The notes below the pieces were generated by a model, which saw nothing but the letters and a program-made list of their open reading frames with translations, did no database searches and was not told where the DNA came from. Source: Agrypnia vestita (taxonomy: Eukaryota; Arthropoda; Insecta; Trichoptera; Phryganeidae). From it: a stretch of 64,000 nucleotides of DNA. The stretch's first letter is position 1. Each line of letters opens with the position of its first letter. The stretch covers positions 62,001 through 126,000 of the forward strand of contig JADDOH010003947.1 of NCBI GenBank assembly GCA_016648135.1, written 5' to 3'. Position numbers and translations under genes: made by a program. Below, in pieces: positions 1 to 64,000 of the stretch.

Positions 1-3000
1 GATTTATTATAAATTTCTCATGACTCTCATCACTGGTGTCTCCATCGGATCTAGCATTACCTACTTCTTGCTTAGCTCCAGCGAACACATCTCCCAAAAT
101 GGCTCCTTTAGGCAAGTCCACGAAGAATTGTTTAGTTGTATTATATTATCCTAAAAATGAATGAGTAATGGTGGATATTTGAACATTATGATGCATTTGT
201 ATGTTCATGGTTCCCCATCCACAGATATTAGACTAAAAATTGATTTCTGTATGTGCAGATTATGTCCTATCACATGTGAGGTCTTAAAACTTTTATTTTT
301 ACTTAAGTAACTCAACTCAACTCTTTTTTTCTTTTTATTAATTCCAGTCGTGGCGATGAAGCTGCCGTTATTTAGCGGTGTTTGGCTGTCACCATACCGA
401 AAGCATCACATAAATACCAATGTCATATTTTTTCAAAAGCCAAATATTTTATGTTCTTTACGATAAATCAATTTGATTGTAATTAATCATTTTATATGTC
501 CCACAGCAAAAGTGATAATCCCTACCCACACAACCCGCTCAGCTTGGGTGAAGTTAAATATGGTGGTGCCGTGACAGCGGATACTTTTAATTTTAGCAAA
601 CATGGACATGATGAGACATTTCACAAATTGAAAAACACAACTGTGGCTGAGGAGATGACCAAGAAGGTCAGGGTCCTCTGCTGGATCATGACCAACCCAG
701 ATAATCACGAAAGCAAAGCTTTGCACGTTAAGAGAACGTGGGGTTCCAGATGCAACATTTTACTTTTCATGAGTACTACTGCGGGTAATTATTTAATGAA
801 ACTTTAAAATATTGAAATAGCGAGACTCGCCAATGTAGATATATCTGAAGGTATTTGAAAGTGTAAAGGGAACCTTGACATCTGAAACGGAACATCTAAA
901 CTCCCTTTGGTATTCGATGTGTGAAAACTAGGTATGTTGCAGTTTGTGTATACAAGTTGATTGTTAAGTATAGCAAGTAGAGTTAAAACTCACTAACTGC
1001 AATATTGGCCATAATGAATACGAACAAAACGTATACGAAGTTACGAATACAAACATTAATATTTTTTCCATTTCTATTCCAGGTAAAAATCAGTAAGTGA
1101 ATATTCCGTGTCTATTTATAGTTATTTAGTGATAAAACTCATAATTTGAATATTTTCAATAATTTTAATATCATATTTTGAATGTTTAAACCTTATTATC
1201 TCAAAACTACTCAAATGTCACTAAGTGAGTTTTACCTCTAAAGGTATGATATGCAGTTAAGTTACAGGGTCATTAAACATCGAAGGTCGAATAGGAAGAT
1301 CCCCCATTTGTCGAAATAACGGTGTGGTAATAGCTACTTCTCTGGTAATAGCGCTAAGATCTGCAGGATGCCGGAAAAGTTGGAGGAGAATAGTCAAGAG
1401 GGTGGGAGGTCATGAAGATCACAATCCTCAGTCATAAGGGAACGACTTAGATGATGATGATGAAGTTACAGGGTTACTTTCTGTGTTTAATTACTCAAAG
1501 GCGAGGTAGCGTGCATGTGGCATTGTTGGATGATTGATTGCCAAAGCCGAGAAAATAATGAAGATGAGATAGAGCTACATGCGCTTTGTGTCTGTTGGGC
1601 ACATTCTTATGCATTTGAATCATTCATAGTGCCAATTGGAAGTATCACCATGATACTTTTATTAACACATCTTGTGCAGGAAGGGTATTAATATCTTTTG
1701 CATAAACCATCTTTAATAACTAAAAAATATAATAAACCTCCATCTTTACCTTTGGATATTATATTGCATTCTGTTGACCAGATTTACAATTATGTGTATA
1801 ATACAGCAATAACATTACTTTAGCATTACATATTATGATAATACAGAAAGGTAAAAACCTTTATGTTTATATTAAATTCAAAAATAAAAAATCAAAATAC
1901 GACTTTTTTTTTGAGTTCAAATTTATTTTACCACACACAGGACGATCGTTTCGGCTTATTAAGCCTTTATCAACTGATGAAAATAGTACATATTATTGAG
2001 TTTATATACAAAACATTTGGTGCAAATTTGGACAAACCCTCAAGTATATTGCAAAGAATACATTATCTAAATTGGGTGCAAATTTGGAAAAACCTCAAGT
2101 ATATTTAATACAAAGAATAGTTTCTAAAACACATTATCTAAATTGGGTACTTAAATTTTAAATATCATAAAGTAGGGAATAACATGGTTACTACAAACAA
2201 TAATCTGGACAATGAAAACAAAAATACAGGTGTGTTAAGTGGTTAAAAGAATTTCACGAAATTTGATCATTATGGGAATATTTCAGCTAATATAAAATGA
2301 GTGAACATATATTGTTTAATTTAAGTGGAAATAATAGGAATACAAACAATTGATTTCTTAAATAATAATTATGTATATATATAATAGATATTTGGTATCT
2401 CAAAACAATTATGTAGTATTAAACATATTTAAAAGGGGGGAATAACAGATATTAATTTGTTCGTTAATAATATTATTCTTTAGATTTTTATTTATCTCTA
2501 GCTGCTCCAAAACATTTAGTTTGAAACCTTTATTACAAAAATGTAATGGAATTGGTTTATTATTTGGAGATATACTATGGTTGTTTTGTATCAAGTGCTT
2601 AGCAAATTGAGAAGATTCCATTTTATTAAGTGTAAAAGATCTCTTATGTTCAGTAAAACGAATATCAAAGGATCTTCCCGTCTGACCAATATATATTGCA
2701 TCACAGTCGTCACATTTTAATTTATAAACACCCGACTTTTTTTGTTTATCAATTTTATTTTTACAATTTTTAATGTGGCTACCTAGATTCTTGTTAATTT
2801 TAAAAGCTATGTTAATATCCTCTTTTTTAAGGGTTTTTTTGAGTTTCTGAGAGATATTGCCATAAAATTCTATGGTACCTAGAGAGGTATAAGCCTTAAT
2901 ATTTTTTATAGTTTTAGGAAAAATCTCAAGTAAATTATTTTTATAAACTTTTTTATTCAGAATATTCAATATTACATTTTGATTAAGATCCTTTGATATT

Positions 3001-6000
3001 CGTTTTACTGAACATAAGAGATCTTTTACACTTAATAAAATGGAATCTTCTCAATTTGCTAAGCACTTGATACAAAACAACCATAGTATATCTCCAAATA
3101 ATAAACCAATTCCATTACATTTTTGTAATAAAGGTTTCAAACTAAATGTTTTGGAGCAGCTAGAGATAAATAAAAATCTAAAGAATAATATTATTAACGA
3201 ACAAATTAATATCTGTTATTCCCCCCTTTTAAATATGTTTAATACTACAAATATGTTTTGAGATACCAAATATTTATTATATATATACATAATTATTATT
3301 TAAGAAATCAATTGTTTGTATTCCTATTATTTCCACTTAAATTAAACAATATATGTTCACTCATTTTATATTAGCTGAAATATTCCCATAATGATCAAAT
3401 TTTGTGAAATTCTTTTAACCACTTAACACACCTGTATTTTTGTTTTCATTGTCCAGATTATTGTTTGTAGTAACCATGTTATTCCCTACTTTATGATATT
3501 TAAAATTTAAGTACCCAATTTAGATAATGTGTTTTAGAAACTATTCTTTGTATTAAATATACTTGAGGTTTTTCCAAATTTGCACCCAATTTAGATAATG
3601 TATTCTTTGTAATATACTTGAGGGTTTGTCCAAATTTGCACCAAATGTTTTGTATATAAACTCAATAATATGTACTATGTTTATCAGTTGATAAAGGCTT
3701 AATAAACCGAAACGATCGTCCTGTGTGTGGTAAAATAAATTTGAACTCAAAAAAGAAAATCATGTTTTGATTTTTTATTTTTGAATTTAAAATAATGGAG
3801 TTCTATAACATAAATAGCGTCAGTGTTAAAAAAAAAAAATTAAAACATTTTTATGTTTATGTTTAGTGATTCGAAGAACTAAAGTTGAAATGTGATATTT
3901 TATGTGTTCAGTGGTAGATATTTTTCGACTATAAGTATTGTGTTTTACGTGCGTTTCCTGTACTTAGCAAGCACATTGGACCAAAACTATAAGAAGATTT
4001 CATTGAAAAATATTGAGCGGTTTTCAAGATAAGAAAATTTTGTGAAAATATATAACGAGTTTGTGAAAACATATATTTTTTGCAAAACCCTGTTTCTTTA
4101 CCTGCTAGAATACACATGCGAAAGTACACGGCAGTATCCGACATTTTGGGTAGTTTAAATTTTTTGTTTCTCTTTGTAACTAATAAAAATTTTCTTGTTA
4201 AAACTATGTTATTTACAAACAAGTCTAATTATCTAATATTTTAGTAAGAGAAAACAATGTTATATTCTGGTAGCATTGTAATATTTTTTAGATAAACAAC
4301 TGTTGATTTAAATACAAATAATATGTGTGAGTTATTTTGCATAATTTTTTTTAATTAGCGATGCGTACATGGAATATGTTTTATATCAATATTCTTACTA
4401 TTTTCAAACTATGCTAAATGCTTGTACTATAAAAGTACATATAACTAACCTGGTGGTCTCCTGGTGAGTGTTTGAACCACTAGACTAACAAGCTACTAAG
4501 GCCCGGTTGTTTCAAGTTCGATCAAAGTAAGCGGTCGATAAAAGCATAGATTTTTACGAAAACGGATCGTCTGATTGGTGGAGAACGTAAAAATCTATGC
4601 TTTAAGAGAACGCTTACTTTAATCCAACTTGAAACAACCGGCCCTTACTCTATTACAATGTCTCAGTTTGATGTAAATATCAGATAATACAGTATTATAT
4701 TAATATAACAAGTTATTATCTATGTATAAAACTCATGATGTTACACAAATCACCTGGCAATGCACCATATCCTGCGGAAACAGACAGAAGGATGAATGTG
4801 TTAAGGTTGCCAGATTCATTCACATCAGGGGGTGTGTCTGCAGCATGTCGAGAGGTATCAGTCATAAATAAATAAATATTTATTCTTTTTCTCACATAGT
4901 TCAATGTAACCTGGTGTTCAAAAAATATCGAACCTTTGGTCAGAGGAAACACATTTATTCATACACACTATATTTTTATTCTAATCTCCTTCAAAGGAGT
5001 CCCCTTGGTAATGCACACTTCTCCCACGGTCCCGCCATAGTTGGAAACACTTCTGAAACGCATCTTTTGTAATGGTGTTCAGCTGAGTTATAGCATTCCA
5101 CATAATGACATTTATTTATGCATTATACCAAATTTTATTATTTTATTTTTCACAATTATCGTATAGTTTTTAAAAAGGAATAATTATAGAAAGAAGTAAT
5201 CAAATCATGCTTCGAACGGGTGTACATAAGCGTGTACGGTGGGCAGTAATTGTTTAATATTAAATATGCATATTAAAAAGTAAATTATTTACTGACTACA
5301 TATTAACCTATTCCAGGCCCGTGTCATCTGTACATGATGTGGGCACAGAAGGAGTAAAATAGAAAGTAAAAATGAGAAAAGTAAGAGAAATGTTTTGTGT
5401 TTTTAACAAAAGATCACGAAATATAATGATTGTACTAAATTGATTTTAAAAATTTTCATTGCCTTAAATGCAAACCTTTGACTGAATAGAGTCTACTGCA
5501 ACCTTGATAAAATCTAGATTGTAATAGATTATGTATAAACTATAAACACCTCATTTGTCGTATCTTCCTAAGGTTGATTCCATTTTTTTTTCTTAAAATA
5601 AATGTTTACTTCTTATATTTAGCTGTAGAATGATCTTCTCTCAATCATTTGATTAATTTCATTTCAGATAGCGAACTCCCCTCGATTGCCCTCCCGGTTG
5701 AGGAAGGGTACGACCTTTTGTGGGGTAAAACGAAGGCAGCCTTTCAGTATGTTTATGATCATCATAGAAACGATGCTGACTGGTTCATGAAAGCCGATGA
5801 TGACACGTAATATGACTATTTTATATTTTTAAAACGTTAATTGATTAAGAATTTATGCAATTTGAAAGGCTACCTGATGGAAATAGTGTGATTTTTTTGC
5901 AATTTTGATTAAAATCGTTATTATTTTCTCCCTCATATTTTCAGTATTGCAATTTTCGGGTAACAAAGTGCTTGTAATTGGTTGTGGCAGGTACGTGGTG

Positions 6001-9000
6001 GTGGAGAATTTACGTTACATGCTGTCGACTCACAGTCCCCGAGAGCCGGTGTACTTTGGATGCCGATTCAAGCCGTATGTTGAGCAGGGCTACATGAGCG
6101 GGGGGGCTGGCTACGTCCTGAGCCGAGAGGCGCTTGACCGTTTCATCACTGATGGTCTCCCCTCAGCGGAGAAGTGCAAGCAGGAAGATGATGGGGCCGA
6201 GGATGTTGAAATGGGTTGGTTATTTATGTAAAAACAATTTAAAAGTCAGTACCTGAAGACATTGCTCTTTCTGTCATGACCTTGAGTTAGGTCTGCCAGG
6301 CCTTCTCGCTATAAAGCAACAGTGGCTAGCTGCCATAGCCGCTTTATATAGCCTAGGGTACAAGGTTTTTTGTGGCATTATTTTTAAGTATTCTACTCTG
6401 ATATACGTCGTATATACGTACAATATATACGTACGTGATATACGTACGATAAATATCGATGGTAAAGCTCTGAATACCTGCTCTAAATTCTACTATCGAG
6501 GATCAGCAATATTAGTAAATTTTTATTTTTATTTATTATCTTGACCTGGCGGGTAACATAGGCGACATTTCCCCACCTCCCTCCCTGAGGTATAATATCT
6601 ATACAAATCTACACCATTACATAGCCTAGGGTACAAGGTTTTTTGTAGCATTATTTTTAGGTATTCTACTCTGATATACGTCGTATATACGTACGATATA
6701 TACGTATCTGAAATACGTATGATAAATATCGATGGTGAAGCTCTGAATACCTGCTCTAAATTTTACTATCAAGGATCAGCAATATTAGTAAATTTTTTAT
6801 TTTATTTATTATCTTGACCTGGCGGGTAACATAGGCGACATTTCCCCACCTCCCTCTCTGAGGTATAATATCTATACAAATCTTCACCATTTAACAGATC
6901 TGACCCAACTTGGCATACCTATTCTTTAGGACCCGGCAGAAAACATGAGCCACATTCCCCCCAATATATTCTCTATACAAATCTACTCCGTTTGACAAAT
7001 TTTGCATACTTATTTTTTAGGACCCTGGAAAAATAAAGGTGCCATCTCCATTCTCCCCTATACCCCACTCCCTCCCCCAGGTATAAATTTAATGCACTCC
7101 AAGTTAATTTTTTTTTTTTTCCGTTTTTTTTTTTGATTTTGTTGGAAAAACCTTTTCCAAATTCTTTTTTTTTCCGTTTTTTTTTGGATTTTGTTGGAAA
7201 AACCTTTTCCAAATTCATCCTTATTTACTCCTTATCACCTTGTGTAAAAAAAATATCCCCCCCCCCCTACATACACCATCCCTCTTGAAATGATTGATCA
7301 TCCTAATTGTAAGTCATCAATTTTTTTTAGTAAAGTTACTCTTTAGGACCCTGCGGAAAAATACACATCATACCCGCTCCCCGTAATTACCCCCCCCCCC
7401 CCATTACCATTATATAAATGTCTTCTTTAAATTGACAAATTTGGCAATTTTAATCATTAGGATCATCTGTAAAATGATAACATTCCCCTCCCCCCGACAA
7501 TCTCACTCCTTTCGCCCGTTATAAATTAAAATTAATTCTATTCAATAATTTTTGTTGCACAGCTTAATATTGTTTATCGAGAATTTATAGACTTTGCAAA
7601 ATATTGGTATTCTTCTCCTCTACATATTTTTAACTAAATCTTTAACCCAGGCATCGCCAGGTATAGGTCTTTTCGTATAAGCTTGCAATTAAGTTAGTAT
7701 GGGTACAGTGCATAATACGTGCATGGTTTTGTTGTGTTAAGTTTACGGATACGAGAGAGGCATATCCGTAAACTTAACACAATGAAACAATACACATATT
7801 ACGCACTGTACCCACACTAACTCAATTGCAAGCTTAAATGCAAAAGCCTATACTGACTGCTAGTAATTCGTACAACAATAATTTTTTTCAAAATAGAAAA
7901 TGTGTGCACGAAATGTGTAACATCAAAATTTATATTATTTTTAAACTAAGCTTGTGCAACTAAAATAGGACTAACATAGTGGTCTCCTGGAATGAGGCTC
8001 GAACCTACAACCACCGGATCACTAGACTTGTGTTGAACACAAGGTGTCTGTTTATGTATTCCATGGCAGTACTGTGTCGGAGACATGCAACACCACATCA
8101 GCTCTGATGATGGACCCTGCAATAGGATCCGAAACGTCGAGCACAAAGGTAGTAGAAATTCCAGAAAACTCAAACCAGAAGATATAACACTTTACTTCAT
8201 TCCTTATGGAAATAGGAAGTTTATTAAAATATTTAGCACTTTAGTAATTGTAGTGACGCTGGTCCAATTATTGTCATTGTATTGGGAAAATTACACTAAT
8301 TTTGAAATGTTGTGATGTTTGGCATGTCATCTCATAATGAAGTGCTGAACACCAAAACAAACTCAAATAAAATATAAAATTGTATTTTATATAACTTGTC
8401 ATCTCATGTCATAATACATTGATATTAATCTGTTTCTTTCAGGGATATGTCTCGCTAATGTGGGAGTAAAAGCTGGAGACACGAGGGATTCCCTGGATAG
8501 GGGACGATTCTTCCCGTTTAAGCCAGAATATCATCTCGTTCCTGGAGATATTGATAAGACTGGTTGGTACTGGGAGTACATGTATTACAAATCTGAAGTA
8601 GTAAGATTTTTTAAATTATTGAAATTTGGTTAATAAGTTCACCTTTTATATGTTATCCCACAAAATAAGTTAAAATTCTTCAGTTCTGAAAAATTTCCAT
8701 ACGAGTTGCGTATTTTTTTAGGCTTTAATAATCAATAATAGTTTCTGCATCTCAATGTTTCCTGTCTAAGTAATTAAAATATTAATTAACAAAACTTAAC
8801 TTATCCCTAGAAATAAATCTTTATAATAGGTATTTTGGAACACAAAACTTTGTTTGACATTCCTAAAAATGAATAAGGGGTGCAATAAAATAAGCTTCCT
8901 AATATTTGAATAGGCCAATAAAATTTACTGCCCAAAAGAATAACAAAAATCAACAAAATGGGTGACTCTATAAATAATTCTTACAGAGCTACACTTAACT

Positions 9001-10350
9001 TAATTTTTGTTTTATTTTCATTTAGCTTGAACTATGCAAACTCTTAATTGCTTGGGTGACTAAAAAAAACCATTTCTGAAAATACACAATAATTATATTA
9101 GCACATGCACCAGATAATCAATAATACCAGGAGTCGTGTCAGTACTATAATATTTTCATCTTATCATCATCATCATGTACTTTTTTGTCAATGCAATGAA
9201 TTCTTTTTTTTATGCTTTTTAATTTATTTATACAAGATAATATTGGTTAATTCATAAATTTTTATACATTTTAATCTTCTTCTTCTTCATCAGCCTTCAT
9301 TTCTCCACTGCTGTATACAGGCCTCTTCCATACCCTTCCATCCTTCCTTTTTGTTTGCTAATTGTAGCCATTTCTTTCCCCCCGGCTATATCGTTGGCCC
9401 ATCTCTTTTGAGGTCTTCCGATGCCTCTTTTATTCTCCCAAGGTCTCCATTTCAGAACTCTGGGAGGCCATCTTGTAGCATCCTACCTTGCAACATGTCC
9501 TACCCATTGCCATTTTGGCTTCGCTACACGATTCGTGATATCCACTACTCTAGTTCTGCTCCTAATTTCGTCATTTTCTATTTCTTAGGCTTACTCCAAG
9601 CATGGATCTCTCCATGGAGCGTTGCGTGCATTTGAGCTTTTCTACACTTTTCTTTGTAAGCGCCATAGTCTCCACTTCATACGTCATCACTGGCAGTATG
9701 CATGATTCAAAGGCTTTTCTTTTTAGGCTAATTGGGATCTCTTTGTTCTCGAAGATATGTTTGAGTTTGCCAAAAGCAGCCCAGCTCATTCCTATTCGTC
9801 ATAATTCCTATTCGCTCAGTTCATTCCTATTCATTTTAATAATCTAGTTATGTATGTATGTAATCTTCAATCTTCCACCGAGTACAGTTTTTTTTTGCCA
9901 CACTAAGGGCCGGTTGTGTCATAGTAGTGTGTTATAGTAATCTTTCATAAAAACCATAGATTTTTATGAAAAGAGGTAGTGTATTTGGAAAACGCTAGAA
10001 ATAATAGTTTAAATGAAAGTTTACTATAATCCATGTTGATACTACCGGCCCTAACTCAGTAAAACTCGTTCTGTGAGAATAACGTGTTGGTCTTCCGGAA
10101 TGAAGTTCACACTCCCACCGCTAGACAAACTCCCACATACAAGCATTTTAATTTGTATTTTTTCCAGGGTTTAAACTGCTGCTCAAACAATGCAATATCT
10201 TTTCATTACATCGATCCGAAACAGATGTATGTCATGGAATATCTTATTTATCACTTGAAACCTTTCGGTTGGTTCGACTACCAGATGGATGAAGAAAGAA
10301 AAGGTCTTGAAGGCAGCAGCATTTCTCCAGTCAGCCAAAACTCTAAATGA
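1..10350 (+). CDS. C1GALT1: Core-1 beta-1,3-galactosyltransferase (T-synthase), 5' end at window edge
   Basis: Transfers galactose from UDP-Gal onto GalNAc-alpha-Ser/Thr in the Golgi, building the core-1 O-glycan. Exons read as about 1-129 (end uncertain), 507-784, 5668-5806, 5991-6214, 8443-8600 and 10168-10350. From 507 on, all phases agree and give 326 residues, plus about 43 from exon 1; the family is usually about 360-390 aa. Exon 1 encodes a type II membrane anchor ([16 protein letters not shown]). Later exons show [24 protein letters not shown], the metal-binding DxD in [35 protein letters not shown], the acidic GAEDVEMG motif, [10 protein letters not shown] and a C-terminal [12 protein letters not shown]. 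The start may be the ATG at 20, but the frame is open to the window edge. Donor choices at 116 or 130 were not settled; only 130 (GTTTAG, weak) fits the phase of exon 2. Identity is firm; the exon 1 boundary is not. Confidence 0.93.
1290..1465 (+). mobile_element. LINE 3'-end fragment
   Basis: The plus strand reads like the C-terminal tail of a non-LTR retrotransposon ([18 protein letters not shown]) followed by a short GAT microsatellite at about 1451-1463, which is a common LINE tail. Only the last hundred or so bases survive. It lies in C1GALT1 intron 2. Confidence 0.45.
2409..2969 (-). pseudogene. GIY-YIG endonuclease domain of Penelope-like element (5'-truncated)
   Basis: The 186-residue reading frame has [20 protein letters not shown] followed by [14 protein letters not shown], the GIY-YIG nuclease signature with the catalytic Tyr, Arg and downstream His that in Penelope-like retroelements follows the reverse transcriptase. 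A CCHH-like KLKCDDC motif precedes it. Residues 1-60 ([20 protein letters not shown]) fit the linker after the RT thumb. The RT itself is missing, so the element is dead on arrival. Confidence 0.85.
3010..3261 (+). pseudogene. Second, shorter Penelope endonuclease fragment
   Basis: Encodes the same C-terminal residues as the left copy, from the FTEHKRSF region through [20 protein letters not shown] and LLNMFNTT, on the opposite strand. It begins inside the endonuclease domain, so the GIY-YIG catalytic start is missing. Confidence 0.8.
4388..4495 (-). mobile_element. tRNA-derived SINE, minus strand
   Basis: On the minus strand this has a degenerate tRNA-like head (box B-like GGTTCAAACACTC) and a tail containing the same words as the SINE at 25785-25950 (the stretch around 'AAGCATTTAGC..AGTTTGAAAATAGTAAGAATATTGA'), so both belong to one family. 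Confidence 0.5.
4496..4646. mobile_element. Tourist-like MITE (GGCCCGGTTGTTTCAAGTT family)
   Basis: A 150-bp foldback whose ends read GGCCCGGTTGTTTCAAGTT and its reverse complement, with internal CATAGATTTTTACG also inverted. It is flanked by TAA/TTA, the 3-bp target typical of PIF-Harbinger-mobilised MITEs. Other family members lie at 28560, 31357 and 44172. Confidence 0.75.
4985..5105 (-). pseudogene. mariner transposase C-terminal remnant
   Basis: The minus strand translates to [20 protein letters not shown] followed by [17 protein letters not shown], matching the conserved mariner C-terminus (F..CF..W..R...C....G.YFEGD). Only this tail is recognisable. It lies in C1GALT1 intron 2. Confidence 0.65.
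6348..6893. repeat. 273-bp tandem duplication, two units
   Basis: Two near-identical units start with ATAGCCTAGGGTACAAGG at about 6348 and 6621. Each contains a run of ATATACGTACG-like palindromes and ends with CTATACAAATCT. They differ by scattered substitutions. The block lies in C1GALT1 intron 4. Confidence 0.85.
6894..7560. repeat. Degenerate array related to the 273-bp unit, with poly-pyrimidine tracts
   Basis: Partial, diverged units repeat phrases such as TTTAGGACCC, a C-rich run, and GGTATAA. At 7106-7217 a roughly 57-bp sub-unit (poly-T, CCG, poly-T, GATTTTGTTGGAAAAACC) occurs twice. C homopolymers occur at 7257 and 7390. No coding potential. Confidence 0.6.
7662..7852. mobile_element. 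Foldback MITE, 191 bp
   Basis: Terminal arms TATAGGTCTTTTCG / GCAAAAGCCTATA continue through GCTTGCAATTAAGTTAG and its complement, then GTTAAGTTTACGGAT and its complement, leaving a tiny loop. It is a nearly complete palindrome with no ORF. Confidence 0.75.
7945..8025 (-). mobile_element. tRNA-derived SINE head, minus strand
   Basis: Shares GTGGTCTCCTGG..TGAGG.TCGAACC with the SINE at 4388 and a similar fragment at about 10085-10130 just before the last C1GALT1 exon. On the minus strand it shows the box B-like GGTTCGAGCC. Truncated. Confidence 0.45.
8090..8145 (+). repeat. Repeat fragment with CTGATGA...GAAACGTC motif
   Basis: The stretch contains CTGATGATGGACC, a short loop, GGATCC and GAAACGTCGAGC. 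This pattern is widespread in Penelope-type and other repeats and superficially resembles a hammerhead core. I could not draw proper stems I and III, so I call it only a repeat fragment. Confidence 0.3.
9283..9800 (-). mobile_element. RTE-like LINE 3' fragment
   Basis: The minus strand encodes the region after the reverse transcriptase: [60 protein letters not shown]. Further on, in shifted frame, come [27 protein letters not shown] and [17 protein letters not shown]. It ends in a CTT/GAA microsatellite. Stops and frameshifts show it is dead. Confidence 0.8.
9903..10053. mobile_element. Tourist-like MITE, diverged member
   Basis: Ends AAGGGCCGGTTGTGTCATA and TGTTGATACTACCGGCCCT form terminal inverted repeats flanked by CTAA. 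It has the CATAGATTTTTATG internal motif of this MITE group, but the arms differ from the main family. A related short copy is at 56812. Confidence 0.6.
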
Positions 10351-10467
10351 GACGTAGTTATAGGTCGACCACAATCAAAAGACCATTCCGTAGCTTTCTC
10401 CGGTAAGAAAAAAGCGGGGGAAAGTTACCTGGCAAGCCCATATTACAAGCCTCAATATGATATTCCA

Positions 10468-10473
10468 AATAAA
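10468..10473 (+). promoter_or_regulatory. Candidate polyadenylation signal of C1GALT1
   Basis: A canonical AATAAA lies 118 bases after the C1GALT1 stop codon. It is the first such hexamer downstream, so it probably ends the short form of the transcript. The region is AT-rich and chance hexamers are common. Confidence 0.5.
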
Positions 10474-10733
10474 TATATATTTTTTCGTTTAAAAAAGGTT
10501 ACTTGCTTACTAGAAAAACTTCTTTTGTGTTCATTTTTTCCATCGTAACAACACAAATATTTTTTGCGCTCATTCTTTAGAATGCGGTCTAGCTACAGTG
10601 ATGAAGGTTCCTGTGAGGTTTCAGCTGTAACTCAAGCTGAGAAGGCTGTGAGATAAATGGTGAGGCATGAATGTTGCTATAAAAATTAAAATCTGTGAAT
10701 TATCAAAATATTTTTAGTGTGGTTTGAACTATA

Positions 10734-11271
10734 CAGGGTTATTTGGAAAACATTAATAACCTCGCAGAATTATACTCCTGCCTTGATTATGAGTCGAAAA
10801 TGTTCAAGCTATTATGACCTAATATCAATAGTTAAGGAATATGCGACGTCAAATTTAACATTTTTTTTTCAATATTTCCAACTTACTTTTTGTAAAACGT
10901 TGGACTATCATTACAGTAACTTATATCGAGTATGAAAAATTCATTCCCTTTAATACAAGTCAAATAAAAAAATAAAAACCTTTGAATTCCAATTGGAAAA
11001 CGTTCCAATTGTATTTTTTTCAGGGTTTTAATCATTTTATTTAACTTGTATTGAAACAAATGAATTTTTCGTAATTGATATTAGTTACTGTAATGATAGT
11101 CCAACGTTTTACAAAAAAATAAGTCAGAAATATTGAGAAAAAATGCAAACTTTGATGTTACATATCTCCATAACTATTGATATTAGATCATGATAGCTTG
11201 AACATTTTCGACTCATAATCAAGGCAGGAGTATAGTCCTGCGAGGTTATTAATGTTTTACAAATAACCCTG
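10734..11271. mobile_element. 538-bp foldback element, TA target site
   Basis: The arms CAGGGTTATTTG...CAAATAACCCTG extend for about 250 bp each with few mismatches, including ACCTCGCAG, CCTTGATTATGAGTCG and CAATATTTC. It is flanked by TA on both sides, as for mariner-type MITEs. Related copies or pieces are at 40310, 40500, 40851, 46622 and 48626. It lies just downstream of C1GALT1. Confidence 0.75.
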
Positions 11272-11275
11272 TATA

Positions 11276-12310
11276 AAGGGCATCCTACCACTGAGTTCCA
11301 ATAATCCGATTATCAAACATAGTCATCTATTAAAATTAATAAAAATTCTCATTTCAGTACGATTGGTACTGAGCATCCTATGTCAGTCAAAGGAGTTTTA
11401 TTCAATCAAGGAGTATTCAAATTCACAAAGACATTTTTAAGGAAATATCTACTAATTCAACTTGAGTTACTATGTAGTTATTAAAAACCAATTTTGTCAA
11501 AATAGGAAACAATATTTTCAGATATTCATATTTTTTATTGTAGCAAAAGTCAAGCCTCGCTTTATGTCTGTCCTGATCTGTGTATATATTATTTATCTAT
11601 GGGTCTGTCCAGTTACTACCATGTGAGTCTTAACTAAATTAGGTTTATAAAGAAAATAAATATTTATATTCATTGTAAATTATTCAAAAACAATTCTTTT
11701 ATTTAAATTATCCTCCTCATGTAGCTTTATGGTTTCTTATGAATTTTTTTGTAGAATAATTGACATATTAAATGTATTAAAACAATAAAAATTGGAGGAG
11801 CGTGTTACTCATGTATGCGTGGTAGAAGTTATACTTCTTTGGCGTAATTGTGAAAATTGATATTTATGTATTGTACAATGTTAATAGTATGATGTCTAGG
11901 GAGATGATAAATATGATTGATAACACTTTAATGTAGTTGAATTATTAATATTTGTTATTGAAGTGAATAATTTTTAAAATTATGAAATATGTAGGTACAT
12001 TATAAGCATAGATAAGAGAGAAGACATAATCTTGATTGACTATATAAAAAAGGGAAGAATGATAACTGGCTGATATTATGCTGATTTGCCGCATAATCAG
12101 TTAAATGCATATGTACAAGAAAGAAGTGTCATACCATCACGATAACCCACCCTCTCATTCGTCCGCTGTCGCAACTACTAAATTAGTCAAATCAGCTTAT
12201 GAATTGCTGCCTCATCCACCACACCACTCGATATGGCTCCTTGTTATTTTGTTTTGTTCCCAAATTTAAAAAATGACTCAGTGGAAAAATATTCGGGACA
12301 TTCAGAGGTC
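11276..12310. other. AT-rich intergenic stretch
   Basis: No ORF, RNA gene or repeat boundary could be supported in this stretch. It may include an alternative distal 3' UTR of C1GALT1; AATAAA occurs near 11655. Confidence 0.4.
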
Positions 12311-12313
12311 TTT

Positions 12314-12457
12314 CTTTAAGAAAGACAATTTAATTAGTATGTGAAAGCCGTGCAACGCACATTGTTTCATTGTGTTGGTGTTTACAGGTATAAACAACGA
12401 AACAATGTGCCTCATACACATGGCTTACACATACTAATTCGATTGTCTTTCTTAAAG
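12314..12457. mobile_element. Hairpin MITE (CTTTAAGAAAGACAAT family), full copy
   Basis: A 144-bp palindrome: CTTTAAGAAAGACAAT and AATTAGTATGTG at the left are mirrored by CACATACTAATTCGATTG and TCTTTCTTAAAG at the right, with ACATTGTTTCATTGTGTTG inverted inside. Half copies occur at 16021, 49311 and 51211. Confidence 0.75.
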
Positions 12458-12464
12458 GGAAAGG

Positions 12465-12585
12465 GGACTAATAGCCGAAACAAATGCCTATTTTGAAGAA
12501 TATACGAAAGATACTCTTCATTCGGTTTGAAAAGATTGGAAACTCGCTGGGCTAAGCGTGTAGAAATTGCAAGGGGATTATGATG
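12465..12585 (+). pseudogene. mariner transposase C-terminal remnant
   Basis: Reads GLIAETNAYFEEYTKDTLHS, stop, KDWKLAGLSV, stop, KLQGDYDG. This matches the mariner C-terminus (AYF..L.K......I..LE.RW.KCI...GDY). Two in-frame stops show decay. It abuts the hairpin MITE at 12314. Confidence 0.6.
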
Positions 12586-13261
12586 GCTTCCGTGCCGACA
12601 TTGGCTAAACTAGACGCGGGTGGATACTAAAGAAAGGATAGTTTTATGACATAAAACATTGTTCAAATGGTCTAACCCCTGCGATAAACAAAAGGAAGAC
12701 ACATCAAAGGCCAGATGTCAACTTAACGGGCTGGAGTAGACAATGGGTCCATTCCAGCAACCCTCGAAAACAACGCGAACAATGATTTAGAAAGCGGAGC
12801 TTTAAAGTAAGGACGTCGCCAAATGTTTTAAAAATACAGTGTTAGGAAACAATTGATATTTTCGAAGGTCTCCGCAATGAACTTACCATTATCTGCGACA
12901 ATCAATAGGTTTAGAAAGCGCAGAGCGAACTGGAAGACGCATGAGGGAATCCAGATGTCCCCACACTTGGTGTCAAAATATAATTCAGGGTGTCTCCGCG
13001 ATACCATGCATGTAATCATATTGATATGGGGATATCAAAATGGGCTCAGTGAGAAGGCGGTTTTGTTGGAGAAACAATATAATTTATTAAAAAAAACTAG
13101 TTCGAGAAATTTTCATACAGTAGTCACATAAACAGGAGGATTAACGAATCTTAACTAACGAGTGTCAATATCACAAAGCATCAGGCCGTGGAAAGGTCTC
13201 TGATTAAAGTTTACACACTAGCACTGGTATCTCGGAGGGCCTCGCGGAGCGGTCAGCGGCT

Positions 13262-13560
13262 CGACGCGAGGGGTTCGACGAGGGGTTGATGATGATGATG
13301 AATGACGAGGTGCCGGGCGTGCGGCGGCGGTGTGGCTCGCAGACGCCTCACGGAGTGGGAACGGACTCGACGCGAGGGCTCGACGAGGGACGATGATGAC
13401 GATGATGAACGACGGGGTGCCGGTATGTGCGGCTGCAGCGTGGCTCGGAGACGGCTCACGGAGTGGGCACGGACTCGACGTGAGGGCTCAACGAGGGGCG
13501 ATGATGAGGATGATGAACAACGAGGGCCGGTATGTGCGGCGGCGAGGCGGCGACGATGGG
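13262..13560. repeat. CpG-rich minisatellite, about 107-bp unit, 2.8 copies
   Basis: Units start at about 13262, 13368 and 13476 with CGACGCGAGGG and share GATGATGA runs, GTGCCGG, GTGCGGC and GGCTCACGGAGTGGGCACG. GC content and CpG density are far above the flanks. Translation in one frame gives alternating Arg-rich and Asp-rich repeats, a by-product of the repeat and not evidence for a protein. Confidence 0.85.
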
Positions 13561-13619
13561 TGGCCGTAGTTACGGCGGCGAGGCGGCCTGCCTGTGGTGG
13601 GGGGAGGCCGTCTGGGCTC

Positions 13620-14990
13620 TTGTGATCCGGCGGTCAGACGACTACGTTTTCCGGCCGCACTCGTTTATGAATTTATTTTATTTTAATTCGGCTCGTTATG
13701 TTGAGCGGTGATTTTGCTCATTTTAATCATTGTGTAATATGTAATGATACAATTCGTTTTGATCACAATCAAGAGAGCGTTTGTGTAACTGAGGTTCGCG
13801 AGATTTTATCAACATATTCTAATCAACTTAAATATTTCGTAAGTTTTGAATAAATATTTTTTATACATGAAGTAGAACACACATTACGAAGTGAATGGAT
13901 TATCGCACCCGCTGAAAATGATTTTGTACAATGTCAAATTTATTACCGTATAGTAATGTGTATTGGTAATGTTTAATCCAGGTTGGAATGGTCAATAAAA
14001 ATCTCAATATGCTATGATACATGCAATGTATTGACAATACATTTAATAATTAATTACAGTGCGACTATAATACATTGAAGAATTAATCACGACACGGCCA
14101 ATCCAGTAGAAAATAACTGCGAGTAAATCACAAAAAATGTATTGCGTCTTTTATAAAATTTCAATTCATTCTAACCACCATTCTACGGAAATCTAATTTT
14201 ACGATGCATTAGTTTATATCTACTTATGAAATTATATTCAAAGAATTCAATCAGGGTGTGACTTAAATTTTGCATTACATCTTTTATATAATTTTGATAA
14301 GTTTGAATCCATTTTTTATGTAGTAGAAAACACGTTATAGAGTAAGTGCTTCCAGTGAGTTTCAACTGTAAACTTTATTCAATGTTTGCATTTTTATCCA
14401 TTATACATCCATATGGCTTATACATCCACGATGAAGATAAGATTAAAATCTTTTATAAATAAGAAATTACAAATATATATACATGACACTTTAAGCATAT
14501 ACCTAACTATATGGATAATATTAATCCCATGTTAATAAGTTTTGATATTAATTGATTCACTGAGCAATGCGGTTTTATCTGAATAATTTCGTTAATGAAG
14601 TTGAAATTGTGATTTGAAAATCTAGTTGAAGTTGAGGTCGAAGGAAGTGGAGGATCCGTGGACTCTAGCCCTGCCTGTGAAAACAGCACGGCTTATTACT
14701 ATATTATTATTATTATTAGTTACCTTGGTAACTCCAGAGGAAGTCGAGTCCGAACGGTCGTGTACGCCGTATCAGAGCCGCGATGCTCAATATCAGTGCC
14801 GCGGTGATCAGTGAATGGACACCCACCGCATTCCCAGGGCCGTTTTATGAGTGAAAGCTCCCATATCAGTCCTACTTATACGTCGCCAAGTTGACAATTT
14901 TTTACTCTAAAGGCCATCTCCGTGTCACATTGTGTAAAGGGCGACTGCGACCTGGAGAGACCTGCAATAGTCCATTCACTGTACCTCCTT
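13620..14990. other. Intergenic stretch, part possibly a LINE 3' region
   Basis: 13620-14600 is AT-rich with nothing recognisable. 14640-14990 is richer in GC, holds an ATT microsatellite at 14702-14718, and looks like old repeat sequence, but no domain or boundary is visible. Confidence 0.35.
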
Positions 14991-15230
14991 CACATAACAG
15001 ACTTTATTGTAAATTATCAAAGAAAGAAAAGAAAAGCATAAAATACAGGTAAAAATAAATCAATAAGATAACATATAGCAAACATAGAAATATAAAGTTC
15101 ATTTAAAATATAACAATAGATCATGGTAAACGAGTAAATATAAAATTCGGGTGGGAAAGAAGACAGTGAGGGGACGTTTGGGGAAAGGACACACTCCCTA
15201 ATAGGGAAGGACAAGACAAGGATCACACTT

Positions 15231-15800
15231 AAAAGTGGAGTTCAAGTCCGAGCACTACGGGTCCACAGTCTACGGAGAAATTACCCACGAAGCAGCTCCC
15301 AGCGCGAAACCCACATCCTGGCGAATTCACGGAAGAGTCCGAGGTTTCTCTCATTCTTGATGAGGTCACTGTTCCGTGTGGAGCTGTGCCTCACCCCCTC
15401 CAGTCTTACAATCATAATCTCTCACGCATCTTTCATAAACTCACAAGCCAAGAGGATGTGCTGCGGCGTCTGATCCACACGAATGCAGGTGCACCAGGGT
15501 GACGAGGCGAGCCCCAGACTATGCAATTTGCTCCGAAACTCGCCGTGTCCCGACACCAGCTGCATCGCGTGATGATCAAGCACCGGAGGACCTCCCCTGC
15601 CTTTCTCTCTCACGGCGACTCTCTGTTACCACCGCGACCCCCAGTGAAGAAGGAAACGACGCCCCGCCAACGACTGTACGAGCGCCACGACGCCGCCGTA
15701 AGCCCCGCCGACGAAGCCTCCATAGGAGAACCAGCAGAACGAGGAAGTTGCCGCCCACCGGAAACCAGCAGCACGAGAAAGGAGACATCCGCCACGTATG
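15231..15800 (-). mobile_element. Non-LTR retrotransposon C-terminal remnant
   Basis: The minus strand reads HAMQLVSGHGEFRSKLHSLG then ASSPWCTCIRVDQTPQHILL, the zinc-knuckle-like C-terminal signature of LINE polyproteins (GHG....L...L......C.C......HILL.C). After one stop at 15422-15424 the frame continues (EIMIVRLEGVRHSSTRNSDL, FREFARMWV). GC content is higher than the flanks. Upstream sequence to 15800 is frameshifted. Confidence 0.75.
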
Positions 15801-16020
15801 TGGCAATCAGTTCAATTCAGATCAAAGACTATTTCGCTCGCCAATTCTATAAAAAAAAAGTGCTACCTTAATTTTACTAACAGTCCATTTTAACGTTAAG
15901 ATTATTTTTTATACGTGTTTGTTGCCCTGATTATTTGTTTTTTCTTTAGACTAAGATTTGTGTAAATTTATTGCCACTTTGCATAATATACTTAACTAAA
16001 TAAAAACATTGAGTTGGTGG

Positions 16021-16105
16021 TTATACTCACAAACACTAACACAACGAAACAATGTAGGTACGCTGTATGCACGCCTTACACATACTAATTAGATTATCAT
16101 TTTCA
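16021..16105. mobile_element. Half copy of hairpin MITE family
   Basis: Contains AACACAACGAAACAATGT and TACACATACTAATTAGATT, the right half of the hairpin MITE at 12314. Confidence 0.55.
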
Positions 16106-16800
16106 AAAGAAATTTACTATAGCTATCGTTAAATTTACTAAAAATAAATCGAAATGCAATATAAATGTAGTCATATTACTGTCACAATTATCAGATTTTA
16201 TTATATCATTTATCATAATATTCCATCAGATATACATTCAATTTCGATTTTTTTCCAAAATATTTATTTATTGCTTCAATTTACTGGCTGTACGCATACT
16301 TAAACATATGTATATGCAAGGGGTTTGATTTGACAGCTTCTATTTATTTTCCCTGTATACACGCGTATTTTCGGTAACCGAAAAACCTTGTTATTCTTAA
16401 GGTACATTTTTCAAATAAACTGAAATTTGAACACAGTAGTGCAACGTTACTCTAGGCAAATGATTTTTTTTTCACAGAAATTGTTATTGGATTTTAAACA
16501 ATAGTAGGTATACCTTTATTAAGAAAATTAAAATTTTAAAATATAAAACTTAATAAGTTTAGATGGACTAGTAGATAGTAGTCCAATCACGGGAATCGTG
16601 CAGGTCTGACACCTGCCGTGACGGCCTATGGTTTGAAGTTTTGAAGTGACCGAAAGTCCTCCCAATCTAGTTGTGGAGCTCCGTCTTACCTGAATAATAC
16701 CTTCCTAAGCTTAATCAACCTACTATTGCCAACACTTGACTTGACACATGAAAAGACTATAAAGACAGAGATAGAAGAAAAGTAAGATTGCAGCAACAGA
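16106..16800. other. AT-rich intergenic stretch
   Basis: No gene or repeat boundary could be supported. It leads into a GA microsatellite at about 16812-16857. Confidence 0.4.
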
Positions 16801-16866
16801 TGAATAGGGAGATGAGAGAGAGAGGCGAGGATGAGAGAGAGAGAGCGAGAGAGAGATTATAATATA

Positions 16867-16869
<3 letters not shown>

Positions 16870-16928
<59 letters not shown>

Positions 16929-17342
16929 GTTGGGAATATTCGTAGGTCGATGGAATGAAAGAACGATCTGTTGTTTAATGTTTATTCCTCGACCGGAGTT
17001 AGGCTCCGGGAGCAAATAAAATATACAGTTACAGTGTGAATATAAGTTAATCATCAATCACGAAATAAAATAGTAACAAAATTGAAAGTATAAAAAAGGT
17101 CGGACAAAGAGAAATGTACCACAGATATGAGACGCGGACCCAAAGGTTTTCTAAACAACGACCGGGCGGTACTTGAGATGTTTCCAGACTGGGGCACGGC
17201 GTCATCTCATCCGATTCCCTTTGCTTGCATTTGTTTACGTAACCGGCGATGTCTCCGCCGCAGACGTTGTTTATGTTAACTTAATAAAAAGGGTCCCCGC
17301 TCGTAGGCAGGTAGATGGCGCGAGCCGGCTGAGCGCCGCTAC

Positions 17343-17343
<1 letters not shown>
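16870..17343. mobile_element. Putative solo LTR inserted in a TA microsatellite
   Basis: A non-repetitive block of about 416 bp (16928-17343) begins TGTTGGGAATATTC and ends GCGCCGCTACA, the TG...CA form of an LTR. It has an AATAAA near 17016 and is flanked on both sides by TA dinucleotide runs (16874-16927 and 17344-17376). No second LTR or internal region is present. Superfamily unknown. Confidence 0.4.
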
Positions 17344-17380
<37 letters not shown>

Positions 17381-17423
17381 AAACATATTTTTCATTTATT
17401 TAAGGAACGAGTCCCGTAATATT

Positions 17424-17713
17424 TAATACGAAATAAATAAATGAAATAAAGAGAAACACACAAATATCAAATAATAAAACTGAAAAATTAAATGCTGGAA
17501 CCTGGATTCGAACCACGGACCTCTGTGTTTCGCGCACAGCGTGTTACCAATTTCACTATCCCAGCGACTTAACAAGTCGTCAATATTTGATAGTTATATG
17601 TTTCTCTTTGAATTATTAATTCACTTATTTATATTATTCCATTTTTATTTTTTTCAGTTTTATTATTTGATATTTGTGTGTTTCTCTTTATTTCATTTAT
17701 TTATTTCGTATTA
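17424..17713. mobile_element. Foldback with perfect 64-bp arms enclosing a tRNA-like sequence
   Basis: 17424-17487 and 17650-17713 are exact reverse complements (TAATACGAAATAAATAAATG at the outer edge, CAGTTTTATTATTTGA inside). The 162-bp centre holds a tRNA-like sequence on the minus strand. A TA run follows at 17714-17739. Perfect arms imply recent origin or ongoing correction. Confidence 0.85.
17494..17565 (-). tRNA. tRNA-like sequence, probable pseudogene
   Basis: On the minus strand a 72-nt cloverleaf can be drawn: acceptor GCTGGGA with TTCCAGC, a 3-bp D stem around AAATTGGTAA, anticodon stem CTGTG/CACAG with loop CGCGAAA, and T arm CGTGG TTCGAAT CCAGG. Box B (GGTTCGAATCC) is perfect. 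The universal U33 is G and the T stem has one mismatch, so a working tRNA is unlikely; the formal anticodon would be CGA. Confidence 0.45.
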
Positions 17714-17744
17714 AATATATATATATATATATATATATAGATAT

Positions 17745-18590
17745 ATCGTTGAAAATGTGACTTAGAAAGTGCCTAAACGATTATTAAATTAGATTCGAAA
17801 TTCGAGTCTCGCTCTCGCTATTCCTCTTCAATCTCTATTTCTGTATTTATTTATATTTATTTATCTTAATTATTTAGTTCCACACATAATGTTGTGTGGG
17901 CTGATATATGATTTCACTTAGACATATTGCATTCAATCTAATCATTCAAAAGTTTTTATAATAAAATTTTTGCACTCCAGTTTAAACCTCCTGTTTCCAT
18001 GTTTTGAATTTCCTTTGGTATCGAAGATTTTTTTTACCTTTATACATCATACAATTTTGTGAGGTGTTTTTCTTTTTCTTTGGTAGTCTTATGTTATCTT
18101 GTGTTGTAGGAATGAAAATCGTTATTCATCTTCATCCTGTCATCAAAGTATTTGGGTACTAATCCATGTTTAATTTTAAATATTTGTACCATTACATTAT
18201 ATATTATTCTTTGATTTACGGTTTCCAGTCCTAGGGCATTCAACATTTTTGTTATTTTAGTTCTCCTATTTTACTGTATGTGGACAGGTTTACCTGGGTT
18301 TACCTAGGTTACCTACCCGCATACTTTTTCATAGAAAAAAAATATTTCTGTTTTCTGATTACGTTTCTATGAGAAATGAGAACAAACGTCATGTATAATA
18401 GCGATGTAGCTGTCAAAGTGACATCATCAAAAGTTTATCTTTCCGTTTGTTTGATTTACAACATGGACATTTACAAAAATAGCTGTCATTATTCCCTCAG
18501 ATCAATATTTTAATTGAATTATTTTCCGCTACAGTAAGAGAACAACAGCTTGACATTATATTTTATTTATGTATTACAATTGATCGCACT
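17745..18590. other. Intergenic region upstream of CAPN7
   Basis: AT-rich with no ORF of note. The last 100-200 bases before 18591 must include the CAPN7 5' UTR and promoter, but no TATA box or initiator can be singled out. Confidence 0.4.
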
Positions 18591-18602
18591 TTGTTTTCAA
18601 AA

Positions 18603-21600
18603 ATGACATCGTTACAAGAAGCTGTAAGATTTGCCAAAATTGCTGTCGATTTTGACAGGAGTGGCAATATACCAGAGGCCATAAAGAATTATCATTATGC
18701 TTCAAATTTATTAGACAATGCCATAGGTTTAGCGAGTGGTTCGTCAGAATCTTTAAAAGTGAAATCTCAAGAGTATCGGACAAGAGCAGCTCAGTTAGGT
18801 GAGTTTGATTGAATTTTTTGAATTACTGGTTATACCGTCTGGATGGAGGACACCAAATGCCTACATGTCCTCCTAATGAATGACCGCTAGTGAAGATATC
18901 ATCACAAGCATTGAGGTTTTAGTTTACTAGAATATTTGGTAGCTTTTATGCTACCTAGACATTCAAACTACAGGCGTCCATCAGGGCTAAATTGAACAAT
19001 ACGGTAACCACAACAGATCCTTTTGAGAGCATTCATGGTATATATATTTGAGTGTCCTGACTTCAAAATAAAACAGGATTGACCGCACTAGTACCAAGCT
19101 CCTTGTTTTAGTGACTATCTAGAACTGATGCTTCAGTTATTCCGGAGTTCGGATTCCTACTACCTCTTTAAATTGCCGCAGCGCGGATCCGCGCTCCCGT
19201 GCCCGCGTGCAATTTTTTCCGTTTATTGTAATATTACAGAATAAAGTTCAAACCCCTTCGCATTTGTTCTTACTGAACGAATTAAGGTTCTCAACCAATC
19301 GGAACAGTGTAAAAAAGTTAAAATTCATTCTTAAAATGAACTAAAAGTAAGCCATTTTTTCTATGATCAGTGCGAAAGGTGTGCGACGGTATTTATTGCT
19401 TATTGAAGTAATTGCTGATAAAGGTATCTTAGTTGTTGTTCCGCACGGGAACAAGCAAATTTAATGCGCGGTTCCCTCGTACTTCAGCTCGAAGTGCACA
19501 CCGAAGCTGTGCTGTGGCCAAATCGTACAAATATCAGTAGATAGTGGTGGCGCTGAAGTTCGCTTCAGTGCAAAGCAAAAGTTTCGTGGAGAAGTCCAAA
19601 TCGTTGTCCAGTGTCGCAGTCACGTCGCAGAAAAATCCATAAGCAGGGTCCAAAATCCGAAGCAGTAATCAGGTCCAAAGCAGAAGCTCAATGTTGGTAG
19701 CAGGGGTCAAAGCAGGATAGAAACGAAAGGGAGATAAAAGTGGTCCTATGGCGTATAGAGCAACACCGCCTGCGATACCATTTATTCATAGTAATATACA
19801 GCCTCTTGAAAATTAACCAATGATGAAGCGGCTTCTTCGGGGCGCGACACGGCAACCTTAGCGGCATTTTGTCGAACTACGCCAGTCAGTTGATCACACG
19901 GTCGGGGCTAGCAGGACTCGCAATTCAGCCATAATTAAATTCATATTAAATGCATCGCAGCCCCCCCCCGGGGTCTAAACTATATCATTTCATTAGGCTA
20001 GACCGAGCAGATAGCCATGACATAATTCTTGGGCGTGCCGGGTCCGAATAATTCCAAGTTATTTGATAAATAAGTCAGCCATTGAGGGCTCAAATCTTGA
20101 TTAAATTCATAAAAAATAGTAAACAAGTGTTTACAGGGTTCTTTGTATAAAAGTTACAAAGTACTTTTGGTAATACTTTCGCCTATGTCGGGTGAATATT
20201 AATTATGTTATAAGTATTTCAATAGGTCCTCCAGAAGAAATTTCTTTATTAAGCTTCTCTAATTTATATACCTGAATGTATATAAAACAAATAGGTATTC
20301 ACTTGGAGAATACAATAAAAAAGGTTTCAGATTGATCTGATTGCTGTAGCAGCTGTAATTTGAGTTTAATTAAAATGACCCTTATTGACATAGTCGCTCA
20401 GATGTAGTTGCTTGGTGCCGAGTTGGGTGACGTCACACCTAGCGGTCGCCACTTGTGTGGAGCGCACCTTCAAAAGGGCCTCCTCAAGGCTATCAAATTG
20501 GTATTTCTCAAACTGTTGTAGATGCTTCTCACTCATAAGGAGGCTGTTCAGAAATATAAGAAAATATTTTAAATTAATATTACCACGTAAAGGCGCGTTA
20601 TAGCGGCTAAAAAATACTTGGAATTTATTTAATTTCCTTATCTTTCAAAGGAATTTTATGAATTTATCATCAAGTATTTATCTTGGTGCCAATACTCTGG
20701 CGGCATAGATAATAATTTAAATTTATTTAAAAACATTTAAAACATTATTATTATCGTGTTTCCGATTTCAGTAGTGAAATTCAATCTCTTCCGGGAGCTT
20801 TCGGGCCCGCTTGCGATGGAATTATTGTCACCACTTTTGGCGGCGGTGACGTCATCGTCAACCATGGCGATCCTTCCCGCGTTCTACGGGAACCATTTGC
20901 GGTCGCACCGACATGACATTCCCTTGCAGTGGAAAGTCATCACCGTGCCATGCCGACTACCCGGTGAACGTCGAGATGGATCTGGATGGATCATCACTAC
21001 ACCGGTTGTGCGATGACGTACTTACGTCAGGATGCACTCATATCATGGCGCATCCGGTGTGCTTCGGCCTACGCTGTGTCCCATTTCAGAGACGATATAC
21101 TATGATGTCACTGTTACCATCACATGCCCGTTCGCAACAGTTGGACACCTCAGAACAATGTCTGTACCAGCGGAGCATTCGGTCTGCAGCCCGAATGCTC
21201 CGTACAGCTCGGAACACTCGACATTCTCTCATACGGGAAAAGGTGACTCAGTACATATTGACCTTCGTACGGAATCTCTCAGCATGGACTTTATTCGTCA
21301 TCATCTCCGTGTCGTATAGAGAGTCATCGCTGTGGAAGGTGGCCAAACACAAAATCTCAGTGTCGTACAAGTACAGTTATTGCCTCAGAAGGAGGTTAAA
21401 TTTGATATTTGATAAAATGATTAATTAAAAAAATTAAAAAGAATGATCTTCTTTACATTTCTAGTGATTTCCAATATATTGTAAAAATGTAAACTGCTGT
21501 ACGTGTGCAATTCCTTCTGCTTTTACATCTCATATCAATATGCTGAATCAAGAGTACAGTTGCCGGCAAACTTCTTGAAATTTTTTGGCGTAGTGGGGGA

Positions 21601-24600
21601 ATGCGCAGAAGACAAAATTTGGGTCTCTTTGGTGGAATAGTACATGCGCAAACTCCCCCCACTACATCGTAAAATTTCAAGATGTTTGCCGGCTACTGTA
21701 CCTATGCTGGTCCATCGTATCATGCACAAAGTGTTATTAGTATTCTAAACATTTTCAGGAATGGAACGACAAGATGAAGAAGAAAGAAAACTTCACCAGT
21801 GTTACTTCCTGTTCGAGCAGGCTTTAGATGCCGACGATGAAGGTCTCTTAGATGCGGCGACTGAACTTTACACTCAGGCTGTTGAATTGGGGATCACCAT
21901 TGTAAGTAAACATTTGTTCTTACTCCCACAAATCGCAAATTATTCTTATAGCATTGTGTAGCAATTATGTTTGAAAAAATTATTGACCATATGATTGTTT
22001 TATTTTTTTTAATAGAAAAGCCAAGATCAAGAAAAGAAAAGCAAATTAAATACGGTTTTGAAAGATGCTTTAGAGAGAGCGGAACGATTAAAAGGATTGC
22101 CACCGCATGTATCAAAAGATAGTCCAACTGACGATGTTCTCACAGATCTGAATAAAATATCTCTTCAACCCGGTCCCAGAACCCCGACAGCTCCTACCGT
22201 GCAAGTCAGATCTTCTCCGAGTGAGTAATGAAAGCTTGTCGTAACCTCAGGTTAAGGATCTATAGAGATGTATTATTACGAGAGTGAATGTATCAAAAGA
22301 ATGTAAAATGATGATGCGCTTCCGTAATTTGGACCATCACTAATGTTCGTATGCTTTAGTATTCAACTTAGCTTACAAAGTGAGAATTAAAAGGAATTAA
22401 GACAATGGTGTGACTTGAAGAAAATAGTACTTGCATGAAAACTCTTGATTTATCCAATAGATCAAGTGTTTATGCAAAAGGAGATTTATTTGCTGGAGAG
22501 TTAATTTCTGGTGTGCTAATGATTGCCAAATTATGAATAATCAACACTACAATTAAACATAAATCTCACAGTCACGGTTGAAATACTGATTTAGCTCATG
22601 TTACAGATTATTCAATTTTCGTTATTGAGCTGTGGGTTGTGCTAGTAACACCAGCTTGAATGTGTATGAAAAATATTCCTTGATATACTTATTTAATTTT
22701 TGTGCAGCCACACCACTTCACCGGGGAAACAGCGCCCACCTGAAGGTGTCTTCAGGTCAGTCTATGTACACCGAGGAAGAGAAACTCGTACTCACCAAAA
22801 CTTCTCAAATCAATAACAACCAATTTGTGCCATTCATGAGTATAGATCTCTCGGAAAATTTTCGATATGCGATCACCTTCACCGACAAGGATGGCTTGTT
22901 AAGCCTTTCCACTAAACAAAAACAAAACTTCAAACATTGGGCGCGTCCCGATGAAATATCATCCGAGCCGAAGATGATTGTGGGTCAAAACGTTGACTGT
23001 TTTAGCATTAAACAAACTGTAAGTGTTGCTTATATAAAAATGTTTTTATTATTATCATTTCTTTATGATTATCATGTAATATATTTATTCAGTGGAGCCT
23101 TACGATACAAACTTAATAGGCATGATGACGGTTGTTCCGGATGGGAACACCTTTTTTATGCGGCTCAGTTGTCTTCGCTGGTGAGGCAGAGATCACCACC
23201 AGAATTCGCTGTGAAGCTCGTAGTCCGTGGATATGCCAGAAGTCAAACGCCGAGGTAGTGCTTTTATCTTATGAAAGTCGAAGTAAAAATCCGAAGCGAA
23301 GGCCAAGTCAGAAGGCAGTGGTCACAAAAATCCAAGAAAGCAAAGTCCAGAGAAGATGAGCAGGAATCAGAAATAAAAAGCAGCAAGAGGATTGTCCAAA
23401 CAGCGATTCTCGTACCATGGTACTCGCTTTTAAATGCGTTATATTTATACCAAATTCAAAATTGCACAAGATTGCGTCATAGCATGTTACATAAACCAAT
23501 GAGGTTGCATGATTCTGGGAAGGCGCCGCAGCGCTCCCAGCGGCCGAGCGGTGAACTACGTCATTCGCGGTTGCGCAATTCCACCGCGAGGCAGATTCCA
23601 TATAGCAGATACAAATTAATTTACAAAAAATGCATTTTAGCTCCCAAGAGACTAATACTATGTTATTTTGTAATAACAGACCTAGCAGATGATAATAACA
23701 CAGTTGTTTGGACAGGCTGGGTCATACAAGGCCCAAAATATTAAAATTAAGTTTGCCACAAACGGCTCAAATTTTCAAAAATTCATAAAAAATCAAAAAC
23801 AGTATTTTTACAAGTTTTTTTATGACAAATATAAATTGCGCATGCAAGCGCTCATTTTAACAGTAATTCCAAATATGTCAGGTAAATATTTACTGAGTTA
23901 TAGGCATTCAAAAAAGCACCAAAAACCAATTTTTTATTCCACTCTCAGGCGCGCCTATATCATTCCACATATTTAAAAGTATATTTCCCAGACAGGCATT
24001 CAGTAAAAGAATGCAATGGCACTACATAAGTAGGATTTCGTCCACGGTAAGCCGCTCTGAACGTCGATTAAAAATTCGATTTTTTAATAGTCTCCACGGC
24101 GAGCCGTGCGCGCGAGATTACCGCGACGTGGGCCTAAGAGCAGGCGTACACCGTTTCCAAATCGAGAAAATACAAAATTTTCTCACGGTTTTCCAGTACT
24201 CATTTATTTCATGATGGACCATCTCCACGATGGCGCCCGGTTCAGGCCTTCGGGTCCCCGTGGAGGGTATCCCATATACGCATCTCAGACGGGGGCTCGG
24301 AATTTGAGTACTAGGCGTTAGAAGTTATAGCCGGTCAGGTGAGCTTGTCAAATCTCTCATATTTAAAAAACATTTATTTGCCCGTCGGCGGATTCTACGG
24401 CGGAAAGAAAGAGACGAGGCCCTCTGCAGCGAGACTCGTCTCCCGTGTTGGCGGATATTGCGTGCCACACTCATGCCCATTTAGTGTTGGCGAACATCGC
24501 GGGTACCGCGTGCCACACACATACTTTATTTGGGGCGTTACATCGCGGAAGAATCCCTTCGGCTCAAACTTCTAACCTCTATCCACGCACCAGTAGGTGC

Positions 24601-27600
24601 CAAATAAAAAACGATTGGACACAGCTAGTTGGAAGCAGCATGCGCGGGCGGCCCCCCTCCAGTCGCGGCAACAGCCGCTTGGCACTGACTTGCGCGCGCT
24701 CCGATCGGCAACCCAATTTCCAGTGGTGGCATACACACCTCGTCTCCAATGCAATTTTTTGTATGTAGCGGCTGATTTGTTTTGGACACGCGCCGCTCAT
24801 AGTGGTCATATTATGTTTTCATTTTTTACATGTCTCAACCCTGTCTGTTCCAACGGTATTAAAGAATTAGTGATTTTAGATAAGAAAATATTTTGAAAGG
24901 ATTATAAAAAATTATTCAGTTTTAATATACACATTGAGATTAATAAGATTTTCAATAAAATAAAAGTATAGAATTCTGCGTTTGACCATTTTAACTGAAA
25001 CACCGACCAGAGAGAATGACGTCACACCTAAGTACCCATCACCGTGTCTCTTGAGCTGTTGTCTTAGACACAATGCAATGTTTACTTAGGCTTGATGTCA
25101 TGGAGACGCCATGACACCTGCGGGCGTTCTCGCACGAAATTAAAAATAGGTAAATGAAAACGCAATTATTTGTGTAAAAACCTAGTTTATTACTGAAATA
25201 GTGTTGTTTTCGGTAATAGTAGACGTGTGCCTATATTATAAAAGGTTATTTGAAAATCTGTCATCATGCCTATTCTTGTGAAGGTTTGTGATATGAACCA
25301 TGATTTACTTCCACTATTTTCCATAGAGTCTTAATGAAAAACAAACTAATTGGTATCAGATACTCTACAGAATAGGCCACCATTTACACATATACACTAT
25401 TCTCACAGGTTTAAGCTTATCTTCAGAAACTTCAGGTTTTTTAGGTTCTTCTGCCTATTTATATTTTTTAACATTGAAGAAAGTAGTGAAGCGCTGTTAG
25501 GCCCCCCACTCACTTCAACAGTGTTGATGTGCCACTCAAACGCTCGCTGTGAAGCTTCTTCCAGTCCTTATAAATCTCATTGATTTTATCTGAAGGTATA
25601 GGCCCTTTTATGATGTTTTCCTCTTTCTCCTCCTCTGACGATCGCTTTACCTTTATCCCAATCTGATGTTTGTGGAGTTCTTTCGATTCTTTATGGTGAG
25701 TTACACTTCATTCTCTCCTATTAACTTCTCTGCGTCTTATTCCATTTCCAAGCCCAGATAATTGGACTCCATTGTCATGTATAGGACTCTCGCTTCATGA
25801 TCCAAAGGTCGCGGGTTCGAACCTCACTTCAGACCAGCAAGATAATCCTATTTTCAAAGAACAAGCATTTAGCTTAGTTTGAAAATAGTAAGAATATTGA
25901 TGTGACACATATTCTGTGTTCACATCTCCATTTAAAATGTCTAAATGGCTTGCATAACTTTAAATTCTTCCTTCTAAAATTTCCTCAATGTCTTGTAGCT
26001 GGAAGCATCGTAAACTTCAAAACAAAACAATAAAAAAAAACAATCTAGTGAAAACTGCTTTGAAAAAACTCTATAGTTTCCTATAAGTCCGCTATTCGAA
26101 CCTGGGTATGCGGTATAAAAAGTTCATCATGTGAGGCATTTACCATATGAGGTCCCACTTTATTATGTTGTTTAAAATAGAATTACCCGATACAGCAGCT
26201 GTTTTTGATAATGGAGTTTTTTGGATTGATTATGAAAGCACTCTCAATTTTTTCGATGTGTTTTATCTCAATTGGAGCTTAGAAATTATTGTGTTGTTTA
26301 AAATAGAATTATACGTATTGTTTTAATATTGTTTTAAAAAAATACATTTAAGTGTGAAATGAATTTGTGAACCCACAGACCTGAAGCATCTAAAGAGCCT
26401 TTCTGAGTTATTTAAATATTTTTAATACTGTATAAGAAATAAATGCAAGCTAGACCACAATATTTTACAGATAGATAGATGTCGGGTGGAATGCAGAGTG
26501 AGGTGTTGGGAGCTGTATGAAATATTAACAAAATTTCCAGTATAATTGAATGTCCTGATTCCAAAAATGTATATAAAATAATGTCGCACTCTTATATTAA
26601 ACGAGTAATTCCAATTTAAAAATCGTTGATAAGTTTGACAAATCAGCCTTTTCCTTTGAAGTTTTACATGTATCTATGGAAATCATTGAATAATTGTCTA
26701 TGGTTCGCGTATCTGACAGCTCCCAATGCCCTATTCTGCATTTATCCCTAGATGTCTACCTAAATTATGAGTGAAAAATTCTGGTTCAAATTTCTATTCA
26801 TATAAAATTATTAAAACTTTGCGGAAAAATTGTGGTTCAAATTTCTGTAAGGTTTCAATTATTTTATTTGACCTTTATTAAAGCTAATAAATTTTTATTA
26901 TTTAATAAAAGTTATTTTTATACAGAATAAATATTTAAAAAATTCTAAACATTATCGCTTACCTTGTTAACATTGATGTTATAGCATTTTTTACTCAAAA
27001 TTTAAACAGGTTGTACCTGTACTGTGGACTAGCTTTGTTACACCCAATTCGTTTTGATCATAGAACAATGACGGATGTGCAAAAAATTCTATATTGACTT
27101 TTTTGGATTGTTAAAAAGTGAAAAAAAGAAGCCATCTAATGGTATATAATTAGTGTAATTTTTCTCATTAATTTAACCATTGTTATAGGAAGTCGGTATA
27201 ATGACAGTTCTGATTTGCGATTGTAGAACAATGCAGCATGTGTAAAAACGTCGTTGTACAGCGCTGACTATATTTGATGTTTTAAAGGTATCCATACTTT
27301 AAATAACTAACCCAAGTTTCAAAGGAAAATCTTTTGTAATTATCGAGCTATCACATAAAGTGTCTTTATGTAAATAAAACTTCAAACTGCTCTCCCGCAA
27401 ACTTGAGAAAAATCACATGCATCATTGTTCTACGATTATCACCAATTGTGTAACAGACTTAGTGTGTAACAGAGATAGAGTTGGGTTGACAAGTTACTAC
27501 GACTGCTCCAGTTTGTATATCCTGAACAGCAGAACCCAGCTGGGCTAATGACTGTTTACAAATGCAGGTTTCTCGGGTTGGATGAAGGATTAAAATGTCT

Positions 27601-30600
27601 CTTGACAATAAAAAGACAGTATTACAATTATGGTATTTATTTTACTGAGCAATACAGTATACTTAAGATGTTTATTCTAATGGCAATGGTCAGCAAAAAG
27701 CACCGCGCTCTCGCGCAGTAGATATTTCAATATTTATCTCGCACATGGCTGTTCGCGCATGTGCCTTTCACTCGTGCTCTTACGCAAAAACTTATATTAT
27801 TTCATAATTTGTAATTGTTTTATCTTTTTGTAGGTTATATCTGATTGTTCTTTTGTGGCATCACTTGCAGTGGCTTCATTATACGAAAAGAAATTCAATA
27901 AACGCCTAATAACGTCAATAATATATCCGAAAAAAAGAAGTGGTGAACCTGTATTAAATCCTTTCGGAAAATATATGGTTAAGCTTCATCTCAATGGTGT
28001 TCCAAGAAAGGTTTGTTTTATATTTCATTTTGTGTGGTGTTACATTTATTCATTTTCTTTTGTAGAACATTTTAAATATGTGTTTGTTCATTGTTGTTGG
28101 CTTCCTTCCATCTAAAAAAGATGACAGAGATGGAGGTTCGTGCAGGGAGCTGATTGCGCCCCCCTTTTGGTAGTGACTGAAGTCTAAGGAGCGGTCTTAT
28201 ATAATTGTGACACAACTAAGATAACTAATCTTTCAGGTCACTCACATTTTTGTCAGTTCAAATGCAAATGCAGTGGAAATCGTTTAACATTAAACTATGG
28301 GGTCAAAATCTTTTGTCTTGTTGAACGAATTTCATATTAAAAAAAATAAATACACACTCATCTTTGTTTTTAATATCATGATTGAAACATTAAAAAAACA
28401 AATTTAGCTTTTTTAGTTTTTTTTTGGTAGGCAATGTAAGCAAAATTCACCACTTTTTCTCATGCGTATTTGTTTGGAAAGACGTCAAATTAAAATTTAT
28501 TCACCAGGTTCCATATATTTTAAACACGATTATCTTCCTAAAATTGCACAAAATAAATTACTTAGGCCCGGTTATTCCAAGTTGGTTAAAATAAAAGTTC
28601 GTTTAAAGCATAGATTTTTACATTCTCCACCAATCAAACGAACCGTTTCCGTAATTATATTAAAATAATAATATTATGCTTTAGATTTCTTCAAGTAAAA
28701 AAGTGTCAACTATGTAAAAAGATTTGAAAAAAACACATAAAAATATTTTTTAAACAAAGAGTTTTTTAAAACATAAATTGTAAGTGAACTTACACACACA
28801 TTTTGCAATAATTAACAAAAAAATTAGGCAATCATTTACTTGTAATATTATCGAACAAAAACACGTCACAAGTCTATACAGTCTTATAAGGCCCACAAAA
28901 TGAAGCAATTTCCTTCATTGTAAAACATGAAGACATGAAAACAAAACATGACATTTTAAAACAGACAAAACTTAGTTATTGGTGATTTATAATTTATTTT
29001 GCGCCTGATGTGGAACCCGATGCATAAATTTTAATTTGTTGTCTATCTATACAAAAATGTGAAACAAAATGCAAGAGAAGATATGAGAAAAAGAACTGAA
29101 TTTTGTTTACATTGCCATCGCCTTAATATATACATTTACTACAATAATCCTTATATATACTTGCACACAAACTATATATGGAGTTTTCAAGATGCCCGTA
29201 AAAATATATATGTAGGTATATTAATAAACAATAAAAAATAAGAATACATTTGACATCTAAAATATATAAATGAAATTTAAAAAATCCTACATTTATTAGG
29301 CAAATACTCATCTTTGTTGACAAAATCAGATTTTTTGCCCTCTGTTAGTCTTGCTCCTTTATATTCTATACCCGCAGAATCAATAGAAATTTAAGTTGTC
29401 AAGTCATAAACAGTAAACACTAGTGTGTGGCGAGCGTTTATTATTGGATGTTGATCTGGTCAATACAAAGTTGAGTCATTTACATGAACATAAACAATTT
29501 GGTAACTTTGACAATTTTTGACTTCTTAGATGCAATTTTTTTTGTTTCGTGTTAATAGAAAATAAATATACGAAATACATGCCTTTTTGCTGAGATTGGA
29601 ATATATTACTCTTTTAACTCTTTTCTCTTTATGTATTTGATCGTCATGTAATTTATTTTAGATTATTATAGATGACTTGTTACCTGTAAACAAGTACAAC
29701 CAGCTGTTGTGCTCGTACTCAAATAATAAACATGAATTTTGGGTATCTCTTCTGGAAAAGGCTTACATGAAAGTGATGGGTGGTTATGACTTTCCAGGAT
29801 CAAACAGTGTGAGTGTACTACCCTTATCTCTCACTTCTATTTTGTCAGTAATGAATTCTAAAATAGTCTATATATATGTATATCAATATTTTTATCTGTA
29901 TAAATAATTAAGTTAGTTTTTTTGTCAGTATAACTAATACATTTATATTTGATTTGATTTACTTGATTACTGATTAAATTTATCAACTCTTCATTGAAAG
30001 TATCTTAGGCTAAATTTTAAAATAATTAAATAATTATTTTTATTCCAATTTAATAAAAAAATTTAATAAATAAAAATTATAAAAATTAATAATCTATGAT
30101 AAGTGGCCCTCATGGGGTAGTGGGCGTGACACTGGCTTCTCACGCCACAAAGAATCCAGGTTCGATTCCCGGTGAGGTCACAATAAAATCTATATGATTT
30201 GCTCATGTCTGAGTGTTTTTGTGATGTGTTTCACTTCAGCGATTGAGTATCATAGAAAAAAAAATATTTCTGACTGTCCGGGATGGGTGAAGTAAAAAAT
30301 TCCAGATAATTTATTTTACAGTTAATTCAAAAGCATTGAAAATTTTTATAAATGTCTTCTCCAGTATCTCACCTACTGTCATTATATATATACATATATC
30401 AAATATTTAAAGTCAAATATTTCAGTTTGAGTTGAGTGTGGCTGTCGCTGTAAAACACCATCCATGTATAAATTATTTTGTTTTATCCACAAATTTTATT
30501 TGATGTTTCTCATAGATATTTTTTATTAATCAGAATATTGATCTTCACGCACTTACTGGCTGGATTCCAGAGAGAAGTGCGATTAGGAAAGATGCTCCAG

Positions 30601-33600
30601 ACTTCAATTCCAGTGCTTTGTTTGATACAATAAAAAACAACCTGATCCAAGGAACGTTGCTAGCGACCGTTGCAACAGGAGAGTTATCCCCGGCAGATGA
30701 AGAACGGACAGGTCTGGTGCCAACTCACGCCTATGCAGTGCTCGATGCCAAAGTTGTCAATGTAATAATTCTGTTTTATTCATTTTATTATCTTAGTCTG
30801 TAAATAAGAATGAAAACACATGCTTATTGGTATTATACTGAATATTAAACCAATTTCAGGAGTTTGAAGACAAACCAATAGTGATGGCTTCAAACAAATT
30901 CTCCTTGGAATTTAATATGTTTAAAATTGATATCACTCGTCCCATAGACATGTAGAGTTCTTTTCCCCTTCTCTGTGAATGGCCCCTTGTTTTTTTTTTC
31001 AATAAGATCGCTTAATCATCATTTCTTGCAGTAAAAAGTAGAATTTTTCACTTTACACTGTAACACGTGTCAATTTCATTCGTAAGGATATGAATTCACT
31101 GTTTGTCAATAATAAAAAAATCACTGTAAAAAATTTCAGTAAGTTACGTTATTAAACTTTATAAATTGTTCATTCTTGTTTTCGCTTTCTTGTAAAGTTA
31201 ACTTTTTGTCGTATGACGCTTTTCTTAAGGGTGTGCAATATGTGATTTATTTATATTTTTGTAAAATAGGGAATTTAGAGATATAGCAGTAAGATTGAGA
31301 TCAAAGCACAAATTAAAAATAAAATATTAGTTTGCATTATATACCTATGTAACATTAAGGCCCGGTTGTTTTAAATTCGATCAAAGTAAGCGTAGAGTTT
31401 AAACTGAAATTTTACGTTCTCCACCAATCAGACGATCCGTTTTCGTAAAAATCTATGCTTTTATCGACCGCTTACTTTGATCGAACTTGAAACAACCGGG
31501 CCTAAGTAATGTAATATTCACCCTTCAATAACACTCGGTGTCAATATGTGTATTACGGATGTTTGAAATTCATTTTCAGGGTGTTAAATTGTTTCAATTG
31601 AAAAACCCGTGGTCTCACCTCAGGTGGCGAGGTAATTATTCAGAGCTGGACATTACTCACTGGACTCCATCTTTAAAAGAAACGCTCAATTTCGATCCCG
31701 ATACAGCAGCTGTTTTTGATAATGGAGTTTTTTGGATTGATTATGAAAGCATTCTCAATTTTTTCGATGTGTTTTATCTCAATTGGAGCTTAGAAATTTT
31801 CCAATACACCTATTGCCTGCATCAGTAAGTATAATAAATCATCTGTTGACAAACTCATTTGAAGCAATCCGTTTTTCAATTAAAACAGGTTACAACTGTT
31901 ATCGTCTTGCTATACTACTGACGCAATTTATCACGCATTTCGACCCCTCCTATGTTGAATATTATAACTAATGTTTAGTCGTTTTGGATGGATATTTCAC
32001 AACTTTACATGCATATTTTAAGTGGCAGTATGTATCTATATTTTTTTTATGTGTTTTTATGTTGTGTATGTGTATTGTATTCTATTCGATATTTTTATAT
32101 ATCATATTCAATAGAACATTATTGTATATGTATATTAATGTAATATATGTAATATATTTGCAAAAATTGCTGCATTTTAAAAATGTATCAATTGGATGTG
32201 AAATACTAAAACAACAAAAAATGATCCATTTATAAGATACAATATTTTATGTATCAATTTATGAAGTAATTTTTTTAATGAAAACACAATTATATTATGA
32301 GGTTAAAATTTTATAAGAACATATTTCTTTGAGAATTAAAACAATCATAAATAACTTTAAAGGATAAACAGAAGAAAGTCTTCTTCGATGAACAGAAGTC
32401 TGTCTTTCGAAAAAGTATATGGTATGCTAGTGGTAAATGTGAATCATTCATATGTACTAAATTTTTGTGATTTACAAAAATGAGTATACTTTTTATCTGT
32501 AATTAGCTTGAGATGAAAATCATTATACTTGTAATAATAATAACACAGTAGAAAACCTTGTTAATTTGAAATTCAAGGCACAAAAAAATCACAATACCAT
32601 TAATTTTGTAAAAAATGTCATTTATTTTGTGAAAAACGTGTGGTGTTTTTTTGGACATTTCAAGAACTCATTTCGGAAATGCATTATTTGATATCCCAAT
32701 ACAAAGGTCGCTACATTTCTATTACTAAAGTATGTACCCGATATTGAGATATTTTTTGGTCTCACTTGCGAAAAAAATTGAAATGTTTTTTTCTAATTAT
32801 GTGGCCTGAAATGTCTCGATTTATGGTGCAAGGGGCTAAAAATTGTTTCTAATTATGAATGTTTTCGAATTATCAGGGTTAACCTGCAATGAAATGAACA
32901 TTTTGGTGGTTGTGGATTTTATCAATTTCGAATTATTTGGGTTCGTAATAACGGGATTTTATTGTAATTGTAATCTAAAATTTTATCATAGATTATGGCA
33001 TGCAGAATCAGGTCCTGTACGTGATGGATATAATATTGGTGACAATCCACAGTTTTGTCTTGAAGTTCAGGGACGAGGTGACATTTGGATTCTGCTGACG
33101 AGACACATTACAGATATTGATGACTTCAGAGAAAACAAGGAATACATCACGGTTCTTATTTACAAAAATGAAGGCCGCCGAGTATATTATCCACGTAAGC
33201 ACAATCATATTGAAATATTGACAGGAAATGTGCATGTTTGATTAATATTGTGGATTGTGTGGAATAATGGATGTTGAAAATAAATCTGTGCAAAATTTCT
33301 GCTAAATCTACTTTTAAACTTGTCGTAAAACTTATGACAATAAATAAAATGTTAATTTTGAACACAAAACATTGGGGAATTTAGATTACAAATGTACACA
33401 AACAGATACCATTTGCAAAAATTACACAAAATTATGCTACAAATTACATTTTGAAAGTATGCATTTAAATTTATAAGATACTTTGTGGTTACAGCCAGTG
33501 GTTCCAATGTGTAAATTCTACATGTGATGTGTAAATTTCAAATCCCCTTATTCCCAGCACAACAAGGTGGCTTTATTAGTATGATGTATGCGTGAAGTTT

Positions 33601-36600
33601 TAATTTATTTTTTCATTATTTGCGAAATCGAGGTCACGCACTATTTCATGTCCCAAAATGCAGAATGGATGTAATGAATAAGCACACCATAACGTGTAGT
33701 GTGCAACTCTTAAATGAATGGAGCGATCATGTCAATGTATTTAATGTTAGCATTGAAAGCATCAAACAGAAGATCGCCACCATGGAGCAATCTGTTATGC
33801 AATTAAAAAAAAGTTTCTATGAAATATGTCAAGATATGTCATATGTCAAAAGTATGCAATGCTATATAATATCAGTAAAGACATGATTGTACTACTTTAT
33901 TGCTATCCTTAGAAAAGGAGAGAAAGCAGGAGTTATCTTGGCCAAATATAAATAAAGTTGAATGCTTCACATTTTTGGAATCTCAGCATAGCTAAATAAA
34001 GTGGGTTTTTTTGTAAATATACAGTGAAAATAAAGTAAATATATGAAAATAGGTTGCAGCTGCTTTAACTTAAATCTGCACTGCCGGAACTTGATTTATT
34101 GGGATGCCATGCTCTGCCACAGATGCTGCTGCGAGGTGTTTCAATATTACCAATTAATTGGCGACTTTTGTAGAGTAATGTAAAGGTGTCCCAAAAGTCA
34201 ACATTATCCCTTAAAGGGCTGATAGGCCAACTTATGACTGACCAGAATATCAAAATATAACCTTAGTGAAAAATCATTCGTTTTCGAGATATTGGCACAT
34301 TCATGAATTTCATAAATATCTATACCTTAGAACAGTTTTTTGAGTGCCGCAACTACAAGATTCTGTATACTAAGATTCTAACTTTTGTTACGCAACCTTG
34401 AATAGCCCTGCTATTAATCGAAGTCCAACTTTAAACTAATGGTGCTATCTATACCTTTAAAAAAACAAACATTTTGCCCGATTTGTGAGTTAACTTTTTT
34501 TATTAGCTTCATTCACTCTTCATATTGTAAAAATAAATGTACCAAGCTATTTAATAAATAAACTTTTTTAGTGTAGATTTTTAAATGGTATTACATTTCC
34601 TATATTTTATTTTGAAAAAACGATATTGTAATTTTACTGCAAAAGGAATTCATTGTTAAATTATTTCAATAATTAGGAATTCAAATGAAAACACTTGTTA
34701 AATGAAAGTGACAAATATTTACAAATGTAAATTATTTATTTCTAGACGACCCTCCTCCATTTATTGATGGAATAAGGATTAACAGTCCTCATTATCTGTG
34801 TAAACTGAAAGTGGGACCTGAAAGCAGCACTCGCTACACCCTCGTCGTTTCTCAATATGAAAAGATGCGAACTATTTACTACACTCTCAGGGCATATGGA
34901 ACTTGTCCTTTCAAGCTGAGGAAATTGGCCGCCTTCCCAATTTCTAAAAAGGTATATAATAAATAAACTTGTCTTAATTTCCATGTTGTGTTAAAAATCT
35001 ACAACAAACATAAGGCCAAAGTTACAAGACGAAAAAACAAAAATTAAGGACCTTTATCAGTTTCAAAGTGATTAGAAGTAATAATAAATTTTCGCCTGTG
35101 ATCAGTTTTTGTCATAGATAGCATTTTGGATCGGTTATGTCCATACAACCACCAGCTGTGACAAAAATTGACTTATTCAAATGGGTGTTTGCATGACAAT
35201 GCAATCTGTTAATTATTACTGGGTACTTCAACATATCCCCTGATATTTATTAATTTTTATGACCAAATTCGGGGAATGCAGGAAATTGATAAATGGATAA
35301 AAAAAATACTTGCATGAAAACAGAGTTTATTCCACAACCATTACAAGTTTATTCTACAACATAATGAAAAAAGTATAAAATTAATTCGGTATGATGCGCG
35401 TTAAGTACCTTTAAAGTTAAACATTTGTATGAGCTTCAGTATTGATTTGGAGCTCTCAAATTCACTACTGTCGGAAACTATCTTGTTCATTCTATCGTCC
35501 GAGCTACCGGCTTTCAGTCCTCTAACAACAGTCTCCGGCATGTTCTGCTGGCATCATCTACTGACGTGGCACGGTCGCCATCAGATGGCACCGTATTTCC
35601 ATAGTCACACTAGAATTATAAACAAAATATTCCCTTGTTTACAAAGAATCGTTAGCCATTAACAGAAATCCAAAAATTTTGCGGTGAGCTTAGATGAATT
35701 TGATATTCATCAACACATATATCGACGGCTCCTACGTATAATATCGTAACCCACAAATCGACGATTTTTAGTTTTTTGTGTATTTCATATGTATTTAATT
35801 ATATCTTTATTTCTAAGAAAGAAAAAAAAAATATTTTGCAATAAATAATGTTTTTTTCGGACGTATTTTATCATATCTCAAACAATCACATATTTTTACG
35901 AAGCATACTATCGTATGTAACACTTACGATAATTTGCGTTGGAAAATAACATAAGATAATTTTATTGTATGTAACACTTACGATAACATATGTTGGAAAA
36001 TAACATAAGATAATTAATTATCTTATGTAACACTCACGACAATATGCATGAGAAAATAACATAAGAAAATTATTGTATGTAACACTCACATTATTTTACG
36101 TCGCGTCTTTTCCGAAGTAAAATGTTGTAAGTCATTTATATGATATTTTACGTCGCATCTTTTCCGAAGTTAAATGTTGTAAGTCATTTGTACGATATTT
36201 TACGTTGCGTCTTTTCCGAAGTATAATATCGTATGTGCATTTCTACAAAAACTTTTAATAATTTCAACTTTTTTGTGATTATTTATGAAACTACAGTATA
36301 AAGTAAAATATTGAAACGAAATTTCGAAAAAATTGGGCAATATTTAGATTTATACCGGACGAAAATATGTTCAAATCCTTCTCCTGTAAAATTGAATTTT
36401 GTGGGTTACGATATTATACGTAGGAGCCATCGATATGTATTAAATTAGTTTTTCTTCTGGTTGCATCAGGGTTGCCGACCAATCAGTGTGCACATCCATG
36501 AAATAAATATTATTACGTCTATTTACAATGTTTTATTTTAGGTGATAGGCGAATGGAAAGGAAGCACAGCCGGTGGATGTGCAAATAACAAAACCTACCA

Positions 36601-37574
36601 AATGAATCCTCAATACATGATAACATTGGGAGACTGTGCCTCTGCTAATCATTTGGTTTTGGATCTAAGAGGACCCAAGGAATATCAAGTTGGCATTGAA
36701 GTTACCGTCCATTCCCTGGAAGACCCTTCCGTAACAGCACCGTTTGTCACACGCTCTTCTGGTCCATACAGGTAATTGCATATTGGCAGTTTGTGCGTCT
36801 CGCAGTCCATGGAATATGCGGTATTCTCCTCCAATATAAATGCATTTTTGCATCTACCATTGCTCCTCCCTTTCGTTTTTAGAGTCCATGTCTCCGTTTT
36901 ATATAGTATTAAAGAAAACATCAGAGACCTTACAAAATGGGTATTGCAGGATTTCCCATAACTTCATAAGTTGTATCATTATAGATTCCTCTGACTAGCT
37001 GCATATCTACATACAATTATTTATTTATTTATTTATTCATACGCCAATCAGCTATATACATTGATTTTACAAAAATAATAGACTTAAATGAATGGATTGA
37101 AAAATTGCACATATATAAAAAAACAATACTAGCATAGTAACAACATGGTATAATCATATAGGGTTGAGGGTAATTTTAATGCTGTGATAACTATCTTTTT
37201 GCCGCTGATGAGAATGAGACGTATGATTCATCGAAGAAGTTGATATCAACACAGTGGCTATTCACCAGATTGGCAATCCTATTTCTTGGGCCATTGTATA
37301 TGTAACTTTTTGTGGATTTAGTGGTTTCTAACAATCTACGCACTCTTAGATCCGGCCTGGCAGTGATAATGCCAAATTGTTCCAGGATCTCGGGCTTATT
37401 GAGTTATTTAAAATGGATTTATGTTCCAGATCCGGCTTTGTCGTGCTGGAACTACCCGATCTTCCTTCGGGGAAATATAAAGTCATGGTGTCCACATTTT
37501 ATCCCGCCCAAGAAGGTACATTTATTTTGAACATCAAGAGTACGGCAGACGTTAAAATGTCTTTGATTACTTAA
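18603..37574 (+). CDS. CAPN7: Calpain-7 (PalB homologue), complete 12-exon gene
   Basis: Cysteine protease of the calpain superfamily that binds ESCRT-III proteins through N-terminal MIT domains. Exons: 18603-18798, 21759-21901, 22016-22220, 22708-23018, 27834-28010, 29662-29808, 30534-30761, 31580-31824, 32992-33194, 34746-34951, 36542-36771 and 37430-37574. All junctions are GT-AG with matching phases, giving 811 codons; the human protein is 813 aa. MIT1 is exon 1 ([20 protein letters not shown]) and MIT2 is exons 2-3. The protease core has Cys290 in [11 protein letters not shown] (codon 27846-27848), His458 in [10 protein letters not shown] (codon 30726-30728) and Asn478 in [12 protein letters not shown], the same numbers as the human triad. 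Two C2-like domains follow ([46 protein letters not shown]). A second in-frame ATG at 18591 would add four residues. No frameshift or premature stop is seen, so the gene looks functional. Confidence 0.98.
18840..21430. other. CAPN7 intron 1: GC-rich blocks of unknown origin
   Basis: GC-rich islands at 19150-19250, 19440-19980, 20400-20560 and 20790-21350 sit in AT-rich sequence. They look like diverged retroelement or LTR pieces: 19550-19740 repeats CAAAGCAGAAG-like words, and a similar style recurs at 23270-23580. No domain could be identified. A short palindrome, GCGGAGCATTCGG / CCGAATGCTCCG, lies near 21171-21202. Confidence 0.35.
21557..21708. mobile_element. 152-bp MITE with CAGTTGCCGGCAAAC ends, TA target
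   Basis: Terminal arms CAGTTGCCGGCAAACTTCTT and its near-complement are flanked by TA at both ends, as for Tc1/mariner-type MITEs. A second copy in the opposite orientation lies at 56114-56256. In CAPN7 intron 1, ending 50 bp before exon 2. Confidence 0.8.
23100..25140. other. CAPN7 intron 4, left part: unidentified GC-rich repeat
   Basis: GC-rich blocks at 23120-23600 and 24010-24800 contrast with the flanks. Several overlapping ORFs exist in different frames, none with a recognisable domain. The block at 24400-24540 repeats GCGTGCCACAC.CAT at a spacing of about 52 bp. Probably old LTR-type repeat sequence. Confidence 0.3.
25785..25950 (+). mobile_element. tRNA-derived SINE
   Basis: Box B GGGTTCGAACC at about 25812-25822, preceded by a tRNA-like head, then a tail with AAGCATTTAGCTTAGTTTG and AGAATATTGATGTGACACAT. 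The tail is shared with 39840-39950 (+) and, reversed, with 4388-4495. Confidence 0.65.
26186..26287 (+). pseudogene. 102-bp copy of CAPN7 exon 8 inside CAPN7 intron 4
   Basis: Bases 26186-26287 match 31697-31798 of exon 8 with one difference (26241 C against 31752 T). The copied piece is internal to the exon, has no splice sites of its own and lies between exons 4 and 5. It is flanked by the same 20-bp sequence, 26166-26185 and 26292-26311, as if a fragment was inserted with a target-site duplication. A few extra bases (26288-26291) separate the copy from the right repeat. It keeps the frame of the exon but cannot be spliced in as it stands. Confidence 0.93.
26474..26758. mobile_element. Foldback MITE in CAPN7 intron 4
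   Basis: Ends TAGATGTCGGGTGGAATGCA and TGCATTTATCCCTAGATGTC are imperfect inverted repeats continuing into TTGGGAGCTGT / ACAGCTCCCAA. No ORF. Confidence 0.6.
27038..27446. mobile_element. Foldback MITE with GTTACACCCAATTCG ends
   Basis: Ends GTTACACCCAATTCG and CACCAATTGTGTAAC are inverted, followed by ATAGAACAATGACGGATGTG and its near-complement. Its inner right part has AACTTCAAACTGCTCTCC, resembling a phrase in the elements at 35719 and 45811. It ends 388 bp before exon 5. Confidence 0.65.
28560..28690. mobile_element. Tourist-like MITE, decayed copy
   Basis: Begins TTAGGCCCGGTTATTCCAAG and keeps CATAGATTTTTACATTC and CACCAATCAAACGAACCG. The right terminal repeat is eroded. Same family as 4496. 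Confidence 0.6.
30105..30195 (+). mobile_element. tRNA-derived SINE, second family
   Basis: Head GGCCCTCATGGGGTAGTGGG, then CTTCTCACGCC, then box B GGTTCGATTCCC followed by GGTGAGGTCA. The copy at 40078-40200 has the same head and box B. Lies in CAPN7 intron 6. Confidence 0.65.
31357..31505. mobile_element. Tourist-like MITE in CAPN7 intron 7
   Basis: GGCCCGGTTGTTTTAAATTC at the left and GAACTTGAAACAACCGGGCC at the right, flanked by TTAA/TAA. It lies 75 bp upstream of exon 8. One internal arm is diverged. Confidence 0.75.
32546..32955. mobile_element. pogo/Tigger-like MITE in CAPN7 intron 8
   Basis: Starts CAGTAGAAAACCTTGTTAAT and ends in a stretch with ATCAGGGTTAACCTG and TTTCGAATTATTTGGG. 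The CAGT-A-AACCTCGTTAATTCG start is typical of pogo/Tigger elements. A longer related copy is at 56298-56797. It ends 37 bp before exon 9. Confidence 0.55.
33245..34745. other. CAPN7 intron 9, no identified element
   Basis: Contains an 88-codon plus-strand ORF (33620-33886, with [20 protein letters not shown]) of unknown nature and a GC-richer patch at 34060-34260. Neither has a recognised domain. The remainder is AT-rich. Confidence 0.35.
35719..36438. mobile_element. 720-bp TIR element with two internal tandem arrays
   Basis: Terminal repeats ATCGACGGCTCCTACGTATA and TATACGTAGGAGCCATCGAT continue into ATATCGTAACCCACAAA. Inside are two arrays: about four units of a 50-55-bp repeat with TATGTAACACTTACGATAA (35905-36090), then three units of about 53 bp with TTTTACGTCGCGTCTTTTCC (36095-36235). 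No ORF. It lies in CAPN7 intron 10, about 100 bp before exon 11. Confidence 0.85.
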
Positions 37575-37594
37575 ATGTATATAAGGGTATTTTT

Positions 37595-37600
37595 AATAAA
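37595..37600 (+). promoter_or_regulatory. Candidate polyadenylation signal of CAPN7
   Basis: AATAAA lies 20 bases after the CAPN7 stop codon, implying a very short 3' UTR if used. It is the nearest canonical signal downstream of the last exon. Confidence 0.55.
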
Positions 37601-37619
37601 CTATGTGACCTGTGTTAGA

Positions 37620-40075
37620 TGTGTTTTCAACTCAATAATTTATTGTTTTAATTAATATTTTTATACGTTGCTTAATAATTAAAAAAAATACAATTACGTA
37701 TATACATATTATATTACAAATATTTTTATCAATTTATTTAGAGCATGTATTTGTGAGAGTAATGTAGGTAGTATAATAATCACAAATAAGATAGTACCAT
37801 CAATGTTACATTTTTAGTTCATGTTTTTTTATATTAACCTCTTCGGACCCAAGGGATAATCAAAATTGGTTCTTTAATTCATAAATTTTTTACAGTTCTT
37901 AAAACATTTCAAATTTGGGATTCAACATACCACTAATAATATCTATTGATAGTTAGCTTAATTAATCTGTAAAAGGACACAATGCCAAACATTGATCTGA
38001 GAGATTTTTTTCCAACTGTCAACCTGTATCTCCTATTGGCGACACTGGGTCTGAGGAGGTTAAGAACAGTGTAAACTTTAATTGAGTTGTTTCCGGCTTG
38101 TGTTCCACTGATAAAATTTGTGATTTCGCAATAAAATCAATTATTAATCAGTTTTTTTGATGTTTTTAAGTATGATATTTGAAAATCAGTCAACATTGTT
38201 GGAATTCCAAAATTTTTTATCAAAGTAATGTGTGCCTGTGATTAAAATGTGTTAAAATTTGTGAATTTTTTGAGTGTCCAAAATGTGCTGAATGTTGTCA
38301 CGAAGTTTGTGAAATTTGATTATATTTTGAAAACATTAAAATTTTGTTTATTTACTATTGTTATTAATTATTGTTTTAAGGATATTAATAGCCTAATAAT
38401 TAGAACAATTATTGTTCTGCTTATAATTGCAAGTTATAAAAAAGTGCCTGGAGTTACCATTACACATATAAGTAATCGTGCATATTCATGCAATCTTTTC
38501 TCTATTACTTCAGAAACTGTAAAATGAATATTAAACATTTATGTATGTAGTTTTATGTCAAAATTGAAATCAATTTGTTAAAGATCTCACCATGCTTATA
38601 TTGTCCAATTGTATTTTTTCGTAAGGAATTTTTTGGAACGTCCAATGCAGCGTTGAAAAATAAAATGCAATAAATGTATATGATTTAATTGCAAAGCAAA
38701 TAGAACATTTTAAAAATTGATTTCTCTGTATGAGAAATGCACTTCTTCCACTTATACAAAATTTGCATGCACCATCAAAGTAATTGGTGGCCATATGACT
38801 TGTATTCTTAATAGTTTTCAGATCGGTAGAGCCTGTCTTCTTAATATTATGTCAATGGACTTTTGCATAAAAAAAATAATTTGGCTATAGCCATACAGGT
38901 ACTAACATGAACACTTGTAAAAGTACATGCCTCGAATAAATTATACTGTCTAATTAATAATTATGGTTCACACTGTTCTATTATCACATATATATTGTAT
39001 GTATACAGTGGTTTTATACTTAGACATTGATGAATAAAGCATGTCTGCTATATTTGTGTATTTCTTTTTCCTGTACAATTTTGATATTAATAACTGTTGT
39101 TTGATTCTCAGTTTTTAAAATGAAATTGTAAAATCTGAATCCTGCCAGGATTTCATCCTTCTGAAAGAAAAAAATCACTATGATCCTACCTATGCTTCGT
39201 TCTTCGCAATACTTGTCCACAGAAAATCCACATATCGAGTAGCTTGACAGTCTACTGGTTAACAGGCTCACTGCGAGCCTTTGACAGCGAGCAAAAGCTT
39301 GGAAAATGCCGAAGTTTCTTTAAAATTATTTTTGTCAACCCACAATCTGTAGCTGACAATTCAGAATAATGCCGAGCTTGCTGAAGAATGTTAGAACAAG
39401 ATGGTGAAACTCTAGATGATGCAACATCGTTATTGACATCAGGAGTCAGCTATCGGCGAATTGATCAGGAACACATCTGTGAATAAGAACCGTTGATCCG
39501 CCTCATCCTCTTCCTCAGAGTCGCTGCAGTCTGATAGGTATTTGTCCTCACTAAGTTCATACTATAGTTCATTTTCAAATTGCACGAATAACATTTTGTT
39601 TTCGGCCTAGAAGGCCCCGCTCTGTCGTCCATATTCAATCTACATCAGGCAGTCAAAACCGCGTGCGCGCTATTTAAAAAATCGCGATAGTTGCCGGTCA
39701 AACACTGAGCAATGAAAGTTATATTGACGTAAAAAGCCAAGTGGAGTGTGCGGAGTTTCTCGCAACCAGAGCACTTCGCCAACTGGCGGAATTGGCAGTG
39801 AACCTGTTAAGAAACTTACCTAATGATCTTTTGATCGCTCATTCCAGATCAACAAGTTATTCCCATTTTTAATAGAACAGGCATTAGCTTAGTCTGAATA
39901 AGAAAGAATATTGATGCGACATATTCTGTGTCTAACAATCTTTATTTAAAAGAAATACTTTCATATAAGTAAGTACATGTTAAATATGTGTGGTGTGTTC
40001 CGTAAAGGAAAAATAAATGTAAGATTTAAGAAATATCTAGTGTATTCAGAAATGTGTAAATTGGATAAAGCATAA
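37620..40075. other. Intergenic stretch downstream of CAPN7
   Basis: AT-rich with no supported gene. 39230-39800 is richer in GC and resembles old repeat sequence. 39840-39950 carries the tail of the SINE family at 25785. Confidence 0.4.
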
Positions 40076-40077
40076 AC

Positions 40078-40200
40078 AGCGGCCCTTGCGGCCCAGTGGG
40101 CATGATTCTGGCCTCTCACGCCGAGAGTTTCAGGTTCGATTCCCGGTGAGGTCATAATTAATCTGTAACTTACTCAAGCCGGTGTATTTTGTGATGTACA
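40078..40200 (+). mobile_element. tRNA-derived SINE
   Basis: Head CGGCCCTTGCGGCCCAGTGG, CTCTCACGCCGAGAG and box B GGTTCGATTCCC followed by GGTGAGGTCA; same family as 30105. Confidence 0.65.
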
Positions 40201-40309
40201 GTCTGTTCAAACCTTTAATAGAGACGATTTATGTATGAGTAACAAAATGTTCACAAAGAAATATTTTTTAATAAATGTATATTTTTTAAATAATAATTAG
40301 GTTTTAAAA

Positions 40310-40685
40310 CATACAAAACAAAATACGTACATTCCTGCCTTGATAATGAGTCAAAAATGTTCAAGCAACCCTAATATAAATAGTTATGGAGATATGTAAT
40401 TTTTTTTTTACAATATTTCTGAATTACTTTTTACAAAAAGTAGAACAATCATTACGTAAGGGGTGTTCAGTGAGAACAATAAGCATGATTTTTATTGAAA
40501 TATACAGGGTCGTTTGTAAAACATTAATAACCTCGCAGAACTATATTCCTGTCTTTATTATGAGTCGAAAATCTTCAAGCAACCATGACCTAATATCAAT
40601 AATAATGGGGATATAGGTATGACATCAAAGTTTGCATTTTCAATATTTCTGACTTATTTTTTGTAAAACGTGGTCTATTATGCCG
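40310..40685. mobile_element. Two partial copies of the 10734-type foldback
   Basis: 40325-40445 and 40503-40680 each carry CCTTGATAATGAGTC-like, CAAGCAACC and AATATTTCTGA phrases of the foldback at 10734. The second begins ATACAGGGTCGTTTGTAAAA. Both are truncated. Confidence 0.6.
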
Positions 40686-40931
40686 GCGCTATTGGCGCAT
40701 ACAGCGAACTAACACAATCAAAGCGTGTATGGCACGCTTCCCGAATGGGCACTAACACATAAGTCGTTTATATTAAAGATTTGAACAGACTGACTGTACT
40801 AAGCTTTAGCAATTGGACCTCTTGGCCTGTTGAAGCGTAAAAAAAAATATATACAGGAGTATCATAGCTAGTAGCAAAAAGTCTACAGGTGGAGTCCTGC
40901 CATGATAATGAGTCTAACTAATTAACTTACT

Positions 40932-41381
40932 ATTGGGGGTAGGCAGAGAGGATAGGGCGCCACACTCTTCTGTCCCTACATACAACTCTCGCCTCATCCA
41001 CATTAATAAATCTTCACATGCAAGCTCGCCAGTTGTTGAGGCTTCTAACGGGACCATCTTCCAGTATCTGATTTATCTGGTCAATGCCACGTCTTCCGTC
41101 TTTCTGGCGCGCGCGATCAACACTTGAATTGTATATTTTTCTTACCATTCTTCCCTCATTCATTCGCTCAACATGCCCAAACCATCTGAGCAACCCTTTT
41201 TTAATTCTAGTAATTATACTAATATCAGATTTACATTCATTCCTAATATCTGCATTCTTTACTCTATCACAAATTGATTTGCCACACATATGTCTGAGGG
41301 ATCTCATCTCCACTGCATTCAATCTACTTTCATTCCTCTTCTGCCAGCTCCAGGCTTCGCTTCCATACATCAGTGTTGGTA
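40932..41381 (-). mobile_element. LINE 3' fragment (GHVERMNE type)
   Basis: Minus strand: MYGSEAWSWQKRNESRLNAV, EMRSLRHMCGKSICDRVKNA, LLRWFGHVERMNEGRMVRKI, then DGRRGIDQINQILED. This is the conserved region after the reverse transcriptase of RTE/CR1-like LINEs. A second copy lies at 61357-61760. Confidence 0.8.
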
Positions 41382-41453
41382 ATGATAATGAGTCAAAAAT
41401 GTTTAAGCAATCATGACCTAATCAATATTGCCTGCTCATGACCTAATCAATAT

Positions 41454-41872
41454 AACTTGGCGTGCGGCAACATTGGAACTAAAACCCGCCCCGCCCGCAC
41501 CCGGCGGTAACCCCTCGCCCTGTAATTCAGTACAATTTTGTATTTGCACGGGAGCTGTGACATCTTGATTACCAATATACACTGAATTATTATGTCCAAA
41601 ACAACCAAAACAGTCCGGGGTGGTGCAAGAACAATTGCCAATGAAGTATTTAAGTTTTGCGAAGCTGAAAAAGCAAATAATGTACCAATATTACCGTCTG
41701 ACAGTTTGACAGATAGAGCGGCTGCCGCGGAGCGCGCTGTTACCTGACAAAATTTATATTGAAGGTTTTGACACTGGTCACCGGACATTCAGTACATTAT
41801 GTATTGTGTAATAAATTTACAACCTGGCAACTTCTGTTTCGCGACAGGGGCGCCCTCCCTCGCACGCCAAGT
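41454..41872 (+). mobile_element. TIR element with short conserved ORF, copy 1
   Basis: Ends ACTTGGCGTGCGG and CGCACGCCAAGT are inverted repeats, flanked by TATA. It contains a 51-codon plus-strand ORF (41592-41747) starting MSKTTKTVRGGARTIANEVF and going on to KFCEAEKANNVPILPSD, resembling the N-terminal helix-turn-helix part of an insect DDE transposase. The catalytic part is absent. A reverse copy is at 49498-49918. Confidence 0.7.
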
Positions 41873-42164
41873 TATAGTGGTGGCACTCTAGTTATGGAGA
41901 TGTGCAATATCAAAGGTTGCATCTTTTTTTTTATATTTCCAACTTTTTTTTGAAAAAAGTTGAACTATCATTATAGTAAGTTGTATGTCGTATCTTGTAA
42001 TCGATTATGAAAAATTCATTCGCTTCAATAAAACTCAAATAAAATGATTTAAACCTTGTAAAAAAATTATATTTTAAATTTTGCAAGGTTTTTATAATTT
42101 AATCGACTTGTATTAAAGCGAATGAATTTCTCATAATCAATACAAGTTCACAATTTGCGAATTA

Positions 42165-44170
42165 CTTAATGTTTGTTTATGTTTTAGAGCTATATGATTG
42201 GTTGAATTCATTAATTCCAAACCTGTCAAAATTGACGGCATTACAATGTTATACAATAACTGTCAAGATACCAAAATGGCAATTATTGCTATTTTTAGAA
42301 TATTGAAGAATGCCCATTCTTACACTGGTCGTGATGATGAAGTAATGAAATTCAAAATACATTTCAAACAATAATTTATTAACAACTTGTTTCAAAATAC
42401 ATATCTTTTAACTTTCTAGGATATATATTAAAAAAATTATACCCATAAAGCAGTTTCATCCAAGATCTATAAATTCGCATTTCAAAAATACATTTTCTAG
42501 CTGTTAACACATCATAAGCGTTAATATTTGTCTATTAAAATTTATGTTGCTTTCTAAGCATATAAATATTATTATAAATGTCAATTAATAATAAGTATGT
42601 TCTAAGATATTCAATCAATCGTAAATACAATAATTGTCACTGTGTTCTAAAAAATAATTTTCCCAATTGTCAGATCGGAAAATTGAGAGTAACAGATTTT
42701 ACAAAAATATATGTAAACTAAATTTAATTATCAACAGGTATATTATTCAATTGACATTGTATCACAATAAACAACTAACTTCTCTAATAATTGTTATGAA
42801 AGATTATCAATTATCATTCCTAATTGGTTCATTATGTGCGAGATGTATGTTAAAATTTGCATCTACATATTCACAGCGAAAAGAGTGCAAAAAACATCTA
42901 ATTTATGAACCTTTAATTACATAGTTATTAATACCTATATATCGAACTATACTGTGTTCACCATGAAGAAAACTGTACACTTTTTTTTACAAATATATTT
43001 GTTTCTTAAATGTTTCCTTTTCGGTAGACTAAAGTAAGTCGCATACCACTCAATAGATCACAGATTAATTCACCATCTGGACTTCATTTTTCGAATCAAT
43101 AAAATGTGTATTAAAAATTCACAGGAATGATTTGTGATATTAAATTATGATATTACATAGATTAAATAACTTCTTGAATATCTATTCAAACTACATTTTA
43201 TGTTCCATCAAAATTCTGCAGATTTTTGCATACATAATATACACTATGTTATGAGTTATGATGGAATTAGCAGAAATGACAAACAATATTTAAAACCTTG
43301 ATTATAAAATTTCCCATGTTAATCCTCATATTTCAGCAAGTATTGAACATAATAAAATCATGTATATGAGGAGGATATATGGAGGAATATTGTATATGAG
43401 CTTCTGATTTTAAAGCCAGAACAGAATTTTAAAATTAATATGGTTTTGGTAAAATGCTTCTGTCACACAGAAACATGGTTTCAAAATCAGTTATTAATCA
43501 TGAAATCGACATTCTTGGTAAGATAATCATTTTCAAACATGTCTCTCTGTATTCTAGTTGTATGAAAAATAGCATTTTTGCTTATAAATTCATCATACAC
43601 AGAAGACTCTAGATTATCTAGTGGTAAGGGGAAAAGTCCTGAATAATAAAAACTCAGATAATTTAAAAAAAAAAATTAGAAAAAAAAGACATTATGCATC
43701 CACCCGCTTCTTTTAAAAGTATACACTAAATCTAAGCATAATGATAATTTGTGAACAGGTCTAAAACTGAAATTTCTAGATTTTTTCTATTCCATCAATC
43801 TGACTTTTTGGTACATAGTAGTTGAATTAAAAAAATTTAAATAGTATTTTAGAAAATGTTTTAAAAAAATAATTTTAAAAATTTTCTGCCCGAGTTAACG
43901 CAACCATAGAAAATCGAGAGGTTTACTATATGTTCATAATATTGTGAATGAATTGAATGCTTTCACACAAACAATTATACGCAGAGAACATTAATCTAAG
44001 CTTAAACTCGAGACGTAGAGTCTGCACCCGCGCTGTGTGAGAGTATGAATGATTGAACGACGTGTTTTTTAGTTATGTACTAAATAAATAAATTTCATCA
44101 CATTGATATATCACCACCAATCTACTAATAGCATCCATCATTCAGTTTTGTTTTCTCATACACATATCGT
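42165..44170. other. AT-rich stretch, nothing recognised
   Basis: No gene, RNA or clear repeat was identified. One 85-codon ORF at 42667-42924 has no recognisable features. Confidence 0.4.
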
Positions 44171-44171
44171 C

Positions 44172-44322
44172 TTAGGCCCGGTTGTTTCAAGTTGGATTAA
44201 AATAAATGTTTGTTTAAAGCATAGATTTTTACGGAAACGGATCATTTGATTGATGGAGAATGCAAAAATCTATGCTTTAAACAAACTTTTACTTTAATCG
44301 AACTTGAAACAACCGGGCCTTA
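44172..44322. mobile_element. Tourist-like MITE, best-preserved copy
   Basis: Near-perfect palindrome: GGCCCGGTTGTTTCAAGTT at the left and AACTTGAAACAACCGGGCC at the right, with GCATAGATTTTTACGG mirrored by GCAAAAATCTATGC. Flanked by TTA/TTA. Confidence 0.8.
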
Positions 44323-44973
44323 CAGACTTACTGTTCAAACCAATGGTTTAAACTGAAATACTTGAAATAATATGTTTAAAATTTCAACGTTCGATTACTA
44401 ATTTTAATCAATCATCAAAACAACTTAGTGTGAAATTTTAATGTTTCATGAAGAGGCATAAAAAATAAATGTTTGTTGTTTGGTCCTAGTATACAACTAA
44501 AAATAGTATAAATTATATGAAAGAAATACCTAAGTCGACCTTTCTTTGTACAATTTAAATAAATATATGAACTATGAATAGATATTCAATTTAATTTGCA
44601 AACAATAGACAACAATGCACATCAACTAAAATAAAATGCAAATGAAGTCAAAATGATAGAATATTTTCAATAACATTCACTCAATTGTGTTATGTTTCAA
44701 TACTGAATAATACAACCACGTTTAAAATAAAATTACAATAAATTAACAAACTCCCGGGTGAAAAATCTTTCAAGACGACATTCCCGACAGCACTTCATAA
44801 ATCTAATGTAAAATAATATAATTTATTAAAAATCTAGAAAGAAAAATGTTTCATGGTCTAGGAAATTACTAAGGATGTACGTCAAAACAGCTTTAAATAT
44901 AGTAATCAATAATGGATAATATTAAAGGTTATTGAAAGTAAGAATCTAAAATATCACATTATTTCTGATACAC

Positions 44974-45593
44974 TAAGGCCCGGTTGCGCCATCTAAAGTA
45001 AAGGTAAAAAAAGTTACTTGAGTAACTTTTTTTACTAAAACGGGTTGCGCCATCTATGGTAAAAATATTTAACTCGCCGAAGTACATACATATGAGTAAC
45101 TTTTTTTTCTCTCCAAGATAGGTGGGTATAGGTAAAAACGTTGGTAAAAAAAATGTCCGTCCTCTCACAGCTGATTTGAAAATGTGACATTTATCCATAT
45201 AGGTACTTGTCATTTGAATTTTGTCGCTGTCATTTTCGTATTGAAATTTGTAAACATTAAAATGAATCTTTTAATTTCGCGTTATTTTAGCAATGGTTTG
45301 ACGTTTGTCTGGTTTGTTTCATAGAATAAAGTGGTTTGTTTGAAATGGTTTTGAACCACAAAAGTACGTATTGCCAGTGGTGAAAAACTGAAATAAATCA
45401 AATTCCATAGCCAAATGCGGTATTTGAGGTTTATTCCGCTTGGCACCCTATTAGCCTTATTATTGGTTTGACAGTGGCAAAAAAGACGTTTGTGCAACCC
45501 GAAATCGAGTTTACTCTCAGCTGAGGGTAAAAAAAGTTACTCGGGTCAATGTTACCGAACCAAATTTACTTCTGCTTGCGCAACCGAGCCTAA
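44974..45593. mobile_element. 620-bp TIR element with GGCCCGGTTGCGCCAT end
   Basis: Starts TAAGGCCCGGTTGCGCCATC and ends TTGCGCAACCGAGCCTAAAT. The subterminal AGTTACTTGAGTAACTTTTT and GGGTTGCGCCATCTATGG repeat motifs are internal copies of the end. A TAA duplication fits PIF-Harbinger mobilisation. Related in design to the smaller MITEs. Confidence 0.65.
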
Positions 45594-45810
45594 ATAAACC
45601 CTGCAATACTTATAAAAAAAAGCAATATAAGCATTATATATTTTAAATATATTTGGTGAGCATACTGACTGATATTTTTTTTAGAAAATCAACCAAGTAA
45701 CCAGTGATGTCTCTATGAGTTTGAATCAGTTTGCATAAACTGACTTTTAATATGGGGATCTTCTGGCTGAACATTTTTTAATAAAATCAATCGCCAAAAT
45801 ACCATACACC

Positions 45811-46047
45811 TGCAGTCCCTACGTAAACTCGGACATCTACCAAAAATGTATTATTAACTTTTTTGTACCAAAACATAGAAAATAATCTTCTCCGCAATAC
45901 AAAATTTTTAAAAAATGTACTTTTTTAAGAGGAAAATTTACATAAAAGCGAACAAATATGCTCATTCTGTATGCAAGACCAAACTTCAAACAGCACTCCT
46001 GTAAAATTGCCTTTTTAAGGTGTCTTAGTTTACGTAAGGACTGTCAA
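45811..46047. mobile_element. 237-bp MITE with CAGTCCCTACGTAAACT ends
   Basis: GCAGTCCCTACGTAAACTC and AGTTTACGTAAGGACTG are inverted terminal repeats. The inner ACTCCTGTAAAATTG also occurs in the element at 35719, suggesting one group with CCTACGTA-type ends. Confidence 0.65.
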
Positions 46048-46621
46048 CATGTTTCGTAATATTAAGAATCATTTATTTTAATCATCACTGAACTATGTAC
46101 TACGAAGACTTTTTATTTATTCAAGGCCATTATTTAATAAATTCATATTATTGATTATGAAGAATTTATATTTTGATTAATTTATTTATGAATTTATGGT
46201 AGGTATTAATTAGGTTGAACATGTTTAACAAGTGTATTGTGCATATGAATTAATTCATTTTGAATTTTTTATTAAGTTTTTGCTATTTTTTATAATGCTT
46301 CATTACTTACAATGTACATATCTTACTTTATCATCAAATCCCACTCTATGGGCCTAAAACATAAATTACTTCCGAATGTATTAATTTTTAAGCAGGTTTT
46401 GATATTGTTGCAAACGCGGTGTGTATAAAAGTGCAAAGCTTAGTTCGATAATTAAAATAAACATGTTGCACTACCACGAAATAAAATACTATATCAATTC
46501 AACTGCAGAATGTCATTCAAATAGTTAAAAACATTGGATATAGTTGTTTATTGAAAGGCTATAACTTGCCATTCTTTTAGCAATTTAAAAATAATATATA
46601 TGAATATTATATACATACATA

Positions 46622-47179
46622 CCAGAGCTAGCAGCAGAAACTTGGCCGATAGATTCCTGCCTACGTTTAAGCAACCATGACCTACCTACTATCAATAGTT
46701 ATAGAGATGTGCAATATATAAGTTTGCATTTTTTTTTCTCAATATTTCTGACTTATTTTTTGCAAAAAGTTGAACTATCATTATAGTAACTTATATCGAT
46801 TATTTATAACGATTATGAAAAATTAATTTGCTTCAATACAACTTAAATAATGAACTTATGAAAAATTAATTTGCTTCAATACAACTCAAATAAAATGATA
46901 AAAACATTGTAAAAAAAAACTTTTTTCAATTTTTGCAAGGTTTTTATCATTTTATTCGACTTGTATCAAAGCGAATGAATTTTTCATAATCAACATAAGT
47001 TACTGTAATGATAGTTCAACTTTCTGCAAAAAATAAGTCAAAAATTTTGAAAAAAAAATACAAACTTTGATATTGCGTATTTCCGTGCACTATTGATATT
47101 AAGTTGTGGTTGCTTGAACATTTTAGACTCATAACATAGGCAGGAATCTACCGGCCATGTTTCTGCTGGTAGCTCTGGC
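46622..47179. mobile_element. 558-bp foldback element
   Basis: Arms begin CCAGAGCTAGCAGCAGAAAC and end GTTTCTGCTGGTAGCTCTGG. They share ATTCCTGCC, AAGCAACCATGACC, CAATATTTCTGAC and AAGTTGAACTATCATTA with the 10734 element. A 29-bp direct duplication lies inside at 46816-46890. Confidence 0.75.
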
Positions 47180-47565
47180 ACACCCTGCATATATACACAC
47201 AAAAAAAATGAGAATGCCAACATCAGTTCAGTGGTAGCGAAACAGTGGATAATTTTTTTGAAGGACATCACTGGTATGAACCCTTCCAGACTTCTACAGT
47301 TTCGTTTGTACTTGTGAGTCAAAATAATGCAGGTTGCCATTAGTATCTATGGAACTTGGCTGCTTCCTGCATCTTTGAAAATCTTATAAATTTAACCTAA
47401 CAGCGATAAATTATAAATAACACAATGGTCTGTTCAACCAAAGATTTCGGTTTGACCAAATACAATTCTAAATAAATATATTTGAAAAGCTGCATATAGA
47501 ATTATTCTCATAAATTAGATACAGTTTTAAAATTTGCCTAATGTGGATCTGTTTTAAACAGAAAA

Positions 47566-50500
47566 TTATTTATATAGAAAGCTAATAATAAACGGCATTA
47601 TCTTTTCCGGTTCATTCAAGTGCACGTGATGAGTTCCTTGGACCTCGTGGCATATCACCAATGGAGCATGTTCCTTTATTTTATCCAGCACCATACCATA
47701 ATAGGCAGGGTTGTCCCAATCCATGCCGGGGATTGCCTTGATGTTGAGAACTTTACACTTGATTTTTTTTGCATACTCTAAAACATATTCGATGCTGAAC
47801 ATCCCCAAGACGGCAGGCTTCAACCTGACGTCTCGGGAAAAGTGGTAACCATTTTTCGATGCGGTTCTAGTCATCCCGCGCTGCATCAGTATCTCGCATG
47901 ATCTTTCTGTTATAGATCCCTTATAGGCATCCATGACCACTTGCAACATTTCTTCATACGAGTAACAAGGCAAGTCGTCCGGGGTCAATGTTTCGTATTT
48001 CAAAAATGCGTCAATGCTGGGGCCTGTCGCATCCACAATTTTTTTTGTGTCCTTGACTGACGGGCTCACAATGTCGATGCTGATATATCGGTCCACTTCA
48101 TCCGGAAACGAGGCCGCGTACATGAAGCTCAGAGCGCCGCCCATCGAGTGGCCCAGTAAGACAACTTTGGTCCACTTGAAATGATTGACGATTCTCCGTA
48201 TAAGCGAGATGCCATCCCAGAAGATGTAGTAGTGCAGGCCGGGTGGATAATGAGAGGATAGGCCGTGCCCGGGTAGGTCAATGGCGAGCATGGCTATGTC
48301 CACGGGCAACATCGGGCCGATGGTGTCCCAGGTGCCGGCGTTATCCTGCCAGCCATGCAGGGCGAGTATAGGCTGTTTCTCTCGTGGGCCCCACCACCGG
48401 CCGCTCACGTGTCCCCATGGGACGGGAATTTTTATTTCTGCACATTCTCTTACATCTGATTCGTCTAAAAAAACAATCTTAATTAGAAATAATTTTGCAA
48501 AAAATAAATCATAATCTTAGAATTAAAATAAAATAAGATGTTATTTGGTGGTCTGTATGTGTAATAAGTAATCTTTTAATTTCATTCATGGAGTCGAGTT
48601 TTAACTTTTTTCAAAACAGAGGATACAGGGTGTCTCATAGCTAGTAGCAAAAACTTATTTACACTTTGGATGAAATATGGACAGTTATGGAGATAAGCAA
48701 TAAGATAATAAATATTGGCTTTTTTTCAATATTTCCAACTTATTTTCTGTAAAATTTCGGACTAACTCTAAATATTAAAAATATACTTTGATATTATAAG
48801 CTTTGATACAAGTTAAATAAAATGATAATGCATTTTTTTGTAAGGTTTTTTTGTTATATTTGACTTGAATTAAAGCAAATTAATTTTTAATATTTCATGG
48901 AAGTTACCGTAGTGATAGACATTTTGCAGAGACAAATATTGAAAAAAATACTAATTTTGACGCTACTTATCTTCATAAATATTGACATTCACCCAAAGTG
49001 TGGGGAATATTTTCTTTTCAAAATTGAAATGTTTTTTTCAATGTTTTTCTAACATTCTACATGAAGATTCTACATTCACAAAGAAACCATAACCACTGGA
49101 AATGTGGAGAAATCGGTCAATCATTCTGGATGCTTCGCGAACCGACATTGTGTATATAAGCGATGACGGCCACTGTGGAGCCAGAATTGTTTAGACAAGA
49201 TAGATAGAAGGGACCGTAGAAGAAAGCGAATTGAGAACTCGCGTAATATCATAAACAAGAAATAGGCAAGAGTAAAGTGAAAAAAAATGAGTAAAGTGGA
49301 CTTCTTTTTATTTAAGAAAGACAATCAAATTAATATGTGTAAGCCGTGCGTACTTCGCATATAGTCTCGTTCTGTGTTGTTTACGGGTATCGTGGTGTCC
49401 CTATGGCGGGGCGGGTATAAATAGACCACCATTCGGGAACGCGGCCTCTTTTTGCTTAGCGCCCGCGTGAAATACAGGAGGTAGAATGCGACCACTATAA
49501 ATTGGCGTGCGAGGAGGGCGTCCCTGTCGCGTAACAGAAGTTGCCAGGGTGTAAATTTATTACACAATACAAAATATACAGAATGTCCGGTGACTGGTGT
49601 CGTAGCCTTTAACAAAAATTTAGCCGGGCAGCACTAAAGAAACCAAGCAGTAATAGCGGCCGTTCTATCTGTCAAACTGTCAGACGGTAATATCGGTCCA
49701 TTATTTGCTTTTTCAGCTTCGCAAAACTTTAATACTTCATTGGCTTGCACCATCCCGGACTGTTTAGGATGTTTTGGACATAATAATTCAGTGTATATTG
49801 GTAATCAAGATGTTACAGCTCCTGAGCGAATACAAAATTGAACTGAATGACAGGGCGAGGGGTTACCGCGGTGCGGGCGGGGCGGGTTTTAGTTCCAAAT
49901 TCGCCGCATGCCAATTTACGTTGGGCAAGCAATAGAATGGTCGTTCCTATTGTTTAAGTCATCAATACAAGTCCCTACATAGTACCGAGTTTTATCTGAT
50001 GTAATTAACACCAGTTTTACGGCACCCGTCAAATTGACAGATTTCCGATTTGCTTTGTAAATTTTACTAAACAGGCAAAAAAAAATCTGATTTTTTAAAA
50101 TGAGTTTTTATAAAATGGATCAGTGCAAATATATTTACTGTTTTTTTAATTCAGAAACCTCTTATTTTTGAAAATCTTGTTGCTTTGGACACCCTCAAAT
50201 TGACGGGATTTGGTAGTTTAAAGAATATCCCTTTTGAATTCGTTGCATTTGTGAAATTATTACTTTTGAAACAACATAATCATATTTCTACACTTTGTGT
50301 GAAGCAATGAAGAAAGAATGTTGTTGATGTTGAGAAAGTTTTATTTCAAACACAAATTACAAGTACCTATGCACTGTGTAAAGCATTTGGAACATTATGA
50401 TTTATGGGTCAATAAAAAAAGGTCTCTTGGAGGATTGATTTCTGGCAATGTTGACCACATGAAAATCTTCAGTTTTAGAATTGTAGACTGTGTGTGAAGA

Positions 50501-53500
50501 CGTGTATCAAGTTTTAAAATTTTAGCAATTGTTAGAATTTTTTTCGATAATATTATTTTCTAATATTTACTAATTACTTTTGCAATAATATTTATTTTAT
50601 CTTCACCCAATTTTAGCACCAATGAGTGAATCAAGAAAGAGCATTTGAAAGTGAAAGTGAACATGAATCTGAGACTTCCGAATCCGTCGACAGCGAAATG
50701 ACAGAAGAGTCATCAGAAGAAGAAAACGTTCCAGGTCAAAAGAATGCGCATTTCCTCAAGCTCTGACTCCAAAAAAGAGTCATCCACCTCCAAAAGCAAT
50801 ACAACAGAACTACTTGCTGTCGATGGAACACAATGGATGGGCTTTGAAGCAAGTGGGTCCAGCGGTAGACTGCCCATTCACCCAATGTTCAAAGGTGTCG
50901 CAGGACCTACTGGATATTCCAAAAGAAATGTTATCTCGGGTCATGTGCGAACTGTCTTCGAACTAATAATTGATACGCGTATGTTAGAACATATCAAAGA
51001 CTGCACAGAAATAGGAGCGTGTCGTGTTCTAAAAAAAATTGAACCATTTCAATTGAACAATTGAGGACTTCAGTTAAAGAAAACAGTTAAATAAAATATT
51101 TAATACAAAAAAAAACGAAGTACTTATGTGCATCAGTCAATTTGACGGGTGCCGTAGAGATAGGTATATCAAAAATGCCCATAAACCTAGTCTTAATATC
51201 TTCAGTGTGAAGACATTACAGGTATAAATACCAACACAATCAAATAATGTGCCTTGTATGCATGGCTAACACATACTGATTTGATTATCTTTCTTAAATG
51301 GAAAGAGATCTACCCCACCTACATATTTGTGGAATATTCTAGTGATAATTAGTGTGAATTAAAGAACGGTGCTCCGATTAAATTCGTGCCCAGTGATTTC
51401 ATTTAATTAATAAAACTATACTTCATTTCAAGTGTTTCATTTTGTTTCATTTGTCTCCTACACCAAAATCTCATGACAATATATTTATCTCGGGCAATAT
51501 GGAGCCTCAGATAACTGAAGTTCTACTATAAGACTAAATATACACAGTATCACCCCAAGCTACGAGGACTGTATAATAAGAACTTGTGCTTAACGACTGA
51601 TGGCGCCACTGACGTAAAATCTGTATAATGCCAACTTTTGTAAGACACCTGTCAGCTAGAGTAGTGTAGAGAGAGAGCTTGAGCGGCTGTCGCCAAACTA
51701 AATGATAGAGTCTTCAATAGCAGAGATATTTCCCAGCAAAAAAGATATCGGTCTACAAAGCTATTGTGCTTCCCATACTTCTGTATGGAATGGAGGCTTG
51801 GGTACCCTACAGAAGACAAGTTAGGAGTCTGGACAAGTTCCACCAACGATTCCTTCGCCGCATTCTACAGATCCACTGGAGCGACCATATATCTAACGTT
51901 ACAGTTCTGCGTCGCTCTAAATGTCGGCCAATTGAAGACATGATCGTGGAAGCGAGATTGAGATGGACGGGACATTTGTTACGCATGGGCGATCGCAGAC
52001 TTCCGAAGCGGGTCTTATATGAGGAGATAGTGGGCAGGCGAAAGGCCGAAGGACAGAAGAAAAAGTATAAAGACTGTCTCTGAGAATCGCTGAGCCTATG
52101 TGGAGCACCTGAGAACTGGGAGCAGCTGGCACAAGATCATGTGAGCTGGAGGAGAGTTTTCTCTCAGGCTGATGGTGTTGCGGCAGCCGGACAATTAAAA
52201 GATGAGCAGCGAGTAGCAACCATGCGTCAATGGGACCGACCAACGCAACTTGACCCCTTCCTATGTGAAAAATAGGGCTATTTTCCCATTGCAGAGCTCA
52301 TGAGAGGCACAGCAACAACAACTAAGTCAGAAAGGCGAGGGGATCCTCGATCACGAGGCCTGGCTACAACAACAACAAAGTTTAGAGTAGTTTTCTTTTG
52401 ATATCTGTAATAGAGCAAAATTGGCCAGTGATTTGATTTTTTGAATGGGAAGACATATATATGAGGAAATCTAAGTGAAGTTGCATGTCGTTTATGAATA
52501 CCATGCACCTATGAAAACCACCATCAGATTTTGATTTAGTGAATTCAAGCTTGGCACAATATATTTTTTTGTTGAAGATCGCTCAATCGACTGATTATGG
52601 AGGATATGGTCAACAAATTCCATGATATTGTGTAAGCTTACAGCCAGATGAAGATCAGAGAGATTGCTGACATTTTAAACAGGTCAATTGAACATGTACA
52701 AAATATCCTACATGAAAAATGGACATGAGAAAGCTATTGGTGAAATGCGTGCTGTGTTTGCTCATAGTGGAACAAAAACGTAATCGCATGATAACTTCAG
52801 AGCACTGTTCGGACGTGATTAAGCGCAATCTGAAAAGAGTTTCGTGACTGTTAATGAAACATGGATCTGTCACTACACACTAGAGATGAAAGAACAGTCT
52901 AAACTGTGAGCTTCACTTGGCGAAGCTGCTCTTAAAAAGACTCTATTGGATGGAAAGTTGACGACCACTATTTTTTAGGACTCCCAAGATTCACTGACTA
53001 TTTAGAGAGGGAATTGATGAGAAAACGGCACGATTTGGTGAAAAAGAGCATTCCTTCATTAAGGCACACCAGCTCACTCGTCATAGCAAAACTTAATTAT
53101 TAATAATTAATTAAAATAATTAATTAAATAATAAATAATAAAATAATTTAAAAATAAATATATATTTTTATTACATTATTATTACACTAATTACAACAAT
53201 AACATTTGCCATATAAAAACAGTGGTGGGCGTATTTAAATGTTTGAATGGATTGGGTGTTCATAACTAACTAATAAACAGTAAATAATTAGACAGTCAAG
53301 TCGCGTGAATGTACCTATAATATAATATACTATATATCAATATACTATAAGAAATAAGTGTGCAACAGCACGTTATTAAATAATAAATTGCGTGAAAGAC
53401 ACTTACTGATCTATTTTTAAACAACTCTCAAAGTTCTCAACCACAAAAGTGATTTAAATTGTGTTAAAACTAATAAATTGCGGTGAAATAAGTGGCTAGT

Positions 53501-56500
53501 GTAACTGTTTTGAAAAACTATAATTAAAACCATTACAGTAAAACCCCGTTAATTTTAACCCTGACAAATCGAAACTCGCCATAATTCAAAACATTAAAAA
53601 CCCAAAAAGTCCCAAAATGTGAATTCCATAGTAGATTAACCTGAATAATTCGAAAACCCTGGGACTTTCTTTGTACAAACATAATAAATATTGAGTTTTC
53701 GAAATAATTCCTGAAATATGCAAAATTTTGACATTTTTGACAAAATTAATAAAATGAGTGATAATTAAGCCATGTATTCACTAGGGGACAAATCGCGAAA
53801 CATTCCGCTCGGCATGTCGCATCAACATCTACGCTGATGTTTCGGGGACAATGACACGGTCATTTGACGTGTACACACCGGGACTCGCATATCTTGTCGC
53901 GGAAATGTCACCCGATGAGGTTATGTTGACAGCTGCGGTATCTCATTTGGCGAAAACGGGGATTCGCGCAATTCGAAATGTTTTTTTGGATCGCAATTTC
54001 AAATTAACAAGGTTTTACTGTAGTAAATTGAATATTATTAAAAACAAGGTCCTTTTTGCAAATAATTATTGTTTTCCACGCGTCACGGAAATGTCGCCCT
54101 ATGAGGTTATGATGACATCTGCGTATCTGCGTAATGAGTTTATCGAAACGTAAGAGGAGAAAAAAGAGGAGAATGCGAAATTATTTACTGCAAAGAGAAA
54201 GAAGGACGGATATTCTATACGATCTTCGATCGATACAGCTCGATGAGTTCAAGAACAATTTCGTTTCCCCACACTGTCATCTTGACAGATACAGCGAATG
54301 CGTATTCACTTGTAAACATACCACGTGGTACTGACGCTCCGCGTAATGTTGCAGTGAGCTCGCTCGGGTACCGTGCGCATGGCAACGTTGCCACGGCACG
54401 TAGAAATGCCGCGCTATGTTGTGCGCGATGTCGCGGAACAGTGCACGACGTTGCAAGTCACGTAGACTCTATGCCGCGCGTGCTGTTGAGGGACAATTTG
54501 TCCCCTAGTGAATACATGGCTTTAAACACACAATCAGCATGCGACGTATGTTGCGTGGTCACGCAAGGCAAGTCGTTATTATTATTTCCTGTGATTTTTC
54601 ATACGGCTAGTATTATTATAGTTATATTAAGAGCATAAAGATTTCTACAACGCCAACAGAAAACAAAATGATACAAAACTTATTATTTTTAAGGTTTTAT
54701 CAAACTGTTTTAATTTTGTACTTGTCCTGTATTAAAATTCGTTACATTAAATTGCATGTCATAGATGTGCATGATGCAATATTCATGATTCAACAAAAAA
54801 ACTTAAATTATCATGTTCCGGGAATAAATGATAACCCTTTGCGCATTGAACTGTCTGTTTAAAATGATATTCTTATCTTATACATAGATTTACTGTCTGT
54901 TTAAAATGATATTCTTATCTTACATGTATATAGATTTCACACCGTGCGTGAGCAGGTGATGAGTCAGCTTGGCCTTGGAATTTCACCTAGCCTAACCTAA
55001 ATGTACAAAAATCCATCACGTAGAAAATATATATGTCTTCATCATGAACTCATAAAACGATTTCAACTAACATTATTTCAATGTTTCTGCAAATATTTAA
55101 TAACTTAAAATTAATCTTTCTTTAGCTCAAAGGCTTCAATATACTATGTCGACTTTGAAGAAGACTTTGATCTCTTGTCTGAGTTGAGTTTCTTTTGGTT
55201 GAGATAGTACCATTTTGAGATCAAAGCTCAAGCCATGTATTCACTAGGGGACAAATTGTCCCTCAACAGCACACGCGGCATAAAGTCTACGTGACGTTGC
55301 AACGTCGTGCACTGTTCCGCGACATCGCGCACAACATAGCGCGGCATTTCTACGTGCCGTGGCAACGTTGCCATGCACACGGTACCCGAGCGAGCTCACT
55401 GCGACATTACGCCGCGCGTCAGTACCACGTGGTATATTTATATTTATATTTATATTTATCCGTCAATGACATTAACGTGGGGAAATGAAATTGTTCTCAA
55501 ACTCATTGCGCTCTACCAAAGTCGTACAATTTTGTGGGACACTTCAAACCGTGAATATAAAAATTAAATGATGTGAGGGCCAACAGCGTTCCTTAATATT
55601 GTCTTGCTTGGCTATGGAAGGCCCAATTATTTGTAATAAATTGTCAAAATCAGTTGGTGTCATTCGAGTGAAATTGACAAAAGAGCCGTCAGATATTCGA
55701 AGATCGCATAGAATATCCATCCTTCTTTCTCTTTGCAGTAAATAATTACGCACCCACCACCTTTTTCTCTTCTTACGTTTCGATAAACTCGTTAAAATAA
55801 AAAGATACGCAGCTGTCATCGTGACCTCATCGGGCGATAAGTGTAAATAGATACACAGCTGTCATCATAACCTCATCGGGCGACATTTCCGCGACAAGTG
55901 ATATGCGAGTCCTGGTGTGTACACGTCAAATGACCGCGTCATTGTCCCCGAAACATAAGCGTAGATGTTGATGCGACATGCCGCGGGGAATGTTTCGCGA
56001 TTTGTCCCCTAGTGAATAACATGGCTTCAAGCTTCATAGGAGTATGTGCAAAAAAAAAAAGGTAAATAAAATTTATTGTATTAAGCAATATTAAGTTGTA
56101 CATACAGTAAGTACAGTAGCCGGCAAACATCTTGAAATTCTGCGGCGTAGTGGGGGGAAGTTTGCGCATGTACCATTCTACCAACGAGACCCAAATTTTG
56201 TCTTCTGCGCATTCCCCCACAATGCCAAAAAATTTCAAGAAGTTTGCCGGCAACTGTATCACATTATAATATGTTACTACCTACTAAATGTTTTACTACA
56301 GTAGAACCTCGTGAATTCGAAATTCAAGGGACTCAAAAAAAGATTTTGAATTATGCGGAACCTCATTAATTCAAAATTCAACAGCAAAAAAAAAACGCAA
56401 TGCGATTGCAAAATCTCCCAAAAATCGTAAAACTCATGGAAAAAAGCATTAATTTTGTGAAATAGTCCGTATTTTTTAATTTTTCACGAAATCATTTTGA

Positions 56501-58220
56501 AAATGCAATATTTATTATGCTAATACAAAGATCGTGACAATTCTATTACTAAAGTATCTGATATTGACATATTTGTTGTTCTCACTTGCGAAAAAAAAAC
56601 AAAATATTTTTTTCAACTTTTGTCAAATTTCAAATGAAGTGAACTGAAATTATTGATTTATGACACAAAGGGCTAAAAATTATTTTGAATTAAGAATTAC
56701 CAGGATTTTTAAATTATCGGGGTTAATCTACTATTAAATTAATATTTTGGGACTAATGAGTTTTAAAAACTTCGAATTATGGCAAATTTTACTGTCTCTC
56801 AAGGAATCTATAAGGGCTGTTTTGTATCGAAATAGTTTGTTTGAAGCATAGATTTTTATGTAAATGCAAAAACAGACTATTATGTACTATAAACCAAGTT
56901 GATACAACTGGCCCTAAGTCTAGCTGGTTAAGCGTTAGGTGGAAGGAACAAAAGAAGCATGCTCCACGCCTTTAAGATGTGGCATTAGCCTTGTATGCTG
57001 CAAATACCGTGTGCTGCTAAATGTCTTCTATTCTTCAAGAACTTCATGTTAAAGAAAAACTTGTTTGTTAAAGAAAAAAAGAAAAAGAAAAAAAAATACA
57101 GGAAAATAATTTTTTATCTTTGGACATGTTGCTTGAAGAAAGGGAGGCAACCTGAAGATATTGGTGATCGCTAGGAATTTACAAAGACAAAGGGTGAGAC
57201 GTTCTTCATCGACAAGTTGGACAGACTTCGTTCAAGAGATGACGGGACTCGTCACTCCCACTCATCCACGCTACTCGTCACTCTAAACAAGACTCAAGAT
57301 CGCGAAAAGTGGAGGAAAGCAGTTTGCTCTGCAGAAGCAGAAGAAAACCCGCGATGATCAGTTGTGTTTTTCCGCAGGAGTAGGCGAGATGGATAGAATG
57401 CCTTCTGCCGTGCCATACCTCTTGGCTTTTTCCCTTTCAAAGATCTTGCACGCTTTGTTGTCTGTCTACTTTTGAAGCTTCTAATAGTGCCATTTATAAA
57501 TATCTGGTTTATCAGATTGCACCATACATTCACCAATTGCAGTATACGAAGACTCCACGGGAAAAACAATGAATGTCATTTTTTTTGTGAAACTGACCTT
57601 TTAATGCCATCTGTTGACTTTTTGGGATATCATTTTATACAAAAAATCAGAATCCGGTAAAACCATCGTGGTCTGCTGCAATAGTAAAATTTATATCTGT
57701 TTATCCCACCGAACGTCAAAAAAGGCCTTGTAAATTTGACAGCACATACATTTAATATACATATATACATAAACAGAATATGTTTATATAGTAATAAGTT
57801 GATTCCATATTTATATAAAATTTTGCATTTCGCAGAGCATTAGTGAAAGAAATATGGACTTTGAATCTACAAAAAACTGTTTTTCTCTAAATAAACATTT
57901 TTTGACATTCATAGTTTTTCCCGTGGAGTCTTCATAAGTATATTCTCTTTTCGATTATTTTCTAACTCTAACCCTATCCCTAAACCATCTCAGCAAACAT
58001 TCCATAACTCTATCGGCTCTGCTACAAACAGATGTACATTCATTCCCAATATGTTCATACTTCACTTCACATTTCCAATGCATTTAGTTTGTTCCCGTTT
58101 TAAAAGTGTGTTTCATCCGAAAACTGCATAAACTTAAAATGCATAAGATCTGTAAATAAGGTGAACATATTAAAACATACCTGAAGGTTTGAAATATCCG
58201 TTTGTAAAAGGCGCTTCCAT
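47566..58220 (-). CDS. SERHL: Alpha/beta-fold serine hydrolase, SERHL/kraken type, two coding exons
   Basis: Predicted alpha/beta hydrolase acting on an unknown small ester or amide. The large exon is 48464-47566. It lacks an in-frame ATG near its 5' end and needs one base before it. A matching first exon lies at 58220-58181: it starts MEAPFTNGYFKPS, has a CAG/GTATGT donor, and joins in phase to give DESDVRECAEIKIPVPWG. The spliced product is 312 aa; human SERHL2 is about 314. Visible motifs are the oxyanion loop LHGWQDNAGTWD, the DLPGHGLSSHYPPG segment, the nucleophile elbow LLGHSMGGAL with Ser about residue 120 (codon 48147-48145), and the C-terminal GTHHVHLNEPEK with the catalytic His near residues 292-295. 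The 9.7-kb intron is filled with transposons. The large exon is certain; the first exon is inferred from phase, donor quality and family length. SERHL and Drosophila kraken are close relatives and I cannot choose between the names. Confidence 0.9.
48626..49000. mobile_element. Foldback element, right end truncated
   Basis: Starts ACAGGGTGTCTCATAGCTAG, then TTTACACTTTGGATGAA; the mirrored ACCCAAAGTGTGGGG is at 48993-49007. Same superfamily as 46622. It lies 160 bp upstream of the large hydrolase exon, in its intron. Confidence 0.6.
49311..49390. mobile_element. Half copy of hairpin MITE family
   Basis: TTTAAGAAAGACAATCAAAT and TAATATGTGTAAGCCGTGCG match the left arm of the MITE at 12314; it stops near the loop. 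Confidence 0.55.
49498..49918 (-). mobile_element. TIR element with short ORF, copy 2 (reverse)
   Basis: Reverse complement of the element at 41454 along its length, with ends AATTGGCGTGCG and GCATGCCAATTT. The small HTH-like ORF is broken by stops in this copy. Confidence 0.7.
50019..51160 (+). mobile_element. piggyBac-like deletion derivative
   Basis: Terminal repeats ACGGCACCCGTCAAATTGAC and GTCAATTTGACGGGTGCCGT lie 1.1 kb apart, with a third copy (CAAATTGACGGGAT) near 50207. The interior encodes an acidic N-terminus (HESETSESVDSEMTEESSEE) and the start of a piggyBac-type transposase domain (DGTQWMGFEASGSSGRLPIH; VFELIIDTRMLEHIKDCT; 50744-51064), then stops. The catalytic DDD region is missing. 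No TTAA target duplication directly abuts the repeats as I place them. Confidence 0.65.
51211..51302. mobile_element. Half copy of hairpin MITE family
   Basis: TACCAACACAATCAAATAAT and CTAACACATACTGATTTGAT match the right arm of the MITE at 12314. Confidence 0.5.
51655..52380 (+). mobile_element. LINE 3' end with ACA-rich tail
   Basis: Encodes MLPILLYGMEAWVPYRRQVR, LDKFHQRFLRRILQIHWSDH, LRWTGHLLRMGDRRLPKRVL and KKKYKDCL. After a stop at 52081-52083 the frame continues (ESLSLCGAPENWEQLAQDHV, SWRRVFSQADGV). This is the region after the RT of an RTE/CR1-like LINE. It ends with CAACAACAACAAAG. Inserted in the hydrolase intron, opposite to the gene. Confidence 0.8.
52560..53095 (+). pseudogene. 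Degenerate mariner transposase
   Basis: Recognisable pieces in order: SQMKIREIADILNRSIEHVQ (HTH), RALFGRD, VTVNETWICHYTLEMKEQSK (around the first catalytic Asp region), LLDGKLTTTIF, and GTPAHSS. Many stops and frameshifts. The first third of the protein is missing. Confidence 0.75.
53096..53532. other. Low-complexity AT-rich stretch
   Basis: TTAATTA- and AAATAATA-type repeats at 53100-53200, then AT-rich sequence without features. Confidence 0.5.
53768..54521 (+). mobile_element. PIF-Harbinger derivative, copy 1 (754 bp)
   Basis: Terminal repeats AGCCATGTATTCACTAGGGG and its complement are flanked by TTA. The interior keeps an NYLLQRERRTDILYDLRSIQ segment from the transposase N-terminus. 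A piece of a pogo-like MITE (TTTCAAATTAACAAGGTTTT) is nested near 53995. The right 200 bp is GC-rich. Confidence 0.85.
54525..55228. other. Spacer between two inverted Harbinger copies
   Basis: AT-rich. A 34-bp phrase (CTGTCTGTTTAAAATGATAT and on) is directly repeated at 54850 and 54891. No gene seen. Confidence 0.45.
55232..56026 (-). mobile_element. PIF-Harbinger derivative, copy 2 (795 bp)
   Basis: Same terminal repeats as copy 1, inverted relative to it and flanked by TCA. The minus strand (55544-55819) encodes RNYLLQRERRMDILCDLRIS then FTRMTPTDFDNLLQIIGPSI, the conserved segment before the first catalytic residue of PIF-Harbinger nucleases. The catalytic core is deleted. Confidence 0.88.
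56114..56256. mobile_element. 143-bp MITE with CAGTAGCCGGCAAAC ends, TA target
   Basis: Second copy, in reverse orientation, of the MITE at 21557. Arms CAGTAGCCGGCAAACATCTT and its complement, flanked by TA. Confidence 0.8.
56298..56797. mobile_element. pogo/Tigger-like MITE, 500 bp
   Basis: Starts CAGTAGAACCTCGTGAATTC and ends in AACTTCGAATTATGGC then TTTTACTG. Internal ATTAACTCGAAATTC-like phrases match the copies at 32546, 53533 and inside the Harbinger elements. No transposase remains. Confidence 0.65.
56812..56916. mobile_element. Short Tourist-like MITE
   Basis: Ends AAGGGCTGTTTTGTATCG and AAGTTGATACAACTGGCCCT, with GCATAGATTTTTATG inside; a short relative of the element at 9903. Confidence 0.55.
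57115..57310 (+). mobile_element. LINE C-terminal fragment
   Basis: Reads GHVARRKGGNLKILVI-like sequence, then RRSSSTSWTDFVQEMTGL and QDREKWRKAVCS, the RxRG..W.D...DR..WR tail of L2/CR1-like LINEs. Weak degenerate pieces of a LINE on the other strand follow at 57480-57576 and 57970-58090. Confidence 0.6.
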
Positions 58221-58229
58221 TGTACGTGA

Positions 58230-60215
58230 AGTAGGGTGAAATATTAAATACAGCCGAAATTGAATTAATGAAATATATTTTGCGAGAGCAATTTACGTAC
58301 TTATCACGGAAGGCTAGGAAGGCCGCGCGCAACCCACAGAATGCGCAACCCACGAGAGCGACACGAGCTCTGCGAATGTGTGAATCACAGAACAGAGTGG
58401 TGTGAATGAACATTGGCGAAAATATACATGACACTGACACACACTCATAAAAAAGAGAAACATACTACAAAACGTCACTTTTATGCAATCAAAAAATCAT
58501 ACGAGTACCATAGAGATAAAAAATAATTCTTAGATCTTGTATGAAACCATAGATAAGTGATACCGATGAGTCGTCGTTCATGGTATAAATTATTTAATTT
58601 TTTGCCGCGAAATTAAAATAATTTATAACGATAAATATTTTGACGATTGATATGGTTTATTTAACACAGATCGTTAAAATGTCCTTGAAGCGCCCGGTGC
58701 ACAGTAATTCTTATGGCGCGTGTACATGTTTGAGATTTCTCCGAAAGCAAGATTCAGATTAGGTTTAAAAATTTCAAATTGAAGTCCTTGACTTTTTTTT
58801 TGCACATCTATACCTGCAGAAATATTTGAGGAAATAATACAAAACACTATACCTGCACTTTCTCCATGGAGGAATAAACTTCCTCGCTTATGATGTGAAA
58901 AAGGTAATTTTACGTTTTTCATCTATAGGGAAACGAAAATTTAATTTAATTTTTTAAGTGACATAATTATATCGTTTTTCATAGAAGCTCGTAAATTTGT
59001 TTTAAAAATGAGAATCGCTAAAAAGAATCTTTTTGAAATACTTTATTTTTTTCTTTTTTTAAGTGTGTTAAATTTATCTTTTCGTAGATTCTTGATTTCA
59101 AAATAAAATGTAAACAATTTTATATATAAAAATATTATTGAAAATATTTATTTAATAATGTCATCTTCTAAGTTTTTTCTATAATAATTCAATCATATCG
59201 GCTACGGAAAGGTAAAAAATTATCTACTCACATTTAAAAAAATAAAATAAAATAAGATAATATGTATAATAATTCTAACTTAGAAATGAAACATCAAAAA
59301 ATATACTTGCCTGCATAACAAAATAAAATTAACGTAAGAAAAGAAAAATATCTATGTATCTCGCTTTAATGTGACTCAAATGTTAATAATTTGTCTACAC
59401 ATTGAATTATATCTAAATTTATTGTAAAATCATCTGTACAACTCGTTTACCTTATCTCCTATCCCCCGTCAGCGATAATTTTTCAACCGCCCACCATCAG
59501 AAATAATTTTTGGTGGGGAAAATGAACAATTGAAATCCAACAGTTCAAAAATTAACGATTGAGAGTGAATAGCTCACTTGACTGAATGACACGATGAGTG
59601 ATAGTTCAGTCATGAATTTCGTCAAAAATAACGTAGTTTACTTAAGTAGTAAAAGGAGAAAAAAATATTTTTAAAAAATACGAAAAAAATACTCTGAAGA
59701 AGTTACGGGGGTTACACAAAGTTATGGAGACAGACATACAGACGGACGGACAGACAGACAATGAAATTATTATAATTGAGATAGGCGAGTTAACATATAT
59801 ATCATATAAATCGTGTTATATATATATATATATACTATCTTAATATCACTATATATATATACCATTAATATATATAATATATACGGCCACCTGAGCCCTA
59901 CGTCGTCGTTATATATGGATTTTCTAAGAAAAGGCCCCTTGCACTCATTTCATGTATTTCTGTAAATGCAATATTTTAGATTGTTCTTAAGAATTTTATC
60001 TATGATCTAAAATTAATTGTTTTGAAGTTGCAAAGACGTATTTGCCGAAACTTAAGAGGAAATCACAAATTGAAAATTTTTGATTTTTTTTCTTTTGCTT
60101 AAATCGATAGATATACTATCAGAGAATAGGCTAGTAAAATTATAGAGCGAAATTCTAAATATTTCTCTAGTTATAACTTGGAACAAATTAATTGCCGCGG
60201 CCACAATCACGTCTA
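58230..60215. other. Upstream region of the minus-strand hydrolase
   Basis: The hydrolase promoter and 5' UTR should lie just above 58220; no core promoter element is clear, although a CpG-rich patch exists at 58310-58380. The remainder is AT-rich, with a GACAGACGGACGG-type simple stretch at 59733-59760 and TA runs at 59815-59885. Confidence 0.4.
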
Positions 60216-60220
60216 TCTTA

Positions 60221-60652
60221 AGCCATGTATTCACTAGGGGACAAATTGTCCCTCAACAGCACGCGCGGCATAGAGTCTACGTGACGTTGCAACGTCGGCT
60301 ATCATCATAACCTTATAGGGCGATATATTTCCGCGACGTCTGGAAAACAATAATTATTTGCAAAAAGGACCTTGTTTTTAATAATATTCAATTTACTACA
60401 GTAAAACCTCGTTAATTTGAAATTGCGACCCAAAAAAACATTTCGAATTGCGCGGAACCCCGTTTTCGCCAAATGAGATACCGCAGCTGTCATCCATAAC
60501 CTCATCGGATGACATTTCCGCGACAAGATATGTGAGTCCCGGTGTGTACACGTTAAATGACCGCGTCATTGTCCCCGAAACATGAGCGTAGATGTTGATG
60601 CGACATGTCGAGCGGAATGTTTCGCGATTTGTCCCCTAGTGAATACATGGCT
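60221..60652. mobile_element. PIF-Harbinger MITE, copy 3 (432 bp)
   Basis: Same terminal repeats as the copies at 53768 and 55232, flanked by TTA. It has lost the transposase and most of the GC-rich end but keeps a nested pogo-like piece (CAGTAAAACCTCGTTAATTT) at about 60402. Confidence 0.85.
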
Positions 60653-60923
60653 TTATGTGCCTCGCCAGGCAGCAATGAGCCATGCGCCGATTTGTGAACG
60701 CTTGTTGGGTGATGGGCGACGCTGGCCCACCATGGCTATTATTATGTTATCTATGACCATGGCGCAAGGGCCATTTATAGCTTAATTGGGGCCATAGAAG
60801 TTTTTGTTTTGAAGTTTGTGGCGCGATGCAAAAGGACGAAAGTGCGGGAATGTGACTTCTATAAATGTGACAGATAAACGTTAAAGCAAAATGTTCATAT
60901 AATGTAAAAATCATATTTTTATT

Positions 60924-63443
60924 ATGGAGACTAGAAATGTTAATTGTCTTACCCCAATGAAACAATATCCTAATCTTGAGTGGGGTATTGTAAATTCTTG
61001 TGAGGACAAATCATTGGCGGATTGTGCTAACTACCTATGTCAATTGGTTATTAAATTTAATGGTAAGTACGTATTGCTTTAAATTAATTAATAAGTTTCA
61101 GAATTTCTCTCTGAATTAGGAGTGATATCGGGAGATGAGGATTTTTTTTATGAAATTCAAAATTAATCAAATTTTAATATTGTTTTTGAGTTCTAGTTTG
61201 CGTAAAGCCTTGTTTAAATGTTCCGGTGGTTTAGGCCATTTTCAAATCTGAACCGCCGAAATAGCTTTAATATTTACGTGTATAATGCTTTACGCAAACT
61301 AGTAGAACTCGATAATAATGATATTTATTAAAATTTGATAAATTTTACTTACCATCAGGCCGTGTCTGTGGGGGTAGGCAGATACGATAGAGTGCCACAT
61401 TATTTTGTCATGAAACACAACTCTCGCCCTATCCATATTCATTCATCTTCACATGCAAGCTCGACAATTGTTGAGGCTTCTAGCAGGACCATCTTCCAGT
61501 TACGGTTAATCTGGTCATACCATGTCTTCCGCTGTTGCCCTCTCTAATTGGCGCCGCCGACACTTATATTATACATCTTTCTTCATTCGTTTGCTCGACA
61601 CGCCCAAACCATCTGAGCAACCCGTTTTTAATTTTATTAACTATGCTACGATTAGCTTCACATTCATTCCTAATATCTTCATTCTTTGCTCTATCATAAA
61701 TGGATTTGCCACACATACGTCTAAGGGATCTCATCTGCACTGCATTCAGATAAGTTTTGTATTTAATAAAAGTAAACATGGATACCTAAAAACTAAACAC
61801 ATAAAATTGATTGGTCAAAGATAATTTTTTCTTCTGAATGAAGGTTTGAACTTTGTGGTAACATTATTATTAAAAAAAACTCACTCCTAAAAACTAAGTT
61901 TTTACATACTCCCTTTCTCATTTAGTAGTTTAAACAGGTTTCGCGCATTTCGGCTCAAATCGGGCGATGCTACGAGTTAAAAGATAGGGAGTAATAAAAA
62001 CCATTAAAATTTTAAAAAATCCAAAATTATACTATAATAATTATAAAATTTTAAATGAAAATTTCTTAGATCATTTTTATCATCGCCACAAGTCTGCCTG
62101 CATAGTTTTAGCTCGATTGGATCACGGGAAAAGGGCTAAAGGGAAAGGGGACAAGCAGACAAGCTGACAAGCAGACGCTACGAGTTAAAAGAAAGGGAGT
62201 AAGTAATAAAACACAAATCGCTTTGTTTTCACCACTTTATCAGATATAAAATAAAATGGTGAAAACAAAGTGATTAGTGTTTTATTTTAATAAACACATA
62301 AATATAATCAATCTACTACTATAAAAATAAAAAACATTACAGATGTTTATAATTTGATTATTACATGTTTTGTGCCTAATAGTCAATGCATATTAAAAAA
62401 GTTTTTAATCATTTAATAATGGCTCCATATAAACATAAGTGAAGTCAACAACAAGTGGTCTCGTGGCCGAATGTGTGAGGTGATGTGTAGTTGTCCTGTC
62501 AAAATGGCGACCTGCTACTTCCCTTTGCCCACTTCCTGTATCCAAAGACAGCAATGTTGCTAGCGTTATAAAATATTTAACTAGGATATGCTATAATGCT
62601 GTCTTTGCTATAATGTTTCAGTCTAAAATAGACATCAACTCTCACTTCAGTATGAAGTTATTTTATATTTTGTCATATGACGAATCCTTGCGGGTTGATT
62701 GGTTGAAGTGCTAATATTGCTGCCTTTGCTTTTTACGCTACGATAATATTGCGGCTTTGCTTTTAATAATGATTTTGAAACTTTCAATAGTGATGTTGAA
62801 AGGGATAGAAGTATATTTCCTAATTATTAAAGGATTACTAATTTATAGTGTGCTGAATTTGTGCTTGTATAGGAAACATAGCCTATAAATTAATAGGAAA
62901 CATGATTTTGAAAGGGACAGATACATGAAATCTCAAATTCAGTACATTCTAAATTAGTTATTCTTGATGACCGCATTCAAAACATTTTTCTAATTTTTTT
63001 GGATGTTGCTGCCTTTCTTGTATAGTCTTCATTTATGAAATGTGAGGCATAAAGCAAAGGCAGCAATATATAAAAATTAAAAAACATTTTGAATGCAGTC
63101 ACTACTAATTACTAATTTAAAATGTACTGAATTCTAGATTTTATGTTTCTATCCCATGTATAGGTTATGTTTCCTATAAAATCTCGAATTTAGTATACAT
63201 ATTATAAATTAGTAATCCTCAATGACTGCACTCAATTTTTTTTTTGTATATTGCTGTCTTTGCTTGTACAGCCTTCATTTATGAAATAATCTAGTAACTT
63301 TAGTTCACCTTGTGTCTTAATTTTCAGATGTAACCCGGTCTTATAGTGAGGCACTCTCTGAACAAAAAAAAACAGAAAAAAAGCTCACAAAATTGACAGA
63401 ATACTGCAAAAAGTTTGTTTTTATTTCTTACTTTTCACACTAA
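60924..63443 (+). CDS. Unrecognised gene, first two coding exons (continues past the window)
   Basis: Exon 1, 60924-61062, begins ATG and encodes 46 residues (METRNVNCLTPMKQYPNLEW to LCQLVIKFN), ending in a strong GTAAGT donor in phase 1. An acceptor TTTTCAG at 63321-63327 opens an exon in matching phase encoding DVTRSYSEALSEQKKTEKKL then TKLTEYCKK, a charged heptad-like stretch typical of coiled coil. Reading on reaches a stop at 63441-63443; a GTTTGT donor at 63413 would end the exon earlier and let the gene continue to the right. The segment NSCEDKSLADCANYLCQLV faintly recalls the start of ADIP/SSX2IP proteins, but the next exon lacks the conserved part of that family, so I give no name. 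The intron is repeat-rich. Confidence 0.55.
61163..61343. mobile_element. Foldback MITE in intron of the unrecognised gene
   Basis: AATCAAATTTTAATATTG and its near-complement form the outer arms; GAGTTCTAGTTTGCGTAAAG and CTTTACGCAAACTAGTAGAA the inner ones. Confidence 0.65.
61357..61760 (-). mobile_element. LINE 3' fragment (GHVERMNE type), copy 2
   Basis: Minus strand encodes LNAVQMRSLRRMCGKSIYDR and GLLRWFGRVEQTNEE, matching the fragment at 40932 including its 3' non-coding part (GTGGGGGTAGGCAGA). Confidence 0.75.
61900..62210. repeat. Imperfect foldback with ACGAGTTAAAAGA.AGGGAGTA motif
   Basis: ACGAGTTAAAAGATAGGGAG at 61974 and ACGAGTTAAAAGAAAGGGAG at 62179 are direct copies. An inverted partial copy (TACTCCCTTTCTC) is at 61907. 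GACAAGCAGACAAGC repeats lie between. Confidence 0.5.
62206..62287. mobile_element. 82-bp mini-hairpin
   Basis: AATAAAACACAAATCGCTTT and CAAAGTGATTAGTGTTTTAT are inverted around TTTTCACCA / TGGTGAAAA. Very small foldback. Confidence 0.6.
62540..63265. repeat. Cluster of GCAAAGGCAGCAATAT-type repeats
   Basis: The motif or its complement occurs about seven times: near 62542, 62597, 62713, 62746, 63005, 63053 and 63248, in both orientations. 62913-63164 is itself an imperfect foldback (GGGACAGATACATGAAATCT against its complement). In intron 1 of the unrecognised gene. Confidence 0.65.
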
Positions 63444-64000
63444 TTCTATTTAATATTTTGGTCAGAAAATACTTTATACATAATATACTTAAAACAAATT
63501 AAACTTTGTAATGCACACACGTTGAGTTAAATTTATCACTACTATAGTTTCGAGAGGAGCCGTCCCTCTCATACATCAGGTGTAATTTATAACTAATCTA
63601 AATATATAAATTATTGGCCGTATTCTGAAATAAGCAATATTGCTATTCGACGAATATAATTTTGAAGTTTTATCTATGATATCAATGAATTCAATCAAGT
63701 ATGTAGTAAGTTCATCAAACATTTTAATTTCGTTATCTGTCCGTCTGTCGGTCTGCCTGTCCGTCCGTCGGAACTTTGTGTAATGTCCGTAATTTTGTTC
63801 GAATTAATGACTTAAAAAAACAAGTTAAACGGCTAGAGGTAGAGCGCGAAAAACGGCCGCGCAAGTGCTAGCGCAGGATGCTATCGATTTTGCCACCGTT
63901 GCATATCCGCAATCCGCCAAAAAGATCATATAAATAGGGCTTAGCAAAGACTCGAACCATTTGACGGGTAACAACTAGTTATCTTAATTTTGTGTGTATA
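63444..64000. other. Right edge: repeat sequence shared with 59690
   Basis: 63735-63800 (CTGTCCGTCCGTCGG..AACTTTGTGTAATG) is a diverged reverse complement of 59695-59762. A tRNA-like or repeat fragment follows. No exon is recognised. Confidence 0.4.

Follow-up and report, generated by a model that had tools for sequence, protein, structure and literature searches.

In the caddisfly Agrypnia vestita, a 102-bp piece of exon 8 of the calpain-7 gene (CAPN7) is found a second time in intron 4 of the same gene, bordered on both sides by a direct repeat. We consider it probable (about 0.7) that this insertion is a repair scar: the trace of a staggered break whose overhangs were filled and into which a short patch, copied from nearby, was inserted. 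It provides a clean and fairly young insect example of a short local templated insertion in which both joins can be read. The window, i.e. the whole stretch of DNA that was analysed, comprises 64,000 nucleotides (contig JADDOH010003947.1, positions 62,001 to 126,000); all coordinates below are positions in it, see Table 1.

Table 1. Positions in the window of the host gene, the insertion, its flanking repeat and its source.
Feature	Position	Strand	Basis
Intact CAPN7 coding span of 12 exons and 811 aa	18603..37574	+	hand-made gene model
Intron 4 of CAPN7, in which the insertion lies	23019..27833	+	gene model
Left copy of target-site duplication; 26 bp with 1 mismatch, identical core at 26166-26185	26160..26185	+	BLAST self-comparison, extension test
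Copy (102 bp) of codons 509-542 in CAPN7 exon 8	26186..26287	+	BLAST self-comparison, gene model, homologues
Right copy of target-site duplication; first 2 bp (TT) common with insert end	26286..26311	+	BLAST self-comparison, scan, extension test
CAPN7 exon 8	31580..31824	+	gene model and homology
Source stretch within CAPN7 exon 8	31697..31798	+	BLAST self-comparison

Open frames and splice sites were combined manually into the gene model. Its coding exons are joined by GT-AG introns into a single open frame of 811 codons with no internal stops. Among the 120 best of 2,026 homologue matches, the highest ranked is a calpain-7-like protein of another caddisfly, Arctopsyche grandis (79% identity over query residues 280-811), whose group we take to be the net-spinning caddisflies. 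It is followed by proteins of moths and butterflies with at most 70% identity and one unnamed protein with 71%. The original prediction named intron 4 as the host and exon 8 as the source, in agreement with this model.

In a BLAST self-comparison the copy and its source are identical at 101 of 102 positions, gapless and on the same strand (E 2e-47). The same pair was recovered by a self-comparison of the whole window; the single mismatch over 102 bp had been counted correctly in the original prediction. Measured from start to start, the copy lies upstream of its source by 5,511 bp, and the gap separating the two is 5,409 bp. The source begins 117 bases into exon 8 and stops 26 bases short of its end. 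It therefore crosses no splice junction, and an RNA and a DNA template would be inseparable by the piece they leave, as the original prediction had argued from the lack of poly-A and the position inside one exon.

The only difference between the two stretches lies in codon 527, which is ATT (Ile) in exon 8 but ACT (Thr) in the intron piece. At this residue the 120 best of the 2,026 homologues have Ile (106), Val (8), Leu (5) or Met (1), and none has Thr. Exon 8 is therefore the source and the intron piece the copy, so that, judged by sequence conservation, the copying ran from exon 8 to intron 4.

Exactly one donor for the copy is present within the 64-kb window. The whole-window self-comparison, with the low-complexity filter on, gave 85 pairs of at least 30 bp; by their layout, the remaining pairs look like copies of repeat families, inverted repeats or local tandem duplications. 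A partial tandem duplication of exon 8 can be ruled out as the origin of the copy: similarity to the exon breaks off abruptly on either side, and the exon borders are unlike the target repeat. The latter had also been pointed out in the original prediction.

The flanking repeat is exact over 20 bp (26166-26185 and 26292-26311), as first described. When it is extended leftward, 25 of 26 positions are identical between the two copies. The predicted span of 26166..26311 thus started correctly at the exact core, while the longer repeat begins six positions before it, at 26160. On the left the repeat adjoins the insert, and on the right it overlaps the last 2 bp of the insert. The insert ends with GAAATT and runs directly into the repeat, so the right junction carries a 2-bp microhomology, TT, at 26286-26287. 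Since these two bases belong both to the insert end and to the right repeat copy, the repeat proper is 24-26 bp long. An alternative parse of the right edge is a 20-bp repeat followed by four untemplated bases. At the left junction no microhomology was found by reading. The target edges, read on either strand, are CCACT/TTATT and GAATTA/TACGT.

Such a repeat is far beyond chance. When offsets of 60-399 bp were scanned over the full window, the only exact runs of at least 20 bp were those of the flank pair, of a tandem duplication of 273 bp and of an AT microsatellite. We also drew 2,000,000 random flank pairs at offsets of 80-399 and excluded 50,399 of them because they lay in the tandem duplication or the microsatellite region. 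In the remaining 1,949,601 trials the longest exact match was 17 bp, and geometric extrapolation from these pairs gives a probability of 9e-12 for a match of at least 20 bp. The target does not appear to belong to a repeat family: its best other match in the window is 85% identical over 27 bp (37396-37422, E 0.007), and being short and AT-rich it was taken as chance.

We propose that in a germ-line ancestor a break would have occurred in intron 4 with ends staggered by about 24-26 nt. A patch may then have been copied from exon 8, either through strand invasion nearby or from a DNA, cDNA or RNA fragment present locally. One end of it would have been joined through the TT microhomology and the other directly, and the flanking direct repeat would have arisen when the overhangs were filled. 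The copy, its source and direction, the flanking repeat and the letters at the junctions are observed; the break, its stagger, the repair pathway and the germ-line timing are what we infer from them.

Sharp junctions and a flanking repeat far beyond chance speak for this reading. So do the local donor, the short insert, the 2-bp microhomology and the absence of poly-A, which make the insertion much like the proximal repair-mediated duplications of Pace, Sen, Batzer and Feschotte (2009, PMC2671141). In that paper, donors lie within 5 kb in 824 of 1,136 single-donor human insertions, with a median insert of 147 bp for those 824. Among the proximal cases inspected there, none of 39 has poly-A/T and 6 of 39 have a target duplication, while microhomology is frequent in this class; the reported range of target duplications, 4-21 nt, pools these with poly-A cases. 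Some donors are full or partial exons, and one of them was inserted, in opposite orientation, into an intron of its own gene. The class of event is already in print, and by analogy the CAPN7 copy would work like a proximal repair-mediated duplication.

The comparison can be followed point by point. The paper uses inserts of at least 50 bp with a single other genomic copy; here the copy has 102 bp and one donor in the window. It also uses a lack of poly-A/T together with marks of break repair (2-9 nt of microhomology, filler sequence or a deletion), and here there is no such tract and a 2-bp microhomology. However, the donor lies narrowly outside the 5-kb limit, a line described there as ad hoc, and we therefore file the insertion under the wider kind of short templated insertions at repaired breaks. 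Further, the published cases come from vertebrates and were detected, by the method used there, inside interrupted transposable elements, while this one is from an insect, has a duplication of 20-26 bp and a donor that is wholly internal to an exon.

Direct repeats from filled overhangs are also described for other insertions. Here, 33 repeats of 4-12 bp accompany new introns in Daphnia (PMC4202315), and repeats of 1-11 nt are found at 17 of 71 numt insertions (PMC2567098), which derive from mitochondrial DNA; both are attributed to repaired staggered breaks. The repeat in CAPN7 is longer than these. With 20 exact bases, or 26 with one mismatch, it lies at the upper limit of, or beyond, the lengths given in the three papers (maxima of 21, 12 and 11 nt). 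A passive stagger of this length would be unusual, and the stagger may for this reason have been made by an enzyme. Three further observations count against a repair scar: the left junction lacks microhomology, the donor is slightly farther away than the 5-kb line, and the piece is entirely exonic. Across the gene only 1,223 of 18,870 possible 102-bp windows are wholly exonic (6.5%; with two other spans, 6.7% and 5.3%). All the same, the joins, the local donor and the flanking repeat fit best with what the original prediction proposed, a fragment captured during repair or reverse transcription with duplication of the target. A literature search on exon-fragment templated insertions in introns with direct repeats gave no match, which is weak evidence of absence.

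Could the insertion have been made by a retroelement? An endonuclease/reverse transcriptase of a LINE- or Penelope-like element would have nicked intron 4, and target-primed copying of a broken CAPN7 mRNA fragment would have left a long target-site duplication. The length of the repeat suits enzymatic staggered nicking better than it suits the shorter break-repair repeats of the three papers, and a fragment of mRNA must be wholly exonic, as the piece is. At face value the exon-internal position favours mRNA about 15-fold, but we discount this heavily because exonic cases are those that a reader notices. Several observations point the other way. By reading, there is neither an A tract at the insert edges, as the original prediction had stated, nor an AATAAA within the insert, and no mRNA 3' end is included; both ends fall inside a single exon. 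The target edges do not resemble TTTT/A, a feature of class 1 in PMC5110952, although the preferences of insect LINE or Penelope-like elements may differ from those of LINE-1. The source lies in cis at 5.5 kb, while the donors of the 17 inspected poly-A/T primate cases in PMC2671141 are on other chromosomes. Finally, the group of the closest listed homologue differs from the groups with most LINE activity in PMC8881205. Without poly-A, an L1-type nick site or an mRNA 3' end, standard LINE-mediated retrocopying is unlikely, and we regard a retroelement origin in general as unlikely too.

The same features set the insertion apart from the templated sequence insertion polymorphisms of Onozawa and Aplan (2016, PMC5110952), which it resembles in being a short templated piece and not a transposon. 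In that paper, class 1 insertions typically have poly-A and a TTTT/A target, class 2 insertions have no target duplication, and donors are distant; the CAPN7 copy matches none of these. It shares with class 1 and LINE-1 insertions a duplication of at least 5 bp. A non-templated poly-A with upstream AATAAA, as in class 1, is lacking, and the target is not TTTT/A, with the caveat that this insect's own elements may prefer other sites. The presence of a duplication separates it from class 2.

A template switch during replication (FoSTeS/MMBIR-like) appears very unlikely. Here the nascent strand would have switched to exon 8 as template for 102 bp and then resumed about 26 nt behind the point where it had left, thereby duplicating the repeat. 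The donor is local and on the same strand, and one switch point shows a 2-bp microhomology, but the other shows none. The end product would be identical to that of break repair, and the two are hard to separate by sequence.

It is also conceivable, though we give this still less credence, that this insect lineage patches breaks with a long stagger (about 26 nt) in cis with the gene's own spliced mRNA, by an RNA-templated route distinct from LINE retrocopying. If true, such repair would leave introns with pieces of exons between long target duplications. The use of RNA as a repair template in cis would be tested by many such pieces across the genome, with exon donors above chance and long duplications. 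An assembly artefact or chimeric read is scarcely credible: misjoined sequence is not expected to be bordered by a direct repeat, and there is one substitution in the copy and another in the repeat, in keeping with real age.

Compared with the original prediction, the direction of copying, the microhomology at the right junction and the case against classical LINE-mediated retrocopying are additions.

The copy is fairly recent. Copy and repeat together show 2 differences at 154 presumably neutral sites (102 + 2 x 26), i.e. 1.3% (0.16-4.7%). At the mutation rate of a butterfly this corresponds to roughly 0.5-16 million years, and related species may therefore lack the insertion.

Most likely the copy is functionless. 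Its use as a new exon was rejected, as the surrounding splice sites are poor. We scored them with a small matrix built from the 11 introns of CAPN7, so that the gene's own sites are also the training set. The best acceptor in 26050-26330 reaches 2.8 bits (26181, in the left repeat) against 9.7-16.6 for own sites, and the highest donor score between the end of the insert and 26419 is 3.6 bits against 5.2-10.2. Donor scores within the range of own sites occur at 26106 (5.6) and 26131 (5.7), but both positions lie upstream of the insert. A stop-to-stop frame of 63 codons (26135-26323) is open across repeat, insert and repeat; a Pfam search with it gave no match at E 0.01. With its 34 complete codons the insert keeps the phase; this would be expected by coincidence about 1 in 9 times and is given no weight. 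As a single case, it illustrates that introns gather pieces of coding sequence without evident consequence.

The window contains several other features. Two frames (41014-41421 and 51721-52083) presumably resemble C-terminal parts of non-LTR retrotransposon proteins; neither matched Pfam at E 0.01. An inverted pair at 1867-3795, with 811-bp arms that are 98.3% identical, is possibly the remnant of a Penelope-like element. Within it, a 213-codon frame (2409-3050, minus strand) hits CENP_C_N (E 0.0029) and GIY-YIG (E 0.0048), neither of which reaches the Pfam cut-off. A second inverted pair of about 355 bp (53764-54115 and 60302-60656) is 94% identical, and the tandem duplication of about 273 bp mentioned above (6344-6891) is 94.5% identical. 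Three stretches of about 390-560 bp (10730-11275, 46622-47178 and 62831-63219) are self-complementary, being 64-85% identical to their own reverse complement, and look foldback or MITE-like. Finally, a 316-codon frame on the minus strand (47566-48516) encodes an alpha/beta hydrolase (Abhydrolase_1, E 1.5e-20).
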